This document shows positions 1 through 64,000 of a DNA stretch of 64,000 nucleotides, one piece after another (within the stretch, counting starts at the first letter, position 1; every line of letters starts with the position of its first letter). The translations under genes were made by a program, and so were the position numbers. The notes beneath the pieces are model-generated. The model saw nothing but the letters and a program-made list of their open reading frames with translations. It ran no database searches and was not told where the DNA came from. Source of the DNA: Clostridiales bacterium (GTDB lineage Bacteria > Bacillota > Clostridia > Christensenellales > Borkfalkiaceae); contig SVHW01000009.1 of NCBI GenBank assembly GCA_015055655.1, positions 1-64,000 on the forward strand. Reading direction: 5' to 3'.

Positions 1-100
1 AAGACTCAAAGACACCTACGAAATTCCTGTTATTATTGAAATATGATGATTTTTACTGAAAAACTAACGATTTACTACTATAAAAGGTGTTCTGCTGGGG

Positions 101-3328
<3,228 letters not shown>

Positions 3329-3368
3329 TATTTTACTCCTTTTTGCGTAAAATAGTTTTGTAATTTAT

Positions 3369-3397
3369 ATTATAATTCCAAAACGGAATTATGTCAA
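3369..3397 (-). promoter_or_regulatory. Consensus promoter of the lipoprotein gene with embedded operator
   Basis: On the minus strand TTGACA (3392-3397) and TATAAT (3369-3374) are separated by exactly 17 bp. The spacer and both hexamer edges form a 21-bp inverted repeat (3372-3392): arms ATAATTCC and GGAATTAT around a 5-bp centre. A protein bound here would occlude RNA polymerase. The neighbouring XRE gene is the obvious candidate. Confidence 0.85.
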
Positions 3398-3407
3398 GTA
3401 GATTTTG

Positions 3408-3416
3408 TGTTATAAT
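3408..3416 (+). promoter_or_regulatory. Extended -10 promoter of the XRE regulator gene
   Basis: TGTTATAAT (3408-3416) lies 26 bases before the regulator start codon, with no good -35. The half-site ATAATTCC recurs at 3412-3419, and the full palindrome covers the position of the -35, so autoregulation is likely. Confidence 0.6.
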
Positions 3417-3441
3417 TCCAAAAAAGAAATTTGAGGACAAT

Positions 3442-3684
3442 ATGAAATTACGAAAACGCGAATACGGCGATTGCAATATTATCGGGCGCAACGTTGAAAA
3501 ACTGCGAAAACAACGCGGGATTAAGCAAAAAGATTTTATAGCACACTTACAAATCCTTGGTTTGGACGTCAACCCTACCAGTTATTCTAAATTAGAAGGA
3601 CAGGCACGAACAGCAACGGATAAAGAAGTATTCTTTATTGCAAAAGCTTTGAACGTAACGATAGAAGAATTATACAACCAATAA
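3442..3684 (+). CDS. XRE-family helix-turn-helix regulator
   Basis: Small DNA-binding protein of 80 residues. The start MKLRKREYGD is preferred because GAGGA (3433-3437) precedes it; an upstream ATG at 3391 lies inside the promoter region. Seen: a helix-turn-helix core near residues 12-65, from IIGRNVEKLRKQRGIKQKDF to IAKALNVTIEELY. There is no sensor domain. It is divergent from the large lipoprotein gene, and the palindrome between the two genes overlaps the promoters of both. Inferred: it represses the lipoprotein gene and itself. The inducing signal is unknown. Confidence 0.8.
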   Translation: MKLRKREYGDCNIIGRNVEKLRKQRGIKQKDFIAHLQILGLDVNPTSYSKLEGQARTATDKEVFFIAKALNVTIEELYNQ

Positions 3685-3716
3685 AACGCGATTTTCAATG
3701 CTGAAAATCGCGTTTT
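3683..3716. terminator. Bidirectional terminator between XRE gene and malG-like gene
   Basis: A 15-bp perfect stem (3683-3697 with 3702-3716), loop ATGC, with A and T tracts on both sides. It serves the convergent genes ending at 3684 and 3721. Confidence 0.85.
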
Positions 3717-3720
3717 ATTT

Positions 3721-4581
3721 TTACCCTTTTACCGCGCCGCTGGTGACGCCCTCGACGTAATAACGTTGCATACTCATAAACAGCGTCACGATAATGCCGC
3801 CTACGACGAACGCGCCTGCGCAAAAGATAGTGAAATTGTCGTTGAAGCTATTCTTTTCGGCGTTTATCATTTTGTACAAGCCGAGCGATACCGTGTATAA
3901 ATTTCTATCGCTGATAATCGTATTGACGAAGATGAAATCGCACCACGGCGAGATAAACGACGTCAACACCGTATATACGATAATCGGTTTTGCAAGCGGC
4001 AGTATTATCTTCCAAAAGACTATCGGCTGACTTGCTCCGTCTAAAATCGCCGCCTCTTCCATAGATTTTGGCACGGTGTCGAAAAAGCCTTTACAAATAT
4101 AGTACGACAGCGCCGCGCTACCCGAATACACCAAAATTAAGGCAAGCAACGAGTTGGTTAAGCTCATCGCTTTTAAGATAAAGTACACGGCTATCATACT
4201 CATAAACCCAGGGAACATACCCAAAACGAGCAAGAGGTTCATCACGGGTTTTCGAAGGCGAAAGCGCATCCGTGAAAGCGCGTAGCTGACCATTAAAATA
4301 AACAGCGTAGACAGCGCGCAAGAGCATACGGAGACAAGCAACGTATTCCCCAGCCAACGCAGGAACATCGTGTCGGCAAACAACCGAGAAAAGTTGCCAA
4401 AACCAAGTTGCAAATTGTCGGGGAGTAGACTATTGATGATACCCGTAGACGGCCTTATACGAAACGCCGTATAAATAAGATAGATTATCGGCGAAATCCA
4501 TAAAACGCCCAGCACGGCAAGCGTAATATAGGCAAGCGTATTGCCCACCTTTTTCCGTAGTTTTGTCCAGCTTTTTATCAT
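3721..4581 (-). CDS. Sugar ABC transporter permease, MalG type
   Basis: Inner-membrane permease of a carbohydrate ABC importer, 286 residues, about six membrane segments. The EAA loop that docks the ATPase is visible at residues 176-184 (EEAAILDGA). It overlaps the upstream MalF-type gene by four bases (ATGA), which implies translational coupling. Family knowledge: MalF and MalG form the channel for maltose or maltodextrin. The nearby malQ supports an alpha-glucan substrate, but the sequence alone does not prove the sugar. No ATPase gene lies in the window; a shared MsmX-type ATPase elsewhere is likely. Confidence 0.88.
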   Translation of the reverse strand: MIKSWTKLRKKVGNTLAYITLAVLGVLWISPIIYLIYTAFRIRPSTGIINSLLPDNLQLGFGNFSRLFADTMFLRWLGNTLLVSVCSCALSTLFILMVSYALSRMRFRLRKPVMNLLLVLGMFPGFMSMIAVYFILKAMSLTNSLLALILVYSGSAALSYYICKGFFDTVPKSMEEAAILDGASQPIVFWKIILPLAKPIIVYTVLTSFISPWCDFIFVNTIISDRNLYTVSLGLYKMINAEKNSFNDNFTIFCAGAFVVGGIIVTLFMSMQRYYVEGVTSGAVKG

Positions 4582-5984
4582 TGAAAAGTATCCTCCCCTT
4601 TGGAAGACGACGCGCGATTATACGTGATAAGCGCCATCGTCGCGCTGATAATAAATATGACGATACCTATCACCGACGCCACGTTATAACGGGGATTTCT
4701 ATCCACGGTTAAACGATACAACCACGTAACGAGCAAATCGGTGGATTGTGCACCCGAACCGCTGCCATAATACAAATTATCGACAGGGCCACCGCCCGTC
4801 AACAGCCAAATGACGTTGAAGTTATTGATATTTCCTACAAATTGCGTTATCAGGTACGGCGTCGTCACTTGTAGCATATACGGCATTGTAACGTTGAAAA
4901 AAATACGCGCGCCAGACGCTCCGTCTATCTTCGCCGCCTCGTAATAATCGCTGGGAATATTCATTAAAATCCCCGAACTCATCAATATCGTATACGGCAC
5001 GCCTATCCAGATATTGACGAGGATTATCATCAATCTTGGAATCAGCGAAAAATTGCGTTGGTCGGCAAGCCATAGAATATCTGTGCCGAGAATTTTATTG
5101 AGTATCCCGTCGCCGTCAAGAATTTTTTGCATAAGCAGCAGCGTGACGAATTGGGGCACGGCAATGGCGATGACGAACAGCGTACGCCAAAGCGGTTTTA
5201 GACGTATCCCCTTTTTTTGTATCAGCAATGCAATCAGTATCCCTAAAATATAGTTGGTGAACGTCGCGAAAAAAGCCCACACGAACGTCCATAGCAATAC
5301 ACGCAGAAATACCATTGCAAATCCGCTGGCGCCGCCTGAAAGCGAAAATATCGTTTTGAAATTAGAAAACCCTACCCAATCGAACAGTTTTCCCGGTGGC
5401 ATATGCGCATAATCGTAATTGGTAAACGCTATCAATACCATAAAGATAAGCGGCATCACCGTGAATATCAACAGCCCTATAAACGGCAAGGATAACAGCG
5501 GCATATAGAATTTTTCATTAAGCAATGCACGTACGTCGTCTTTAAATTTTAAAATTCGCTCGCCTTTGCGGATACGTTTATCGTTTTCAAAACTGCCGCG
5601 TACGTTGGATACCCATACGGCGATATACAACAGTATCAATACGATAGATACTACGCCGTACAGCAATATTAAAAAACTGTTATCCCCTTGCACTTTTTCG
5701 AAAATTTGCAGTTGTTCGTTCCAAACCTCTCCGGAGACGTTCCTGCCCAAATCCCCTGAAAATAAATGCGCAATATATCTACCGCCAAAAAATATCATAA
5801 ACAGCAGAAAAATCGCCTGCGTTGCCATATATAAAAAACCTTTTGCGATTTGTCCGCGCGCAATTTGCCCAAACCCTGAAATAAAAAAGGAAAGGCGCGT
5901 AAGATACGAACCGCGTCGAAATGCAGAAATTAAATCTTCAAAAATGCGAAGCCCTTTTCGCTGTTTCTTTGCCTCATTTTTCAT
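4578..5984 (-). CDS. Sugar ABC transporter permease, MalF type
   Basis: Inner-membrane partner of the MalG-type permease, 468 residues. The ATG at 5984 is chosen because AAAGGTGG lies 5 bases before it; a TTG at 6011 would put that site inside the protein. An N-terminal region with membrane segments (FLYMATQAIFLLFMIFFGG and VVSIVLILLYIAVWV) precedes the transport domain, so the protein is longer than a plain six-segment permease, as in MalF. The EAA motif reads YYEAAKIDGASG. It lies 40 bases after the binding-protein gene in one operon. Confidence 0.87.
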   Translation of the reverse strand: MKNEAKKQRKGLRIFEDLISAFRRGSYLTRLSFFISGFGQIARGQIAKGFLYMATQAIFLLFMIFFGGRYIAHLFSGDLGRNVSGEVWNEQLQIFEKVQGDNSFLILLYGVVSIVLILLYIAVWVSNVRGSFENDKRIRKGERILKFKDDVRALLNEKFYMPLLSLPFIGLLIFTVMPLIFMVLIAFTNYDYAHMPPGKLFDWVGFSNFKTIFSLSGGASGFAMVFLRVLLWTFVWAFFATFTNYILGILIALLIQKKGIRLKPLWRTLFVIAIAVPQFVTLLLMQKILDGDGILNKILGTDILWLADQRNFSLIPRLMIILVNIWIGVPYTILMSSGILMNIPSDYYEAAKIDGASGARIFFNVTMPYMLQVTTPYLITQFVGNINNFNVIWLLTGGGPVDNLYYGSGSGAQSTDLLVTWLYRLTVDRNPRYNVASVIGIVIFIISATMALITYNRASSSKGEDTFQ

Positions 5985-6024
5985 ACGCCACCTTTCCTTT
6001 CCCTTTGACAACGTTTTTCCCGAA

Positions 6025-7305
6025 TTATTCCGCTTGCGCCGTTGTCGTTTCTATCGCGTCTACACACGCTTTTAATTGCGCAGCCAAATTAAAACTACCG
6101 CTTTGCGCGCCCGTAATCATTGCCGAACCCAATCCTTCCATAGGAACCCAAAGCGTGGAAGGAACGCCTTTTTGCGTTTTACTGTGCGCAAGCTGCGCCG
6201 TAATCGCCTTTGCGCATACGTCTGCTTGTACCTTCTCGTCTGCGCGCGCTTGTTCGTCCGTAGGCACGAAGCCTCTTACTTCAAAATGCTTGATTTGATT
6301 TTCACGGTTGGTGTAAAATTCCGCAAAATCCATTGCGTCCGTCTTATTCTTCGAATAATTGTTTACGCCCATCAGCTTATACCCTGCAAAAGAAACGAGC
6401 TGTACCTGTTCTTCCCCTGTCGCGCCTTTATTCAGCGTGTACGTGGGCAATTTCGTGGCAGCAAATTTATCCCCTAAATACGTTTCGATGGTCTTTCTAT
6501 TCCAAATCCCGGAAGCGGCGGCAATAATCGAGCCGTCGTGGAAACCTGCCGTGATTTTCGAATCGTCCGCATCCGCTTTTACGCGCGCGTCTTTTACCAA
6601 ATCCCACATTGCTTGCGTCACCGCCGTGCCCGTTGCGTTATCGAAATCGCAAGTAATTTCCGTTTCGCCAAGATTATCGTCGTACGTCACTTCAAACCCC
6701 AAATCTTTACCAAAATAAAACGCCGACGTGTACCATCCGTCTTTCATTGGATACGCGAATTTTTTACCACCCGTACATTTACTTAAAATGCCGTCAATGC
6801 TCTGCACGTCCGTTTCCGTTAACGCTGATTTATCGTAATATAAAAAGAAAGTATTATCCGTATACGGCATACCGTATACCCCTTCAACACCTCCCACCTT
6901 CATCGTTACCGAATCGATTGCGTCGGCAGAGTTCACTTCTTTAATCCTCGTCAATCTTTCCCCTGCGATTTGCGCCAAGGCGTCGCCGTTGATAAGTTTA
7001 CTCAATTGGTCGTTTAAGCAAGAATATACGTCCGCAGCGTTTTCCACGTCTTTCAATACGCGCGTAGCCACGTCGTTTTCGCCCTGAATATCGATAACGA
7101 TATTGTATTTTTTATCGGGATGCGCCGCCTTAAAATCATTAGCCACTTGCGTAGCGAACGCCTTATCCGCTTCCGATACCCAAACGGTTATCTTCGTTGC
7201 GTCGTCACCCATGCCCATACATCCGTCGGCGCAACTGCAACCTGCAAATCCCAAAGCGGAAACCGCCGTCAACGTACAAGATAGTATCCTTGTCTTTCTT
7301 TTCAT
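6025..7305 (-). CDS. Sugar-binding lipoprotein of ABC importer, MalE type
   Basis: Extracellular solute-binding protein of 426 residues. The signal peptide ends at the lipobox FAGC (Cys at about residue 23). The mature part opens with ITVWVSEADKAFATQVANDF, the start of family 1 carbohydrate-binding proteins. GGAAGGAGGAGAG precedes the ATG. It is the first gene of the malEFG-like set and is most abundant in such systems. The substrate is inferred as maltose or maltodextrin from malQ just upstream. The malQ terminator lies between this gene and malQ, so expression depends on readthrough or on a promoter I could not identify within about 90 bases. Confidence 0.88.
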   Translation of the reverse strand: MKRKTRILSCTLTAVSALGFAGCSCADGCMGMGDDATKITVWVSEADKAFATQVANDFKAAHPDKKYNIVIDIQGENDVATRVLKDVENAADVYSCLNDQLSKLINGDALAQIAGERLTRIKEVNSADAIDSVTMKVGGVEGVYGMPYTDNTFFLYYDKSALTETDVQSIDGILSKCTGGKKFAYPMKDGWYTSAFYFGKDLGFEVTYDDNLGETEITCDFDNATGTAVTQAMWDLVKDARVKADADDSKITAGFHDGSIIAAASGIWNRKTIETYLGDKFAATKLPTYTLNKGATGEEQVQLVSFAGYKLMGVNNYSKNKTDAMDFAEFYTNRENQIKHFEVRGFVPTDEQARADEKVQADVCAKAITAQLAHSKTQKGVPSTLWVPMEGLGSAMITGAQSGSFNLAAQLKACVDAIETTTAQAE

Positions 7306-7396
7306 CCTCTCCTCCTTCCGCCCGTATTTTTCTCAATGGACGTCTTCTCTTTTAGTTTTTCTTTTCTATCCCTTTTTTATTCGCAAAAAATAGAAA

Positions 7397-7426
7397 AACC
7401 CCGACCGAAAAAAATCGGTCGGGGTT
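7397..7426 (-). terminator. Terminator after malQ
   Basis: A 12-bp stem (AACCCCGACCGA with its complement) followed on the minus strand by TTTTTCTATTTTTT. It separates malQ from the transporter genes and could act as an attenuator. Confidence 0.85.
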
Positions 7427-7439
7427 GTTATGAATTAAC

Positions 7440-8969
7440 TTATCTTTTATATTCTTCACAAAGCGACTTTAAAAACGCCGCCTTTCTCTTCTTTAAATCG
7501 TTATCCGTAAAACGGAACGTCCAATTTTGTCCCGATACGGTGCTGGGCGCGTTTAACCGCGCTTCTTCTCCCATACAAAGTACGTCGTGCATCGGTACGA
7601 TTACCGTATTCGCCGCTGACGATATCAATAAACGAATAATACTCTCACACTCGTCGTCTATCGTTTCCGTAAGATACGGCACGTCTAATTGCAGACATTG
7701 ATTTTCCAATTCTTTTTCAAACGCCTTACGCGTTTTTCCGTCCATTTCTTCAATAAAACCACGCAAAGTTTGATTGTCGTGCGTACCTGTGTAAGCAACG
7801 CTGTTTTCATTGTAGTAAATGGGTAAATACTCGTTTTCAGGATTCCCGTCAAAAGCAAATTCGAACACTTTCATCCCAGCGTACCCCGTCGCGGCGAGCA
7901 GTTTACGCACACCGTCGTCGATAACGCCTAAATCTTCCGCAATAATCGCGCAATCTTTCATATCTTGGAAAAGCGCCGCCTTCGGCCCGTGCATCCACTT
8001 CCCTTCCTTTGCCGTTTCCGCGTGCGCAGGAATCGCATAAAATCTATCAAACGCGCGGAAATGGTCTATACGCACGATATCAAACAGCGATAATGCATAA
8101 TGAATTCGGTTTTTCCACCATTGGTATCCGCTTTTTTTCAATTTTTTCCAATCGTAAACGGGATTCCCCCACAGTTGTCCGTCTTCCGAAAAGGCATCCG
8201 GCGGAACGCCTGCGCGCAACGACGTGTTGCCTTTCTTATCAAGCATAAACAATTCGTCACGGTGCAACCACGTTTCTACGCTGTCGTACGATACGTAAAT
8301 GGGCATATCACCCATAACTTCGATTCCCTTTTCGTGCGCGTACGATAACAAAGCCTTCCATTGCCGCAAAAATAAAAATTGTGTGAATTGCCAAAATTCA
8401 ATTTCTTCACGGTTCTCTTTTTTATACCCTTCCAACGTGGCTTTATCGGCGTTTTTATACGGCTCGTCCCAATCGCTCCACGCGCGGTGGTCAAAACGGT
8501 TTTTAAGCGACATAAACAATGCGAAATCCGCATAAAAACCCTCTTTTAAAAAGTTTTGCCACCCCTCGTCTTCTTTATTAAAATTGGCAAACGCTTTCTT
8601 TAATAACGGGACTTTATGCCAAAACTGTCTGCCGTAGTCCACGCGACGAACGTCGTCGCTCCATACGATATCTTCGTAATCGCTTTTTTCAAGCAACCCG
8701 TCTTTTTCCAACGCGTCGAAATCAATGAAATAATAATTGAGCGCGTCGGACGCACACGATTGATAGGGACTATCCCCATAACCCGTAGGCAATAAGGGCA
8801 ATACTTGCCAAATTTTCATCCCTGCCGAGTGCAACCAATCGACAAAATCGTACGCGCCTTGCCCCAGCGTACCGATACCAAACGGCGAGGGCAAGGAAGA
8901 AACGGGCATCAATACCCCTGCCCGTCTTGTCTGTTCTTTGTTAATACGTGCGTTTACTTTCGTTTTCAT
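7440..8969 (-). CDS. malQ: 4-alpha-glucanotransferase (amylomaltase, GH77)
   Basis: Cytoplasmic enzyme that transfers alpha-1,4-glucan chains between maltodextrins and releases glucose; 509 residues, normal for the family. Seen: PSPFGIGTLG and YGDSPYQS near the N-terminus, IVRIDHFRAFDRFY with the nucleophile Asp, IAEDLGVI with the acid/base Glu, and YTGTHDNQTLRGF with the third acidic residue. AAAGGTGTAGGT precedes the ATG. Together with the MalEFG-type importer and the GH13 enzyme at 61.6 kb it makes a maltodextrin route feeding phosphoglucomutase and glycolysis. Confidence 0.95.
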   Translation of the reverse strand: MKTKVNARINKEQTRRAGVLMPVSSLPSPFGIGTLGQGAYDFVDWLHSAGMKIWQVLPLLPTGYGDSPYQSCASDALNYYFIDFDALEKDGLLEKSDYEDIVWSDDVRRVDYGRQFWHKVPLLKKAFANFNKEDEGWQNFLKEGFYADFALFMSLKNRFDHRAWSDWDEPYKNADKATLEGYKKENREEIEFWQFTQFLFLRQWKALLSYAHEKGIEVMGDMPIYVSYDSVETWLHRDELFMLDKKGNTSLRAGVPPDAFSEDGQLWGNPVYDWKKLKKSGYQWWKNRIHYALSLFDIVRIDHFRAFDRFYAIPAHAETAKEGKWMHGPKAALFQDMKDCAIIAEDLGVIDDGVRKLLAATGYAGMKVFEFAFDGNPENEYLPIYYNENSVAYTGTHDNQTLRGFIEEMDGKTRKAFEKELENQCLQLDVPYLTETIDDECESIIRLLISSAANTVIVPMHDVLCMGEEARLNAPSTVSGQNWTFRFTDNDLKKRKAAFLKSLCEEYKR

Positions 8970-9025
8970 ACCTACACCTTTGAAATACGACGTTTCTTCT
9001 TAAGTATCCGCTATTGTATAGCGTT

Positions 9026-10102
9026 TTATACCAACGATAAGCGAGAAAGTAGTTTCTCTTCCAATTTTCTTTCCCCGATAACGTTTTCCTTTTCCAAACA
9101 TTGCATTGCTTGCGCTTTTAATACGCTTGCTTTCTCTTCCTGATGAAAACAACGCGCCACCGTCGCTAAAACGCGTTTTGCCGCAACCACGTCGCTTTGT
9201 AAATACGTGGCGCACGCTTTCGAACACGCTTCTGCGCGCTCTTTATCCCCGTTGAGCGCGTGCATATACACAAGTTCTGCCGCTATCCTTTCCGTTTCAG
9301 CGTCCGTCAAATACGCGCTGGCTTGCGCCAAACGATTTAAGCAATCCGCCGCGTTTTTCATATCGCCTTTATCTAAATAATAGCGATAACGCAAATGAAG
9401 AATTACCACGAAAAGCGGCTCGTCTTCCGCAAGCTGCGGCGTATCAAAATACAAACCTTCGTCTATCTGAGCATATGCGTTGCCTTCGTATAATTTCCCT
9501 TGAATTTCCATTGCGGAAAGCATCGTCTTTTCGGCAGGCGCGCCTTTTTTGATGCCTTCGTACACTTTCATATCCGTTTTTCCGTTTGCGTATTCGCAAG
9601 GGAATACGTTAACCAAAAACAAATACGCGCCGTACGGCAACACCCCAAAAAATCCGTAACTTATCCAACCGCCTACCGTAAAAAATAACGCAAGCGCGAT
9701 TGCTGAAAAAACGAGCAAATACACCGCGCCAAACATCAAGCCGCCAAGCGTATATAACCGTGCGCGTCTTTCTATATTGCCACCCGTTTTGGGAATTGCC
9801 TGCGTTTCGTCCGCCGTGAACGGCGAAGCGAACGCCAAGCGTTTTTTACCGTTTTTCTCATAGATTTTAAGAAAAGAAAACTTGGCGTAAGCTATATGCA
9901 TTTTTTGTGATTTTGCAACGAGTATATGCCCTATCTCGTGTACAATCGGCGCGAAAAAGTAGCCAATAATAAACCCGACAATCTCTGCGATTGCCGCCCC
10001 CGTGCCTGTACGCCACGCAAAAACGAACGCCGTAATTTCCCCTGCCATCAGCAAGAACAAACAGACGATTGTCCATAATATTGCACGCGTTCTTTCCCTC
10101 AT
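9026..10102 (-). CDS. Membrane zinc protease-like protein, M50 type, with C-terminal helical repeats
   Basis: Membrane protein of 358 residues. Seen: a first membrane segment, then HEIGH at residues 55-59 in a hydrophobic helix, and NVFPCEYANGKTD, which resembles the second metal-binding motif of M50 site-2 proteases (N..P....D). Three to four membrane segments are followed by a soluble C-terminal half (about residues 190-358) of helical, TPR-like pairs. Its start overlaps ppx/gppA by four bases, in the yabP-yabQ-divIC string. Proteolysis of a sporulation or division factor is a guess from context; it could also be an inactive relative. Confidence 0.65.
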   Translation of the reverse strand: MRERTRAILWTIVCLFLLMAGEITAFVFAWRTGTGAAIAEIVGFIIGYFFAPIVHEIGHILVAKSQKMHIAYAKFSFLKIYEKNGKKRLAFASPFTADETQAIPKTGGNIERRARLYTLGGLMFGAVYLLVFSAIALALFFTVGGWISYGFFGVLPYGAYLFLVNVFPCEYANGKTDMKVYEGIKKGAPAEKTMLSAMEIQGKLYEGNAYAQIDEGLYFDTPQLAEDEPLFVVILHLRYRYYLDKGDMKNAADCLNRLAQASAYLTDAETERIAAELVYMHALNGDKERAEACSKACATYLQSDVVAAKRVLATVARCFHQEEKASVLKAQAMQCLEKENVIGERKLEEKLLSRLSLV

Positions 10103-10968
10103 AACAATCCCTTTTTTACCGCATATCCTTCTAAATTATCTTCATCGCTTACCACAAGCGTTTCTATGCCCAACTCTTTCATCAATACTGCCAGCAACGT
10201 CGCACCGCCAGCCAAAACGTCTGCCCTGCCCTTGGGCATACAGGGAAAAGCGGCAATCTCCTCTACGGATAAACGCAATAACGTATCCGCAAGCGTTTGC
10301 ATTTCTTCCAACGAAATGCTTGTCCCCGTTATTTTTAACGAATCGTATTTCTCTAACCCAAGTTTTAACGCAGCCAGCGTCGTTGCCGTGCCACCGATAG
10401 CCGTCGCTTGTCGCAACGTTGGTATTTCACCGTACTCTTTTACCGCAAGGATAGACGCTTGTTTTAAAGCCGCTTTATCCCTACCGCATGTATCTTTTAA
10501 ACGTACAACGCCGACGTCAACGCTCTTTTTATAGATGATAGCGGCGTTTCTCCTAACGACGAGTTCGCAACTCGCCCCGCCTAAATCTATCACTGCGCCG
10601 TCCTTATCGCCAAGCGCGCCCAACACACCCAGCTCCGCCTCGGTTTCCCCGGAAATAATCTCTACGTCCAAACCGCAAAGTTCTCGCACTCTGGCAACAA
10701 ACGCCTTGCCGTTTTCCGCCGCGCGGACGGCTGCCGTTGCAAACGCGAAAACCGATTGTGCCCCCTCGCATTTTGCCGCGGCGTAAAAATCGGCCACCGC
10801 GCGGGCAGTACGTTCTATCGCAACGTCTTGCAAGATTGCGCGCGTGGCTATTCCTTCCCCTAAACGGGTGGTGTTTACTCTCTTATATAAAACTTTTCCG
10901 TCCGCCACGAACATCAGGCGAACGGAATTAGAGCCGATATCGATTACGGCAAATCTATCCATTATCAA
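10099..10968 (-). CDS. Ppx/GppA family phosphatase
   Basis: Exopolyphosphatase or pppGpp phosphohydrolase family protein of 289 residues, the two-domain actin-like core without the C-terminal HD domain. Seen: VIDIGSNSVRLMF (phosphate 1), FATAAVRAAENG, ISGETEAELGVLGA, VIDLGGASCELVV (phosphate 2) and IGGTATTLAAL. It hydrolyses terminal phosphates of polyphosphate or pppGpp; which one cannot be told. Many Clostridia carry this gene next to divIC and yabPQ, as here. It overlaps the protease-like gene by four bases. Confidence 0.88.
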   Translation of the reverse strand: MIMDRFAVIDIGSNSVRLMFVADGKVLYKRVNTTRLGEGIATRAILQDVAIERTARAVADFYAAAKCEGAQSVFAFATAAVRAAENGKAFVARVRELCGLDVEIISGETEAELGVLGALGDKDGAVIDLGGASCELVVRRNAAIIYKKSVDVGVVRLKDTCGRDKAALKQASILAVKEYGEIPTLRQATAIGGTATTLAALKLGLEKYDSLKITGTSISLEEMQTLADTLLRLSVEEIAAFPCMPKGRADVLAGGATLLAVLMKELGIETLVVSDEDNLEGYAVKKGLL

Positions 10969-10982
10969 TCAGTTGCCGCCCT

Positions 10983-11234
10983 TTACCACTCGTAACCGAG
11001 TTTGTAAGCAGCCCACTCCTTATAAATATCCGATTCGTAAAATTCCAAATCGTCTTCGTGTCCTTCGTTTACCTGCGTCCAATAATCCACACGCTCTTGC
11101 GCGGCGTCAATACGCTTATTTTGAACGGAAATGGTCACCCATTGATAAATAAGGACGGACAGCAAACTTACAAGCAGCAACGTCGCCGCAGAGACGATTG
11201 CCGTAATAGTTTTTCTCATTTTTCCTTCTGTCAT
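10983..11234 (-). CDS. Septum formation initiator-like protein, DivIC/FtsL type
   Basis: Short bitopic membrane protein of 83 residues. It has a single membrane segment (about residues 9-30), then a short coiled coil and the C-terminal pattern FYESDIYKEWAAYKLGYEW, which matches the YxxxDxYIExxAREKLG ending of DivIC proteins. DivIC joins FtsL and DivIB in the division complex. Its place between yabQ and ppx is the usual Clostridia order. The match is by architecture and context, so the exact family is not certain. Confidence 0.7.
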   Translation of the reverse strand: MTEGKMRKTITAIVSAATLLLVSLLSVLIYQWVTISVQNKRIDAAQERVDYWTQVNEGHEDDLEFYESDIYKEWAAYKLGYEW

Positions 11235-11236
11235 AA

Positions 11237-11611
11237 CTATTTCTCCACCTTTTTGAGGTTTTCTTCCTTGTATTGTTGCCTTTTTCTTATTTTTATAAAC
11301 TTATTATAACATATCTTTTGAAAAAACGCAACTATTCTTCGCAAACTTTTCAAATATAATATCCCGCCAAGCAGATAGCCTATCCACATATACGCCCGTA
11401 GGGCGGGAAAACGAAATACATACGACGATATAAGGCAAACACAGGCAAACGTCAGCCAAAACGCCATATCGAATATTACGCGTACCCATTTCCGTTTGCC
11501 CTTGCGACAAAAAGGAAAGGATAGCAGCGCAAAAACTTCGTAAATAATTCCACCGATAAAACCTATGCAAACGCATAGCGCAAAAACGTAAAACTGGCGA
11601 TGCGAATCCAT
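11237..11611 (-). CDS. yabQ: Spore cortex biosynthesis protein YabQ-like
   Basis: Membrane protein of 124 residues with three to four hydrophobic segments. The GFIGGIIYEVFALL segment near the N-terminus matches the FxxGxxxGxxYD pattern of YabQ, and the tail is short and basic. In Bacillus subtilis YabQ sits in the outer forespore membrane and is needed for cortex formation. It directly abuts yabP (stop and start adjacent) and is followed by the divIC-like gene. This is evidence that the organism can, or its ancestors could, make endospores. Confidence 0.75.
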   Translation of the reverse strand: MDSHRQFYVFALCVCIGFIGGIIYEVFALLSFPFCRKGKRKWVRVIFDMAFWLTFACVCLISSYVFRFPALRAYMWIGYLLGGILYLKSLRRIVAFFQKICYNKFIKIRKRQQYKEENLKKVEK

Positions 11612-11865
11612 TAGCGAAACAATTTCGCGGCAAAACTTTTACCGCCGTAGGAAACGCCCGTGATATTTCCTTCCGCCGTAAAAATACCACTCGATTTTAC
11701 AAAACCGCTGATTTTTAAGCCCATACCGGCAACGTGTAATTTTTCACCGCCTAAAAGCAATAAAACGACTTTCACCTCGGAAAACGCTTTTACGCAATCT
11801 ACACCGCTTACGGTTATTTTCTTCTTTTGTTCGATAATAACTTGATGATTTTGATTTTCTTGCAT
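11611..11865 (-). CDS. yabP: Sporulation protein YabP
   Basis: Small YabP/YqfC-family protein of 84 residues. Seen: KKKITVSGVDCVKAFSEVKV, LGGEKLHVAGMGLKISGF and GIFTAEGNITGVSYG, the beta-strand pattern of the family. It is expressed in the mother cell during cortex assembly in Bacillus. No ribosome binding site is visible. GCATATCATACGAT runs straight into the ATG and contains a CATATCAT that resembles a sporulation sigma-E -10 element. The operon continues into yabQ, divIC and ppx. Confidence 0.85.
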   Translation of the reverse strand: MQENQNHQVIIEQKKKITVSGVDCVKAFSEVKVVLLLLGGEKLHVAGMGLKISGFVKSSGIFTAEGNITGVSYGGKSFAAKLFR

Positions 11866-11900
11866 ATCGTATGATATGCTTACGCGCGGCCTTTTATGTC
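11850..11900 (-). promoter_or_regulatory. Possible sigma-E-type promoter before yabP
   Basis: CATATCAT ends about 5 bases before the yabP ATG, and GACATAA lies 14-15 bases upstream of it. The sigma-E consensus is roughly ATATT, 14-15 bp, CATACANT. The same GCATATCATA word occurs upstream of the Cys-rich protein gene at 14631. Low confidence. Confidence 0.35.
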
Positions 11901-12741
11901 ACTTCTTAAAATTTTCTAAAAACGAGTGTTTTTCCCCGTTTTGCTTATATTCTGCCAACGTATCCAACTGAACGTTATGTATACTTTGGAAAATATTATT
12001 TTCCACGTTCGCATTTTCTTTTTTGAGGGTGGCAATCAGCTCTTTCACCCGTCGACGCGCAGAAAACGAATCCTCATCGCTGCCCGTCGTCCTTTGCGTG
12101 AATTTACACGCGCAAGCAATAAACTCCAACCCGTTATGCGCTTGCCAGCGCACGATATCTTCTTCCAATACGCAATACAACGGACGAATCAGCTCCATCC
12201 CCTCAAAATTCGTGCTTTTGATGCGAGGCAACATCCCTTGCAACTGCCCCCCGTACAGCATCCCCATCAGCGTCGTTTCAATTACGTCGCTTTTGTGATG
12301 CCCGAGCGCGATTTTGTTACAGCCAAGCTCTTTTGCCTTTGCGTATAAATGTCCTCTACGCATACGCGCGCACAAATAGCAGGGCGATTGTTCGTCCGCG
12401 GTTTCCGCCGCTGCGAAAATATCGCTTTCAAACACCGTAATCGGGACGTGCAAAAGCCGAGCGTTCTCCTCAATCTTCTCCCTGTTTTTCGCATTGTAAC
12501 CAGGGTCCATAACCAAAAATACCGTTTCAAAAGGAACTTCGCTGTGTCGTTGCAACTGCTGCATCAGTTTGGCAAGCAACATACTGTCTTTACCACCTGA
12601 AATACAAACGGCTATTTTATCCCCTGCCTCGATTAAACGGTACTTTTTTATCGCCAATACAAAAGGCGACCATATCGTCTTTCGATAGGTCGTGATGATA
12701 GAACGCTCTATTTCTTGATATTTTTCCAATACCTTCGGCAT
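11899..12741 (-). CDS. TtcA-family tRNA sulfurtransferase-like PP-loop ATPase
   Basis: Cytoplasmic enzyme of 280 residues of the TtcA/TilS-like adenylation superfamily, probably thiolating a tRNA base. Seen: the PP-loop SGGKDS near residue 50, CYLC about 75 residues later (an iron-sulfur ligand pair of TtcA), and GHHKSDVIETTLMGMLYGG. A further Cys-rich stretch IACACKFTQ lies near residue 225. TtcA makes 2-thiocytidine at position 32 of tRNA. Clostridia have several paralogues with differing targets, so the substrate is uncertain. It has 3-prime neighbour yabP but is spaced from it and may be a separate unit. Confidence 0.8.
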   Translation of the reverse strand: MPKVLEKYQEIERSIITTYRKTIWSPFVLAIKKYRLIEAGDKIAVCISGGKDSMLLAKLMQQLQRHSEVPFETVFLVMDPGYNAKNREKIEENARLLHVPITVFESDIFAAAETADEQSPCYLCARMRRGHLYAKAKELGCNKIALGHHKSDVIETTLMGMLYGGQLQGMLPRIKSTNFEGMELIRPLYCVLEEDIVRWQAHNGLEFIACACKFTQRTTGSDEDSFSARRRVKELIATLKKENANVENNIFQSIHNVQLDTLAEYKQNGEKHSFLENFKK

Positions 12742-12853
12742 CTTCGTCCCCTTTCGTTTTGCGCATTTTCCTTATTATATCATACCTTTTTCAAAATTGC
12801 AAGCGTTTTTTATCAAAAATACGAACATTTGTTTGTTTTGTTATAAAATAATC

Positions 12854-12876
12854 CCGACTGCCTAAAAAACAGTCGG
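12854..12876 (-). terminator. Hairpin after the small secreted protein gene
   Basis: CCGACTG pairs with CAGTCGG around a 9-base loop, followed on the minus strand by GATTATTTT. It is a modest intrinsic terminator. Confidence 0.6.
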
Positions 12877-12884
12877 TTTATCTA

Positions 12885-13292
12885 TTATTTTTGTTCGAAA
12901 CGCAACGACAGCGTCCAAGCGCCCATTTTTAACGCGACGTTTAAATCCCCGTTTTCCAAAGGAAAATCGCGCTCGAACCCACGTTTGCCGTCAAAGAAAA
13001 AGCGAACGCATTTCTTTTCCGCGTCGTAGTGATAGCGTCCCGTTTCTTCACGCGGTTTGCCTTTCTTTTCTTGATAACGAAGGAGAAAAGTGTTATCCTC
13101 GCGTAGCGTCAAAATGATATTGGAGAAATTTTTCAGCAAATCTTTTTTGCCTAAAACAGCGCTCTTACACTCGTATTCCCCTAAATAAGGTTTTGTGATA
13201 TCTTTCAGCGTAGAATTTTTCCACGTCGGGAAAAGGAGCGCCATAGAGAGTAATCCTGCCAACACCGAACTTTTTAATACGTTTTTTTTCAT
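12885..13292 (-). CDS. Small exported protein of unknown function
   Basis: 135 residues. A basic start (MKKNVLKSS) and hydrophobic stretch VLAGLLSMALLFP suggest a signal peptide or a single anchor; there is no lipobox Cys. The remainder is rich in beta-strand-like segments: YLGEYECKSAVLG, IILTLREDNTFLLRYQEKKG, TGRYHYDAEKKCVRFFF and WTLSLRFEQK. This pattern resembles small lipocalin-like extracytoplasmic domains that hold one stress readout, but I recognise no named family. It lies downstream of the YihY-type gene on the same strand, with about 25 bases between. Confidence 0.6.
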   Translation of the reverse strand: MKKNVLKSSVLAGLLSMALLFPTWKNSTLKDITKPYLGEYECKSAVLGKKDLLKNFSNIILTLREDNTFLLRYQEKKGKPREETGRYHYDAEKKCVRFFFDGKRGFERDFPLENGDLNVALKMGAWTLSLRFEQK

Positions 13293-13317
13293 ATACGCAA
13301 TATGGGTAAACTATCCG

Positions 13318-14142
13318 TCATTTATTCTTCCGCGTCGATTTTTTACGAGAGGCTGCGCCACGTTTTTCTTTGACCTTTTCGCTGTTAAAAATGACGCCGA
13401 CGATAAAGCAAATCATCAGCACGTACAGCCAAAGCAGAAAAACGATAAGCGTCGTGAGCGCACCGTACAGTTTGTCCATATTGGACACTTGTAAATACAC
13501 CGAAAAACCCGTCACCACCAATATCCACGCCGTTACCGTAATACAAGTGCCGTGTAAAAAATTCCGCATCGGCATTTTATATGGACATATATACATATTT
13601 AAAAGCAAGACAAGCGCAAACGCCAAAACGAGCAGCAAGCTATAATCGGCAACCCGTTCCCAAAAACCGTTAAAAAAACGAGAAAACAGTAAACTGCCCA
13701 GCGCGTACACCGCAAAAAAAACCAAGAATATCAATATAATAATTCCCGTCAGCACCAATGCCCCTATCCGTATCCGTAAACCCGCTTTTAAGCGGCGATA
13801 CTCGTAGATAATCTCTCCGCTTCTACGCATTTGGTAAAACAGGTTTGTAGACGAATATAAACTGCTTAAAAGCAAAACGAGCGATACGCCGCGCGTTGCG
13901 TTTTGCGCCTCTTGCCGTACGAACGTAAATACGTTTTCTACCGACTGAAATACGGGGAGTTGCCATACGCTTTTTCCGTCTATTGGCAATTTCCCCAACA
14001 ATAACGTCAACCAAAAGGCAAAAGGCACGACGGACATTACAAAAAAGAAGACCAAAGTGCCAGCCAACGTCGTATATTTCTTTTTCGTTAACAAACGATA
14101 TTTATCCCTTAGAAAACCGTAGGTTTTTTTAACTGTGTTCAT
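13318..14142 (-). CDS. YihY/UPF0761 family membrane protein
   Basis: Integral membrane protein of 274 residues with six hydrophobic segments, as in the YihY (formerly RNase BN) family. Seen: TLAGTLVFFFVMSVVPFAFW and SSLYSSTNLFYQMRR, both family-like, and a basic C-terminal tail RKKSTRKNK. I prefer the ATG at 14142; a TTG at 14190 lies directly after a terminator hairpin, and neither has a clear ribosome binding site. The function of the family is unknown; it is not a nuclease. Confidence 0.75.
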   Translation of the reverse strand: MNTVKKTYGFLRDKYRLLTKKKYTTLAGTLVFFFVMSVVPFAFWLTLLLGKLPIDGKSVWQLPVFQSVENVFTFVRQEAQNATRGVSLVLLLSSLYSSTNLFYQMRRSGEIIYEYRRLKAGLRIRIGALVLTGIIILIFLVFFAVYALGSLLFSRFFNGFWERVADYSLLLVLAFALVLLLNMYICPYKMPMRNFLHGTCITVTAWILVVTGFSVYLQVSNMDKLYGALTTLIVFLLWLYVLMICFIVGVIFNSEKVKEKRGAASRKKSTRKNK

Positions 14143-14201
14143 TGGTGATAGTATGCGCCGTTTTTCGCTTTTCAATGAAAACGCACGCAAAATAAAAACG
14201 T

Positions 14202-14224
14202 ACGCGGCGGGAAATCCGCCGCGT
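14202..14224 (-). terminator. Terminator after the Cys-rich protein gene
   Basis: A 9-bp GC-rich stem (ACGCGGCGG with CCGCCGCGT). T-rich runs follow on both strands. Confidence 0.75.
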
Positions 14225-14235
14225 TTTTTCCTTGG

Positions 14236-14631
14236 TTATTCACCGTAATTTTCTTGCGTCCAAGCCGAGTACGCATTGCAACCGCAACGGCTTCTTGCAT
14301 TGTAACCGCTACACCCTTCGTTTCCGTTAAAAACGGAAGCCGACGAAGCGCTGCCTACATTTTGGCAATAACTTACGCAAGCGTAACCGCCGTTATATCC
14401 CAACGAATCCGTAGCGTTATTGCCGTTATTATTGCAACATCTGTTACAAGAACTGCAAGAATTACAATTATAACCGCACGAATTATTATTCGTTACTACC
14501 AGATTGCCGCAACAATCCCGACACACGCGTTGCGTATTGCCAAAAAGAATATTCCAAAGAGAATTTTGATTGCAACCGTTACAGCCACAACCGCAAGAGC
14601 TACGATTGCCCCAATTACATCCGTTACACAT
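14236..14631 (-). CDS. Cys- and Asn-rich protein of unknown function, possible spore coat component
   Basis: 131 residues, of which 20 are Cys and many are Asn and Gly. Seen: clusters such as CGCGCNGC, CRDCC, CNSCSSCNRCC and CGCNAY. There is no signal peptide or membrane segment. AAGGA lies 11 bases before the ATG. Cys-rich proteins of this kind occur in spore coats and exosporia, where they cross-link. The upstream region has GCATATCATA followed by CATATAGTA, which fits the CATANNNTA -10 of sigma-K, and yabP shares the first word. The function is inference only; a metal-binding role is the alternative. Confidence 0.6.
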   Translation of the reverse strand: MCNGCNWGNRSSCGCGCNGCNQNSLWNILFGNTQRVCRDCCGNLVVTNNNSCGYNCNSCSSCNRCCNNNGNNATDSLGYNGGYACVSYCQNVGSASSASVFNGNEGCSGYNARSRCGCNAYSAWTQENYGE

Positions 14632-14671
14632 AGTACGTCTATCCTTCTTGTGTATTTGAGAAAAATCTCAT

Positions 14672-14686
14672 ACTATATGATATGCA
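14672..14686 (-). promoter_or_regulatory. Sporulation-like -10 region upstream of the Cys-rich gene
   Basis: The minus strand reads CATATCATATAGTATG. CATATAGTA matches the sigma-K -10 pattern CATANNNTA. The -35 AC dinucleotide is not at the ideal distance. Confidence 0.35.
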
Positions 14687-14687
14687 A

Positions 14688-14719
14688 AACGCCCTGCCGT
14701 GGGTGCATGGCAGAGCGTT
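14688..14719 (-). terminator. Terminator of the PadR-HAAS-DUF4097 operon
   Basis: AACGC.CTGCC pairs with GGCAG.GCGTT around a 10-base loop, followed on the minus strand by a weak T run. Confidence 0.6.
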
Positions 14720-14751
14720 ATTATTTTTAATTGTTTCCCGTGAAACGAGGA

Positions 14752-15711
14752 TTATTCGACGACGATTTTAATATCGCCCGTGTCGGTGGTAATTTTGCAA
14801 ACGCCGCCGTTGCCGTCCGCGGGGATTTTTACGTCGCCCGTATCCGTTTTTACGTCAAACGTCTTTGCTGAAAGCAAACTTCCCGTTACGTCGCCCGTAT
14901 CCGTTTCGATGGTTATCTCCAATCCGTCGCATTTTTTCAGCGTAACGTCACCCGTACTTCTCTTTATCAAGAATTTTTCCGTTGCTATGACGTTCGTTAA
15001 TTCCACCTCACCCGTATCACCGTTAGAAATCAATTTTTTACACGCGACGTTTTGCAAAGAAACGTCGCCCGTCGTCACCGTTATATCCACGCTTTCCTCA
15101 AACGTTGCGTTGGAAATTTCCACGTCCCCAGTGGAAGACGCAATCGTTAACGCCTTGGCAGAAATATTGGAAAGGCGAATATCCCCCGTGCTGCGTTGAA
15201 TATTTATCTCCCCAAAAGCGGAAGCTTCGCATACGACGTCGCCCGTATTGCCTAAAACCTCCATACTTTCAAATTGAAAATCTTTGGGGATAGTTACGTC
15301 CCCCGAGCTTGTTTGCACCTTCAATGCCAAGCGGGCTGTTTGCGGCATATATACCGTAATTTTCGGGGATTTAAAATTAAACCAATTTTCATACCATTTT
15401 CTTTCGTTTTGCAACTCGATTACAAGCGTATTTTCCACGACGTTGACGGTGTGTTTTGCGTTTTCTTCTTCCACGCAAACCACCTTCGTTTCTCCGTTTT
15501 CCGCCGCCGCAAAAACGACGTCTGCCGTATCTGTAACGATAGAGATATTTTCGTAGTTCTCTTCTATCTCATACTCTTTACTCACGTACTTACCCATTGA
15601 TAATTTGGTATAATCCCCCTTCGCAGCCACCGTGACGCAAGCAAATATAATTGCGCCGAGCAACGTTAAAACAATCCCCACGGTAAGCCATATTTTTTTC
15701 TTTTTATCCAT
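14752..15711 (-). CDS. DUF4097-family beta-helix envelope protein
   Basis: 319 residues: an N-terminal membrane anchor (about residues 7-29), then a beta-repeat domain in which STGDV or DTGDV recurs about every 20 residues, typical of DUF4097 (adhesin-like, LiaG-type) proteins. The C-terminal half is a right-handed beta-stack facing outside. The protein is the third gene of a PadR-HAAS-DUF4097 operon, abutting the HAAS gene. Such operons respond to envelope stress in Bacillota. The binding partner is unknown. Confidence 0.8.
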   Translation of the reverse strand: MDKKKKIWLTVGIVLTLLGAIIFACVTVAAKGDYTKLSMGKYVSKEYEIEENYENISIVTDTADVVFAAAENGETKVVCVEEENAKHTVNVVENTLVIELQNERKWYENWFNFKSPKITVYMPQTARLALKVQTSSGDVTIPKDFQFESMEVLGNTGDVVCEASAFGEINIQRSTGDIRLSNISAKALTIASSTGDVEISNATFEESVDITVTTGDVSLQNVACKKLISNGDTGEVELTNVIATEKFLIKRSTGDVTLKKCDGLEITIETDTGDVTGSLLSAKTFDVKTDTGDVKIPADGNGGVCKITTDTGDIKIVVE

Positions 15712-16307
15712 TATATAGCCCCCTTTTTATAGAGATAATTTTTTTTGCCCGTCATACTCTTTTTCAACACTTTTAAAACGCCTTTCATTGCCGAAATACT
15801 TGCAAAAAACAGGAATATGGATACCCCTGCGCATAAAATACCGCCACCGATAAGCGCAAAGCCCAAGTATCCGTTTTCAAACAGCGCGATAATCCCCATC
15901 AAAATGCCAAAGGGCGCGCAAACGACGAACGCCGCAAAAACTGCCCATAACGCTATCACCAACGAGCATACCACCGCGTATAACGACACCGCAACGGCAA
16001 AAGCGGCAATTAGCAACGAGCCCCATAACGGAAAACCAAGCGCCAATAATACTATTTCCCACGGGCTACGTTTTCTCTTAATCAACGTGTTTTTCTCCGC
16101 CTCTTTTGCCGATAAAAAATCCGTGATAATACGCGAAGCCACGTCGTTGATGTCCCCAACCTTTACAACGGCTTCTTCTTCCGTGAACCCTTCTTCTATT
16201 CCGTCGTCAATCATTTCTCTGTAAAAGCTTATCCGCTCTTCCCTTTCTTTTCTCGGCAAGACGGATAATTTCTTTTTAAGTTTCTTCAAAAATTCTTGCT
16301 TGTTCAC
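15711..16307 (-). CDS. HAAS/DUF1700 membrane protein
   Basis: 198 residues. The N-terminal HAAS domain (about residues 1-65) reads MNKQEFLKKLKKKL, ERISFYREMIDDGIEEG and EEEAVVKVGD, followed by three to four membrane segments. HAAS domains interact with PadR-type regulators; here the gene overlaps the PadR gene by four bases and the DUF4097 gene by one. It is likely the membrane partner in a small envelope stress circuit. Confidence 0.85.
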   Translation of the reverse strand: MNKQEFLKKLKKKLSVLPRKEREERISFYREMIDDGIEEGFTEEEAVVKVGDINDVASRIITDFLSAKEAEKNTLIKRKRSPWEIVLLALGFPLWGSLLIAAFAVAVSLYAVVCSLVIALWAVFAAFVVCAPFGILMGIIALFENGYLGFALIGGGILCAGVSIFLFFASISAMKGVLKVLKKSMTGKKNYLYKKGAI

Positions 16308-16621
16308 TGTTTCCTCTCCTCTTGCATTACAAATTGATAAATGGACATAACCTCACTCCACTCTTCCTTGAAATCTTCGATACGTCCAAGCCCTGCGCGC
16401 GTAATGTGATAGTATTTTCTTAGCCTTCCGTCATATTCTTCCGTGCGCACCGTTAACATTTTTGCCATCTCCAAACGTTTTAATATCGTGTATAACGTCG
16501 ATTCCGACATCTCCACGTACGGTTTTACGTCTTTGATGATTTTATACCCGTAAGAATCTTCGTTTTTGATAGCAGTTAAGACGCACACGTCTAATAACCC
16601 TCGTTTTAACTGAATATCCAT
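16304..16621 (-). CDS. PadR-family transcriptional regulator
   Basis: 105 residues, a winged helix of the short PadR-s2 class. Seen: QLKRGLLDVCVLTAI, SYGYKIIKDV, SESTLYTILKRLE and DGRLRKYYHITRAG, with a dimerisation helix at the end. It heads the operon with the HAAS and DUF4097 genes. An inverted repeat (ATATCA, 8 bp, TGATAT) sits in its own promoter spacer, which supports autorepression. Confidence 0.92.
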   Translation of the reverse strand: MDIQLKRGLLDVCVLTAIKNEDSYGYKIIKDVKPYVEMSESTLYTILKRLEMAKMLTVRTEEYDGRLRKYYHITRAGLGRIEDFKEEWSEVMSIYQFVMQEERKQ

Positions 16622-16645
16622 TGAATACTCCCCCTTACGTAATAC

Positions 16646-16674
16646 ATCATATCACGAGGTGTTGATATTGTCAA
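16646..16674 (-). promoter_or_regulatory. PadR operon promoter with operator-like inverted repeat
   Basis: TTGACA (16669-16674) and TATGAT (16646-16651) with 17 bp between. The inverted repeat ATATCA/TGATAT (16649-16668) occupies the spacer and overlaps the -10. Confidence 0.8.
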
Positions 16675-16712
16675 GTGTTTTTTTGCAACTTTTTTAATTT
16701 TTTTTGCAAATA

Positions 16713-16747
16713 AAAAACGGCAAGAGTCGTTTGCTCTTACCGTTTTT
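16713..16747 (-). terminator. Terminator after guaA
   Basis: A 14-bp nearly perfect stem (AAAAACGG.AAGAG with its complement) and T tracts on both sides. Confidence 0.85.
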
Positions 16748-16760
16748 ATTGTCGTATAAA

Positions 16761-17741
16761 TTACTCCCACTCAATCGTTCCACAAGGCTTCGGCGTCAAA
16801 TCGTACAACACGCGGTTAACGTTTTCCACTTCCGTCGTGATACGCGCCGTAATTTTATTCAAAAGCTCGTACGGGATTTGTTCAATCGTCGCCGTCATCG
16901 CATCTACGGTGTTCACCGCGCGAATAATAACGGGGTATGCATACGTACGTTTGCCGTTTTTCACGCCAACCGAGCGGAAATCGGGAACAGCCGTAAAGTA
17001 TTGCCATACCTTGCCTTCCAAACCTGCTTTTGCAAACTCTTCACGCAAAATCGCGTCCGATTCGCGTACGGCTTCCAATCTATCACGCGTAATCGCGCCA
17101 AGTACGCGTACGCCAAGACCGGGGCCGGGGAACGGTTGACGATATACCATATTGTCGGGCAAACCAAGCGCGCTGCCTACCATGCGAACTTCGTCTTTAT
17201 ACAAGAATTTCAAAGGTTCTACGAGTTCGAATTGCATATCTTCGGGAAGACCGCCTACGTTGTGATGCGCCTTTACGCCGTCACTTTCCAAAATATCGGG
17301 ATAAATCGTGCCTTGCGCAAGGAAAGAAATGCCTTCCAACTTGCTTGCTTCTTCGTCAAAGACTTTGATAAATTCGCCGCCGATAATCTTACGTTTCTTT
17401 TCGGGTTCGGCAACGCCAGCCAAAAGACCCAAGAAACGTTCGGTTGCGTCAACGTAGATAAGGTTGGCGTCAAGTTGTTTTTCAAATACGTCGATAACCT
17501 GTTCGCTTTCCCCTTTACGCATTAAGCCGTGGTTTACGTGTACGCAAACAAGTTGCTTGCCCACCGCTTTAATCAATAATGCGGCAACAACGGAAGAATC
17601 CACCCCACCCGAAAGTGCAAGCAAAACTTTCTTGTCGCCCACTTGTTTGCGGACGAGCGCAACTTGTTCGTCAATAAATGCGTTCGCAAGTTCTTTTGTG
17701 TTGATACGAGCCATACTTTCGGGACGTACGTTGTTTTCCAT
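16761..17741 (-). CDS. guaA: GMP synthase, ATP-pyrophosphatase subunit without glutaminase domain
   Basis: Converts XMP to GMP with ATP and ammonia. 326 residues, against about 515 for bacterial GuaA. The start of the protein corresponds to the linker just before the PP-loop [15 protein letters not shown], and the class I glutaminase domain (about 190 residues) is absent. The C-terminal dimerisation domain is complete ([13 protein letters not shown] and [12 protein letters not shown]). Archaea use this split form (GuaAa plus GuaAb). No glutaminase lies in the window, so a separate subunit elsewhere, or free ammonia, must supply nitrogen. It follows guaB and thrH on the same strand. Confidence 0.9.
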
Positions 17742-17769
17742 ATATTTATTCTCCTAAATTAAAAATGTA

Positions 17770-18372
17770 TCAATCTAACACGGCTTTAATTGCCGTCAGC
17801 AAGTCGCTATATTCCTCGTATGCAGGCAAATCGGGGTTATCCGCCTTGATTTTGTCCGTACTCTTGAATAAAAAGCCTGCTTTGCTTGCTTTTATCATAC
17901 CTAAGTCGTTATAGCTATCCCCAGCGGCAATCGTGTCGTATCCAATCGATTGCAACGCCTTAACCGTGGCGTATTTGGATTTCTCCACGCGCATTTTATA
18001 CCCCGTGATTTCTCCGTTTTCCGCCACTTCCAACGTGTTACACATTAACATTGGATAACCGAGTTTTGCCATAAGCGGCATACCGAATTGCGTAAACGTA
18101 TCACTGAGGATTACTACCTGCGTCAAGGAACGGAGTTCGTCTAAAAATGCTTTCGCTCCGTCAAGCGGCTCTATCTTTTCGATAATCGCGCGGATTTCGT
18201 TAAGCCCTAACCCGTGTTCCTTTAAAACGCCCAAGCGCCATTTCATCAACTTATCGTAATCGGGCTCGTCACGCGTTGTACGCGTCAATTGAGGAATCCC
18301 ACTCGCTTTTGCAAACGCTATCCATATTTCGGGGACGAGCACCCCTTCTAAATCCAAACAAACTATATTCAT
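17770..18372 (-). CDS. thrH: ThrH-type phosphoserine phosphatase / homoserine phosphotransferase
   Basis: HAD-superfamily enzyme of 200 residues. The opening CLDLEGVLVPEIWIAFA, with the DLEG form of the HAD motif I, is diagnostic of ThrH. VVILSDTF is motif II and AAGDSYNDLGMI motif IV. ThrH of Pseudomonas dephosphorylates phosphoserine and can move the phosphate to homoserine. It lies 13 bases after guaB and about 30 before guaA. The link to purine synthesis may be serine-derived one-carbon units. Specificity is inferred. Confidence 0.85.
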   Translation of the reverse strand: MNIVCLDLEGVLVPEIWIAFAKASGIPQLTRTTRDEPDYDKLMKWRLGVLKEHGLGLNEIRAIIEKIEPLDGAKAFLDELRSLTQVVILSDTFTQFGMPLMAKLGYPMLMCNTLEVAENGEITGYKMRVEKSKYATVKALQSIGYDTIAAGDSYNDLGMIKASKAGFLFKSTDKIKADNPDLPAYEEYSDLLTAIKAVLD

Positions 18373-18384
18373 AAACTTACCTGA

Positions 18385-19881
<1,497 letters not shown>

Positions 19882-20496
19882 TTATGCTTCGCCAAGGGAA
19901 AGCAACGCTTGTAAATATTGTCTATCTTCGTTAGACAAATCGTCAGCTTGCAACTGCTCCATCTTCAACGTCAACGCCGTTACCGTATCCTCGTCAGCCC
20001 CTTTCAACGCCGTCAGGTATAATATCGCAGCAGCGTTGTTTTTAGGAAAAGCTCCGTTTAAGGATTGGCACGCGGTAGATATCGCTTCCGTTATCTTACC
20101 CTGCGAATATTGCGCCATCGTTACCTGCCCGTATACGTATTGCTGATACGTAATGGACACCTTGTCGTTTGCGGCAATTTCCTCGTTCCTCGCCTTGCAA
20201 TATTCTGCAAACTCGTCATCTGCCAACAAGCTCAGCCCGTTTTTTTCTATCGTTGCCGAATCCTCCGTCAAGATAGACGTTTCAAAAGCAAACGCCGCGT
20301 AAAACACGTCGTCCGAACGCTTATAAGCGCGCTCTGCATATTTAACGCTGCTTTCGTTCAGCCCTATGTCATAGGTGATTTTCGCCATCGTACTGGGGAA
20401 CAGCGCAAATAACGTCAAAAGCATTATGCCAAAAAGCACGATGACGGCAAGCAACGTCGTAAAAATCGAACGCAAAATTACTCTATCCGTACGCAT
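19882..20496 (-). CDS. Membrane-anchored protein with helical repeats, unknown function
   Basis: 204 residues from the ATG at 20496, which has GGAGG 8 bases upstream; a TTG at 20511 would overlap that site. One membrane segment lies near residues 9-35 (FTTLLAVIVLFGIMLLTLFAL). The outer part is helical with TPR-like spacing (NESSVKYAERAYKRSDDVFYA, and GKITEAISTACQSLNG). I recognise no named family. It has its own promoter and an operator-like palindrome and is followed by guaB. Confidence 0.65.
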   Translation of the reverse strand: MRTDRVILRSIFTTLLAVIVLFGIMLLTLFALFPSTMAKITYDIGLNESSVKYAERAYKRSDDVFYAAFAFETSILTEDSATIEKNGLSLLADDEFAEYCKARNEEIAANDKVSITYQQYVYGQVTMAQYSQGKITEAISTACQSLNGAFPKNNAAAILYLTALKGADEDTVTALTLKMEQLQADDLSNEDRQYLQALLSLGEA

Positions 20497-20509
20497 ACGC
20501 TCTTCCTCC

Positions 20510-20531
20510 AAATAGTATTTATACTATTTTA
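20510..20531 (-). promoter_or_regulatory. Perfect palindrome over the start site of the membrane protein gene
   Basis: AAATAGTA and TACTATTT flank TTTA (20510-20529). The minus-strand -10 TAAAAT (20526-20531) overlaps it; TTGATT lies 17 bp upstream. The palindrome covers the expected transcription start, so it is a likely operator or start-site stem. Confidence 0.65.
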
Positions 20532-20599
20532 GCATATTCGAAATAAAAAATCAACTGTATGAACGAATTTTATTTGGTATGTTTGCAGGCTTTTTTTAA

Positions 20600-20605
20600 T
20601 ATAAT
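20600..20605 (+). promoter_or_regulatory. -10 element 6 bases before an ATG (leaderless start)
   Basis: TATAAT at 20600-20605, ATG at 20612. There is no ribosome binding site in between, and no strong -35. Transcription would begin at or next to the ATG. Confidence 0.5.
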
Positions 20606-20611
20606 AGCACT

Positions 20612-21316
20612 ATGAGAAACTCTTTACGACATTATCCTAAATTTTTACGCCCGAAATCTTACGTTTTACAAATATTTTTGCTTTTTCTCCTTCTTACCGT
20701 CCTCTTCCCGCTATACGCCTGCCAAAAAGAAATAGATTATTTTGCTTACGTAGCCGAATCGCGTAACAACGTTTTCTACGCGGAAAACAACGGCTTTATT
20801 TTACGCGTGTACGCCGTAGAAAAAGAATACCCCTATTGCGCAGACGGCATCAAACGGGATACGAGCGCCCGTGCGGAAATACGATTGTTTGCCCCAACAG
20901 GCGATAAAGATTGCAACGTGTCTTTCCACGTCAACGGAGAGGAGTACGGCGGCGATATGTCCTACGATAACGTCAAGGCGGAATATTTTTTCTCTTGCAC
21001 GCTTGATATCTCCAATCTTTCGCAAATCGATTGCAACGTTGTTTACGGGGAAGAAGAAATGCAGTTTTGCGCACAATCGGTGAAAACGAAAAACACGCTG
21101 TCGCCAAGGGAAATTTTGGAACAATTAAGAAGGGCGGAAACGGAATTATTTTCTTCCCTTTCCGATAAATACGGCTTTGCGGGCGAAATTTACATACGTC
21201 TTTTATACGAAGATTTCCCCTACTACTACGTGAGCGTAATCGATAGAAACGGCAATACGAACGCCTTTTTAATGAACGGCGAAACGGGGGAAATTTTAGC
21301 GAAAAGACAGGGTTAA
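20612..21316 (+). CDS. Lipoprotein of unknown function
   Basis: 234 residues. The signal peptide ends at LYAC (Cys about residue 37), a lipobox, so it is a membrane-anchored lipoprotein. The mature part has two beta-rich halves: the first with FYAENNGFILRVYAVEK and AEIRLFAPTGDKDCNVSFHV, the second, after SPREILEQLRRAETELFSSL, resembling a small PepSY-like unit ending in NAFLMNGETGEILAKRQ. I recognise no named family. The -10 element ends 6 bases before the ATG and no ribosome binding site exists, so the mRNA is probably leaderless. Confidence 0.7.
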   Translation: MRNSLRHYPKFLRPKSYVLQIFLLFLLLTVLFPLYACQKEIDYFAYVAESRNNVFYAENNGFILRVYAVEKEYPYCADGIKRDTSARAEIRLFAPTGDKDCNVSFHVNGEEYGGDMSYDNVKAEYFFSCTLDISNLSQIDCNVVYGEEEMQFCAQSVKTKNTLSPREILEQLRRAETELFSSLSDKYGFAGEIYIRLLYEDFPYYYVSVIDRNGNTNAFLMNGETGEILAKRQG

Positions 21317-21329
21317 AAAATAAATTAAC

Positions 21330-21359
21330 AGGGCGACAAGCACGCATGCTTGTCGCCCT
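21330..21359. terminator. Bidirectional terminator
   Basis: A 13-bp perfect stem, AGGGCGACAAGCA with its complement, loop CGCA, between convergent genes. Confidence 0.8.
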
Positions 21360-21363
21360 ACTT

Positions 21364-21963
21364 TTAGTTATCGTCGTTGATGATATGTCCTTTCCCCACG
21401 TTCTCGTCAATCAATTTTTTAGTGTACTCCCAAATCTCTTTCGAACCGAGCGCCGTCCTTTCTTGCCGTTTTACCACCTGCGATTTTTTTACCCGATGCG
21501 CGCGCCAATCGCCGCCGTCGTTCGCCTCGTTTAAAATAAGCGGTTGAAAATTGTCCATTGCGTGGGCGAATTTTGCCTCAGGCGTTTGGTTTTCCTCAAA
21601 CTCGTGAAAAAGGGAAATCATTTCTTCCTTTTGTTCGTCAGGAAGTAGCCCAAAAATACGCTTCGCTGCCCGTTCTTCTTTTTCCGCCTGCGTAGCGAGC
21701 GCCGCCGTATCGTACGCATACGTATCGCCCGCGTCAATCTCCACGATATCGTGAATAAGCGCCATCATCATCGCTTTTGCCACGTCGAACGGCTCGTTTG
21801 CGTATTCCTTCAAAAGGTAAATCATCATCGCCATATGCCAAGCGTGTTCAGCGTCGTTTTCTTGTCGTTTATACCCCAAAATATGCGTTTGACGATAGAT
21901 TTCCTTTTCTTTATCCGCCTCTAATATAAAAGCAAGCTGTTTTGCAAAACGTTCTCTATCCAT
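21364..21963 (-). CDS. HD-domain phosphohydrolase, YfbR/HDDC2-like
   Basis: 199 residues from the ATG at 21963, which has AAGGAAA upstream. Seen: YKRQENDAEHAWHMAMMIYLL (first metal His), ALIHDIVEIDAGDTYAYD (the HD pair) and KFAHAMDNFQPLIL (last Asp). Family members such as YfbR and HDDC2 are 5-prime nucleotidases acting on deoxynucleoside monophosphates in the cytoplasm. The substrate here is not shown. The upstream small ORF runs into its first codons. Confidence 0.85.
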   Translation of the reverse strand: MDRERFAKQLAFILEADKEKEIYRQTHILGYKRQENDAEHAWHMAMMIYLLKEYANEPFDVAKAMMMALIHDIVEIDAGDTYAYDTAALATQAEKEERAAKRIFGLLPDEQKEEMISLFHEFEENQTPEAKFAHAMDNFQPLILNEANDGGDWRAHRVKKSQVVKRQERTALGSKEIWEYTKKLIDENVGKGHIINDDN

Positions 21964-22154
21964 TTTTCTTTTCCTTTTTCTCTTTGCAATAATTCCTCGT
22001 ATCGCCATACCGCGCGCCAACGTACTGGACGCGTAACGGGAAGAGTGCTAAAAACAAAAACAAACGCAAACTCTTCCTTCGTGCTGGGAAGTATGGCAAC
22101 GAGTTCCCCATTGTTGATTCTTTGCAAAATACGGCGATGATAATCGTAATACAA
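21921..22154 (-). CDS. Small protein of unknown function (77 residues)
   Basis: A TTG start at 22154 has the strong site GTGGAGG 9-10 bases upstream, and a promoter (TTGCCT, 17 bp, TATAAT) lies about 70 bases further. The sequence is protein-like and rich in aromatic and basic residues (YYDYHRRILQRINNGELVA, FVFSTLPVTRP, WRAVWRYEELLQ). The ORF overlaps the start of the HD-domain gene by 43 bases, so the two are probably cotranscribed. I recognise no family. A chance ORF remains possible. Confidence 0.5.
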   Translation of the reverse strand: MYYDYHRRILQRINNGELVAILPSTKEEFAFVFVFSTLPVTRPVRWRAVWRYEELLQREKGKEKWIENVLQNSLLLY

Positions 22155-22221
22155 CGCGTTTTCCCTCCACCTATAAAGGTAGTGTATGCAACCAACGTCT
22201 TTTTATCTTCCCATTGTTTGT

Positions 22222-22250
22222 ATTATAACACGATATATAGAGAAAGGCAA
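22222..22250 (-). promoter_or_regulatory. Promoter for the small ORF and HD-domain gene
   Basis: TTGCCT (22245-22250) and TATAAT (22222-22227), 17-bp spacer, with the extended -10 TGTTATAAT. Confidence 0.65.
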
Positions 22251-22320
22251 GTTTTTATGCGGATTTAACGATAAACTTTTACATACGACGTACCCTTGTT
22301 AATGCAAGTTTTCCGTAAGT

Positions 22321-22382
22321 CTTTCTCTGCGCCACGAAAAAGGACACCCATCAAGGTGTCCTTTTTCGTGGCGCAGAGAAAG
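22321..22382 (-). repeat. 28-bp perfect inverted repeat spanning the tRNA-Ser 3-prime end and terminator
   Basis: Left arm 22321-22348 and right arm 22355-22382 are exact complements around the loop CATCAA. The inner part (GGACACC stem and TTTTT) is the tRNA terminator. The outer part repeats, inverted, the last 17 bases of the tRNA transcript including the 3-prime acceptor strand and CCA. Confidence 0.9.
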
Positions 22383-22458
22383 GGATTTGAACCCTTGGAT
22401 ACGTTCCCGCATCACACGATTTCGAATCGTGCGCGTTCGACCACTCCGCCATCTCTGC
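22369..22458 (-). tRNA. tRNA-Ser (CGA)
   Basis: 90 bases with encoded CCA. The acceptor stem GCAGAGA pairs with TCTCTGC, the discriminator is G, the anticodon loop reads TTCGAAA with CGA at 22422-22424, and the long variable arm is typical of serine tRNAs. The T-arm is GGGTTCAAATCCC-like. A promoter (TTGATT, 17 bp, TATAAT at 22472-22500) lies 14 bases upstream. The gene is followed at once by a terminator hairpin whose outer stem copies its own 3-prime end. It decodes UCG. Confidence 0.93.
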
Positions 22459-22471
22459 AAACAGCTTTTAT

Positions 22472-22500
22472 ATTATATAATATCATTTGAAAAAAATCAA
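22472..22500 (-). promoter_or_regulatory. tRNA-Ser promoter
   Basis: TTGATT (22495-22500) and TATAAT (22472-22477) with a 17-bp spacer; transcription would start a few bases before the tRNA. Confidence 0.75.
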
Positions 22501-22526
22501 CTGTTTTTGTGGCATTTTTTTAATTT

Positions 22527-22554
22527 CCCCGTTGCGTATTTTCACGCAACGGGG
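22527..22554 (-). other. Hairpin after the exporter gene
   Basis: CCCCGTTGCGT pairs perfectly with ACGCAACGGGG around ATTTTC, directly after the stop codon. No T tract follows on the minus strand, so it is not a canonical intrinsic terminator; it may protect the 3-prime end. Confidence 0.5.
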
Positions 22555-22565
22555 ATATATGCCTT

Positions 22566-23996
22566 TTACATAAGCGTTATAATTAACTGCGAAGCCAAAA
22601 CGATTAACACCAATGCAATGGGATACGTGGACGCGTATGCCGAAGCCACGTCGTCCGTCTTCGCCGTAGATATAAGCGTACCAAGCGCAGGCGTACTGGT
22701 CATACCACCCGTAATCGAACCAAGGTTGTTAAGCAAAGGCAATTTAAGCACGTACTTACCAAGGAAGAACCCTGCAACCATAGGCACGAGCGTCATAAGC
22801 GCACCGCCTACAAAGCCCCAAGCTACGATTCCACCGCCGAATTTCGAGATTTGTTCCACAAGCGACACACCGCCGTGCACACCTGCGCCAAGCAAGAACA
22901 GCGCCAAACCGAATTCACGCATAACTTTAAGCGTGCTTTCTTTTACTTCAAGCGAGAGTTTGCCGATATGCCCAAAATGTCCAAAAACAAGGCACATAAT
23001 CAACACGCCGCCCGTCGTACCGAGCGAGAAAGTTGCGCCGTCATAGCCTTTGCCCGTCAAGGGAATCGTTATCGAACCTAAAAGCAAACCTGCTACGACT
23101 GCAAGCCCGAACGGCAAGAAACCGAAGTCTTCACACTTAAAGAATTTCGAATAATCTCTCTTTTCTTCTTGCGCCCCAAGACGTAATAAATCTCGTTCCT
23201 TTTGCATATCCGTTTTTAAAAATTTAGGTAACAGTTGTACGAACAATACAACGCCCACGACGCCGAACGGATAAGCGATTGCGTGCCCAAGCGTAATTAA
23301 GGATTCCAAATCCTCTTGATTTGCCGCGCCGACAACCGCGTCTTTCGCCGCCGAGAAACCAGGGGTTGAGGTAAGCGCGCCCGAAAGTACGCCCGACCAA
23401 TATTCAGGACCGTATTCAGGGGTTAAAAGCGTACACACTACCGCCACGAGCGTACCCGTCAAAATAATAACGATACCAAGCACGATATACGTTTTGAAAT
23501 TCTTCGCCAAGTTCTTGAAGAAATTCGGTCCTGCAATAAAACCTACGCTCCCCACGAACATAACCAACCCGATATTTTGAATCGTACCCTTGAAGGTATT
23601 GACGACGGACGAGCTTTCCGTTAAATGAAAGCCAGAAAAAACGCCTGCGTCTTCGGGAATAAGCGTGCAAAGAAAACCAACCAAAATAGCAACGAGGAAT
23701 ACCCCTGCCGTACCAAGCGATACGCCTTTAATATTGATACCGCCCAGCAAATAACCCACGGCTATTACCACAAATGCTATCGTAAATAATACGAACGTAG
23801 AGCCGAAATTGAATACGTTTTTCGCACCTTCTACTTCAACTCCGTCTTTAATGTTTGGATTATAAATCGCGCTCAATACGCACCAAACGGCAATACCTGC
23901 CACTACCGCAAGCGCAATCGAAATCCAAAGCCATTTTAAGCTTTTCTTTCTCTTCTTTTCCTCTTGAAGAACTACTTCTTCATTTTGATTTTCCAT
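22566..23996 (-). CDS. AspT/YidE/SucE-type (AAE family) transporter, likely dicarboxylate exporter
   Basis: Membrane carrier of 476 residues with about 11 segments in two homologous halves. The signature (S/G)xLTSTPG/A recurs as GALTSTPGFSAAKDAV and GGMTSTPALGTLI, as in the aspartate:alanine exchanger family that includes the succinate exporter SucE1. The central loop is only about 35 residues and lacks the RCK_C domains of YidE and SucE1. AGGAG lies 9 bases before the ATG. It directly follows frdA, so I infer export of succinate, the end product of the operon, perhaps in exchange for malate, fumarate or aspartate. Confidence 0.75.
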   Translation of the reverse strand: MENQNEEVVLQEEKKRKKSLKWLWISIALAVVAGIAVWCVLSAIYNPNIKDGVEVEGAKNVFNFGSTFVLFTIAFVVIAVGYLLGGINIKGVSLGTAGVFLVAILVGFLCTLIPEDAGVFSGFHLTESSSVVNTFKGTIQNIGLVMFVGSVGFIAGPNFFKNLAKNFKTYIVLGIVIILTGTLVAVVCTLLTPEYGPEYWSGVLSGALTSTPGFSAAKDAVVGAANQEDLESLITLGHAIAYPFGVVGVVLFVQLLPKFLKTDMQKERDLLRLGAQEEKRDYSKFFKCEDFGFLPFGLAVVAGLLLGSITIPLTGKGYDGATFSLGTTGGVLIMCLVFGHFGHIGKLSLEVKESTLKVMREFGLALFLLGAGVHGGVSLVEQISKFGGGIVAWGFVGGALMTLVPMVAGFFLGKYVLKLPLLNNLGSITGGMTSTPALGTLISTAKTDDVASAYASTYPIALVLIVLASQLIITLM

Positions 23997-24015
23997 TTTC
24001 TTCCACTCCTAAAAT

Positions 24016-24066
24016 GCGGACGAAAACGCACAAAGCGTACATACCCCGTGCGTTTTGTCCTTTTTA
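24016..24066 (-). other. Long hairpin between frdA and the exporter gene
   Basis: GGAC.AAAACGCAC pairs with GTGCGTTTTCGTCC with one bulge around a 16-base loop. There is no good T tract on the minus strand. It may attenuate or stabilise, setting the exporter level relative to the reductase. Confidence 0.5.
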
Positions 24067-24085
24067 TTAAATTATTATCGCGAAA

Positions 24086-25690
24086 TTAGTTCGCTTGTCT
24101 TCTATAATCGGGAAGGAGTTTCGGCGATACTACGTCCGTAGCAATACCCGCTTCTTCCAACTCTTTTTCAAACTCGTCAACGTGCGCAAGCGTAAGTTCT
24201 TTCAGTTCTACACTCTTCCACTTTTCACCCGCTTGTTGACCTGCGTTTCTACCGAATACGATGATGTCAAGCAACGAGTTGCCCATCAATCTGTTCGTGC
24301 CGTGAATACCGCCTACCGCTTCGCCTGCAACGTACAAGTTTTCTACGCACGTCATACCGTTTGCGCCAATATCCAAACCGCCGTTTTGATAGTGCAATGT
24401 GGGATAAATCAAGATAGGCTCTTTACGGATATCGATACCGTATTTGCCGAACATACGAAGCATAGCAGGGATACGTTTTTCAATCGTGCCTTCGCCGTTG
24501 AGAATATCAATCAGCGGCGTGTCAAGCCATACGCCTTCGCCGTCCGTCGTCTTGATACCCTTTTTGTTTTGTTTGCACTCACGGATAATCGAAGAAGCCG
24601 TAACGTCACGCGTTTCGAGCGAGTACACGAACGCTTCGCCGTCTTTATTGACAAGCTGTGCGCCGAGCGAACGTACCTTTTCCGTTACAAGCGCCCCATA
24701 AATTTGCGTGGGCTCTGCCGCGCCCGTAGGGTGATATTGCAACGTTTCGGGATACAACAATTTTGCGCCTGCACGGTAACCGAGCACGAGCCCGTCTGCC
24801 GTCGCACCGTAGTGGTTGGACGTAGGGAAACCTTGATAATGCAATCTACCTGCACCGCCCGTCGCGATAACGACAGTCTTTGCTCTTGCCACCATAATTT
24901 CCTTCGTTTCCATATTCAAAAGCACTGCGCCGGCTACTTTGCCGTCGGTGTCTTTGATAAGCTCGATTGCCGACGTGAAATCTACCACCGTAATGCCACG
25001 GTTGAACACTTCGTCACGAAGCGTACGCATGATTTCCGAACCGGAATAGTCGCGGCAAGCGTGCATACGTTTTCTCGACGTACCGCCGCCGTGCGTGGTT
25101 ACCATCGTGCCGTCTTCTTCTTTATCGAACATTACGCCAAGATTGTTCAGCCACAAAATCGCCTCGGGGGCTTCGTTGACAAGCTTATACAAAAGTTCGG
25201 GCTTATTCTTAAAATGTCCACCGCCAAGGGCGTCAAGATAATGCGTAGCAGGGCTATCGTTAGGTTTATCCGCCGCTTGAATACCGCCTTCTGCCATTGC
25301 CGTGTTTGCGTCGCCCAAACGAAGCTTCGTCACAATCATAACGTTTGCGCCGCGTTGGTGTGCTTCTATCGCCGCGGAAGAGCCTGCGCCACCGCCGCCA
25401 ATAACGAGCACGTCTACGTCGTAATCAATCTTCGTGAGGTCGATTTTCATATCTTTTACACGAGAGTGACCTTGTAACAAGTTAGCAAGTTCGTGCAAAA
25501 CTTTTCCACCTTTATTTTTACCAACTTTCAATTCTTCATACGCAGAAGTGATATAATCGGGGTGGAATTGCGCCAAAACGGCGTCTTTTTCTTCTGCCGT
25601 CATACGCGCGTGCAAATTTTCAATACGGGAAGCGCGGCTGGCTTCCACTTTCTTCATCGATTCCAATTGTTCATCGGTATAGTGATACAT
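24086..25690 (-). CDS. frdA: Fumarate reductase flavoprotein subunit, soluble type
   Basis: Reduces fumarate to succinate; 534 residues. Seen: an N-terminal helical extension of about 90 residues, the FAD motif VIGGGGAGSSAA (residues 97-108), the substrate-site Arg in LETRDVTASSI, the His in HYQNGG and Arg in HGTNRLMGNSLLD. The C-terminal helical domain of SdhA/FrdA is missing. Asn129 (DANTAMAEGGI) stands where SdhA/FrdA has the His that binds FAD covalently, so FAD is probably non-covalent. No membrane subunit is encoded nearby. It is last in the Flx-Hdr operon; electrons should come from FrdB. L-aspartate oxidase is the main alternative but lacks the FrdB partner. Confidence 0.88.
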   Translation of the reverse strand: MYHYTDEQLESMKKVEASRASRIENLHARMTAEEKDAVLAQFHPDYITSAYEELKVGKNKGGKVLHELANLLQGHSRVKDMKIDLTKIDYDVDVLVIGGGGAGSSAAIEAHQRGANVMIVTKLRLGDANTAMAEGGIQAADKPNDSPATHYLDALGGGHFKNKPELLYKLVNEAPEAILWLNNLGVMFDKEEDGTMVTTHGGGTSRKRMHACRDYSGSEIMRTLRDEVFNRGITVVDFTSAIELIKDTDGKVAGAVLLNMETKEIMVARAKTVVIATGGAGRLHYQGFPTSNHYGATADGLVLGYRAGAKLLYPETLQYHPTGAAEPTQIYGALVTEKVRSLGAQLVNKDGEAFVYSLETRDVTASSIIRECKQNKKGIKTTDGEGVWLDTPLIDILNGEGTIEKRIPAMLRMFGKYGIDIRKEPILIYPTLHYQNGGLDIGANGMTCVENLYVAGEAVGGIHGTNRLMGNSLLDIIVFGRNAGQQAGEKWKSVELKELTLAHVDEFEKELEEAGIATDVVSPKLLPDYRRQAN

Positions 25691-25701
25691 AGCGCTTCTC
25701 C

Positions 25702-26376
25702 TTATTTTTCAATTTCTCTATGGTTATAGAGATTTTTTTGTTCTTCAAGCGGCGTGTTCATAATCGCTTCCAATGCCGCTTTACAATCGCCCGCGTCGAT
25801 TTCCGCAACGCGGTTGATAAGATGTTCGCTCTTCGGCGCAAGATATTTACCCGTAAGTCTACGCGTAAGCAACGCCACTTGGGGATGCGAAATCCCTGCA
25901 GGGCAACGGGAAGAACATACGCCGCACATTACGCAGTCGAAGCTCTCTTCCGCAGCCTTTTCGTATTCGCCGCGTTGCGCGTACGCGATATATTGCATAA
26001 CGTTGAGTTCTTGCGTACAGCTCTTCGTACAAGCGTTGCAGCCGATACAAGAATAGATTTCGGGGTAGAGCTGCATCATAATTTGTTGCGTAGGCTTAAT
26101 CTTCTCCATATCGTAAACTTGTTTTACAAGGGGGAAGAACGGAAGCGTCGCCACGTACATACCCTCTTCAACTTGTTGTTGACAAGCCAAGCACGTCTTT
26201 AATTCTTGTTGCCCTTTAATACGGTAAATCGTGGCGCAAGCACCGCAAAAGCCGTTTCTGCAACCGCAACCGCGAACAAGCTGATACCCAGCGTATTCCA
26301 TCGCTTTCATAATCGTCAAACTTTCCGGCACTTGATAGCGTTTACCGAAAAGATATACGTTTACCATTTTTTCCAT
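25702..26376 (-). CDS. frdB: Fumarate reductase iron-sulfur subunit
   Basis: Electron carrier to FrdA; 224 residues from the ATG at 26376 (AAGGAG 9 bases upstream; the ORF opens further up but that part overlaps flxA). Seen: plant-type [2Fe-2S] ligands in GCGCRNGFCGACATIY and CLAC, then two CxxCxxxC clusters, CIGCNACTKSC and CVMCGVCSSRCPAG. Unlike methanogen TfrB it has no CCG domains; the heterodisulfide-type domain is provided by separate HdrB. It lies 13 bases after flxA and 11 before frdA. Confidence 0.87.
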   Translation of the reverse strand: MEKMVNVYLFGKRYQVPESLTIMKAMEYAGYQLVRGCGCRNGFCGACATIYRIKGQQELKTCLACQQQVEEGMYVATLPFFPLVKQVYDMEKIKPTQQIMMQLYPEIYSCIGCNACTKSCTQELNVMQYIAYAQRGEYEKAAEESFDCVMCGVCSSRCPAGISHPQVALLTRRLTGKYLAPKSEHLINRVAEIDAGDCKAALEAIMNTPLEEQKNLYNHREIEK

Positions 26377-26389
26377 CGTCGTTTTCTCC

Positions 26390-27217
26390 TTAATACTCAT
26401 TGGGAAGTTCGTCAAGTTCCGTCATACGGAATACGGGGCCGTCTTTGCATACGAACTTGTCGCCTACGTTACATCTGCCGCATTTGCCGATACCGCATTT
26501 CATACGAAGTTCCAGCGTCGTAAATACGTTGGATTTGTCAAAACCGAGTTCCAAAAGCCCTGCAAGCGTGAACTTAATCATTATGGGAGGGCCGCAAAGT
26601 ACCGCCGTCATATTGGGATTTAACCCCAACTCTTTTACGTAGGCAGGAACAAACCCAACGTGTCCGTCCCAATCGTCTTGAGGACGGTCAATCGTAAGAT
26701 AAACTTCCGTATTCGGTTCGTTCATCCACTCCGTCTTGATTTCTTCAATATCCACAAGGTCGTCCTTGCTTCTTGCGCCGTAAACGATAACCACTTTGCC
26801 GTAATTTTCACGATAATGACGCACGTAGTTGATAACACTACGCAAAGGCGCAAGACCGATACCGCCTGCGATAAAGAGCAAGTCTTTGCCCTTAAAATCT
26901 TCCTCTACGGGGAAATTTTTGCCGTACGGGCCGCGCACGGTGATTTGTTGACCTACTTCCATCGCGTGCAATACGTTCGTTACGCAACCGCATTTTTTAA
27001 TGGAAAATTCAATAAATTCTTTATTCGTAGGCGAGGACGTAATCGAAAACATACATTCCCCTACGCCAGGTACGGAAACCATTGCGCATTGGCCGGGCAT
27101 ATGTTCGAACAGTTTCTTGCCGTCCGTGCCTACTACGCGAAACGTTTTAACGTCGGGCGTATCTTTACGAATATCCGTGATGACGCCAACTTTGGGAATT
27201 AAATTTTCATTAGTCAT
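26390..27217 (-). CDS. flxA: FlxA-like NAD(H)-FAD oxidoreductase subunit
   Basis: NAD(P)H-oxidising flavoprotein of the ferredoxin reductase family, 275 residues, related to sulfhydrogenase gamma and AsrB. Seen: PGQCAMVSVPG and GECMFSITSSP (FAD), RGPYGKNFP, LFIAGGIGLAPLRSVI (NAD site) and the C-terminal [2Fe-2S] set CGIGKCGRCNVG. It overlaps flxB by 8 bases. In Desulfovibrio FlxABCD-HdrABC this subunit is the NADH entry. Here it stands next to frdB. Confidence 0.85.
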   Translation of the reverse strand: MTNENLIPKVGVITDIRKDTPDVKTFRVVGTDGKKLFEHMPGQCAMVSVPGVGECMFSITSSPTNKEFIEFSIKKCGCVTNVLHAMEVGQQITVRGPYGKNFPVEEDFKGKDLLFIAGGIGLAPLRSVINYVRHYRENYGKVVIVYGARSKDDLVDIEEIKTEWMNEPNTEVYLTIDRPQDDWDGHVGFVPAYVKELGLNPNMTAVLCGPPIMIKFTLAGLLELGFDKSNVFTTLELRMKCGIGKCGRCNVGDKFVCKDGPVFRMTELDELPNEY

Positions 27218-28238
27218 TTTTCTTTCCTCCCAGCGTCTTAATTACTTTTACAATATTGAGATGTTGCGGGCATTTGTTCACACATCTACCGCAACCTACA
27301 CACGAATACAATCCGCCGTTTTGCGAAGGATAGTACACGAGTTTATGCATAAATCTTTGACGGAAACGTTGCATTTGCGTCGTACGGGAATTGCCGTGCG
27401 CCATCAACGTGAAATCGGAATACATACACGAATCCCAGCAACGATAACGGATAACGCCTTCGTTCGTCTTGAAATCGCGCACGTCAAAGCATTGACACGT
27501 CGGGCATACGAACGTACACGTTCCGCAACCAAGGCACGCTTCGCTCATTTCTTCCCAAACCGTTTCGTTGAACAGCTCGTTCAAGTTTTCAGGTTGGAAA
27601 CGGCTTAAATCTAAGTTGGAGAAAGGAAGTTCGTCAATGATTGCCTTCACTGCCGCTTGTTGCGCCGCCACTTCCGCTTCGCCGCCGTTTTCCGTAAATT
27701 CTTTCACGATAGCCGTCAGCTTTTCCCCTTTTTCGGTGTTTGCCTGCCAGTACATATAGTTTTCGTCCATCCACGTCGTAACGTCGCCTTGGGGCGCGGT
27801 GGCGTCGATGCCGAATACTTTACAGAAACAGCTATCCTCAGGTTTGGAGCAAGCCATCGTTACGATAACGCTTGCTTCTCTTCTCGTTTGATAATAGGTG
27901 TCAACGGGTTCAGCAAGGAATACTTTATCAAGCACGTCTATTGCCTTATAGTCGCACGCGCGCACCCCGAAGAGTACGAACGGGGCTTTTTCATTGCGGA
28001 TATCGATGACTTCGATATTCTTGCCGTCCGTTTTGAATTTCATCATATTTTCGCTTTGGGGGAAGAATAAATCCTTGGGGGATTTTACCGTTTTTAACGT
28101 TTCCACCGACGTTTCTACGCCGTCTTCCCACAAACCGTAGTTTACCTGTCCCGCCTTTTTAATCGGCATAAACAAGGGCATATTTGCGGAGATTTTTCCG
28201 TATACTTCGCTCAATTTAACTTTTGCTATCTTCAACAT
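27210..28238 (-). CDS. flxB: FlxB-like ferredoxin-type electron transfer subunit
   Basis: 342 residues. Two [4Fe-4S] motifs lie in the C-terminal half: CLGCGTCTFVCPTCQCFDV and CVGCGRCVNKCPQHLNI. The N-terminal part has the sulfhydrogenase beta/AsrA fold (FVLFGVRACDYKAIDVLDKVF, and SVIVTMACSKPEDSCFC). It transfers electrons between FlxA and the rest of the module. Stop and start with flxC overlap (TAATG) and it overlaps flxA by 8 bases, so the stoichiometry is probably fixed by translational coupling. Confidence 0.82.
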   Translation of the reverse strand: MLKIAKVKLSEVYGKISANMPLFMPIKKAGQVNYGLWEDGVETSVETLKTVKSPKDLFFPQSENMMKFKTDGKNIEVIDIRNEKAPFVLFGVRACDYKAIDVLDKVFLAEPVDTYYQTRREASVIVTMACSKPEDSCFCKVFGIDATAPQGDVTTWMDENYMYWQANTEKGEKLTAIVKEFTENGGEAEVAAQQAAVKAIIDELPFSNLDLSRFQPENLNELFNETVWEEMSEACLGCGTCTFVCPTCQCFDVRDFKTNEGVIRYRCWDSCMYSDFTLMAHGNSRTTQMQRFRQRFMHKLVYYPSQNGGLYSCVGCGRCVNKCPQHLNIVKVIKTLGGKKND

Positions 28239-29215
28239 TATTTTGCCTCCCCGTTAAATACGTCTTTCGGCTCTACGTCGCCCTCCGTATAAGAGGTAAG
28301 CGGCGTTTTGCCTTCGTCCGTTTCCCCTGCTTGGAATTGACCGTATAACCCGTCGATGTCCTTGATGAACTTACGGTTGAGAAGGTGCAAAGGAATATGT
28401 TGAGGACAAACTCTCGAACACTCGCCACAGTCGGTACATCTACCAGCCACGTGGAAAGCACGAATTACGTGGAAGAGTTTTTCTTCAAATTCCGAATCGT
28501 TCGCCTTTGCCGCGATACCCGATTGCGGATTGTCAAATACGCATTTCAAGCACGAGCAAGCAGGACATACGTTGCGGCAAGCGTTACAACGGATACATTT
28601 GGAAAGTTGTTCCTTCCAAAACGCAAATCTCTCGTCTGCCGTCATCGCTTCGAGTTTTTCTACCTCTTCAAAGCGGTTAACGTCGCGTTCGGGACGTTCG
28701 TGCAAAATAATTTCTTCATCCTTTACTTGATGCGTCTTGTTACATACGGCGCATTTGGAAAGCACTACTTCCGGTTTATACAACGTATATTCTCCACACG
28801 TCGTCACCACTTTCACGTCTTTTTCTACGACGTCAACGCTCTTGATAATACCGTCCGTCTTTTCCTTAATTGCCTCGATATTCAATTTTGCAAGACATTC
28901 TACGGCGATTACGTAAACGTTTTCACGCTTGATACGGTGTTCTTTAACAAGTTGGTTAAAGCTGTACGTATCGCAGGGTTTCAAAAATACAGCCGTTTTG
29001 CCCTCTTTTTTGCTCATTTGAATAAGGTATTTGGACAGATTTGCGCCGCAGAACCAGTCGTACGTGAAATCTTTAAGTTCTTCTACCGTTTCAAAGGAAG
29101 CAGGCGTAGGGTCATAGAAGAATTCGCCTTTTTTCCAACCGATTACGCGCGCCACTTCGCCGCTTTCCAACAAAGCCTTTGCGCGTTCGAGCATTTTCAA
29201 TTCAACGTCTTTCAT
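28238..29215 (-). CDS. flxC: FlxC-like iron-sulfur subunit
   Basis: 325 residues. The ATG at 29215 is preferred because AGGAGG lies 9 bases upstream; a GTG at 29224 abuts the site. The N-terminal half has an FrhB/FdhB-like domain (FLKPCDTYSFNQLVKEH, VYVIAVECL and a Cys pair CAVC), and two [4Fe-4S] motifs follow: CIRCNACRNVCPACSCLKC and CTDCGECSRVCPQHIP. It resembles flavin- and ferredoxin-handling subunits of hydrogenases and Flx. The flxD stop lies one base before its start. A ferredoxin-docking role is inferred. Confidence 0.8.
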   Translation of the reverse strand: MKDVELKMLERAKALLESGEVARVIGWKKGEFFYDPTPASFETVEELKDFTYDWFCGANLSKYLIQMSKKEGKTAVFLKPCDTYSFNQLVKEHRIKRENVYVIAVECLAKLNIEAIKEKTDGIIKSVDVVEKDVKVVTTCGEYTLYKPEVVLSKCAVCNKTHQVKDEEIILHERPERDVNRFEEVEKLEAMTADERFAFWKEQLSKCIRCNACRNVCPACSCLKCVFDNPQSGIAAKANDSEFEEKLFHVIRAFHVAGRCTDCGECSRVCPQHIPLHLLNRKFIKDIDGLYGQFQAGETDEGKTPLTSYTEGDVEPKDVFNGEAK

Positions 29216-29216
29216 C

Positions 29217-29672
29217 TTATTCACCCTCCTTTACGCGAAGGTCGGTAATGCGTTTGTTTTCACCCAAGTCGGTTATCGTCTTCACGAAATCGTTCATAAC
29301 CGCGGAGAAACGCGCGCCTTCCGCTGCGGATACCCACTCTACGCGCGTACGTTCTTTCTCAATCCCCATATAATCTAAGAAACTGAACAAGAGCGCCATT
29401 CTTCTTCTCGTATAGTAGTTGCCCGTTACGTAATGGCAATCCCCGGGGTGACAACCGCAAAGGATAACCCCGTCTGCCCCTTGTTGGAAGGCTTTGAGCA
29501 CGAACGTGGGGTTTACGCGACAAGAACAGGGTACGCGGATAATCTTTACGTTTGCAGGATAGCTAAGTCTGCTAGAACCTGCAAGGTCTGCCCCAGCATA
29601 CGAACACCAGTTGCAACAAAAGGCAACGATGTTAGGCACAAATTCTTTCTTTTCGGTGCTTACTTCTTGCAT
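29217..29672 (-). CDS. flxD: MvhD/FlxD electron-transfer subunit
   Basis: 151 residues, the MvhD (methyl-viologen-reducing hydrogenase delta) family with a [2Fe-2S] cluster. Seen: FCCNWCSYAGADLAGSSR, VPCSCRVNPTFVLKAF and CGCHPGDCHYVTGNYYTRRRM. In methanogens and in Flx-Hdr it carries electrons from the hydrogenase or FlxABC to HdrA. It overlaps hdrA by 13 bases and is followed one base later by flxC, a good sign of a stable complex. Confidence 0.93.
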   Translation of the reverse strand: MQEVSTEKKEFVPNIVAFCCNWCSYAGADLAGSSRLSYPANVKIIRVPCSCRVNPTFVLKAFQQGADGVILCGCHPGDCHYVTGNYYTRRRMALLFSFLDYMGIEKERTRVEWVSAAEGARFSAVMNDFVKTITDLGENKRITDLRVKEGE

Positions 29673-31651
29673 ATTGCTTCCACCTCCGACATAATTTGTT
29701 TCGAGCTAAATCCCTTCAAATCCATTGCCCCAGAAGGACAGGTTACCGTACAAGCGCCACAACCTTGACATACCGCAGGGTTCACCGACGCTACGCGACG
29801 GATTTCCGTTTTACCGCCGCCAAGACGGAATTCTTTATCCACGTACGTAATCGCACCGTAGGCGCATACGTTGGCGCATTGGCTACAACCGTTACACATA
29901 TTTTCGTCGGGCGTAGCTACGCAAGGGTTCGTCTTTAACTTGTCTTTTACCAGCAAGCCGATGACCTTCGCCGCGCAAGCAGACGCCTGCGATACCGTTT
30001 CGGGAATATCCTTCGGGCCTTGACATACGCCTGCAAGATATACGCCTGCCGTGGGGCTTTCCACGGGACGAAGCTTCGCGTGCGATTCCGTCAAGAAATT
30101 GTTGGTGTCGATACTTGCCGTCAACAGCGTGGCAATTTTTCTCACCGCGGGTTCGGGTTCAATCGCCGCAGCCAATACTACAAGGTCAGATTCAATCGTA
30201 ACTTGTTCGTTATCGATAAGGTTCGAGCCTTGTACCATCAATTTGCCGTTTTCGTTATATACTTTCCCGACCATACCCTTGATATAGTTTACGCCGTATT
30301 GTTCTACCGCGCGGCGGAAGAATTCGTCGTAGTTTTTACCGGGGGTACGCACGTCGATATAGAATACGTTGACCTGCGTATCGGGATATTTTTCACGGAT
30401 AAGCATTGCGTGTTTTGCCGTATACATACAGCAAATCTTCGAGCAGTACGGCTTGCCGCAACCGCTGGTATCACGCGAGCCTACGCATTGAATAAACGTA
30501 ATCGTCTTGGGATGTTCGTTATCCGAAGGACGGAGCAATACGCCGCCCGTAGGGCCAGCTGCGTTCATCAATCTTTCCAATTCCAAAGACGTAATTACGT
30601 CTTTGTTATCAGCGTAGCCGTATTCGTTAAACGCCGTAAGTTCGATAGGCTTAAAGCCCGTCGCAACGACGATTGCGCCGTACTGACGTTCGATAAAGCT
30701 ATCTTTTTGCTCGTAATCAATCGCGCCTACGCCGCAGAATTTTTGACAAATACCGCATTTGCCCGTCTTCAATTTAATACATTGTTCAGGGTCGATTACC
30801 GCAACGTTGGGGATAGCCTGCGCAAACGGGATATAAATAGCAGGACGAGTGTTCAAGCCCATATTAAAGGTGTTAAGCCCTTTCTTCGAAGGACATTTTT
30901 CCATACACAGCTTACAACCCGTACACTTCGTTTCATCAACGAATCTCGCTTTGCGACGAATTTTTACGTTGAAATTACCAACGAAGCCTTTTACTTCTTC
31001 CACTTCGCTATACGAAAGAATATCAATCTTTTCGTGTTGCGCGCAATCCACCATCTTCGGCGTCAAAATACAAGCCGAGCAGTCGAGCGTGGGGAACGTT
31101 TTATCCAACTGCGCCATACGGCCGCCGATGGTTGCGTTCTTTTCTACGATATCTACCTCAAAGCCTGCGTCTGCAATGTCAAGCGCCGCTTGAATACCTG
31201 CGATACCGCCGCCGATAACGAGCGCGCGTTTTACAACGGGGCTTTCCCCTGCCATAAGCGGCGCGTTGAGTTTTACTTTCGCAATCGCCGTACGCACGAG
31301 GATAACCGCTTTTTCCGTCGCCTCGTCGATATCTTTATGAATCCACGAGCAATGTTCGCGGATATTGGCAACTTCTACCATATACGGGTTCAGCCCAGCC
31401 GCTTCCGCCGCTTTGCGGAAGGTGGCTTCGTGCATTCTCGGCGAACAAGAGCCAATGACGATACCCGTAAGGTTATGTTCTTTAATTGCCTGTTTGATGA
31501 GTTGCTGTCCGTTTTCGGAGCACATATATTGATAGTTTGCGGAATATACGACGCCAGGTTCGTTTTTCATAACTTCCGCAACTTTTACAACGTCGACCGT
31601 TGCTGAAATGTTGCTACCGCACCAACAAATAAAAACACCTATTCTTTGCAT
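29660..31651 (-). CDS. hdrA: Heterodisulfide reductase subunit A, bifurcating flavoprotein
   Basis: 663 residues, the full-length form. Seen: an N-terminal domain with FICWCGSNI and SCSPRMHEATF, the FAD motif VIGGGIAGIQAALD (about 143-158), TFPTLDCSACILTPKM (a Cys-rich HdrA hallmark), CTGCKLCMEKCP, CGICQKFC, and two C-terminal [4Fe-4S] sets CNGCSQCANVC and CQGCGACTVTCP. HdrA is the site of flavin-based bifurcation in methanogens: one electron goes uphill to ferredoxin, the other to HdrBC. The organism has no methanogen genes here, so its partner is more likely fumarate via FrdAB. Confidence 0.95.
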   Translation of the reverse strand: MQRIGVFICWCGSNISATVDVVKVAEVMKNEPGVVYSANYQYMCSENGQQLIKQAIKEHNLTGIVIGSCSPRMHEATFRKAAEAAGLNPYMVEVANIREHCSWIHKDIDEATEKAVILVRTAIAKVKLNAPLMAGESPVVKRALVIGGGIAGIQAALDIADAGFEVDIVEKNATIGGRMAQLDKTFPTLDCSACILTPKMVDCAQHEKIDILSYSEVEEVKGFVGNFNVKIRRKARFVDETKCTGCKLCMEKCPSKKGLNTFNMGLNTRPAIYIPFAQAIPNVAVIDPEQCIKLKTGKCGICQKFCGVGAIDYEQKDSFIERQYGAIVVATGFKPIELTAFNEYGYADNKDVITSLELERLMNAAGPTGGVLLRPSDNEHPKTITFIQCVGSRDTSGCGKPYCSKICCMYTAKHAMLIREKYPDTQVNVFYIDVRTPGKNYDEFFRRAVEQYGVNYIKGMVGKVYNENGKLMVQGSNLIDNEQVTIESDLVVLAAAIEPEPAVRKIATLLTASIDTNNFLTESHAKLRPVESPTAGVYLAGVCQGPKDIPETVSQASACAAKVIGLLVKDKLKTNPCVATPDENMCNGCSQCANVCAYGAITYVDKEFRLGGGKTEIRRVASVNPAVCQGCGACTVTCPSGAMDLKGFSSKQIMSEVEAICKK

Positions 31652-31683
31652 TTTATTTACTCTCTTTTTTTAGATTTTTATCG

Positions 31684-32070
31684 TTATTTATTATATTTTC
31701 TGTATGCGCTTACCAACAATTGTTGAGGGATAAATTCGTCAACGATAGGCGGTATATCTTCCGCTTTCACGCCGTTGTTTCCTTGCATACGCACCACCGT
31801 ATCGCGCACCGCTTCCACTACCGCAGCCGGCGCAACGCCTCTGGGACAACGCTCTACGCACGCCATACAAGATAAACAGTTCCAAATTGCCTTACAAGCA
31901 AGCAATTCGTCAATTTTTCCTCTTTCAAGCATAGAAACGAATTGGTGCGGCTTGATATCCATATCTTTGAACGCAGGACATCTACCTGAACATTTGCCAC
32001 ACTTCATACACTTTCTTACGTCCGTGCCGCTTAATCTTTGCATATTTTCAATGCGTTCTTCTTTCGTCAT
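31684..32070 (-). CDS. hdrC: Heterodisulfide reductase subunit C
   Basis: 128 residues with two [4Fe-4S] motifs, CMKCGKCSGRCPAF and CLSCMACVERCP. It passes electrons from HdrA to HdrB. Its start overlaps the hdrB stop (32067-32070) by four bases, the usual BC coupling. Gene order B-C-A-D differs from the A-B-C-D seen in Desulfovibrio flx-hdr. Confidence 0.92.
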   Translation of the reverse strand: MTKEERIENMQRLSGTDVRKCMKCGKCSGRCPAFKDMDIKPHQFVSMLERGKIDELLACKAIWNCLSCMACVERCPRGVAPAAVVEAVRDTVVRMQGNNGVKAEDIPPIVDEFIPQQLLVSAYRKYNK

Positions 32071-32846
32071 TGTTCCACCCCCAACGCTTCGGCAAGAAGC
32101 TCGGTAAAGTATTTCACAGGCAAGATGTTATCGCCGTTTACCTGCAAGTTGTACAGGCAGAGCGGACAAGCGGTAATCACTTCTTCCGCACCCTTTTCTT
32201 TTGCGCTGGAAAGCACTTTACGGCTCTTTTCCTTAGGTAAATCGCTATTCTTCAAAGACACGTACGCGCCACAACACTCGTTACGGAAGGGATACACGAC
32301 GGGCGTACCGCCGATGGCACGGATAAAGTCTTCGATAATCGTGGGATTTTCGGGATTGTCAAACGCCATTACGCCGCTGGGACGGAGCAAAAGACAGCCG
32401 TAGTACGCACCGATTTTTCTATTCAACGGTTTTACTACCGCTTTTTTAATTGCATCGAATCCCACTACGTTTTTCAACATTTCGAGATAATGCAATACTT
32501 CCGTTTCCCCTTTATACGGTTCGTCCAACTTCATATAGTTGTTGGCGCGGAATTGAATATCAGCGTTTGTTTTCATATCTTCGTTTGCGCGTTTGATGAC
32601 GTTGTGGCAAGCCGAGCAAAGCGTAAGCAATTTTCCGCCGTGGTGTTTTGCATAATCCAATGCGCGCACCGCTGAAAGCTTGGTTGCTATTTCGTCCGTA
32701 CCCATTTTGTACACGGCGCCGCAACATTGCCAATTTTCGATTTCTTCCATCTCCACGCCCAAAACCTCTGCGCAACGACGCGCCGTTACGTCAAGCTCTT
32801 TCGCTTTCGTTTTGAGCGTACAGCCGGGATAGTAACTGATTTTCAT
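32067..32846 (-). CDS. hdrB: Heterodisulfide reductase subunit B
   Basis: 259 residues with two complete CCG domains: YYPGCTLKT, WQCCGAV and LCSAC; then YYGC, NECCGAYVS and CPLC. In HdrB these ligate two non-cubane [4Fe-4S] clusters that reduce the heterodisulfide. Because both sets are intact, a disulfide or thiol cofactor could be the acceptor here, or HdrBC may act only as a relay to FrdB. No DsrC partner is nearby. Confidence 0.93.
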   Translation of the reverse strand: MKISYYPGCTLKTKAKELDVTARRCAEVLGVEMEEIENWQCCGAVYKMGTDEIATKLSAVRALDYAKHHGGKLLTLCSACHNVIKRANEDMKTNADIQFRANNYMKLDEPYKGETEVLHYLEMLKNVVGFDAIKKAVVKPLNRKIGAYYGCLLLRPSGVMAFDNPENPTIIEDFIRAIGGTPVVYPFRNECCGAYVSLKNSDLPKEKSRKVLSSAKEKGAEEVITACPLCLYNLQVNGDNILPVKYFTELLAEALGVEQ

Positions 32847-32873
32847 AATACTTTCTACCTCTTTACGAGTATA

Positions 32874-34250
32874 TTATTTTTGCGGATACGCCATTTCTTC
32901 GGGACGGAAGACTTCGTCAAATTTTTCCGCCGTTAAGAAACCGAGCGCAACGCAAGCCTCTTTCAAGGAAATGTTTTCCTTGTATGCCTTCTTTGCTGTC
33001 TTCGCTGCGTTTTCATAGCCGATATACGGGTTGAGCGCCGTAACCAACATCAAAGAATTGTAAAGATTGTGATGCATTTTTTCTTTGTTCGCTTTAATAC
33101 CCGTTACGCAGTTCTTTTCAAACGATACGATACCATCTGCAAGCAAACGCACCGATTGCAAGAAATTGTAAATGATGACGGGCATAAATACGTTGAGTTC
33201 GAAATTCCCTTGCGACGCGCCTACGCCTACCGCAACGTCGTTTGCCATAACTTGTACGGCAACCATCGTCATCGATTCGCATTGCGTAGGGTTCACTTTA
33301 CCGGGCATAATCGAAGAACCGGGTTCGTTTTCGGGAATAAAGATTTCACCAAGTCCGTCGCGAGGGCCGCTAGCAAGCCATCTTACGTCGTTGGCAATCT
33401 TCATAAGGTTACAAGCAAGCGCTTTCAACGCGCCGTGCGCAAACACGAGCTCGTCCTTCGCTGTCAACGCGTGATATTTATTTTCCGCCGTAACGAATTT
33501 CTTTCCCGTCAGTTCGCTGACCTGCGCCGCCACTTCTTCGGCAAAGCCTTTGGGGGCGTTCAAGCCCGTGCCTACCGCCGTGCCGCCAAGCGCAAGTTCT
33601 TTCAATCCGTCAAGCGACAACGCAAGTTGCGCTTTCGTCTTTTCTACCATATTTCTCCAACCGCTAATCTCTTGCGAGAAAGCAATGGGAACGGCGTCTT
33701 GCAAATGCGTTCTACCACTCTTAACGATACCTTCGTTTTCTTCTTCCAAACGTTTGAGCGTCGCAATAAGCGTGTCCATTGCAGGGAAGAGTTTGTCTTC
33801 AATAGCAACAACCGCCGCGATGTGCATTGCCGTAGGGAAGGTGTCGTTGGAACTTTGGCTCTTATTGATATCGTCGTTGGGGTGCAACAGCTTTTTACCG
33901 GCGATTTCGTTGCCGCGGTTTGCGATAACTTCGTTGGCGTTCATATTCGATTGCGTGCCGCTACCCGTTTGCCATACGACAAGCGGGAAATGTCCGTTCA
34001 AGCTGCCCGAAATCACTTCGTCGCAAGCCGCGCAAATGGCGTCTTTCTTTTCTTCGGGAAGTTTCCCAAGTTTCCAGTTAGCAAGCGCCGCCGCTTTTTT
34101 TAATACGCCGAACGCTTTCGTGATTTCACGAGGCATTACTTCTTCGCCGATACGGAAGTTTTGAAAACTTCTTTGCGTTTGCGCCGCCCAGTATCTATCT
34201 GCAGGGACTTGCATTTCCCCCATCGTGTCTTTTTCAATACGGTATTCCAT
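32874..34250 (-). CDS. fumC: Fumarate hydratase, class II
   Basis: Interconverts malate and fumarate; 458 residues from the ATG at 34250 (GGAG 8 bases upstream). Seen: [23 protein letters not shown] and the signature [15 protein letters not shown]. Class II fumarase is iron-free. It sits between mdh and hdrB in one operon, so the route malate to fumarate to succinate is encoded together. Confidence 0.95.
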
Positions 34251-34265
34251 TTTTATTTTCTCCAA

Positions 34266-35216
34266 TTAGATTTCAATTTGCGAGATAACGTCTTTCAATA
34301 CCTTCGCGCTGTTTTGGAACTTCGCCACTTCTTCGTCCGTCAGCTTCGGCGTGAGCGTCTTAACAACGCCTTTCGAACCGATTACGCACAACGTAGAAAG
34401 CGCTACGTCGGATACGCCGTATTCGCCGTCGAGTACCGTGGATACGGGCAATACGGTGTACGCGCTGGAATAGATGCTGTCAACGATTTGTTTTACGGAC
34501 GCTGCGATACCGTAGAAAGTAGCGCCTTTGCCAGCGATAATCTTACCGCCCGATTTCTTTACGTATTCTTCTACTTCTTCACGAGTGTAAGGCATCGCTT
34601 TCAACGTTTCGTTATCACAAACAGCCGCTTCGTAATCAGCCAAAGCCATACCGGAAATATCCGCCATCGACCAAGCCACGAACGAGCTGTCGCCGTGTTC
34701 GCCCAAAACGTACGCGTGGACTTGTTTTTGGTTTACCGAATACAACTCGGAAAGGCGCGTTCTCAAACGGATACTATCAAGCGTGCAACCCGTACCGATA
34801 ACGCGGTTCTTGGGAATACCCGTAATTTTGCAGAATACGTAGGTGAGTACGTCTACGGGATTTGCAACGAACAAGTACAACGCGTCGGGCGCGTGTTTAA
34901 CGATTTGCGGAGCGATGCTCTTTAAAATGTTTACGTTCGTTTGCGTAAGGTCGATACGAGATTGACCGGGCTTTCTGCCTACGCCCGACGTAATGATAAC
35001 GATATCCGAACCTGCCGCGTCTTCATACGTGCCACAGTAGATTTTGACGGGATGCAAATAGGGCGTCGCTTGTACGATGTCCATCGCTTCCCCTTTTGCC
35101 TTATCCACGTTGACGTCGATGAGTACGATTTCCGCAACCGAACCCGTCGCAACGAGCGTGTAGGCAACCGTTGCGCCTACTGAACCTGCACCGATGATAG
35201 TAACTTTGTTGTTCAT
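34266..35216 (-). CDS. mdh: NAD-dependent malate dehydrogenase (LDH/MDH superfamily)
   Basis: 316 residues from the ATG at 35216 (CGGAGA 8 bases upstream); an ATG at 35333 lies in the leader. Seen: IIGAGSVGATVAY (NAD), VLIDVNVDKAKG (Asp34, NAD rather than NADP), GVGRKPGQSR and LGEHGDSS with catalytic His174. The key position, Gln102 in lactate dehydrogenases, is Arg81 here (RKPG), the malate dehydrogenase residue. This agrees with its place before fumarase and the fumarate reductase set. Reduces oxaloacetate to malate with NADH. Confidence 0.8.
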   Translation of the reverse strand: MNNKVTIIGAGSVGATVAYTLVATGSVAEIVLIDVNVDKAKGEAMDIVQATPYLHPVKIYCGTYEDAAGSDIVIITSGVGRKPGQSRIDLTQTNVNILKSIAPQIVKHAPDALYLFVANPVDVLTYVFCKITGIPKNRVIGTGCTLDSIRLRTRLSELYSVNQKQVHAYVLGEHGDSSFVAWSMADISGMALADYEAAVCDNETLKAMPYTREEVEEYVKKSGGKIIAGKGATFYGIAASVKQIVDSIYSSAYTVLPVSTVLDGEYGVSDVALSTLCVIGSKGVVKTLTPKLTDEEVAKFQNSAKVLKDVISQIEI

Positions 35217-35281
35217 GTTTTTATCTCCGTTTTTTATTTTTTCCTTCTTTTTATCGCCTTTGAACGTTCCCTGCGCGCATA

Positions 35282-35297
35282 CGCATATATATATGCG
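35282..35297 (-). other. Perfect AT-rich palindrome in the mdh leader
   Basis: CGCATATATATATGCG lies in the about 110-base leader of the mdh operon. It could form a hairpin in the mRNA or be a DNA operator. Confidence 0.4.
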
Positions 35298-35334
35298 CGT
35301 GCGATAAGGGCATTTTATTACACGATACGACATT

Positions 35335-35363
35335 ATTATATCATATTTTTTTTATAATCACAA
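35335..35363 (-). promoter_or_regulatory. Promoter of the mdh-fumC-hdr-flx-frd operon
   Basis: TTGTGA (35358-35363) and TATAAT (35335-35340) with 17 bp between. The only good promoter found for the twelve genes down to 22.5 kb. Confidence 0.75.
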
Positions 35364-35435
35364 ATACTTGACAGCCGTTTTTGTTTTTTTTAATCGCTAA
35401 ATCGATAAATTTTTATCTTTTTTCGCAAAAAAAAA

Positions 35436-35454
35436 GCTCTGCTATAAGCAGAGC
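35436..35454 (-). terminator. Terminator after the DUF308-like gene
   Basis: An 8-bp stem GCTCTGCT/AGCAGAGC, loop ATA, followed on the minus strand by nine T. It separates this gene from the mdh operon. Confidence 0.9.
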
Positions 35455-35474
35455 ACTTCTCGTATTTCTTTTTT

Positions 35475-35954
35475 CTAATCGCCAACCAGCGCGTCAACGA
35501 GCAACAAACCGCCTTCTACCACGACGAGAATTCCACCGACGACGAATACCCACGTCACCGAACCGCCCCCGTTGAAAAGGAGCAATATCCCTATCAAAAT
35601 ACAAACGACGGGCAATAAATACGTCACGACCTTTTGCAATACGGAAACGCAATAATCGCGGGATTTTATCCCCTCGTACAATATGAGTATACCCGCAATC
35701 AATAACACGCCGGCAAGCAAATACAGCACCGCGCGGACGGCAAACACGCCGAATAAAATAACGACGACGCCCGATATTGCTTTTACAATCGCCGAAGGGA
35801 AAGACCTATTTATCGCGTCTATCACGCCAAGCGCAATCAGCAATATCCCTATCGCCGAAACGGCAATTTTTACCACTGATTCTTGAAAGGCAATCAACAA
35901 TACGCCAAGCGCCACCATCAACGCCGCAAAAACGATTTTTTCCGTCTTTTTCAT
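35475..35954 (-). CDS. DUF308/HdeD-like membrane protein
   Basis: 159 residues, about six closely spaced hydrophobic segments with short loops (IVFAALMVALGVLLIAFQES, ISGVVVILFGVFAVRAVLYL, LPVVCILIGILLLFNGGG). This is the short-repeat membrane pattern of DUF308 (HdeD-like) proteins, whose function is unknown; some are acid-stress proteins. AAAGGGGCGG precedes the ATG. An unusually structured leader of about 160 bases precedes it. Confidence 0.7.
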   Translation of the reverse strand: MKKTEKIVFAALMVALGVLLIAFQESVVKIAVSAIGILLIALGVIDAINRSFPSAIVKAISGVVVILFGVFAVRAVLYLLAGVLLIAGILILYEGIKSRDYCVSVLQKVVTYLLPVVCILIGILLLFNGGGSVTWVFVVGGILVVVEGGLLLVDALVGD

Positions 35955-35976
35955 AGCCGCCCCTTTTAGTTATTTT

Positions 35977-36116
35977 TATACGTACACGTATAAAATATAC
36001 GCGCCTAACGGCATTTCGAGGCGAGAGACGATTACCTATGCGTCGGCGCTTTTTCCAACTTCCGATACGCCTATCCTTAGACGGATTAATCCGTGTTCAC
36101 TTTTCACCGTCTCTCG
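35977..36116 (-). ncRNA. Structured leader RNA, candidate riboswitch-like element
   Basis: On the minus strand an 11-bp stem (36106-36116 with 36022-36032; CGAGAGACG and its complement plus two pairs) closes about 75 bases. Inside is the palindrome ACGGATTAATCCGT (36081-36094), and CGGAAG...CCG-ACGC pairings follow. Downstream, CGCCT/AGGCG (36002-36023) competes with the closing stem by two bases, and TATACG/CGTATA (35977-35992) lies just before the ribosome binding site. No known riboswitch class matches by eye. It belongs to the DUF308-like gene. Confidence 0.45.
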
Positions 36117-36147
36117 ACTTTTTACGAAATATATTACAGTATATGCA

Positions 36148-36184
36148 AAAAACCCGAAAAAGTGCACGACTTTTTCGGGTTTTT
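36148..36184 (-). terminator. Terminator after the PfkB kinase gene
   Basis: A 16-bp perfect stem centred on GCACG with long A and T tracts; bidirectional in form. Confidence 0.9.
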
Positions 36185-36198
36185 TATTTATTTAATTT

Positions 36199-37122
36199 TT
36201 ATATTTCAGTTACTCGAAGATTGCTTAATACTTCGGCGTACTGTTGCTTGGTAAACGACACTTTACCCGTCGTCATAACCGTCGCCGTACCTGCGGCTAC
36301 GCCTGCCCGTAAAATCTCTGAAATAGGCGCGCCTTCCGCCATACGGATGGCAGCAGCCGCCACCATACCGTCGCCTGCGCCCACCGTAGAATTCATTGCC
36401 ACGTTCAAGCTCTTACAATAAAAACTCTTCGTACCGTCCGTAATCACCGCGCCCTGTTTTCCCAGCGAAAGCAATACGTTTTTTGCCCCTCTATCAATCA
36501 ATTCGTAACACGCGTCCAACATATCTTGTTTGTCTTCGATACGTCTGCCGATACTGTTTTCCAATTCTTCTAAATTCGGTTTAATCAAATCCACGCCCAC
36601 GTCTAACGCGTGAAAGAGCCTATCCCCTTTTGCGTCGACGATTTTTATAGAATTGGGCGCAACCGCGCGCACCATTTCCCCATAAAAACGCGCGTCAATC
36701 CCTTTGGGCAAACCGCCGGAAAGCACCGTTACGGCGTTCTTTTGCGATTGCGCGCGGATGACGGATAACACCTCTTCCGCCTTCTCGTCTGCAACCTCTT
36801 CCCCTACGTCGTTTACCTCCGTCAACATCGCGCGGCTGTCGATAATTTTATAATTTTCGCGCACTCTGCCCTTATTCCACACGAAGGAAAAATGCACGCC
36901 TTCATTTGCCAGCGCGTTTTCAAACACGTACCCGTTTTCGTTATACATTAGCCCCGTAGCATAAGAAGGATATCCCATCCTTGCCACACCGATAGCCACG
37001 TTAAGCCCTTTCCCCCCTAACGACATCGCTTTATTTTTGACGACGTTGGTCATACCAACGTTCAAAGAATCCAGCTCCATCGTTACGTCGATTGACGGAC
37101 TCATACAAACGGATAAAATCAT
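36199..37122 (-). CDS. PfkB-family 1-phosphofructokinase / tagatose-6-phosphate kinase
   Basis: Sugar-phosphate kinase of 307 residues. Seen: GGKGLNVAIGVARMG (PfkB signature 1), SGGLPKGID, KPNLEELENSIG and the anion-hole motif STVGAGDGMVAAAAI with catalytic Asp. It probably phosphorylates fructose 1-phosphate or tagatose 6-phosphate to the bisphosphate; no phosphotransferase gene sits nearby to decide. AGGAG precedes the ATG. A separate promoter (TTGAAT, 17 bp, TATAAT) lies at 37228-37256. Confidence 0.85.
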   Translation of the reverse strand: MILSVCMSPSIDVTMELDSLNVGMTNVVKNKAMSLGGKGLNVAIGVARMGYPSYATGLMYNENGYVFENALANEGVHFSFVWNKGRVRENYKIIDSRAMLTEVNDVGEEVADEKAEEVLSVIRAQSQKNAVTVLSGGLPKGIDARFYGEMVRAVAPNSIKIVDAKGDRLFHALDVGVDLIKPNLEELENSIGRRIEDKQDMLDACYELIDRGAKNVLLSLGKQGAVITDGTKSFYCKSLNVAMNSTVGAGDGMVAAAAIRMAEGAPISEILRAGVAAGTATVMTTGKVSFTKQQYAEVLSNLRVTEI

Positions 37123-37227
37123 TATTCCACGCTCCTACAATTCCCCGTAGGGTAACGGAACGGAAAGCTGTTACAAAAACATACCGAAGCAGTTTTCCAT
37201 AGCGTTGCCTTACCATATACTATAATT

Positions 37228-37256
37228 ATTATACAACATAAAAATGCAAAATTCAA
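37228..37256 (-). promoter_or_regulatory. Promoter of the PfkB kinase gene
   Basis: TTGAAT (37251-37256) and TATAAT (37228-37233), 17-bp spacer, giving a leader of about 100 bases. Confidence 0.65.
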
Positions 37257-37304
37257 TAGCAAAAAAGAAAAAATTTTACCGTTTTTTCACTTTTTCATAC
37301 AAAA

Positions 37305-37331
37305 ACGGGCTTAGCCAAATGCCAAACCCGT
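37305..37331 (-). terminator. Terminator after pfkA
   Basis: An 11-bp stem with G-U pairs (ACGGGTTTGGC and GCTAAGCCCGT on the minus strand), followed by TTTTTG. Confidence 0.7.
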
Positions 37332-37356
37332 TGAATTGTAAATGGAGTTTACTATT

Positions 37357-38319
37357 TTACATAGAAATCATTTGCAGCGTTTCATACAGCTCGTAGTTAA
37401 ACACTTTTTTCATAGAAACCGCTTCAATAATATCCATATCGATAATCTTGTTATCTTTGATACCAACCGCGCGGTTACCGATACCGTCGTTAAGCAAACG
37501 CACCGCTTTGTTACCAAACTGCGCCGCAAGCATTCTGTCCGCCATCATTGGCGAGCCGCCACGCTGTACGTGCCCGATACAGGTAGGACGTACCGAATAC
37601 GTCGTGTGCGCTTGTAAACGCTTTGCAAATTCTTCCGCGCTCATAACCCCTTCCGCGATAACGATAATGTTAGAGTGTTTACCGTTGGCGCGCGAACGAT
37701 TTACGCTGGCGACGATATCTTCCATATCTACGGGGATTTCCGGAACAACGATGATTTCTGCGCCCGAAGCGATACCGCTGTACAAGGCAATATCACCGCA
37801 ATGTCTACCCATAACTTCAACGACGGAAACACGCTCGTGCGAGGTCATCGTGTCACGAAGCTTGTTTATCATATCCAAGCAAGTATTTACTGCCGTATCG
37901 AAACCGAGCGTATAGTCGGTATATTCCAAGTCGTTATCAATCGTGCCGGGGATACCGATGGTAGGCACGCCGTACGTTTCGCTGAGCACCCTTGCGCCAC
38001 GGAACGAACCGTCGCCACCAATAACGACAAGCCCGTCGATACCGTGCTTTTCCAACGTTGCAACCGCTTTCTTTTGCCCTTCTTCCGTCAACATTTCCAT
38101 ACATCTTGCCGTACGAAGTTTCGTGCCGCCAAATTGTACGATATTGGAAACGCTACGCATTTCCATAGGAATAAGTTTGTCTTCGATAAGACCAGCATAA
38201 CCACGCTCTATACCGTATACTTCCATACCAAAATATATACCCGAACGAACTACCGCACGGATTGCCGCGTTCATACCGGGCGCGTCGCCACCACTCGTAA
38301 GCAAACCGATTCTCTTCAT
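37357..38319 (-). CDS. pfkA: ATP-dependent 6-phosphofructokinase
   Basis: Glycolytic kinase of 320 residues. Seen: TSGGDAPGMNAAIRAVVR (ATP), VIGGDGSFRGA (Gly-Asp-Gly of ATP-PFKs, not PPi-PFKs), GIPGTIDNDLEYTDYTLGFDTAVNT with catalytic Asp, and VEVMGRHCGDIA. GAGGT lies 7 bases before the ATG. It follows dnaE but has its own promoter. The dnaE-pfkA order is common in Clostridia; pyruvate kinase, the usual next gene, is absent here. Confidence 0.97.
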   Translation of the reverse strand: MKRIGLLTSGGDAPGMNAAIRAVVRSGIYFGMEVYGIERGYAGLIEDKLIPMEMRSVSNIVQFGGTKLRTARCMEMLTEEGQKKAVATLEKHGIDGLVVIGGDGSFRGARVLSETYGVPTIGIPGTIDNDLEYTDYTLGFDTAVNTCLDMINKLRDTMTSHERVSVVEVMGRHCGDIALYSGIASGAEIIVVPEIPVDMEDIVASVNRSRANGKHSNIIVIAEGVMSAEEFAKRLQAHTTYSVRPTCIGHVQRGGSPMMADRMLAAQFGNKAVRLLNDGIGNRAVGIKDNKIIDMDIIEAVSMKKVFNYELYETLQMISM

Positions 38320-38425
38320 ATTTTTTACCTCACGTTCTTATTTACCTTCCGTTATTTTCAGCGTACTTTTTTCTAACGTTTCCGCCGCAAAATACCGTTT
38401 CGCAATCATATTACTTATATCTAAT

Positions 38426-38453
38426 ATTATAGCTATTTTTCGACAAAATACAA
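38426..38453 (-). promoter_or_regulatory. pfkA promoter
   Basis: TTGTAT (38448-38453) and TATAAT (38426-38431), 16-bp spacer, leader about 100 bases. Confidence 0.65.
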
Positions 38454-38492
38454 CTGTTTTAACGCCGTTTTCTCAATTTTATAAAATTCTTT

Positions 38493-41400
38493 TTATAAAA
38501 GTTTTATACACGCGTCGGGGAGAAAAGCGGAAAGCTCTGCCATTAACCCGCGCCCGGGCGTTACCTTTTGCGTACAAAGCATCTTCTTGCCGTCTTTCAC
38601 GAAATATACGGGCGTTGCGCCTTCGTAGAAAGTCAACGTTTCCATCAGCTCTTCCATATCCGCCTCGTCCATACCCGTCACGTTAAGCCACAGCTTTTTC
38701 TCTGCGTCCGTTTTTTCCTCTTCCGTTTTCACGGGTGGCGTAGCCACCGCCGTTTGTTGCGTTGCCGCGCCGCTTTGTTGCGTTGCCGCGCCGCTTTGTT
38801 CTATGGTGAATTCCGTCATTTTATCGACGATAATCGCAGGCGCTTTATCCGCGTCAATGCTTAATTTCCCCGTAACGGAAACAACCCTATCGTTTTCAAG
38901 GAAGGGACGAATTTTGTCATAGACTTTGGGGAAACAAACGCACTCTATCGAGCCGTACATATCCTCTACCGTCACGAACGCCATAAATTGCCCTGATTTG
39001 GTTTTTAATTTTTTGCTGGCGGCAATCATACCACCCATAGACACAGACATACCGTCGGCAATTTCCGTATACGTCTTTATACCCGTTTCTTCGTCTTCCG
39101 TGTACGCGTTTAAGAAAGAGCAATTAAAGTTCTTATCTTTAAAATGGGACAAGAATTTTTCAAACGGGTGACCGCTAACGTACACGCCAAGCACCGATTT
39201 CTCTTTCGACAGTTTTTCCATCGTGTCGTATTCGGGAATATTCGGGAACTCCACTTCAATTTTTTGTTCTTCCAAAACGCTGCCAAACAACGAAAGCTGC
39301 GCCCCTGCCTTTTGTTTATCCAAGGCGTTTACCCTTGCGTACACTTCCTCGTAAACAGCCGCCACTTGGGCACGTGCGCAACCGAACGAATCGAACGCGC
39401 CTGCGTAAATTAAGCTTTCGATAATGCGTTTATTGATAAATTTCGCACAGCGAGAAACAAAATCCCCAAAGTCCTTAAACAAGCCGTTTTCATTGCGCTC
39501 TTTGATAACCAACGCTATCGCTTCTTGACCTACGCCGCGGAGCGCGCCAAGCCCGATACGGATACCGTTGCCTTCCACCCAGAAAATATCCTTCGATTTA
39601 TTGATGTCGGGCGGCAGAACTTGAATATTCTTTTCCTTCATATACACGATATATTTGGAAATTTCGTCTATTTTATCAATTCTGTCGTTTAAAATGCCCG
39701 CCAAAAATTCTCTGGGATAAAACGCTTTGAGATACGCCGTTCTGTACGCAACGACAGCATACGCCGCCGCGTGCGATTTATTAAATGCGTAGGAAGCAAA
39801 GCTTTCCATATCCGCAAAAATCTTCGCCGCTACCTCGGCAGGAATCCCTAAATGCGCGCAACCCGTAATGCCGTCTTTGGGAGAGCCGTAAATAAATTTA
39901 TCCTTTTGTTCCATCAGCTCTTTTTTCTTTTTCTTCGACATTGCACGACGCACCAAATCGGCTTGTCCAAGCGAATATCCCGCAAGCTGTTGGAAAATCT
40001 GCATAACCTGTTCTTGATAAATGATAACCCCGTACGAATTTTTCAAAATCGGCTCTAAATACGGCGTATCGTACGTAATCTTTTCCGGATGATGCTTGTT
40101 TTCGATATATTTAGGAATAAAGTCCATAGGGCCGGGACGATAGAGCGAAATCCCTGCAATCAAATCTTCCAAACAGTTGGGTTGCAGGTCTTTCATAAAC
40201 TTTTTCATCCCACCTTGTTCAAGCTGGAACACGGCGTCCGTATCCCCCGACGAGATGAGTTGGTACGCCTCGGGCACGTCCACGCCGATTTTATTGAAAT
40301 CGATATCGATACCCTTGCCCTCTTTGATATATTCGAGCGTATTTTGAATATCGGTGAGCGTGGTAAGCGCCAAAAAGTCCATTTTCAGCATCCCCACGGC
40401 TTCCACTTCCTTCATATCAAATTGCGTAACGATATCGTCGCCGTTTCTTGCCAGCGGCACGTTATCCGCAAGCACTTTATTACAAATAACGACGCCTGCT
40501 GCGTGTTCCGACGTGTTTTTGGGCATCCCTTCAAGTTTTAACCCCATATCGATAACTTTTTGTATTTCGGGATTGCTCTCGTACACTTCGATAAATTCGG
40601 GATTTCTCTTTTGTTTTTGTTCGGCAAGTTTCTTTTCGATATCCTTGCGTTTTTCCTCGTCCAACGTATCGTCTTGCAACTGTTTTTCCAGTTTGGGGAT
40701 TTTTCTGCCCAACAGTTCCCCAATCGTGGATTTACCGTCCATCAGCTTTGCCACCTTATCCGTTTCCGAATAAGGCACGCCCATAACGCGTCCTACGTCT
40801 TTAATAACGGCGCGCGAAGCAAGCGTACCAAACGTGACGATTTGCGCCACGTTTTCAGGATGATATTTTTCACGGACGTATTCTATCGTTTCCGCGCGAC
40901 GACGAGTACAAAAGTCCACGTCGAAGTCGGGCATAGAAACACGGTCGGGATTTAAAAATCTTTCGAAAATCAAATCGTATTTTAAAGGGTCTACGTCGGT
41001 AATCCCTATCGAATACGCCACGATACTGCCTACGCCAGAGCCACGCCCGGGGCCTACGGGAATACCGTGCACACGCGACCAGTTGATATAGTCCCACACG
41101 ATAAGGAAATAGTCGGCAAAGCCCATTTTGATAATAATGCTCAGCTCGTATTCCACACGCTTCTTTATCTCGTCCGTGATATTTTCGTATCTGCCTTTCA
41201 GCCCTTCCCACGTCAAACGCGTAAGATAATCGGGCGAGGAAGAGCCGTCGTCGGGTTTATATAACGGTATCAACGACGTATCACGGATAGGGTCGCCGTA
41301 CGGCGTTAAATCGAAAACGGGTTCTTCTATCTTATCCGCAATAACACGCGTATTGGTAATTGCCTCGGGTACGTAATGGAAAAGCGCCGCCATTTCGTCG

Positions 41401-42131
41401 CCCGATTTCATATAAAATTCGTGTTCGTCAAAGCGCATTTTGGGCTGTGCAAGCGTCGATTTCGTTTGAATACAAAGCAAAACTTCGTGCATTTCCCAAT
41501 CTTCTTTTTCGATATAATGCACGTCGTTGGTCGCCACCAAACCGATATTCAATTCTCTGGCAATTTTAATAAGGTCGGGCAAGATTTGTTTTTGTTCGGC
41601 AATGCCGTGGTCTTGCAATTCGATATAAAAATCGTCGCCAAAGACGTCTTTCATTTCTTGCGCCCATTTCTTCGCGCCGTCGTAATCGCCCTTTAATAAA
41701 AGTTGCGGCAATCTACCTGCCAAGCACGCCGAAAGACAAATTACGCCTTCGTGATGTTGTTTGATTAAATCGTAACTAATACGCGGCTTGCCCCCTGCGT
41801 AACCGTCGATATAGGAAAGGGAATCGAGTTTTACGATATTCTTATATCCCGTCTTGTTTTTGGCAAGCAAGACAATATGCTCGTTTTTGCCTTGCGCGGG
41901 ACGAACGAGATGGTTGTCCACGGCGTATAATTCGCAACCGATAATATATTTTATCCCTTTTTTAACGCACTCTTCCGCAAAATACAAAGACGCGTACATA
42001 TTGCCGTGGTCGGTAATAGCGCAGGCGTTGATATTATTCTTAACAAGGTGGTCGATTAAATCGTCCACCTTTGCTGCGCCGTCTAAAAGGCTGTATTCCG
42101 TATGTAAATGTAAGTGTACAAAATCCGTCAT
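38493..42131 (-). CDS. dnaE: DNA polymerase III alpha subunit, DnaE
   Basis: Replicative or lagging-strand polymerase of 1212 residues. Seen: an N-terminal PHP domain (FVHLHLHTEYSLLDGA), the active-site triad region SMPDFDVDFC, GPGRGSGVGSIVAY, the helix-hairpin-helix region and an OB fold (SMGGMIAASKKLKTKSGQF). Near residue 1120 is a low-complexity linker with two GAATQQ units from a 21-bp tandem repeat (about 38754-38800). Bacillota also carry PolC; DnaE then primes lagging-strand synthesis. Its start lies 13 bases after whiA. Confidence 0.97.
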   Translation of the reverse strand: MTDFVHLHLHTEYSLLDGAAKVDDLIDHLVKNNINACAITDHGNMYASLYFAEECVKKGIKYIIGCELYAVDNHLVRPAQGKNEHIVLLAKNKTGYKNIVKLDSLSYIDGYAGGKPRISYDLIKQHHEGVICLSACLAGRLPQLLLKGDYDGAKKWAQEMKDVFGDDFYIELQDHGIAEQKQILPDLIKIARELNIGLVATNDVHYIEKEDWEMHEVLLCIQTKSTLAQPKMRFDEHEFYMKSGDEMAALFHYVPEAITNTRVIADKIEEPVFDLTPYGDPIRDTSLIPLYKPDDGSSSPDYLTRLTWEGLKGRYENITDEIKKRVEYELSIIIKMGFADYFLIVWDYINWSRVHGIPVGPGRGSGVGSIVAYSIGITDVDPLKYDLIFERFLNPDRVSMPDFDVDFCTRRRAETIEYVREKYHPENVAQIVTFGTLASRAVIKDVGRVMGVPYSETDKVAKLMDGKSTIGELLGRKIPKLEKQLQDDTLDEEKRKDIEKKLAEQKQKRNPEFIEVYESNPEIQKVIDMGLKLEGMPKNTSEHAAGVVICNKVLADNVPLARNGDDIVTQFDMKEVEAVGMLKMDFLALTTLTDIQNTLEYIKEGKGIDIDFNKIGVDVPEAYQLISSGDTDAVFQLEQGGMKKFMKDLQPNCLEDLIAGISLYRPGPMDFIPKYIENKHHPEKITYDTPYLEPILKNSYGVIIYQEQVMQIFQQLAGYSLGQADLVRRAMSKKKKKELMEQKDKFIYGSPKDGITGCAHLGIPAEVAAKIFADMESFASYAFNKSHAAAYAVVAYRTAYLKAFYPREFLAGILNDRIDKIDEISKYIVYMKEKNIQVLPPDINKSKDIFWVEGNGIRIGLGALRGVGQEAIALVIKERNENGLFKDFGDFVSRCAKFINKRIIESLIYAGAFDSFGCARAQVAAVYEEVYARVNALDKQKAGAQLSLFGSVLEEQKIEVEFPNIPEYDTMEKLSKEKSVLGVYVSGHPFEKFLSHFKDKNFNCSFLNAYTEDEETGIKTYTEIADGMSVSMGGMIAASKKLKTKSGQFMAFVTVEDMYGSIECVCFPKVYDKIRPFLENDRVVSVTGKLSIDADKAPAIIVDKMTEFTIEQSGAATQQSGAATQQTAVATPPVKTEEEKTDAEKKLWLNVTGMDEADMEELMETLTFYEGATPVYFVKDGKKMLCTQKVTPGRGLMAELSAFLPDACIKLL

Positions 42132-42144
42132 AATCCTCTTCCCT

Positions 42145-43083
42145 TTACAATTCTTCCGCTATCTCGATAAGTCTTCTCATACGGTGATTTAAGCAACTTT
42201 TACTAACCCCCAACGTATCCGCCAGTTCTTGCAACGTTTTCTCCGGCGATTGCAAACGGAGCTTCGCCAGCGTAACAAGTTCTTCGCTTAAATCTTTGAA
42301 ATGCGTTTTTTCTTCTATTTTTTTAATCGCTACCACCTGTTTTACCGCGGCAATCGCCGTCTTATCCGCGTTGCCTGCCATACAGTTTCTCGCGCGGTTA
42401 TCGTTGTTGGCTTCATCTCGCTTTTCCAACACCGCCGCAAATCTTCTAAGCGCGTTACGCGCGCCTATCACGGCAAGAAAATCGGAAATCGCTTCCTTGC
42501 TTTTCATATACACTACGTACGTATCCTTACGCTCTATCCATTTCGCCAATAAATCGAACTCGTCTAACAGCAGACAAAAATCCTTCGCCGTTTTTCTTTC
42601 ATTGAAAACGATTTCTAAGTGATACCCCGTACCACCGTCGCTGGGGAGCGTGCAACTTCCGCCGCCTAAAAATGCGCCTCGTATATACGCTATTTTTCTA
42701 TCGTCGCCTTTGACGAGTAATTTACATATGCCTTCACGAAAATCGCTGCCGTCACGCTTCAACAAACGCAACGCCGACAGCGTCGGTTTTCCAAGCCCCG
42801 ACGGACAAAGCAAGACAAGTTTATCTCTACCGCTCATCCTATCCATTACGGCGTGCGTAATCGACAGTTCCGCGTTGAACGTTTCCGCGAAAATTCGCAT
42901 AAAAAATTCTGCGACGTATTCCGTTTCACTTACGAGAAAAAAGCTCGGGATATCGCCTTGCATACCCAAAGCGCCGCTTGTGCGGATGAAAGCCGACAGC
43001 GCGGCTTTTTTCTCGCCGCCCGTCTTACTCTCCGCCAAAAAGCGGCTGATTATCTCTTTTTTCAAATCGCTGGTGAAACTCAT
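42145..43083 (-). CDS. whiA: DNA-binding protein WhiA
   Basis: Regulator of cell division or sporulation, 312 residues. Seen: an N-terminal LAGLIDADG-like fold (IRGAFLGGGSCTLP and GTGYHLEIVF) and a C-terminal helix-turn-helix (LQELADTLGVSKSCLNHRMRRLIEIA). The order murB-PHP-whiA-dnaE is a Clostridia pattern, but rapZ and yvcK, which usually lie between the PHP gene and whiA, are missing. Confidence 0.95.
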   Translation of the reverse strand: MSFTSDLKKEIISRFLAESKTGGEKKAALSAFIRTSGALGMQGDIPSFFLVSETEYVAEFFMRIFAETFNAELSITHAVMDRMSGRDKLVLLCPSGLGKPTLSALRLLKRDGSDFREGICKLLVKGDDRKIAYIRGAFLGGGSCTLPSDGGTGYHLEIVFNERKTAKDFCLLLDEFDLLAKWIERKDTYVVYMKSKEAISDFLAVIGARNALRRFAAVLEKRDEANNDNRARNCMAGNADKTAIAAVKQVVAIKKIEEKTHFKDLSEELVTLAKLRLQSPEKTLQELADTLGVSKSCLNHRMRRLIEIAEEL

Positions 43084-43091
43084 ATTTTTCC

Positions 43092-43868
43092 TTAAAGGTG
43101 TTTTTTATATTCCGCAAAACGGAAACGGGGCGTCCGTCCGTCGATATTGTCTATCCTATCCAACGGGAAATCGATACGTGAAAGCTGTTCTTCCACGATT
43201 TTCGTATCCCCCACTCTATCCGCCGAGTGCGCGTCCGAATTAATGATAAACCGAGCCGACGTCTTTTGAACGATTTCTATAAGTTGTTCGTCCGTTAAAT
43301 GTTGTTTTTTCGAATTTAACTCGATATACGTGCCGTAATCGGCGGCGCATTTTGCCACCTCTAACACGTCCGCAGGACATACGTACGAAAGATGCGTCAA
43401 CGTATCCATCGGGTTGTTTTTTATCGCCTCGATATACGCCTTCGTGTTGCGCTGAATTAAACGCTGAGAGGTGTGATGGATTAGCTTACGCGCCAATAAA
43501 TTCCCCCAAAAATACCCGTATCGATGCGTGTACGGCTTACAGGAAATAAAGACGTGAAAACCACAATTAAACACGTCGAAAAGTTCGTAATCCCTTTCCG
43601 TCATATCCGTGATACCGCTAACCCCACGAATATTCGCTTCCATACCAAGCAGTACTTTTATCCCGTACTCCTTTTCCGCCGCTTCGCATTCCTTTCGGCA
43701 CGCCGCAAGGTCTTTTCGTTTTATTCCAAACGCCTTATGCGCAAAACCGTGGTCGGTAATAGCGATTTCCTTCAACCCCAATGCTTTCGCCGCGGCAACG
43801 TTTTCCGCCACCGTATTTTTTCCGTGCGAATAGGGTGTATGCGTATGATAATCTCCCGTTAAAAGCAC
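43092..43868 (-). CDS. PHP-domain phosphoesterase (YcdX/histidinol phosphatase-like)
   Basis: Metal-dependent phosphoesterase of 258 residues. Metal ligands visible: GDYHTHTPYSHGK, ITDHGFAH, LLGMEANIRG and INSDAHSADRVGD. It is related to YcdX and to PHP histidinol-phosphate phosphatases; no his genes are near. The gene ends 8 bases before whiA and starts 15 after murB, so it is part of the murB cluster, as in many Clostridia. Substrate unknown. Confidence 0.85.
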   Translation of the reverse strand: MLLTGDYHTHTPYSHGKNTVAENVAAAKALGLKEIAITDHGFAHKAFGIKRKDLAACRKECEAAEKEYGIKVLLGMEANIRGVSGITDMTERDYELFDVFNCGFHVFISCKPYTHRYGYFWGNLLARKLIHHTSQRLIQRNTKAYIEAIKNNPMDTLTHLSYVCPADVLEVAKCAADYGTYIELNSKKQHLTDEQLIEIVQKTSARFIINSDAHSADRVGDTKIVEEQLSRIDFPLDRIDNIDGRTPRFRFAEYKKHL

Positions 43869-43883
43869 CGCTTTTCTCCTTTG

Positions 43884-44762
43884 TTACGTTAAATACCGTA
43901 TTTCTTCTTCCAGCCGTACGTTATGTTGTGCAAATACCGCTTTTTTTATCGCTGTAATCAGCGTACGAATATCGTCTGCCGTCGCGTTATCGTCGTTGAT
44001 AATGAAATTTGCGTGTTCTTGCGATACCTTCGCCCCACCGCTACGCAAACCTTTCAGCCCTGCCCTTTCAATCAATTCCCCTGCCGTTACGCTGTACGGA
44101 TTTTTAAATACGCAACCCATACTCTTGCCCTTAGGCAAATGCGCGCGACGGCGCTGATACGTCTCGACGTTTTCACGAATCTGTGATTGCGTACTGTCAA
44201 CAAGCCGCAACGTAGCGCCCAACAAAACGCAGTCTTCGTCCATAAACACACTCTTTTTATAGGAAAAACGGCAATCTTGTTGCGAAAGCGTCGTTATCTT
44301 CCCGCGATATAGCACGCGCACGCTGTCTACGATTTCCGCAATATACCTTCCGCTTACGCCTGCGTTCATATATAGCGCACCGCCTAACGTACAAGGAATT
44401 CCAGCCAAAAATTCCGCGCCGCTAAGCCCCTGCCGTTGACATACGGACAACAACGCCGTTGCAGACACGCCAACGGAAAAAAAACGGGACTCGTTTGTTT
44501 CCAAACGCATTTTTCGCGTACACACAATCGCTTTATCTATCGCCCCTTCACAGGGCAACACGTTGGTTAAATTGCCCAGCGTGTAAAATGGAATTCCGTC
44601 CATTGACAACTCGCGCGCCAAAAAGGCGAGTTCTTCCACCGTTTTGGGATAAAAAGCCAATGCCGCCTTTCCACCGCAACCAATACTGCTGCGGCGGGAA
44701 AAATCGAACGGCGTTTCCCTGTCGAAACCTTGGTATTTTTCATTGAAAAATAATTCGTACAA
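43884..44762 (-). CDS. murB: UDP-N-acetylenolpyruvoylglucosamine reductase
   Basis: NADPH-dependent step of UDP-MurNAc synthesis; 292 residues, type IIb. Seen: SIGCGGKAALAFYP, AGIPCTLGGALYMNAGVSG (FAD), SMGCVFKNP and GLRSGGAKVSQEHANFI. The start is a TTG with GAGGTGA 5 bases upstream. The -10 TATAAT lies only 11 bases before it, so the leader is about 8 bases. Confidence 0.95.
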   Translation of the reverse strand: MYELFFNEKYQGFDRETPFDFSRRSSIGCGGKAALAFYPKTVEELAFLARELSMDGIPFYTLGNLTNVLPCEGAIDKAIVCTRKMRLETNESRFFSVGVSATALLSVCQRQGLSGAEFLAGIPCTLGGALYMNAGVSGRYIAEIVDSVRVLYRGKITTLSQQDCRFSYKKSVFMDEDCVLLGATLRLVDSTQSQIRENVETYQRRRAHLPKGKSMGCVFKNPYSVTAGELIERAGLKGLRSGGAKVSQEHANFIINDDNATADDIRTLITAIKKAVFAQHNVRLEEEIRYLT

Positions 44763-44773
44763 CTGCTCACCTC

Positions 44774-44802
44774 ATTATAACATATTTTTTCGTTTTTTGA
44801 AA
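44774..44802 (-). promoter_or_regulatory. murB operon promoter
   Basis: TATAAT (44774-44779) with TTTCAA (44797-44802) 17 bp upstream. The -35 is weak; the -10 is extended (TGTTATAAT). Confidence 0.6.
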
Positions 44803-44904
44803 GTGTTTTCCGCATTTTTTTACTTGTTTTTTCTATACTATAAAAAATTATCCACTTAATTCTCTTTTATTGTATGCAACGGAAAAGGACGCCCGTGCAA
44901 GTAT

Positions 44905-44934
44905 TTGACAAACCTTAAAAAAATGTGTTATACT
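44905..44934 (+). promoter_or_regulatory. HAD hydrolase promoter; leaderless start
   Basis: TTGACA (44905-44910) and TATACT (44929-44934), 18-bp spacer. The ATG at 44941 is 6 bases further on, at the expected transcription start. Confidence 0.75.
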
Positions 44935-44940
44935 GACCTT

Positions 44941-45444
44941 ATGATACGCTGTATATTGTTTGACCGCGACGGCACTTTGGGAGAGCTGGAAGACAAACGT
45001 TTCCCCCAAACCTTTACGCCGTTTGCGGATATTAAAAACCTATTTGACATTTTGCAAAAACGCGGCTATATCGTAGGCATCATCACCAATCAGGCAAGTA
45101 TTGCGCGCGGCACCGGCAAAGACTACGATTTTGACAACGAATTCTCTTCTTACGGCGCAGACGTTTGGGCGATTTGTCCACACGATAACGGGGATAATTG
45201 TGATTGCAGAAAGCCTAAAAGCGGATTGTTGCTGTCTATATGCAAACGTTTAAACGTGCCGCCTTGCGATTGTCTTGTCGTGGGCGACCGCCTCAGCGAT
45301 ATCCTTTGCGCGACCAACGTGGGCGCAAGCGCCGCGCTCGTTTTGACGGGCAACGGCGAAAAGGAGAAAGATGAGGCATTACGGCTTTTCCCCACGTTGA
45401 CGATACTTCCACGATTTGATAACGTCACGGATATACTTACATAA
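44941..45444 (+). CDS. HAD-IIIA family phosphatase, HisB-N/GmhB-like
   Basis: 167 residues from the ATG at 44941; an upstream ATG at 44905 region lies inside the promoter. Seen: FDRDGTLGELE (motif I), IITNQASIARG (motif II), a Zn-loop CPHDNGDNCDCRKPKSG (Cys cluster, as in GmhB and HisB-N) and VVGDRLSDILCA (motif IV). It dephosphorylates a small sugar phosphate or histidinol phosphate; which is not shown. No ribosome binding site precedes the ATG. It is followed 29 bases later by the Pr6Pr gene. Confidence 0.85.
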   Translation: MIRCILFDRDGTLGELEDKRFPQTFTPFADIKNLFDILQKRGYIVGIITNQASIARGTGKDYDFDNEFSSYGADVWAICPHDNGDNCDCRKPKSGLLLSICKRLNVPPCDCLVVGDRLSDILCATNVGASAALVLTGNGEKEKDEALRLFPTLTILPRFDNVTDILT

Positions 45445-45473
45445 ACGCAAAAAAATACGGCATACTAAACAGT

Positions 45474-46154
45474 ATGACCGTAAAAAAGACCGTATCCGTT
45501 ATTATAAAAATTTTTCTCATAACCACCTCGCTTGGGGGCGTATTTTTGTCGCTGTTAACGGCGCAAAAGGACGGCTTTTCCCATTGGGCAAGGCGGTTAT
45601 TATATTTTACGGCACAATCCAACCTCTGGATAGGGTTTTCCGCGCTTTTCGCGCTGTTTCTGGGCTTTGCGCCTTACTGTAAAAGCAACGCCAAACTGCT
45701 ATTCGTTACGCGATACGTATGCGTCGTTTCTATCACTATGACGGGCGTGGTATTTTGCGGCTTGTTAGCGCCGTTTGCCAAAGACTACGGTTTTCAAACC
45801 TGGACGGTTTCCAGCCTATTAACCCACGTCGTTTCCCCTACGCTTGCCATCGTCGATTTTTTCTTGGATAGACAAACGTTTATCATTAAAAAATCCCACG
45901 CGTTGCTTTGCGTAATCCCGTCCCTGATTTATTTTTCCCTCTCCTTTGTGTTAGAGTATTTCCGCGTGGATTTTGGACGGGGTGTGCCCTATCCTTATTT
46001 CTTTATGAATTTCCGTTCCCCCATAGGGTTCTTCGGGTTTTCCGCTACGCCGCCTTTCGTGCTGGGTACGTTTTATTGGTTTCTATTGTTTCCCAGCCTA
46101 CTTTACGCCATCGCCTTCCTTTACAGATACGCATATAATAGGCGAAAACGATAA
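45474..46154 (+). CDS. Pr6Pr family membrane protein
   Basis: 226 residues, six membrane segments, with the family motif YFTAQSNLWIG near residue 45 and THVVSPTLAIVDF further on. Function of the Pr6Pr family is unknown. It likely forms a short unit with the HAD gene. CATACTAAACAGTATG, a palindrome, ends at the ATG with no ribosome binding site. Confidence 0.8.
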   Translation: MTVKKTVSVIIKIFLITTSLGGVFLSLLTAQKDGFSHWARRLLYFTAQSNLWIGFSALFALFLGFAPYCKSNAKLLFVTRYVCVVSITMTGVVFCGLLAPFAKDYGFQTWTVSSLLTHVVSPTLAIVDFFLDRQTFIIKKSHALLCVIPSLIYFSLSFVLEYFRVDFGRGVPYPYFFMNFRSPIGFFGFSATPPFVLGTFYWFLLFPSLLYAIAFLYRYAYNRRKR

Positions 46155-46185
46155 AAAAACTCGAACACTTGGTTCGAGTTTTTTT
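46153..46185. terminator. Bidirectional terminator
   Basis: A 14-bp perfect stem (AAAAAAACTCGAAC with its complement) between convergent genes ending at 46154 and 46200. Confidence 0.9.
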
Positions 46186-46199
46186 CATACTATTTTTTA

Positions 46200-47342
46200 T
46201 TACGCTTTGTAGATAACTTCCCCGTCTCTCACGGTAAGGAGCACTTCGTATTTGTCGTTGATAACCACGAAATCCGCGCGTTTACCCACTTTAATACTAC
46301 CCACTTCGTTATCAATACCCAGCAATCTGGCAGGGTTAATCGTTGCGTATTCGACCGCCTGTTCAAACGGGACGCCCACTTTCGTTACGACGTTTTCAAT
46401 CGCCTTATTCATACGCAATACGCTGCCTGCAAGCGTTCCGTCTGCAAGACGGGCTTCGCCGCCTTTTACGAATACTTTTTGCCCACCAAGTTCGCTTTCG
46501 CCATCGGGGATACCCTTTGCACGCATAGCGTCCGTGATAAGGGAAATTTTATCCGTGAACTTATTCTTTACAAGCAAACGCATAGCAGGTACGGATACGT
46601 GAATCGTATCGGCAATAAGTTCGCAGTTCAGTTCGTTGATAAGCATTGCGCTGCCCACCACGCCGATTTCTCTATGGTGCAACGCCGATTGCGCGTTGTA
46701 CGTATGCGTAACGTTTTTCGCGCCTGCTGCCACGGCGTTTTCCACGTCTTTAAATTTCGCGCCCGTATGACCGATAGACGCAACTACGCCCTTTTCGCAA
46801 AGGTGCTTAATAAGCGTTTCCGCACCATCGATTTCAGGAGCAAGGGAAACGATTTTAATTGCGTTGCCGCTTGCTTCGTTATATTCGTCGAATACCGCAA
46901 CGTCAGGAGCAGCCACGTATTCAAGAGGTTGCGCGCCTTTATGCGCCGCGTTGATAAACGGACCTTCCAAGTGGATACCTACCACCCTTGCGCCCTCTTT
47001 TTTAGCTGCCGCGCGATAATCTTTAACGGAATTCATCGCCTTTAAGATATTTTCTTTACTTTGCGTCATCGTCGTCACGAGGAAGGACGTCGTGCCTTCT
47101 TTGGCAAGCGTTTCCGCAATGATAGCGATGTCTTCTACCGTGCCGTCCATACCGTCCGCGCCGCCTGCGCCGTGAACGTGCTGGTCGATAAACCCAGGCA
47201 AGACAATGGCGTTTTTAGGCAATTCAATTTCTTCGCCCTTGCCTTTTCTACCGATACTTTGAATCGTATCGTCGAACGTTACCGTACATTTTTTCAAGCC
47301 TTTACCGTCTACGTAAACGGTGGCATTTTTAAATACTTTCAT
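46200..47342 (-). CDS. nagA: N-acetylglucosamine-6-phosphate deacetylase
   Basis: Releases acetate from GlcNAc-6-phosphate to give glucosamine-6-phosphate; 380 residues. Seen: PGFIDQHVHGAGG (metal His pair), HLEGPFINAAHKGAQP (Glu ligand), SIGHTGA, THTYNAQSALHHREIG and LITDAMRAKGIPDGE (catalytic Asp). It follows the ROK kinase gene by 14 bases. No nagB in the window. Confidence 0.95.
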   Translation of the reverse strand: MKVFKNATVYVDGKGLKKCTVTFDDTIQSIGRKGKGEEIELPKNAIVLPGFIDQHVHGAGGADGMDGTVEDIAIIAETLAKEGTTSFLVTTMTQSKENILKAMNSVKDYRAAAKKEGARVVGIHLEGPFINAAHKGAQPLEYVAAPDVAVFDEYNEASGNAIKIVSLAPEIDGAETLIKHLCEKGVVASIGHTGAKFKDVENAVAAGAKNVTHTYNAQSALHHREIGVVGSAMLINELNCELIADTIHVSVPAMRLLVKNKFTDKISLITDAMRAKGIPDGESELGGQKVFVKGGEARLADGTLAGSVLRMNKAIENVVTKVGVPFEQAVEYATINPARLLGIDNEVGSIKVGKRADFVVINDKYEVLLTVRDGEVIYKA

Positions 47343-47356
47343 TGATTTTTCTCCAA

Positions 47357-48736
47357 TTATACGTTGGCAGGCAAGGATGCCGCTGCAATACTTTGACCTA
47401 CGCGGCGGTTCTTTTCATCGGGCAAACCGATGTCGATAGACGCGTACTCGGGATATTCTTCCGCAAGCACTTTCTTGCACGTTGCAAGGATAATGTCGCC
47501 GCCTTTGCCGCCCATTACACGGCCGAGAAGGAGCATATGTTTGATTTCGTAGAATCTTGCGTAGAAGGGAATCGTGTGCGCCAAATACGTGCCGATATCT
47601 TCGTAGATTTGCGCCGCAAGCGCGTCGTCTTTATCCATAAGCGCTTGGATTTCCTTTAATTTTTGCGCAGGCGTTAAGCCGTCAGCAAATTTATGGCCAC
47701 CCGCTTCTGCAAGCTTAATAACAGCGTCTTGCGAGAAATATTTGCAGCCTACGCCAACGTCGCCACTCCACTCGTCCACCATCGCGCCTTCGTTGAAATC
47801 AACGGGAACGAAAGCGAGTTCGGAAAGCCAACCGTTTACGCCGCCTTGCGTGTTGATGTAACCCACGGCTTCGCTGGTACCCATCGCGATACCAAGTACG
47901 CCGTTATCTTCCAAATCAATCGCCCCTGCAAGCGCCGTAACGTCGCCGTCGTTAGCAACTTCCAAAGGAATTTCTTTGCCGAGTTCTTTGCTCATTTCCT
48001 TCGCAACGTTGATGTACATATTCTTGATGTACTCGCCGTGCTGTTTCTTATCGACTTTAACGAACAAGGACGCAACCATAATTTTGTTGTCTACGTAAAC
48101 GCCTGCGGAAGATACGCCGATGGCGTCAACCGTGGGCATCTTGGACGCAGCCGTCTTCATTGCCGTCAAAATTTCGTTGTAATGATACGTAGGGTCGGTC
48201 GTTACTTTGGGATTCCATACTACTTCTTCGCTATAAACGACTTCGCCGTCGATAACCGCGCTGACCTTTCTATCCGAACCGCCTGCGTCGAAACCGATAC
48301 GACAACCCTTCAAATATCCGCCAACGCGCATAGAATTGCTCTTTTGTGCAGGAATTTCGTCTTGTTCAAGCCAAACGACTTCGAAAGGCTTTTCGTAAAC
48401 GCCACTCATAAATTCCACGTCGAACGCACGAAGACCTTCCATCGTGTACGCCTTCTTCAAATATTCGTAAATGGACTTGCTGCCGGCAACGTAAATTTTG
48501 TAGCCGCCAACTACCCACAAAATCGTCTTGGCAAGTCTTTCCGCAATACGGAAATTAAACGCGTCGTTGACGCCGTCTGCCAGCGCTTTGTATTTGTACA
48601 CGTAGTTATAGCCGCCGCTTCTTTCCGCAACAAGCGTTACTTCTACGGGATTTGCGCTCTTTGCAACTTCCGCCTCGAAATCACGAAGCGCTTTAATCAT
48701 AGGATAAAAGTTTTTGTCCAATACGGGCATTTTCAT
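47357..48736 (-). CDS. ROK-family sugar kinase, probable N-acetylglucosamine or hexose kinase
   Basis: 459 residues, longer than usual ROK kinases (about 300). The first 150 residues form an unusual N-terminal domain; the ROK part begins near GCRIGFDAGGSDRKVSAVIDG (phosphate 1) and has VANDGDVTALAGAIDL with catalytic Asp and GIAMGTSEAVGYI. Located before nagA in the same operon, so I infer phosphorylation of GlcNAc or a related amino sugar, then deacetylation. The specificity is not shown by sequence. Confidence 0.75.
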   Translation of the reverse strand: MKMPVLDKNFYPMIKALRDFEAEVAKSANPVEVTLVAERSGGYNYVYKYKALADGVNDAFNFRIAERLAKTILWVVGGYKIYVAGSKSIYEYLKKAYTMEGLRAFDVEFMSGVYEKPFEVVWLEQDEIPAQKSNSMRVGGYLKGCRIGFDAGGSDRKVSAVIDGEVVYSEEVVWNPKVTTDPTYHYNEILTAMKTAASKMPTVDAIGVSSAGVYVDNKIMVASLFVKVDKKQHGEYIKNMYINVAKEMSKELGKEIPLEVANDGDVTALAGAIDLEDNGVLGIAMGTSEAVGYINTQGGVNGWLSELAFVPVDFNEGAMVDEWSGDVGVGCKYFSQDAVIKLAEAGGHKFADGLTPAQKLKEIQALMDKDDALAAQIYEDIGTYLAHTIPFYARFYEIKHMLLLGRVMGGKGGDIILATCKKVLAEEYPEYASIDIGLPDEKNRRVGQSIAAASLPANV

Positions 48737-48771
48737 AATACGTTTCCTCTCTAACGTGATTTTATATAATC

Positions 48772-48801
48772 ATTATACTATTTCCTTATATATATTTTCA
48801 A
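48772..48801 (-). promoter_or_regulatory. Promoter of the ROK kinase-nagA operon
   Basis: TTGAAA (48796-48801) and TATAAT (48772-48777), 18-bp spacer. The inverted repeat ATATTTTC/GAAAATAT (48792-48811) covers the -35. Confidence 0.7.
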
Positions 48802-48804
48802 TAG

Positions 48805-48859
48805 AAAATATTTCTCTAAATTTACAAAATATTTCACAAAAAGTATCTCGAAATATTTT
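48805..48859. promoter_or_regulatory. Direct repeats for an AraC-type regulator
   Basis: AAAATATTTC at 48805-48814 and 48826-48835 are exact copies 21 bp apart (two helical turns). A third, GAAATATTTT, lies at 48850-48859. They fill the divergent intergenic region between the kinase gene and the AraC gene. Confidence 0.6.
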
Positions 48860-48885
48860 ACAAAAACGAAAGAACGTGTTATACT
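48857..48885 (+). promoter_or_regulatory. AraC regulator promoter; leaderless start
   Basis: TTTACA (48857-48862) and TATACT (48880-48885), 17-bp spacer. The ATG at 48892 is 6 bases after the -10. Confidence 0.7.
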
Positions 48886-48891
48886 CGATAT

Positions 48892-49779
48892 ATGGAACAA
48901 ACAACGAAAGATAAAAAATTTTACAAACACAAAATTTCCAATTTTTTAAACGTACAAAAAATTGTCACCGTGCATTATCAAGAGCCGGAAAAGGACTACG
49001 TTTCCCAAGAAGAAACACACGATTTTTGGGAGATAATTTACGCTGATAAAAAGGACGTCTTCGTCGTTAAAAACGGCGTGAAACACCTGTTAAAACAAGG
49101 CGAAGTTATCTTCATCTCCCCCAATCAACCACACCACGTAGAGTGTTTGGGCGAAGAGGCAAATATCTTTATCCTTTCCTTTGAGTGCCGTTCGGCAAGT
49201 ATCACGTTTTTTCACGACAAAAAATATCGTGTACCCGACGAATACCGATATTTATTGCAAAATATTATGACGGAAGCAACGGAAACTTTTGTTTTGCCCG
49301 ATTTTGACCCCGATTTGCACAAGCTTATCCTGCGCGACAACCCCAACCTCGGTGGTGAACAGGTGTTAAAAAATCAACTGGAACTGTTGCTGATTTACCT
49401 TCTTCGCGCCGCCAACAACCAAAGCGCGCAACAAGAATTTTTTCTCTCTAAAATATCCTCGTCCAACGATTTACAAGACGAAATCGTTTGTTTCCTTGCC
49501 TCTAAAATTTACGACACACTTTCTCTTGACGAGTTGTGCGAAAAATTGCATTATGGCAAAACGCACCTTTGTTCCTTTTTTAAACAAAAAACGGGCAACA
49601 GCATTTATCGCACCTATTTGAAACTGAAAATCGACGAGGCAAAAAAACTGATTCGAAGAAAACACTCTTTTACCGACGTCACCAATAAGTTATATTTTGA
49701 TTCGGTTGCGCATTTCAGTTACGTTTTTAAAAAGTATACGGGCATGACGCCAAAAGAATATAAATCAAGCATTAAATAA
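48892..49779 (+). CDS. AraC-family transcriptional regulator
   Basis: 295 residues: an N-terminal cupin sensor (about 20-130; ETHDFWEIIYADKKD, GEVIFISPNQPHHVE) and two C-terminal helix-turn-helices (LSLDELCEKLHYGKTHLCSF and DVTNKLYFDSVAHFSYVFK) ending in GMTPKEYKSS. It is divergent from the ROK kinase-nagA operon; direct repeats and a palindrome between the genes are likely sites. Inferred inducer: an amino sugar or its phosphate. The -10 lies 6 bases before the ATG with no ribosome binding site. Confidence 0.9.
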   Translation: MEQTTKDKKFYKHKISNFLNVQKIVTVHYQEPEKDYVSQEETHDFWEIIYADKKDVFVVKNGVKHLLKQGEVIFISPNQPHHVECLGEEANIFILSFECRSASITFFHDKKYRVPDEYRYLLQNIMTEATETFVLPDFDPDLHKLILRDNPNLGGEQVLKNQLELLLIYLLRAANNQSAQQEFFLSKISSSNDLQDEIVCFLASKIYDTLSLDELCEKLHYGKTHLCSFFKQKTGNSIYRTYLKLKIDEAKKLIRRKHSFTDVTNKLYFDSVAHFSYVFKKYTGMTPKEYKSSIK

Positions 49780-49793
49780 TCCTTTCAACAAAG

Positions 49794-49822
49794 AAAATCG
49801 GTTGCAAAACGCAACCGATTTT
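49794..49822. terminator. Bidirectional terminator
   Basis: A 12-bp stem AAAATCGGTTGC with its complement and T tracts on both strands, between convergent genes. Confidence 0.85.
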
Positions 49823-49841
49823 TTTCTTTTTTTATCTATCT

Positions 49842-51560
49842 TTATTGTTTCGCTTTTTCCAGCAAAGCGTTTACCGACGCGGAAATTTCCGCAAGTTTTT
49901 CGTCTGCCGCCTTTTCGTCTTTCGCTTTTAACGAATAGTAAATCTTTAACTTCGGCTCCGTACCGGAAGGACGTACGCACACGAAAGAACCGCCTTCAAG
50001 TTCGTAATACACACAGTTGCATTTCGGGATATCCAGTTCGCTCACGTTGCCGTTTGCGTCCGTGCGTTTCGCCGCGCTGTAATCGCGTACAGCCTCTACT
50101 TTTACGCCGGCAAAATCGTCCACTTTCATCGTTTTCAACGCGTTGACGACGGCGTTCATTTCCTTCATTGCGTTCAAACCGGAATATTGGATAGAAACGT
50201 TTTTATCCAGCACGTAACCGTATTTAGCGTAAATTTCTTGCAATCTATCGAACACAGACTTGCCAATATACGCATAATAGCAAACCATTTCCGCGCAAAT
50301 CATCGAAGCCACAACGGCGTCTTTATCTCTTGCGTGCGTGCCGCGAAGGTATCCGCAGGATTCTTCAAAGCCGAAGATATACGTATGCTTGCCGTCCTTT
50401 TCCCATTGCTTTATCTTTTCGCCGATAAACTTAAACCCAACGGGCGTTTCGTAAAGCGTTACGCCGTAATCGTCGCAAAGCGCCTTTGCCATACCCGTCG
50501 TAACGAACGATTTTACCACCGCCGCATTGGCAGGCATCGTCTTATCTTCCGCCAAACGAGTTAAGATATAATCCAAAAGCAAAATACCTACTTGGTTGCC
50601 TGAAAGCGCAACGAATTCCCCCGCTTCGTTTTTCAAAGCTACGCCCAGTCTATCAGAGTCAGGGTCCGTACCAAACACTACGTCAGCGTTGATTTCGTTG
50701 GCGAGCGCAATACCCATAGAAAGCGTTTCTTTATATTCGGGATTAGGCACTTTTACCGTGGAAAATTCGGTATCTTTCGTCGTTTGCGCCTCAACAATCG
50801 TTGCGTTGATACCCAACTTTTTCAAGATACGCGTAACGGGAACGTAACCGCTGCCGTGAACGGGCGTATAAACGAGTTTTAAGTTTGCGCCGCATTTTTC
50901 CACCGCTTCCTTGGAAAGGGTAAGGCGGGATAATTCTTCAATATAATCGTCGTCCAATTTCGAAGGGACGGGCAAAATCAACGGACTGTTTTCATCGCCG
51001 CTGACAGAAAGATAATCTTCAATTTGGTTGATGTAACCCACTACTTTTGCCGTGTCTTCGGGCGACATTTGCGCGCCGTCTTCCCCATATACTTTATATC
51101 CGTTATATTCCTTAGGGTTATGGCTTGCCGTAATCATAACGCCTGCAATCGTCTTTAAATAACGCACCGCGTAGGAAAGCATCGGTACGGGATGCACGTC
51201 GTCGAAAAGATACGCTTTGATACCGTTTTTAGCAAGTACGCTTGCCGTCGCTTTGGCAAATACGTCCGATTTTCTACGGGTGTCGTAGGAAATGACTACG
51301 CCTCTATCCATCGCCGCTTGACCAAGGCTCTTAATCCACTCTGCAAGGCCCTGCGTTGCACGCATAACCGTATAAATATTCATCATATTCATACCGCAAC
51401 CGATAATTCCACGCATACCTGCCGTGCCGAATTCCAATTCTCCACCGAAACGGTATTCGAGTTCTTTTTCGTCATTAGCGATGCTTGCCAGTTCTGCTTT
51501 CCCCTCCGCGCAAATGGCAGGGCTGTTCAACCAGCTTTGGTAATTTTTACGATAGTCCAT
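49842..51560 (-). CDS. Phosphoglucomutase / phosphomannomutase
   Basis: 572 residues from the ATG at 51560 (AAAGGA 11 bases upstream); further ATGs upstream lie too close to the site. Seen: FGTAGMRGIIG, MITASHNPKEYNGYKVYGEDGAQ (phosphoserine loop), FGTDPDSDRLG (metal loop), FGFEESCGYL and the phosphate-binding CVRPSGTEPKLKIYY. Interconverts glucose 1- and 6-phosphate, so it links maltodextrin or glycogen breakdown to glycolysis. The long form is the usual PGM of Bacillota. Confidence 0.93.
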   Translation of the reverse strand: MDYRKNYQSWLNSPAICAEGKAELASIANDEKELEYRFGGELEFGTAGMRGIIGCGMNMMNIYTVMRATQGLAEWIKSLGQAAMDRGVVISYDTRRKSDVFAKATASVLAKNGIKAYLFDDVHPVPMLSYAVRYLKTIAGVMITASHNPKEYNGYKVYGEDGAQMSPEDTAKVVGYINQIEDYLSVSGDENSPLILPVPSKLDDDYIEELSRLTLSKEAVEKCGANLKLVYTPVHGSGYVPVTRILKKLGINATIVEAQTTKDTEFSTVKVPNPEYKETLSMGIALANEINADVVFGTDPDSDRLGVALKNEAGEFVALSGNQVGILLLDYILTRLAEDKTMPANAAVVKSFVTTGMAKALCDDYGVTLYETPVGFKFIGEKIKQWEKDGKHTYIFGFEESCGYLRGTHARDKDAVVASMICAEMVCYYAYIGKSVFDRLQEIYAKYGYVLDKNVSIQYSGLNAMKEMNAVVNALKTMKVDDFAGVKVEAVRDYSAAKRTDANGNVSELDIPKCNCVYYELEGGSFVCVRPSGTEPKLKIYYSLKAKDEKAADEKLAEISASVNALLEKAKQ

Positions 51561-51589
51561 AATATATTCCATCCTTTTATAATTTTCAA

Positions 51590-52408
51590 TCAATAATATC
51601 TTCTCAAATCTGCGCGTTCAATTTGGTCACGGTCGAAATACGCCACCATCATACGTACGCAGAAAATTATAATAACCAACACGTAAAACACCGTCGTCAA
51701 CAACGTAAACAACCACGTCACGGGCGTTAACGCACACAGGGCAATAAGCGCTTCCACGAAGAATAAAATACCTAACTGCGACAAAAGCAATTTCCAACGC
51801 ATCGTCGACATAAGATATTGAGAATAATGCAACGCTTCAAAGGCTTTAAAACCCGTAATTTGCATACAGGGCAACCACAAATAAATTTTACCCACCGCGT
51901 AAATTAAGACGACGTGCATAAACAAGTAGCACCCGCAAGCTAAAATATACGCAAGCCAAACGACGGGAATCAGCGAAACCACGTACACGAACGTCGAGAC
52001 CAATAACGCCCACAACTCGTACATCGCCAAAAGCAATAATACAAACCCTGCCGTCGATACGAAATTGTCGTTTAATTTCGAAAAAATACCCGTAAACGTA
52101 CGCTTCCCTATACGCATATGTTTATCCAAAAACGCCATCACCATCGCGCCGCAAACTATCGTAAATATAACGGCTGCGATACCAAAAATTATCGAATAGA
52201 CGTCTGAAAAACTGAGTATGGAAATCGCGCGGAAGATATGAACGAAATGGAAATCGTTGATATTGCCGTGGAAAATCGCGTCCAAAGCGCACTTAATCGC
52301 CTCTTGGTCGGTCGCGAGAGATAAAAACCACGCAGGCAAAATTGCAAAAGGCAATAAATATATAAAGTTTTTAAAGGCATATTTGCCAGATTGAACCGTA
52401 TATTTCAT
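51590..52408 (-). CDS. Integral membrane protein of unknown function
   Basis: 272 residues from the ATG at 52408 (GAGGT 6 bases upstream). Five to six hydrophobic segments. Local features: SGKYAFKNFIYLLPFAILP, FGIAAVIFTIVCGAMVMAF, and a basic cytoplasmic end RDQIERADLRRYY. I recognise no named family; it resembles uncharacterised Clostridia membrane proteins in which a loop reads ALHYSQYLM. It is the gene before phosphoglucomutase, with its own promoter. Confidence 0.65.
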   Translation of the reverse strand: MKYTVQSGKYAFKNFIYLLPFAILPAWFLSLATDQEAIKCALDAIFHGNINDFHFVHIFRAISILSFSDVYSIIFGIAAVIFTIVCGAMVMAFLDKHMRIGKRTFTGIFSKLNDNFVSTAGFVLLLLAMYELWALLVSTFVYVVSLIPVVWLAYILACGCYLFMHVVLIYAVGKIYLWLPCMQITGFKAFEALHYSQYLMSTMRWKLLLSQLGILFFVEALIALCALTPVTWLFTLLTTVFYVLVIIIFCVRMMVAYFDRDQIERADLRRYY

Positions 52409-52427
52409 AAGTATACCTCTATTTTTT

Positions 52428-52456
52428 ATTATATCACATAAATTATCTTTTGTAAA
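52428..52456 (-). promoter_or_regulatory. Promoter of the membrane protein gene
   Basis: TTTACA (52451-52456) and TATAAT (52428-52433), 17-bp spacer. Confidence 0.65.
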
Positions 52457-52492
52457 GTAATTTCCGTAAAAAAGCCTCGTGTGCAAAAAAAC

Positions 52493-52527
52493 TCCCCTTT
52501 GCGTGATTTCCTCAATCGCAAAGGGGA
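52493..52527 (-). terminator. Terminator of the citrate synthase-aconitase-IDH operon
   Basis: An 11-bp stem TCCCCTTTGCG/CGCAAAGGGGA around a 13-base loop, followed on the minus strand by seven T. Confidence 0.9.
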
Positions 52528-52546
52528 ATCTATATGCTTACGCAAT

Positions 52547-53725
52547 TCAAACGAGTTTTTTAAGCGTTTCCATTACGTAATTGCCAAATTCTTCGCAGGT
52601 CGCGCCCGTGTCACGACCGGTAATAACCATCTTCTTTTCTTCGAACGAACAAATATCCAAGGCTTTTTCCAATTTATCCGCCCTATCTTGCAAACCGATA
52701 TGCGACAGCAACATTACGCACGCACGGAGCATCGAACAAGGGTCTGCATATTTACCTCTACCTTCCGTTACCATACGCGGCGCGCTGCCGTGGATAGCCT
52801 CGAACATTGCGTATTTCTTACCGATATTGGCGCAGCCTGCCGTGCCTACGCCGCCTTGGAATTCCGCCGCCTCGTCCGAAATAATATCGCCGTACAAGTT
52901 GGGCAAAAGCAATACTTTGAAATCACGGCGACGTTTTTTATCCACGAGTTTCGCCGTCATAATATCTGCGTACCACTCGTCCGTGATAATATCGGGATAC
53001 ATATCCGCTACCTTATGGCAATCTTCCAAGAAATTACCGTCCGTCGTCTTAATAACGTTGGCTTTGGTAACCAGCGATACTCTGCCCAAACCGTTTTTAT
53101 GCGCGTAGTCGTATGCAAGACGGGCAATTCTGTCCGAGCCTTGTTTGGTGGTAATCGTAAAGTCTACCGCCAAATCTTCCGTAACGTTGAAACCGCTGGA
53201 ACCTACGGCGTAACCGCCTTCCGTGTTTTCGCGGAAAATCGTCCAGTTAATTCCCTCTTCGGGCACTTTTACGGGACGGATATTCGCAAACAAATCAAGT
53301 GCCTTTCTCATCGCTACGTTTGCCGATTCGATATTGGGCATACCGCTGCCCTTTTGCGGCGTCGTCGTAGGACCTTTTAAGATAATGTGGCACGATTTCA
53401 ATTCCGCCATAACGTCGTCGGGAATCGCCTTACCCTTAGCAATACGATTTTCAATCGTCAACCCTTCAATGTCCTTAAATTCTACTTTACCCGATTTTAC
53501 CAAATCGTCCAAAATAAATTCGAGCACTCTTCTTGCCTGCGCGGAAATAATCGGGCCGATGCCGTCGCCGCCGCAAACGCCGATTTTAATGCAATCGAGC
53601 GCGCTGTAATCAACAAAATCGCCTTGCGCTTTCATATCCTCTACCCGAACGAGTTGCTTTTCGAGGATTTTTCTAAATTTCTCGCAAGCGACGTCTAATT
53701 GCGCTTTATATTCTTCCATTTCCAT
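52547..53725 (-). CDS. icd: Isocitrate dehydrogenase (isocitrate/isopropylmalate family)
   Basis: Oxidises isocitrate to 2-oxoglutarate; 392 residues. Seen: GVCGGDGIGPIISAQARRV, KGPTTTPQKGSGMPNIESANVAMRKALDLF (substrate loop), INWTIFRENTEGGY, the Asp ligands in PNLYGDIISDEAAEFQGG and the NAD-binding IHGSAPRM. There is an N-terminal extension of about 45 residues. NAD or NADP use is not decided. The isopropylmalate enzyme is unlikely because aconitase and citrate synthase precede it. It closes the operon. Confidence 0.88.
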   Translation of the reverse strand: MEMEEYKAQLDVACEKFRKILEKQLVRVEDMKAQGDFVDYSALDCIKIGVCGGDGIGPIISAQARRVLEFILDDLVKSGKVEFKDIEGLTIENRIAKGKAIPDDVMAELKSCHIILKGPTTTPQKGSGMPNIESANVAMRKALDLFANIRPVKVPEEGINWTIFRENTEGGYAVGSSGFNVTEDLAVDFTITTKQGSDRIARLAYDYAHKNGLGRVSLVTKANVIKTTDGNFLEDCHKVADMYPDIITDEWYADIMTAKLVDKKRRRDFKVLLLPNLYGDIISDEAAEFQGGVGTAGCANIGKKYAMFEAIHGSAPRMVTEGRGKYADPCSMLRACVMLLSHIGLQDRADKLEKALDICSFEEKKMVITGRDTGATCEEFGNYVMETLKKLV

Positions 53726-53736
53726 ACTATTGCTCC

Positions 53737-55665
53737 TTACTTGTTTTTCGTATAATTAAGGCATCCGCCTGCCGCCAACATCTCTCTTTGACGAGCGGAA
53801 AGCGTCAATACGAGCGTCGCCGTAGCGCCGTTCGTCTTATTGACGAGCGTAGCTTCGTTTTCGCCTTTCACCGCCGCTGCAAAACCTTGAATTTCCAAGG
53901 CGTCACCTTCGTTGAATTTGTCGTAATCATCAGGATTTTTTAACGTCATCGGCACGATACCAAAGTTAATCAAATTCGCCACGTGAATACGCGCAAAACT
54001 CTTTGCGACAACCGCTTTAATCCCTAAATACAAAGGCACGAGCGCCGCGTGCTCTCTCGACGAGCCTTGCCCATAGTTTGCACCGCCTAAAATGACGCCG
54101 CCGCCCTTTTTCTTCGCGCGTTCGGGGAAATCTTTATCGCAAACCGTAAAGCAGAATTCCGAAAGCTTCGGCACGTTAGAACGATAGGGCAATACTTTCG
54201 TACCTGCCGGCATAATATGGTCGGTAGTGATATCGTCGCCCACTTTCAAAATTAACTCGCAAGAAAGATTTTCGTCAGGGGCTTTCCCTACGGGGATAGG
54301 TTTAATATTCGGGCCGCGTTCCACCGTAACTTCGTCCATTTTATCCGCAGAAACGGGCATTTCGATGAGATTATCGTTAATCTTAAATGCCAAAGGCATT
54401 TCTACCTTGGGCGCAACGCCAAGCGTCGTCGGGTCAGTAAACACACCAGCAATCGCCGAAGCCGCCGCCGTTTCAGGCGAAACCAAATAGACTTGTGCAT
54501 CCGCCGTCCCGCTTCTTGCAAGGAAGTTTCTATTGAACGTACGAAGGCTTATCCCTGCCGATTTCGGCGAGAAACCCATACCGATACAAGGGCCGCAAGC
54601 GCACTCCAAAATACGCGCGCCGGCATTGATTAAATCGGCAAGCGCGCCGCATTCTGCAAGCATCGTATATACTTGTTTCGAACCGGGCGAAATGGATAAG
54701 CTTACGTCGGGATGTACCGTTTTGCCTTTGAGCATTGCGGCAACCGTCAGCATATCTTGCATCGAGGAATTGGTGCAAGAACCGATACATACCTGATTGA
54801 TTTTCATACCCGAAAGTTCTTTTACAGCCTTGACGTTATCAGGGCTGTGCGGACAAGCCGCCAACGGTTTCAACGCGCTTAAATCCACGGTGTACGTGGC
54901 GTCGAATACCGCGTCTTCGTCGGAGGAAAGTTCGATATAATCCTCTTCTCTGCCCTCCGCTTTTAAGAAAGCTTTCGTCACTTCGTCGGACGGGAAAATG
55001 GAGCTGGTTGCGCCCAGTTCCGCGCCCATATTCGTAATCGTCGCGCGTTGGGGCACGGAAAGCGTCTTCACGCCTTCGCCGCCGTATTCTACGATAGCAC
55101 CTACGCCGCCCTTTACGCCAAGAATACGAAGCACCTCTAAAATAACGTCCTTTGCCCCTACGTAATCAGAAAGCTGGCCAACGAGGTTCACCCTAATCAT
55201 CTTGGGCATCGTGATATAGTACGTGCCACCGCCCATTGCCACGGCTACGTCCAAACCGCCCGCGCCCATACCGAGCATACCGATACCGCCAGCCGTAGGC
55301 GTGTGCGAATCGGAGCCGATGAGCGTTTTGCCAGGTTTAGAAAAACGTTCTAAATGTACTTGGTGACAAATACCGTTGCCGGGACGGGAAAAACGGATAC
55401 CGTGTTTCTTCGTCACCGTTTGAATATAACGGTGGTCGTCTGCGTTTTCAAACCCTGCTTGCAAGGTGTTATGGTCGATATACGCAACGGAAAGTTCGGT
55501 TTTTACCCTATCAATACCCATCGCCTCGAATTGCAAATACGCCATCGTACCCGTTGCGTCTTGCGTCAACGTTTGGTCGATACGCAACCCAATTTCTTTG
55601 CCCGTAACCATTTCACCGCAAACGAGGTGATTTTTAATAATTTTTTGCGCTATTGTATAACCCAT
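53737..55665 (-). CDS. acn: Aconitate hydratase
   Basis: Citrate to isocitrate via aconitate; 642 residues from the ATG at 55665, which lies 17 bases after the citrate synthase stop. Seen: the iron-sulfur ligands in CIGSCTNSS and CACGPCIGM, DSHTPTAGGIGMLGMGAGG, and the swivel domain GGANYGQGSSREHAAL. The gene belongs to the short, mitochondrial-type aconitases of anaerobes. It is coupled with the flanking TCA genes. Confidence 0.93.
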   Translation of the reverse strand: MGYTIAQKIIKNHLVCGEMVTGKEIGLRIDQTLTQDATGTMAYLQFEAMGIDRVKTELSVAYIDHNTLQAGFENADDHRYIQTVTKKHGIRFSRPGNGICHQVHLERFSKPGKTLIGSDSHTPTAGGIGMLGMGAGGLDVAVAMGGGTYYITMPKMIRVNLVGQLSDYVGAKDVILEVLRILGVKGGVGAIVEYGGEGVKTLSVPQRATITNMGAELGATSSIFPSDEVTKAFLKAEGREEDYIELSSDEDAVFDATYTVDLSALKPLAACPHSPDNVKAVKELSGMKINQVCIGSCTNSSMQDMLTVAAMLKGKTVHPDVSLSISPGSKQVYTMLAECGALADLINAGARILECACGPCIGMGFSPKSAGISLRTFNRNFLARSGTADAQVYLVSPETAAASAIAGVFTDPTTLGVAPKVEMPLAFKINDNLIEMPVSADKMDEVTVERGPNIKPIPVGKAPDENLSCELILKVGDDITTDHIMPAGTKVLPYRSNVPKLSEFCFTVCDKDFPERAKKKGGGVILGGANYGQGSSREHAALVPLYLGIKAVVAKSFARIHVANLINFGIVPMTLKNPDDYDKFNEGDALEIQGFAAAVKGENEATLVNKTNGATATLVLTLSARQREMLAAGGCLNYTKNK

Positions 55666-55681
55666 AATCGTACCCACTTTA

Positions 55682-57073
55682 TTATAAATCAAAGAAATTT
55701 GTGGCGCAACGTTCGTCTTTGCTGTTCGCGCGGAAAAGTTTTTCCAACTCGTCCTCGCCCATAACCGTCGTTCTGCCGTCGGCGTACAAAGCGTCGATTT
55801 GCGTCTTCATTTCTTGCACTATCCAATCTTGCTTGTTCACCTGTTTTTCAGGCGGCAATTTGAAATGCTTGTTCACCCAATACGCAATACCTGCCAAACC
55901 CGACGTGTTGGAAATGGAAACTTCCGCAGGACGGTTTAAGATTTTTTCCGTATCGAAAATATTGTAAATTTCCGCGTCTTTCATCATACCGTCGGCGTGA
56001 ATACCGGCGCGCGTCAAGTTGAACGCGCTTCCCACGAACGGCGTCATCGGCGGAATAGGATATGCAAGTTCCTTTTCAAAATATTCCCCAATTTCGGTAA
56101 TCGCCGTCGTATCCATACCGTCCAGCGTACCGCGCATAGACGCGTATTGCATAACCATCGCTTCCGTAGGCACGTTGCCCGTACGTTCCCCGATACCAAG
56201 GAGCGAACAGTTGACGCCACTTGCGCCGTACAACCACGCACTAACGGCGTTGGCTACGCCCATATAGAAATCGTTATGGCCGTGCCACTCTAACATTTCC
56301 GAAGTAACGTTGGAATAGTGGTGCAAACCGTAAACGATACCGGGCACGCTTCTGGGAGGCGCTGCGCCTGCAAAAGGTATGCCGTAACCCATCGTGTCGC
56401 ACATACGAATTTTGACGGGAATTTTCGCTTCTTTGGAAAGCTCTACCAAAGCGTTTACGAAAGGCACGACGAAGCCGTAGAAATCTGCCCTCGTTAAATC
56501 TTCAAGGTGACAACGGGGAGAAATGCCCGCTTCGAACGCTTGCTTTACCACGGAAAGGTAATGTTCGTACGCCTGACGACGCGTCATATTCAACTTTTTG
56601 AAAATGTGGTAATCCGAACAACTTACCAAGATACCCGTTTCTTTGATACCGATGTCGCGTACCATCGCGAAATCTTCCTTCTTCGCGCGTATCCACGTCG
56701 TAATTTCGGGAAACTTATAACCAAGCGCCATACATTGTTCTAACGCCTCGCGGTCCTTTTTCGTATAGACGAAAAATTCGCTTTGACGGATAATCCCTTT
56801 CGGTCCGCCAAGCCGCGCCAACAATTTATACAAATCTGCGATTTGTTTTGCCGTGTACGGCGCGCGCGATTGCTGCCCGTCACGGAACGTCGTATCCGTA
56901 ATCCAAATCTCGCTGGGCATATTCATCGGCACGCGGCGATGGTTGAAGGGCGTTTTCGGCACTTCGTCGTACGGATAAATATCACGGAATAGACAAGGCT
57001 CTTTTACGTCTTGCAATTCGTACGTATATTGGTCTAACTCCAATAAATTGCTCATAGGATTCAATTCAATCAT
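55682..57073 (-). CDS. Re-type citrate synthase
   Basis: 463 residues of the HMGL/homocitrate-synthase family, not the usual Si-citrate synthase. Seen: ITDTTFRDGQQSRAPYT (metal Asp), ETGILVSCSDYHIF, RCHLEDLTRADFYG, RMCDTMGYGIP and WHGHNDFYMGVANAV (His pair). Members in Clostridium kluyveri and Desulfovibrio make citrate with Re stereochemistry and need a divalent metal. The operon partners aconitase and IDH rule out isopropylmalate or homocitrate synthesis. AAGGA lies 10 bases before the ATG. It starts the oxidative arm that makes glutamate precursors. Confidence 0.87.
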   Translation of the reverse strand: MIELNPMSNLLELDQYTYELQDVKEPCLFRDIYPYDEVPKTPFNHRRVPMNMPSEIWITDTTFRDGQQSRAPYTAKQIADLYKLLARLGGPKGIIRQSEFFVYTKKDREALEQCMALGYKFPEITTWIRAKKEDFAMVRDIGIKETGILVSCSDYHIFKKLNMTRRQAYEHYLSVVKQAFEAGISPRCHLEDLTRADFYGFVVPFVNALVELSKEAKIPVKIRMCDTMGYGIPFAGAAPPRSVPGIVYGLHHYSNVTSEMLEWHGHNDFYMGVANAVSAWLYGASGVNCSLLGIGERTGNVPTEAMVMQYASMRGTLDGMDTTAITEIGEYFEKELAYPIPPMTPFVGSAFNLTRAGIHADGMMKDAEIYNIFDTEKILNRPAEVSISNTSGLAGIAYWVNKHFKLPPEKQVNKQDWIVQEMKTQIDALYADGRTTVMGEDELEKLFRANSKDERCATNFFDL

Positions 57074-57154
57074 AATCTCACTTTCCTTCTATATACTCGT
57101 TTCACTATCGTTTTATTTTTTCGATTGAACGGCTGTTTTGTATTTATTAAATCG

Positions 57155-57183
57155 ATTATAGCGGATTTTTTCGCTTTTGTCAA
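57155..57183 (-). promoter_or_regulatory. Consensus promoter of the citrate synthase operon
   Basis: TTGACA (57178-57183) and TATAAT (57155-57160), 17-bp spacer: a full consensus match. The leader is about 75 bases. Confidence 0.85.
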
Positions 57184-57245
57184 GGATTTGCGCACCATAA
57201 TCAAAGATTACTACGTAATAAACGAAAAATTTTGCTTATTTTTCA

Positions 57246-58049
57246 TCAAAAAGCGTCTTTGCTGATTTTGCTCCAACGCCGCGCGATGAATTTTAACCGC
57301 CAAGCGGTGGGCAGCCAAGCCGTGGACACGCGCATCACTTTATTCCAAAACCCAGGGATTGCCTTGCGTTTGTTCTTGCGGACGGCTTTTATGGAATATT
57401 CCGCCACCCAATCGGGCGATTTTGCCGCCAATTTGCCCCACAGGCCTTGCCCTTTGATTTGTTCTTTTATGTCGTCGCGCGTGGGCATAGCGCCCGGAAG
57501 AATTGCCGTGACGGACACGTTTTGCCCTTTCATTTCTTCCCGCAACGACGCGGAAAAAGAAGTGAGAGCTCCTTTCGTTGCGCTGTATATCGCAAAATAC
57601 GGCATAGGGTAAATCCCCGAAACGCTGGAAACGTTGATTATCTCTAATTGCTCCGCTTTATTTTCAATGGCAAAACGGCACAGCGCCACCGCCGCCTCAA
57701 AATTAACGCGGCATTGGAAGGCTATTTTTTCTTGCGTATACGCAACGAGCGCCTTTTGCACGTCTGCCCCCGCCGCGTTGACGAGCATACCGATTTGTAA
57801 TTGCTTCGCGCGTATTTCCTCCATCAACGCCAAACGGCTGTTTTCATTGGATAAATCCGCCGCTATTGCGTGAATTTGTACGTTGTATTCTTGCAACAAC
57901 GCCGCCTCCAAGTTTAATAATTTTTCAATGCTCCTACCCGTCAAAATTAAATCGTAACCCTTTTTCGCAAGCGCGTACACGAAGGCTTTCCCTAAGCCGC
58001 CCGTCGCGCCCGTTACCAATGCGTAGCCGATATTTTCTTTGTTTTTCAT
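57246..58049 (-). CDS. Short-chain dehydrogenase/reductase
   Basis: NAD(P)-dependent oxidoreductase of 267 residues. Seen: TGATGGLGKAFVYALAKKG, VNAAGAD, INVSSVSG and YSATKGALTSF (Tyr-Lys catalytic pair), then a basic, hydrophobic C-terminal extension of about 60 residues that may attach to the membrane. The early Gly-rich motif and Arg after beta-2 suggest NADP. The substrate is unknown. The YggS-type gene ends 10 bases before it. Confidence 0.85.
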   Translation of the reverse strand: MKNKENIGYALVTGATGGLGKAFVYALAKKGYDLILTGRSIEKLLNLEAALLQEYNVQIHAIAADLSNENSRLALMEEIRAKQLQIGMLVNAAGADVQKALVAYTQEKIAFQCRVNFEAAVALCRFAIENKAEQLEIINVSSVSGIYPMPYFAIYSATKGALTSFSASLREEMKGQNVSVTAILPGAMPTRDDIKEQIKGQGLWGKLAAKSPDWVAEYSIKAVRKNKRKAIPGFWNKVMRVSTAWLPTAWRLKFIARRWSKISKDAF

Positions 58050-58059
58050 ACTTTCCCCT

Positions 58060-58740
58060 TTATGCGTTTTGATAATTTCTCGCGCCGAAAATGGTAGAGC
58101 CGATGCGCACCATATTGCTGCCTTCTTCTACACAAAGCTGATAATCCCCACTCATACCCACGGACAAGAATTCCACTTGCGGCGATTGCGCTTTGCCCCA
58201 ATCGAACAGGGCGCGCATTTTTCGCACGAGCGAACGCAACAACGTTTCGTCGTCCGTATCAGGCAACATCGCCATAAAACCTTTTACGCATAAGCCTTCT
58301 ATCTTCGATACGCGAAAAAACGTTTCTTTGGCGTCCTCGTAATCGTACCCGCCTTTCGTTTCTTCATTGCCAATATTGATTTGCAATAAAACGTTGGAAA
58401 TCACGTTGTTTTTTACGGAAAGACGCGCAATTTCAAGGGCTAAATCGTCCCTATCGCAGGAGTGGAAAAGTTCCACCTTGCCCACGAGATATTTTACTTT
58501 ATTCGTTTGCAAATGCCCGATAAAATGTCTGGGGCAGGGCAACAACAAATCGTTTTTATCCCGAAATTCTTGCGGCTTATTCTCCGCGACGGCGTCCACC
58601 CCTGCCGCAATAGCTTCGTTGATGGCCTCTGCGCCTTGCGTTTTCGTCGCCGCCACGAGGGTTACTTTTTCCCCATACGCATTGCCGCCGTTTAACTGTT
58701 CTTTAATGCTTTTTACCGCTTGCGTTATCGTGTTTTCCAT
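58060..58740 (-). CDS. YggS/PLPBP family pyridoxal phosphate homeostasis protein
   Basis: PLP carrier of 226 residues. Seen: VTLVAATKTQ with the PLP Lys, ENKPQEFRDK, FIGHLQTNKVKYLVG and LSVGMSGDYQLCVEEGSNMVRIGSTIFG. I prefer the ATG at 58740; an in-frame ATG at 58752 sits only 4 bases from the expected transcription start. Maintains free PLP and amino-acid balance. It is divergent from the LysR gene and is followed by the SDR gene. Confidence 0.93.
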   Translation of the reverse strand: MENTITQAVKSIKEQLNGGNAYGEKVTLVAATKTQGAEAINEAIAAGVDAVAENKPQEFRDKNDLLLPCPRHFIGHLQTNKVKYLVGKVELFHSCDRDDLALEIARLSVKNNVISNVLLQINIGNEETKGGYDYEDAKETFFRVSKIEGLCVKGFMAMLPDTDDETLLRSLVRKMRALFDWGKAQSPQVEFLSVGMSGDYQLCVEEGSNMVRIGSTIFGARNYQNA

Positions 58741-58762
58741 ATACGCCCCCATTTTTCTTATC

Positions 58763-58791
58763 AGTATAACTGATTTCATAATTTTTGTCAA
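58763..58791 (-). promoter_or_regulatory. YggS operon promoter
   Basis: TTGACA (58786-58791) and TATACT (58763-58768), 17-bp spacer. The start codon follows within about 20 bases. Confidence 0.75.
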
Positions 58792-58859
58792 TCGTTGAAC
58801 GCATAGGGAGCAAAAAATCCCGTAAAGGAAAATATTTTCGTTTTTTTTGTGAAATTTAC

Positions 58860-58888
58860 TTGCATTTTCTTTTGGGCGGCGTTATAAT
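58860..58888 (+). promoter_or_regulatory. LysR regulator promoter
   Basis: TTGCAT (58860-58865) and TATAAT (58883-58888), 17-bp spacer. ATTGAT words at 58887 and 58896 and ATCAAT at about 58917 may be LysR sites. Confidence 0.65.
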
Positions 58889-58930
58889 TGATTTAATTGA
58901 TAAATATGATAAGGACAATCAATTTTTTCT

Positions 58931-59803
58931 ATGAATACCGAAGAACTGAAAACATTTATATTTTTATCGAAAGTTAAAAACTTTACTTTGGCTGCGGAAA
59001 AATTGCGCATCGCGCAATCGACGGTTACCAACCGTATCGGGGAATTGGAAAAAGAAGTGGGGAAAAAACTCTTTTCCAGAGGTTCGAAAACGGTGACTCT
59101 TACTGAGGCGGGCGAAATTTTCTTACGTTATGCGGAACGTATCCTTGAATTGCAGGATACCTCTATCGAAGAAATGAACGCGCTCTCTTCCCATAGCCGT
59201 AAATTTAGCATCGGCGCAATCAACGCCACGTACGAAGTGTACGTAAAACCGTTGGTGGACGAGTGTTTAAAAGACAACTCCGTCACGTCGATTAAGGTAA
59301 TGCTTGGGCACTCGCTTGATTTAATCCAGCAATTGCAAGACAATATGTTGGATATGGTATTTTCCGCCGTGCCGTTAAAACGCGCAGGATACGTTTGCGA
59401 AGTGTACGACGAAGATAGAGTTGCCCTCGTTTGCGGAACGAGCAAAAACGAGTATCCCTTAGGCGTTACCAAATCGCAACTGGCAAAAATGCCCTATCTT
59501 ATGTGCGATTTAACCCTTTCGGACGCCGGTGTGTTTATCCGTTCACTCTTCCCCAAAAATCACGTTTTCCGTTTGGACGTGGACAACACTTCTAAACTGA
59601 TGCCGTATTTAGAAAACGGACTTGGGTACTCCTTTTTACCTTACAAGCTTGTAAAAGACAAGCTGGAAGACGGCAGTTTGGAAGAAGTGAAATTGAAAGA
59701 TTTTACTGCGCCAAAAGTAAACACCTATCTTATTTACAGACAGGGATACGACGTAAAACGCTTTCTTGAAAACAAATTCGACGAACCCTCAAGCGAAGAA
59801 TAA
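58931..59803 (+). CDS. LysR-family transcriptional regulator
   Basis: 290 residues. N-terminal winged helix (MNTEELKTFIFLSKVKNFTLAAEKL, then QSTVTNRIGELEKEVGKKLF) and a periplasmic-binding-like effector domain. It is divergent from the YggS gene and lies just before the antiporter, which is separated by a terminator. Either neighbour may be its target. The nearest AAGGA is 15 bases from the ATG, unusually far. Confidence 0.9.
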   Translation: MNTEELKTFIFLSKVKNFTLAAEKLRIAQSTVTNRIGELEKEVGKKLFSRGSKTVTLTEAGEIFLRYAERILELQDTSIEEMNALSSHSRKFSIGAINATYEVYVKPLVDECLKDNSVTSIKVMLGHSLDLIQQLQDNMLDMVFSAVPLKRAGYVCEVYDEDRVALVCGTSKNEYPLGVTKSQLAKMPYLMCDLTLSDAGVFIRSLFPKNHVFRLDVDNTSKLMPYLENGLGYSFLPYKLVKDKLEDGSLEEVKLKDFTAPKVNTYLIYRQGYDVKRFLENKFDEPSSEE

Positions 59804-59817
59804 TCATCGCCTAAGGC

Positions 59818-59841
59818 AACGGACGGAATTTTCCGTCCGTT
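59818..59841 (+). terminator. Terminator after the LysR gene
   Basis: An 11-bp stem AACGGACGGAA with its complement, then TTTTTTG. A second hairpin, AAAAAGTTT/AAACTTTTT, follows at about 59852-59872. Confidence 0.85.
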
Positions 59842-59881
59842 TTTTGTTTAAAAAGTTTAATAAACTTTTTATTTTCACTAT

Positions 59882-59918
59882 ACTTTCATTTGCTTTTCAT
59901 CAATGAAAGTAGTATAAT
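59882..59918 (+). promoter_or_regulatory. Antiporter promoter with operator-like inverted repeat
   Basis: TTGCTT (59890-59895) and TATAAT (59913-59918), 17-bp spacer. ACTTTCATT (59882-59890) and AATGAAAGT (59902-59910) form an inverted repeat over the -35 and spacer. Confidence 0.65.
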
Positions 59919-59949
59919 GTTTGTCGATAAAACAAAGAAGGTGTCTATT

Positions 59950-61368
59950 ATGGGCCAAACGCAATCTATTTTATTATTGTTATCCATCACTTTGCTGTCG
60001 GGGTTACTGTTATCCCGTTTGGCAAAAAAACTGCAATTGCCTGCCGTTACGGCATACTTGATTGCCGGCGTTTTGATTGGCCCTTACGCGCTTGGCCAAT
60101 TGAGCAACCTCATTGGCGTAAAGGGTTTGGGTTTCACCGCTATCCCTAATGGAAACGGCGGATTTACCAGCGAGTTTTTAGCTTCGTTTGCTATATTGAG
60201 CGACGTTGCCCTTGGGTTCATCGCCTTTTCTATCGGCAACGAATTCCGCGTATCGCAATTAAAGAAAATCGGCAAACAGGCAACGATTGTCGGTATTTTA
60301 CAAGCGGTTGTCACAACGCTTGTCGTAGACGCCGTTTTGATTGTAATGCATTTACTTATGCCCGACGTGTTACCTTTGGAAGCGGCGATTATCCTTGGCG
60401 CTATCGCTTCGGCTACCGCCCCTGCCGCAACGCTTATGGTCGTTAAGCAATACAAAGCCAAAGGCCCTGTCACCGATATCTTATTGCCCGTCGTTGCCCT
60501 TGACGACGCGGTGGGGCTTATCCTTTTCGCCGTATCTTTCGGCGTAGCCAGAGGCGTGTACTCGGGCAGCGTAGACGTCGTATCTATCGTCGTCAATCCC
60601 TTAATTGAAATTATCGGTTCGCTCACGCTTGGCGCTCTTATGGGGTATTTGTTCAGCTTTTGCGAACGTTTCTTCCACTCCCGTTCCAAAAGACTTGCCG
60701 TGTCCGTCGCCTTCGTACTGCTGACGATTGGGCTTTCGAAATTGAAATTTGAAATCGGCAGCGTACATATCGGTTTCTCCTCTTTGCTCACCTGTATGAT
60801 GCTCGGCACGATTTTCTGCAACGTCTGCGATTTCTCCGAAGAATTGATGGACAGGGTAGACCGTTGGACTGCCCCCTTGTTTATCGTATTTTTCGTAACC
60901 AGCGGCGCAGAATTGGATTTGTCCGTGTTTAGCAATATCCTCATCGTCCTCGTTGGCGTGGCGTATATTATCAGCCGTTCCGCAGGGAAATACACGGGCG
61001 CATTGTTATCCTCTAAACTGGCCAAATGCGACGACAATATCGTAAAATACCTCGGCATCACGTTGTTGCCCCAAGCAGGCGTTGCGCTTGGTATGGCAGA
61101 CATCGTAAAGGGCTCGGTTGAATTCTCTGGCACGAGCATCGCGCAAATCGTCGTCAGCATTACCCTTTTCGCCGTATTGATATACGAACTCGTCGGGCCT
61201 GCCTTGACGAAGATGGCTTTAACCAAAGCCGGCGATATCAACCCCGAAGGCAAGACGAGCGCCCGTCACGAACACGCGAAAAAGAAGGCGGCGCAAGCGG
61301 CTGCTGCGGCAGCACAAGCCGCAACCGTTACCACGGTCACCTCTACGGAACAAGAAAACAACGCATAA
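59950..61368 (+). CDS. Cation/proton antiporter, CPA2 type
   Basis: Membrane protein of 472 residues from the ATG at 59950 (AAGAAGGTG upstream). About 12 membrane segments. Seen: LAKKLQLPAVTAYLIAGVLIGP near the start, the paired segments of the Na+/H+ exchanger core (IILGAIASATAPAATLMVV and PVVALDDAVGLILFA, with the ion-binding acidic residues), and an Ala-rich tail (AAQAAAAAAQAA) of about 35 residues. No TrkA nucleotide-binding domain. Moves Na+ or K+ against H+; which ion is not shown. Confidence 0.88.
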   Translation: MGQTQSILLLLSITLLSGLLLSRLAKKLQLPAVTAYLIAGVLIGPYALGQLSNLIGVKGLGFTAIPNGNGGFTSEFLASFAILSDVALGFIAFSIGNEFRVSQLKKIGKQATIVGILQAVVTTLVVDAVLIVMHLLMPDVLPLEAAIILGAIASATAPAATLMVVKQYKAKGPVTDILLPVVALDDAVGLILFAVSFGVARGVYSGSVDVVSIVVNPLIEIIGSLTLGALMGYLFSFCERFFHSRSKRLAVSVAFVLLTIGLSKLKFEIGSVHIGFSSLLTCMMLGTIFCNVCDFSEELMDRVDRWTAPLFIVFFVTSGAELDLSVFSNILIVLVGVAYIISRSAGKYTGALLSSKLAKCDDNIVKYLGITLLPQAGVALGMADIVKGSVEFSGTSIAQIVVSITLFAVLIYELVGPALTKMALTKAGDINPEGKTSARHEHAKKKAAQAAAAAAQAATVTTVTSTEQENNA

Positions 61369-61380
61369 TATCCATTGTAA

Positions 61381-61412
61381 AAACGGGCTTTGCCAACTGG
61401 CAAAGCCCGTTT
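61381..61412 (+). terminator. Terminator after the antiporter gene
   Basis: A 14-bp stem AAACGGGCTTTGCC with its complement, followed by a T tract. The next 200 bases hold no supported gene; on the minus strand they contain a possible weak promoter (TATAAT near 61555) with no convincing ORF. Confidence 0.9.
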
Positions 61413-61617
61413 TTTATTCTTGTGCATTGGTATCCGCCTTTTCTAATAGGGATTTTGCCAGAACGTTGTATCTCTTCGGGAGAAAGGGATATCGTTCCGC
61501 CCTCCTTTTTGACGCGTAAACAGCTAAGCACCGCCCGTGTTAGTTTATTTTACTATTGATATTATAACATTTTTCATAAAAACAACATTTTTATCGTAAA
61601 ACGTACATACTAACAGC

Positions 61618-63237
61618 GTGAAAACTACGTTATCAAACAAAGAAAAACAAATACTGGACACAACGGTTTACCAAATCTATCCGCGCAGCTTTTACGACGG
61701 CAACGGCGACGGTGTCGGGGATTTGCAAGGAATTATTCAAAAAATTCCCCATTTAAAAAATTTGGGAATAAACACCGTTTGGCTTTGCCCCTGTTATCCC
61801 TCACCCAACGCCGACAATGGGTATGACGTGGCAAACTACAAAGACGTCAACCCGTTATTTGGGGATATGCGCGATTGGGAACGTTTGAAAAACCGTCTGC
61901 ACGATGAGCGTATTAAAATATTGATGGACTTCGTCGCCAATCATACCTCGGACGAGCATTTTTTCTTTCAAGAAGCAAAGAAAAGCAAGGATAACCCCTA
62001 CCACGAGTATTATATCTGGGCAGATAAACCAAACGGCTGGAAATCGGTGTTCGGCGGCAGCGCTTGGACGTATAACCGCGCCACAAAGGAATATTACTTG
62101 CACTCGTTTGATAAAAAGCAACCTGATTTGAATTGGAAAAACCAACGCGTACGCAAAGAGATGCAATCGGTAATCGATTTTTGGACGGATAAAGGCGTGG
62201 ACGGTTTTCGTTGCGACGTACTTGATTTTATCGCCAAAGATTTTGAAAAAAATCAAATGTACGGCGGCGCGCTATTGCCAACGTATATCAAAGAATTGTT
62301 TGGCAGAAAACACACGCGAAAACTGTTTACCGTCGGCGAGTGCCAAACGAATAGAAATACGATTTGCGATATTTGCGGCATAGAAACGGGCAAACTTTCC
62401 ACCGTCTTCCAATTCGACCATATGCGCATATGTGGCAACGATAAATTCCGTCCCAAACGCTTTTCGTTTGAAAAACTGAGAAAAACGCTCGTTTCCTGGC
62501 AAAATTTCACGCAAGAAAACAAGCTTATCCCCACTTTATTTACCGATAATCACGATTATCCGTACTTTATTTCCCGATACGGCGACGATGAAGCCTTGCG
62601 GTATTTTTCCGCCACCGCATACGCCTGCGCTTGCTTTTTGTTGCGTGGAATTCCGTTTATTTATCAAGGGCAAGAATACGGCGCTATCAACCCCTATTAC
62701 GAAGATATTTCTTCTTTCGACGACGTGGAAACCAAAAACCGTTATCGACAGGTGTTGTCACGTAAAGGTAAAGCGCAAGCCGTCCAAGAAATTAACGTCG
62801 GCAGCAGAGATAACACGCGTAGGCCGTTCGCTTGGAACGGCAATAAAGACGAGCATTTCGGTTTTTCCACGGCTACGCCGTGGTTGCAATCGCACACACG
62901 TGCCGCCGATATCAATTTGGAAGACGATACGCGCGCGCAGTTCTCCGTTTTTGCCTTCTATCAAAAATTACTCGCTTTACGCAAGCGCCACACTTGTTTA
63001 CGCTATGGCAATTTTACGGATATAACGCAAAACAAAAACGCGTTCGTATACGAACGCGTCTACGGCAACAAATCCGCCGTTATCGTATGCAATTATAATC
63101 AAGCCCAGTCTATTTCTTTACCCAAAAAACTGGTTGAAAAGGGTTATTCCTTGGTTTTATACAATTACCCAAAACGAGAAGAAGCACCCTTTTGCCCTAC
63201 CTTTCAGCCGTTTGAAACGGCGGTGTATATCCGCTGA
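61618..63237 (+). CDS. Alpha-glucosidase, GH13 (oligo-1,6-glucosidase type)
   Basis: Cytoplasmic glycosidase of 539 residues, no signal peptide. Seen: VYQIYPRSFYDGNGDGVGD, MDFVANHTSDEH, DGFRCDVLDF with nucleophile Asp200, LFTVGECQT with acid/base Glu241 and FTDNHDYP with Asp313. These fit oligo-1,6-glucosidases and trehalose-6-phosphate hydrolases. It likely cleaves isomaltose-type or maltodextrin ends imported by MalEFG. The start is a GTG with no ribosome binding site; CATACT ends 6 bases before it. Confidence 0.93.
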   Translation: MKTTLSNKEKQILDTTVYQIYPRSFYDGNGDGVGDLQGIIQKIPHLKNLGINTVWLCPCYPSPNADNGYDVANYKDVNPLFGDMRDWERLKNRLHDERIKILMDFVANHTSDEHFFFQEAKKSKDNPYHEYYIWADKPNGWKSVFGGSAWTYNRATKEYYLHSFDKKQPDLNWKNQRVRKEMQSVIDFWTDKGVDGFRCDVLDFIAKDFEKNQMYGGALLPTYIKELFGRKHTRKLFTVGECQTNRNTICDICGIETGKLSTVFQFDHMRICGNDKFRPKRFSFEKLRKTLVSWQNFTQENKLIPTLFTDNHDYPYFISRYGDDEALRYFSATAYACACFLLRGIPFIYQGQEYGAINPYYEDISSFDDVETKNRYRQVLSRKGKAQAVQEINVGSRDNTRRPFAWNGNKDEHFGFSTATPWLQSHTRAADINLEDDTRAQFSVFAFYQKLLALRKRHTCLRYGNFTDITQNKNAFVYERVYGNKSAVIVCNYNQAQSISLPKKLVEKGYSLVLYNYPKREEAPFCPTFQPFETAVYIR

Positions 63238-64000
63238 TTACAGCGCAAACGCAGACACAAATCGTTTATCGTTTAAATACGCCAGCGCGCCAACGCAAGA
63301 AAACGATAATTCTTTAGCAACCAACGCCTGTCTGGCAACGTTTTGCGCCTTGTTTTTCGCCGTATCCCCGTATTTCATATCCCCGACGATTGGACAACGT
63401 ATATGTGCTAAATGCGCGCGAATTTGATGCGTTTTGCCCGTGTGCAACGTGATTTCCGCCTTGCTGATTTCGCCGCGGATTTCCAACACTTTATACTCCG
63501 TTATAATCTTTTCCGCACCGACTACGGGCGCGTCATAAATATGGACCAAAGACGCTTTTTCGTTCTTTTTCAAATACGCCGTCAACACGTCGCCCGATTT
63601 TGGAAACGCGCCGAAACATAACGCGTGATAACGTTTTTCTACGCGTTTTTCTTTGAACGCCGCAAGCAATTCCGTTTCCGCCCTTTCGTTACGCGCAAAT
63701 ATCATTAAACCCGCCGTGTTTCTATCCAAGCGGTGGATAAAGGCGCAAGCGCCCGTGTCCCTTAACAAACCTGCGTGCACGGCCTCGGCGTTGACGCCGC
63801 TTTCTTTATCGACGACGAAGACGTTTTCGTCCTGATAAACAAATGCGTATCCTTTTTTTGCCTCTTGCTTGGCCGTGAGATAATAACAAACCTCATCACC
63901 GACGATAAGAGGCGTATCTGCGCCTATTTTTTTTCCGTTTACCTTGATATCTTTGTTCTTTAATAAAATATTCCAAAAAAAGGACGCCTGCGCGCAATGC
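63238..64000 (-). CDS. RluA-family pseudouridine synthase (5-prime end beyond the window)
   Basis: Converts uridines in rRNA or tRNA to pseudouridine. The reading frame stays open to the window edge. The visible part covers an S4-like domain (SFFWNILLKNKDIKVNGKKIG near the edge) and the catalytic domain with the active-site Asp in IHRLDRNTAGLMIFA, then TGKTHQIRAHL. A GTG at 63780 is internal, not the start. It abuts the GH13 stop codon in convergent orientation without an obvious terminator. RluC or RluD type is not decided. Confidence 0.85.
   Translation of the reverse strand, partial: HCAQASFFWNILLKNKDIKVNGKKIGADTPLIVGDEVCYYLTAKQEAKKGYAFVYQDENVFVVDKESGVNAEAVHAGLLRDTGACAFIHRLDRNTAGLMIFARNERAETELLAAFKEKRVEKRYHALCFGAFPKSGDVLTAYLKKNEKASLVHIYDAPVVGAEKIITEYKVLEIRGEISKAEITLHTGKTHQIRAHLAHIRCPIVGDMKYGDTAKNKAQNVARQALVAKELSFSCVGALAYLNDKRFVSAFAL

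What the first reader, a model, noticed from the sequence alone, without database searches (positions are those of the whole stretch)
22566..35363. Predicted soluble electron-bifurcating NADH:fumarate reductase encoded with malate dehydrogenase, fumarase and a succinate-type exporter
Seen: one uninterrupted minus-strand run mdh, fumC, hdrB, hdrC, hdrA, mvhD/flxD, flxC, flxB, flxA, frdB, frdA, with overlaps or gaps of a few bases, from a single strong promoter. Known: FlxABCD-HdrABC of Desulfovibrio oxidises NADH and splits electrons between ferredoxin and a disulfide; HdrA is the bifurcating flavoprotein; methanogen TfrAB couples Hdr-type domains to fumarate. Inference: here FrdAB is the high-potential branch, so NADH reduces fumarate while also reducing ferredoxin. 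The fumarate/succinate couple near +30 mV leaves enough energy for this, like the butyryl-CoA/Etf system. This would be a membrane-free energy-conserving succinate fermentation. I know of no described complex with exactly this composition.
Basis: partly seen in the sequence, partly recalled or inferred. Interest (0 to 1): 0.92.

Follow-up and report, generated by a model that had tools for sequence, protein, structure and literature searches.

The report
Soluble electron-splitting fumarate reductase operon
A bacterium related to gut Clostridia carries an operon that probably lets it oxidise NADH with fumarate while also charging ferredoxin, making succinate without membrane enzymes; the idea was already published for another bacterium and still awaits proof with purified protein.

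Summary
The operon is real: mdh, fumC, hdrB, hdrC, hdrA, flxD, flxC, flxB, flxA, frdB, frdA and an AspT-type exporter, minus strand. Its linkage is not unique. Of 151 family genomes 50 have this FrdA; 49 of these have HdrA, 43 within 4.1 kb on the same strand. All 51 named loci with enough upstream DNA keep hdrBCA-flxDCBA-frdBA. Ilyobacter polytropus has it with aspartase in place of fumarase.

It is not undescribed. PMC7282089 (2020) reports the same 'succinate operon' in Pseudoclostridium thermosuccinogenes and cites a 2019 preprint on an electron-bifurcating fumarate reductase. I found no biochemical proof.

Added here: FrdAB is modular, occurring with other Hdr arrangements (10 of 35 phylum contexts) or without Hdr nearby (19 of 35, six of them near a contig end). 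In the window's genome Rnf, complex I/Ech, Men proteins and ATP synthase were not found, so the ferredoxin has no known ion-pump outlet; Nfn-like and [FeFe] hydrogenase genes are candidate outlets. Best reading: bifurcating NADH:fumarate reductase, 0.62. New member of a known but unproven kind.

The parts
34266..35333 (-). mdh: LDH-type malate/lactate dehydrogenase; true start probably near 35219
   Evidence: Ldh_1_N/Ldh_1_C; L-LDH equivalog over cut-off; Arg at the LDH Gln position
32874..34265 (-). fumC: class II fumarase
   Evidence: TIGR00979 734.4 bits, cut-off 664.75
32067..32846 (-). hdrB: two CCG domains with the ten cysteines of two CCG sets
   Evidence: PF02754; aligned to solved HdrB chains; Cys 9, 41, 42, 77, 80 and 151, 191, 192, 227, 230
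31684..32070 (-). hdrC: two 4Fe-4S motifs
   Evidence: TIGR03290 60.7 bits, below cut-off
29660..31651 (-). hdrA: bifurcating-type flavoprotein, only full-length copy found in the genome
   Evidence: aligned over residues 3-660 to solved HdrA 5odc_A, 694 bits; own-genome search
29217..29672 (-). flxD/mvhD: FlpD domain
   Evidence: PF02662 188.8 bits
28238..29224 (-). flxC: 4Fe-4S protein
   Evidence: Fer4_8 37.6 bits
27210..28238 (-). flxB: HydB/AsrA-like 4Fe-4S protein
   Evidence: Fer4_22 104.9 bits; ShyB/HydB/AsrA models below cut-off
26390..27217 (-). flxA: FAD- and NAD-binding protein, presumed NADH entry
   Evidence: NAD_binding_1, FAD_binding_6, DHODB_Fe-S_bind
25702..26415 (-). frdB: one 2Fe-2S and two 4Fe-4S motifs; true start probably near 26376
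   Evidence: Fer2_4, Fer4_9; Cys list; alignment A2
24086..25690 (-). frdA: fumarate reductase-type flavoprotein with about 90 extra N-terminal residues and no Succ_DH_flav_C match
   Evidence: TfrA model best at 352.4 bits, below cut-off; PF00890 251.5 bits; invariant H320, T336, E337, R340, R361, H433, R467
22566..23996 (-). AspT-type exporter, candidate succinate exporter
   Evidence: PF06826 and TIGR01625 over cut-off; next to frdA in 55 of 67 loci
35335..35363 (-). candidate extended -10 promoter
   Evidence: 10 of 12 consensus, TG before second hexamer; such matches not enriched over shuffles
35436..35454 (-). terminator-like hairpin just upstream of the operon
   Evidence: 8 pairs, then a T run

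Best explanation
The operon encodes a soluble FlxABCD-HdrABC-FrdAB complex. FlxA takes hydride from NADH; electrons pass through FlxB/FlxC and the FlpD protein to the HdrA FAD, which splits them. One branch reduces ferredoxin. The other runs HdrA-HdrC-HdrB-FrdB to the FrdA FAD and reduces fumarate. Net: 2 NADH + fumarate + oxidised ferredoxin give 2 NAD+ + succinate + reduced ferredoxin. Mdh and FumC supply fumarate from oxaloacetate made by GTP-type PEP carboxykinase; the AspT protein exports succinate. In this host the ferredoxin most likely feeds the Nfn-like pair and the [FeFe] hydrogenase, since Rnf, complex I/Ech and ATP synthase were not found. Shown: gene content, linkage, residues, gene inventory. 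Inferred: the physical complex, electron path, bifurcation, direction, transport substrate, ferredoxin outlets.
For: Linkage: 49 of 50 FrdA+ family genomes have HdrA, 43 within 4.1 kb on the same strand, the other 6 on different contigs. 51 of 51 named loci with at least 8.6 kb upstream hold the core in one order, fumC before it in 46. The same modules occur in another order, frdBA-hdrBCA-flxDCBA (L071, L074, L081, L177); on the FrdA tree the Flx-Hdr label needs 4 changes, at least 3 forced by well-supported branches. The fumarate source is swapped for aspartase in Ilyobacter polytropus, reported as lacking detectable cytochromes and fermenting fumarate. HdrA matches solved HdrA end to end; HdrB keeps both CCG motifs, by a loose pattern, in 66 of 67 hits, and FrdB its three-cluster cysteine pattern in 103 of 113. 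FrdA catalytic residues are invariant in 15 of 15 aligned (roles recalled from E. coli FrdA). NCBIfam TfrB matches FrdB with its N-terminal part and HdrB with its C-terminal part. No second FrdA or HdrB in the genome, FrdC/D at best E 0.23. GTP-type PEPCK present.
Against: FrdAB of the same family has no hdr gene nearby in 19 of 35 phylum contexts read (six of these within about 2.4 kb of a contig end), and 4 of 39 genomes have no HdrA match at all, so FrdAB can take electrons from something else. HdrB keeps a full CCG set, so a thiol product is not excluded. 35 of 50 FrdA+ family genomes have no RnfC match, so the usual payoff for ferredoxin is missing in most. Nothing here shows bifurcation or a complex. 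FrdA and FrdB models are only moderately confident (pLDDT 72.6 and 68.3).
Confidence: 0.62

Rival explanations
1. Two separate, co-regulated enzymes: Flx-HdrABC reduces an unknown disulfide with NADH, with ferredoxin, as proposed for Desulfovibrio, while FrdAB is reduced by another protein or by the thiols.
For: HdrB keeps both CCG motifs. FrdAB stands without hdr genes nearby in many genomes. TfrAB of methanogens oxidises thiols (recalled).
Against: FrdB itself has no CCG match; HdrB is the only HdrB-like protein found in the genome; Flx-Hdr and FrdAB are linked in two different orders, and FrdAB also lies beside two other Hdr arrangements.
Confidence: 0.15
2. A complex exists but is linear: NADH reduces fumarate through Flx-Hdr without obligatory ferredoxin reduction, since this host has no Rnf or Ech to use the ferredoxin.
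For: No RnfC match in any of the 17 FrdA+ genomes of the own genus sampled; no complex I/Ech membrane or large subunits by tblastn.
Against: HdrA is intact over its length against solved HdrA; other possible ferredoxin outlets, an Nfn-like pair and a hydrogenase, are present.
Confidence: 0.11
3. The complex runs mainly backwards, as a confurcating succinate dehydrogenase.
For: Related frdBA sits with sucCD-, fumarase- or 2-oxoglutarate oxidoreductase-like genes in other lineages (gene names by inspection of translations).
Against: Here the neighbours are mdh, fumC and an exporter, with GTP-type PEPCK in the genome: a reductive, product-forming arm. Strongly uphill with NAD+ as acceptor.
Confidence: 0.05
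4. FrdA acts on something other than fumarate/succinate, for instance aspartate as in NadB.
For: NadB models score not far below TfrA (279 vs 352 bits, both below cut-off).
Against: FrdB partner, fumarase or aspartase neighbours; best structural matches are E. coli FrdA and mycobacterial Sdh1.
Confidence: 0.04

Closest known systems
'Succinate operon' of Pseudoclostridium thermosuccinogenes (PMC7282089; preprint 10.20944/preprints201912.0288, not seen)
   Same: By its figure legend: fumarate hydratase, a locus-tag run that counts as seven genes (steps of five) for the Flx-Hdr complex, two for fumarate reductase, one possible succinate transporter; same count and order as the window. Same assumed ferredoxin coupling.
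   Different: That organism is reported to have Rnf and Ech; neither was found in the window's genome. The window has mdh in front. I could not fetch its sequence, so kinship is untested.
FlxABCD-HdrABC of Desulfovibrio (Ramos et al. 2015, seen only as a cited reference)
   Same: All seven subunits by domain.
   Different: No FrdAB in the name or in what I recall; acceptor proposed to be a disulfide.
rTCA clusters with tfrAB, korABCD and flxABCD-hdrABC in Thioflavicoccus and tubeworm symbionts (PMC6315080)
   Same: Fumarate reductase genes interspersed with flx-hdr; a joint complex was suggested (passages).
   Different: Autotrophic carbon fixation; tfrAB type, with 2-oxoglutarate oxidoreductase genes in the cluster.
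Thiol:fumarate reductase TfrAB of methanogens
   Same: FrdA is closest to the TfrA model; the TfrB model spans FrdB-like and HdrB-like regions in one chain.
   Different: FrdA scores about half the TfrA cut-off (352 vs 718); subunits here are separate and beside an NADH module.
8-methylmenaquinol:fumarate reductase SdhABE / MfrABE
   Same: A CCG protein (SdhE model 139 bits to HdrB) beside an Frd pair.
   Different: No strong match to E. coli Men proteins; all scores below cut-off.

Membership tests
P. thermosuccinogenes-type 'succinate operon' | fumarase, seven Flx-Hdr genes, two Frd genes, one transporter in one run | tested here: met
   against the figure legend read
P. thermosuccinogenes-type 'succinate operon' | sequence kinship of FrdAB with that organism's | not tested
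   its record was not among what I could fetch; the named-genome scan kept the 80 best of 575
P. thermosuccinogenes-type 'succinate operon' | fumarate reduction coupled to ferredoxin reduction | not testable with these tools
   PMC7282089 also only assumes it
FlxABCD-HdrABC | all seven subunits with expected domains | tested here: met
FlxABCD-HdrABC | NADH-dependent disulfide and ferredoxin reduction | not testable with these tools
   needs protein
Fumarate reductase / succinate dehydrogenase flavoprotein | FAD domain and substrate-binding His, Thr-Glu, Arg residues | tested here: met
   PF00890; invariant residues, roles recalled
Fumarate reductase / succinate dehydrogenase flavoprotein | C-terminal Succ_DH_flav_C domain | tested here: not met
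   no such match among the Pfam hits
TfrAB thiol:fumarate reductase | NCBIfam TfrA / TfrB cut-offs | tested here: not met
   352 of 718 and 38 of 385 bits
Quinol:fumarate reductase (FrdABCD) | membrane anchors FrdC/FrdD and menaquinone synthesis | tested here: not met
   FrdC and FrdD of E. coli at best E 0.74 and 0.23; MenB and MenE no match to E 1; MenC, MenD, MenF weak partial matches (E 0.010, 0.001, 0.95). The futalosine route was not tested
SdhABE / MfrABE | SdhE cut-off of NCBIfam | tested here: not met
   139 of 500 bits

The most novel reading that the evidence does not exclude
FrdAB with the N-extension is an exchangeable fumarate-reducing cartridge that has been plugged into several electron engines (Flx-Hdr, double-HdrA, HdrBC alone, cytochrome-b-type partners). 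In the window's genus it is used with no ion-pumping outlet for ferredoxin, so fumarate serves purely to drive NADPH and H2 formation in the cytosol: a bifurcating fermentation without any membrane energy step.
Probability: 0.35. Interest if true: 0.65.

Novelty: new member of a known kind. Interest (0 to 1): 0.45.

Why it matters
Succinate formation by fumarate reduction is classically a membrane process with quinones and often cytochromes. A soluble enzyme that spends the fumarate potential on ferredoxin would explain succinate formation in cytochrome-free anaerobes and would add fumarate to the acceptors of HdrA engines. The operon is found in many animal-gut Clostridia assemblies and in a cultured fusobacterium, and its published counterpart lives in a thermophile that can be transformed (PMC9044749), so the proposal can be tested.

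Tried and rejected
Considered and set aside: quinone-linked fumarate reductase (no anchors or strong Men matches); L-aspartate oxidase (scores not far off, but partner genes and fold matches point to Frd/Sdh); lactate dehydrogenase for the first gene (passes the L-LDH cut-off but carries the malate-type Arg); an artefact of one assembly.

Led nowhere: the AlphaFold model of FrdB (pLDDT 68.3) was too weak to use. That of FrdA (72.6) only confirmed the fold and showed helices in the N-extension. A FrdB-HdrB complex was not tried: the tool takes single chains. My first pattern for the Mdh residue failed on all 40 rows and was redone. No acetate kinase or F-type ATP synthase match was found with E. 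coli queries; divergent forms could be missed. ATP synthase was rechecked by PF00006, acetate kinase was not.

Rows dropped and limits: the phylum search gave 61 of 398 genomes at E<=1e-60; I counted only the 39 genomes (40 copies) scoring 602 bits or more, the rest (259 bits or less) being ordinary Sdh/Frd/NadB-like. Five of the 40 copies (G199, G330, G355, G495, G535) were judged by coordinates only. The HdrA list was cut, so the 15 of 39 is a lower bound. Of the 19 contexts without hdr, six (L063, L064, L073, L076, L077, L171) lie within about 2.4 kb of a contig end on one side. The tree used 55 rows: 18 of 73 close Flx-linked loci drawn at random, the window and 36 others; the program flagged L163, L165, L168, L169 and L176 as long branches of unsure place. 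Seven of the 80 named loci were cut too short to show a flx or hdr gene. The ten FrdB rows that fail the cysteine pattern: three end at a contig end, L096 is short, L134, L137, L144 and L168 lack the first Cys of the 2Fe-2S motif, L113 lacks another, and L163 is the outgroup.
Full report
OBSERVATION. The run mdh (34266-35333), fumC, hdrB, hdrC, hdrA, flxD, flxC, flxB, flxA, frdB, frdA (24086-25690) and the AspT-type exporter (22566-23996) is present on the minus strand. Family scans agree with the labels, with a doubt about the first gene: it passes the L-lactate dehydrogenase equivalog cut-off and a malate dehydrogenase subfamily cut-off but not the malate dehydrogenase equivalog. It has Arg where lactate dehydrogenases have Gln (alignment), as do all 40 homologues in the fetched loci (32, 8 read). 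That Gln/Arg change separates lactate from malate specificity (recalled). FrdA has about 90 residues before the FAD domain and no Succ_DH_flav_C match. HdrB has the ten cysteines of two CCG sets. The promoter claim rests on one good match in a region with no excess of such matches.

THE HOST. The window is part of contig 18 of a 1.377 Mb genome, 96.7% complete, with one full-length HdrA. The closest named loci are metagenome assemblies labelled Clostridia or Clostridiales, many from deer, sheep and other ruminant guts, and Candidatus Scatosoma; NCBI places that genus in Clostridia incertae sedis.

LINKAGE. In 151 genomes of the family FrdA is found in 50 and HdrA in 54 (E<=1e-60), 49 in common. 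Of these 43 have both on one contig, same strand, 3.9-4.1 kb apart; in six they lie on different contigs. One FrdA genome has no HdrA (G113, a 51% identical partial gene) and five HdrA genomes no FrdA. In 398 genomes of the phylum 39 have the N-extended FrdA; 35 of these have some HdrA, against 143 of 398 overall (Fisher p 3e-13, not corrected for kinship). The 14 genomes of other families in the same class that are listed had neither. HdrA lies within 20 kb, same strand, in 15 of 39 by coordinates, a lower bound, and beside frdBA in two more when read (L173, L174). The exporter follows frdA in 55 of 67 with at least 1.5 kb downstream. Of the 29 shorter loci 28 show a tail of the same order by script, and the 29th (L154) has fumC plus the whole core.

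MODULARITY. I read 35 of the 40 phylum copies with flanks, the window included: 6 Flx-Hdr; 6 with hdrA and flxD but another input, among them a 1071-residue protein matching HdrA in three stretches; 4 with hdrBC only; 19 with no hdr gene nearby, six of these near a contig end. Among the 19, three sit beside what look like pyruvate carboxylase genes in genomes with no HdrA match; others beside fumarase-, malic enzyme- or succinyl-CoA synthetase-like genes (names from reading the translations); and two were confirmed beside a ferredoxin-cytochrome b561 protein (L170, L172), a possible membrane form. In two families the order is frdBA-hdrBCA-flxDCBA rather than hdrBCA-flxDCBA-frdBA. On a quick FrdA tree of 55 rows the Flx-Hdr label needs 4 changes, at least 3 forced by supported branches. 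Gains and losses cannot be told apart, and some rows are long branches, but the modules have met or parted more than once. This speaks for functional coupling and equally shows that FrdAB can work with other donors.

OUTSIDE THE PHYLUM. Ilyobacter polytropus DSM 2926 (Fusobacteriota) has aspA-hdrBCA-flxDCBA-frdBA followed by an aspartate aminotransferase family gene; its FrdA is 66.6% identical. A fumarate-making enzyme of another kind in fumC's place is good evidence that fumarate is the substrate. [quoted passage not shown] An assembly labelled Treponema also carries the operon (L141), but metagenome binning may err. Seven other plasmid records, six of them Burkholderiales genera, hold FrdA homologues of 43-48% identity; the one read, Cupriavidus metallidurans, has a frdB-like gene but no hdr gene within 8 kb.

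ENERGY CONTEXT. With E. coli queries the own genome gave no match to RsxA, D, E, G better than E 0.2 (RsxB and RsxC only ferredoxin-like stretches), none to NuoB, CD, H, L, M, N better than E 0.5, and no strong match to Men proteins or FrdC/D. RnfC stays far below its cut-off (39.9 vs 245.95 bits) while four control genomes pass. RnfC is found in none of the 17 FrdA+ genomes of the own genus sampled and in 15 of 50 FrdA+ family genomes. The only PF00006 match over cut-off is Rho-like. ATP synthase is found at E<=1e-50 in 12 of 19 genus members and not in 7 including this one, so its lack is patchy and could partly be incompleteness. Other ion pumps were not tested. Present: GTP-type PEP carboxykinase (541 bits), PFOR, PFL and Pta homologues, an NfnA/NfnB-like pair, and a NuoE-NuoF-[FeFe] trio whose large subunit passes NCBIfam's NADH-dependent group A6 model (841 vs 765). 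Acetate kinase was not found.

MECHANISM. HdrA aligns with solved HdrA across its length. In solved HdrABC the path is HdrA-HdrC-HdrB (recalled). The TfrB model covers FrdB and HdrB as parts of one chain, a natural fusion that makes a direct HdrB-FrdB step credible. With E0' of +33 mV for fumarate/succinate and -320 mV for NAD (both in passages of PMC5861303) and about -420 mV for ferredoxin (recalled), the bifurcating reaction is downhill by roughly 49 kJ/mol (my arithmetic). Without Rnf the reduced ferredoxin could yield NADPH through Nfn or H2 through the hydrogenase; whether this hydrogenase uses ferredoxin is unknown.

LITERATURE. PMC7282089 (passages) describes the 'succinate operon' of P. 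thermosuccinogenes: fumarate hydratase, Flx-Hdr complex, fumarate reductase and a possible succinate transporter, about fourfold up under CO2 limitation (its discussion adds: not significant for all subunits). It assumes ferredoxin coupling 'as proposed previously', citing the 2019 preprint by Koendjbiharie and van Kranenburg (title seen in its reference list; not held). PMC6315080 (passages) suggested that flx-hdr, tfrAB and korABCD products form a complex in sulfur bacteria. Searches of the open-access library listed no paper that I recognised, from listing or passages, as purifying such a complex; most subscription papers are not covered. Among solved structures, going by molecule names, HdrA's five strong matches are CoB-CoM heterodisulfide reductases; a sixth, partial one (6tjr_A, 131.7 bits) is a 349-residue protein labelled fumarate reductase/succinate dehydrogenase flavoprotein domain protein, which I did not follow. 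I saw no Flx-Hdr or Frd-Hdr complex by name.

VERDICT. The new points are its breadth, the aspartase-linked form in an isolate, the modular re-use of FrdAB, and a host that seems to lack the known means to turn the ferredoxin into an ion gradient.

Noticed in passing
52547-57073: Minus-strand genes for a homocitrate-synthase-like protein (possibly Re-citrate synthase), aconitase and an isocitrate/isopropylmalate-type dehydrogenase; with the operon this could make a horseshoe TCA pathway.
   Followed up: partly
G000 (own genome): No F- or V-type ATP synthase and no acetate kinase found in a 96.7% complete genome; ATP synthase is patchy in the genus, 12 of 19 sampled.
   Followed up: partly
L170:6656-7645, L172:8430-9425: frdBA followed by a ferredoxin-cytochrome b561 protein: a candidate membrane-bound form of the same FrdAB.
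   Followed up: partly
L069:10535-13747: 1071-residue protein matching HdrA in three stretches, between hdrA and flxD-flxC-frdBA.
   Followed up: no
phylum HdrA matches: Dozens of the listed HdrA genes contain one in-frame TGA, perhaps selenocysteine (not counted exactly); none of the 15 linked to frdA does.
   Followed up: no
101-3328: 1075-residue protein with collagen-like GEKGDQG repeats followed by repeats of a leucine-rich type, probably a surface protein (by eye).
   Followed up: no
L163:7761-9560: FrdA homologue (47% identical, from query residue 36) on a Cupriavidus metallidurans megaplasmid, with a frdB-like gene but no hdr gene nearby.
   Followed up: no
22369-22458: tRNA-Ser (cga) directly downstream of the operon, same strand.
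   Followed up: no
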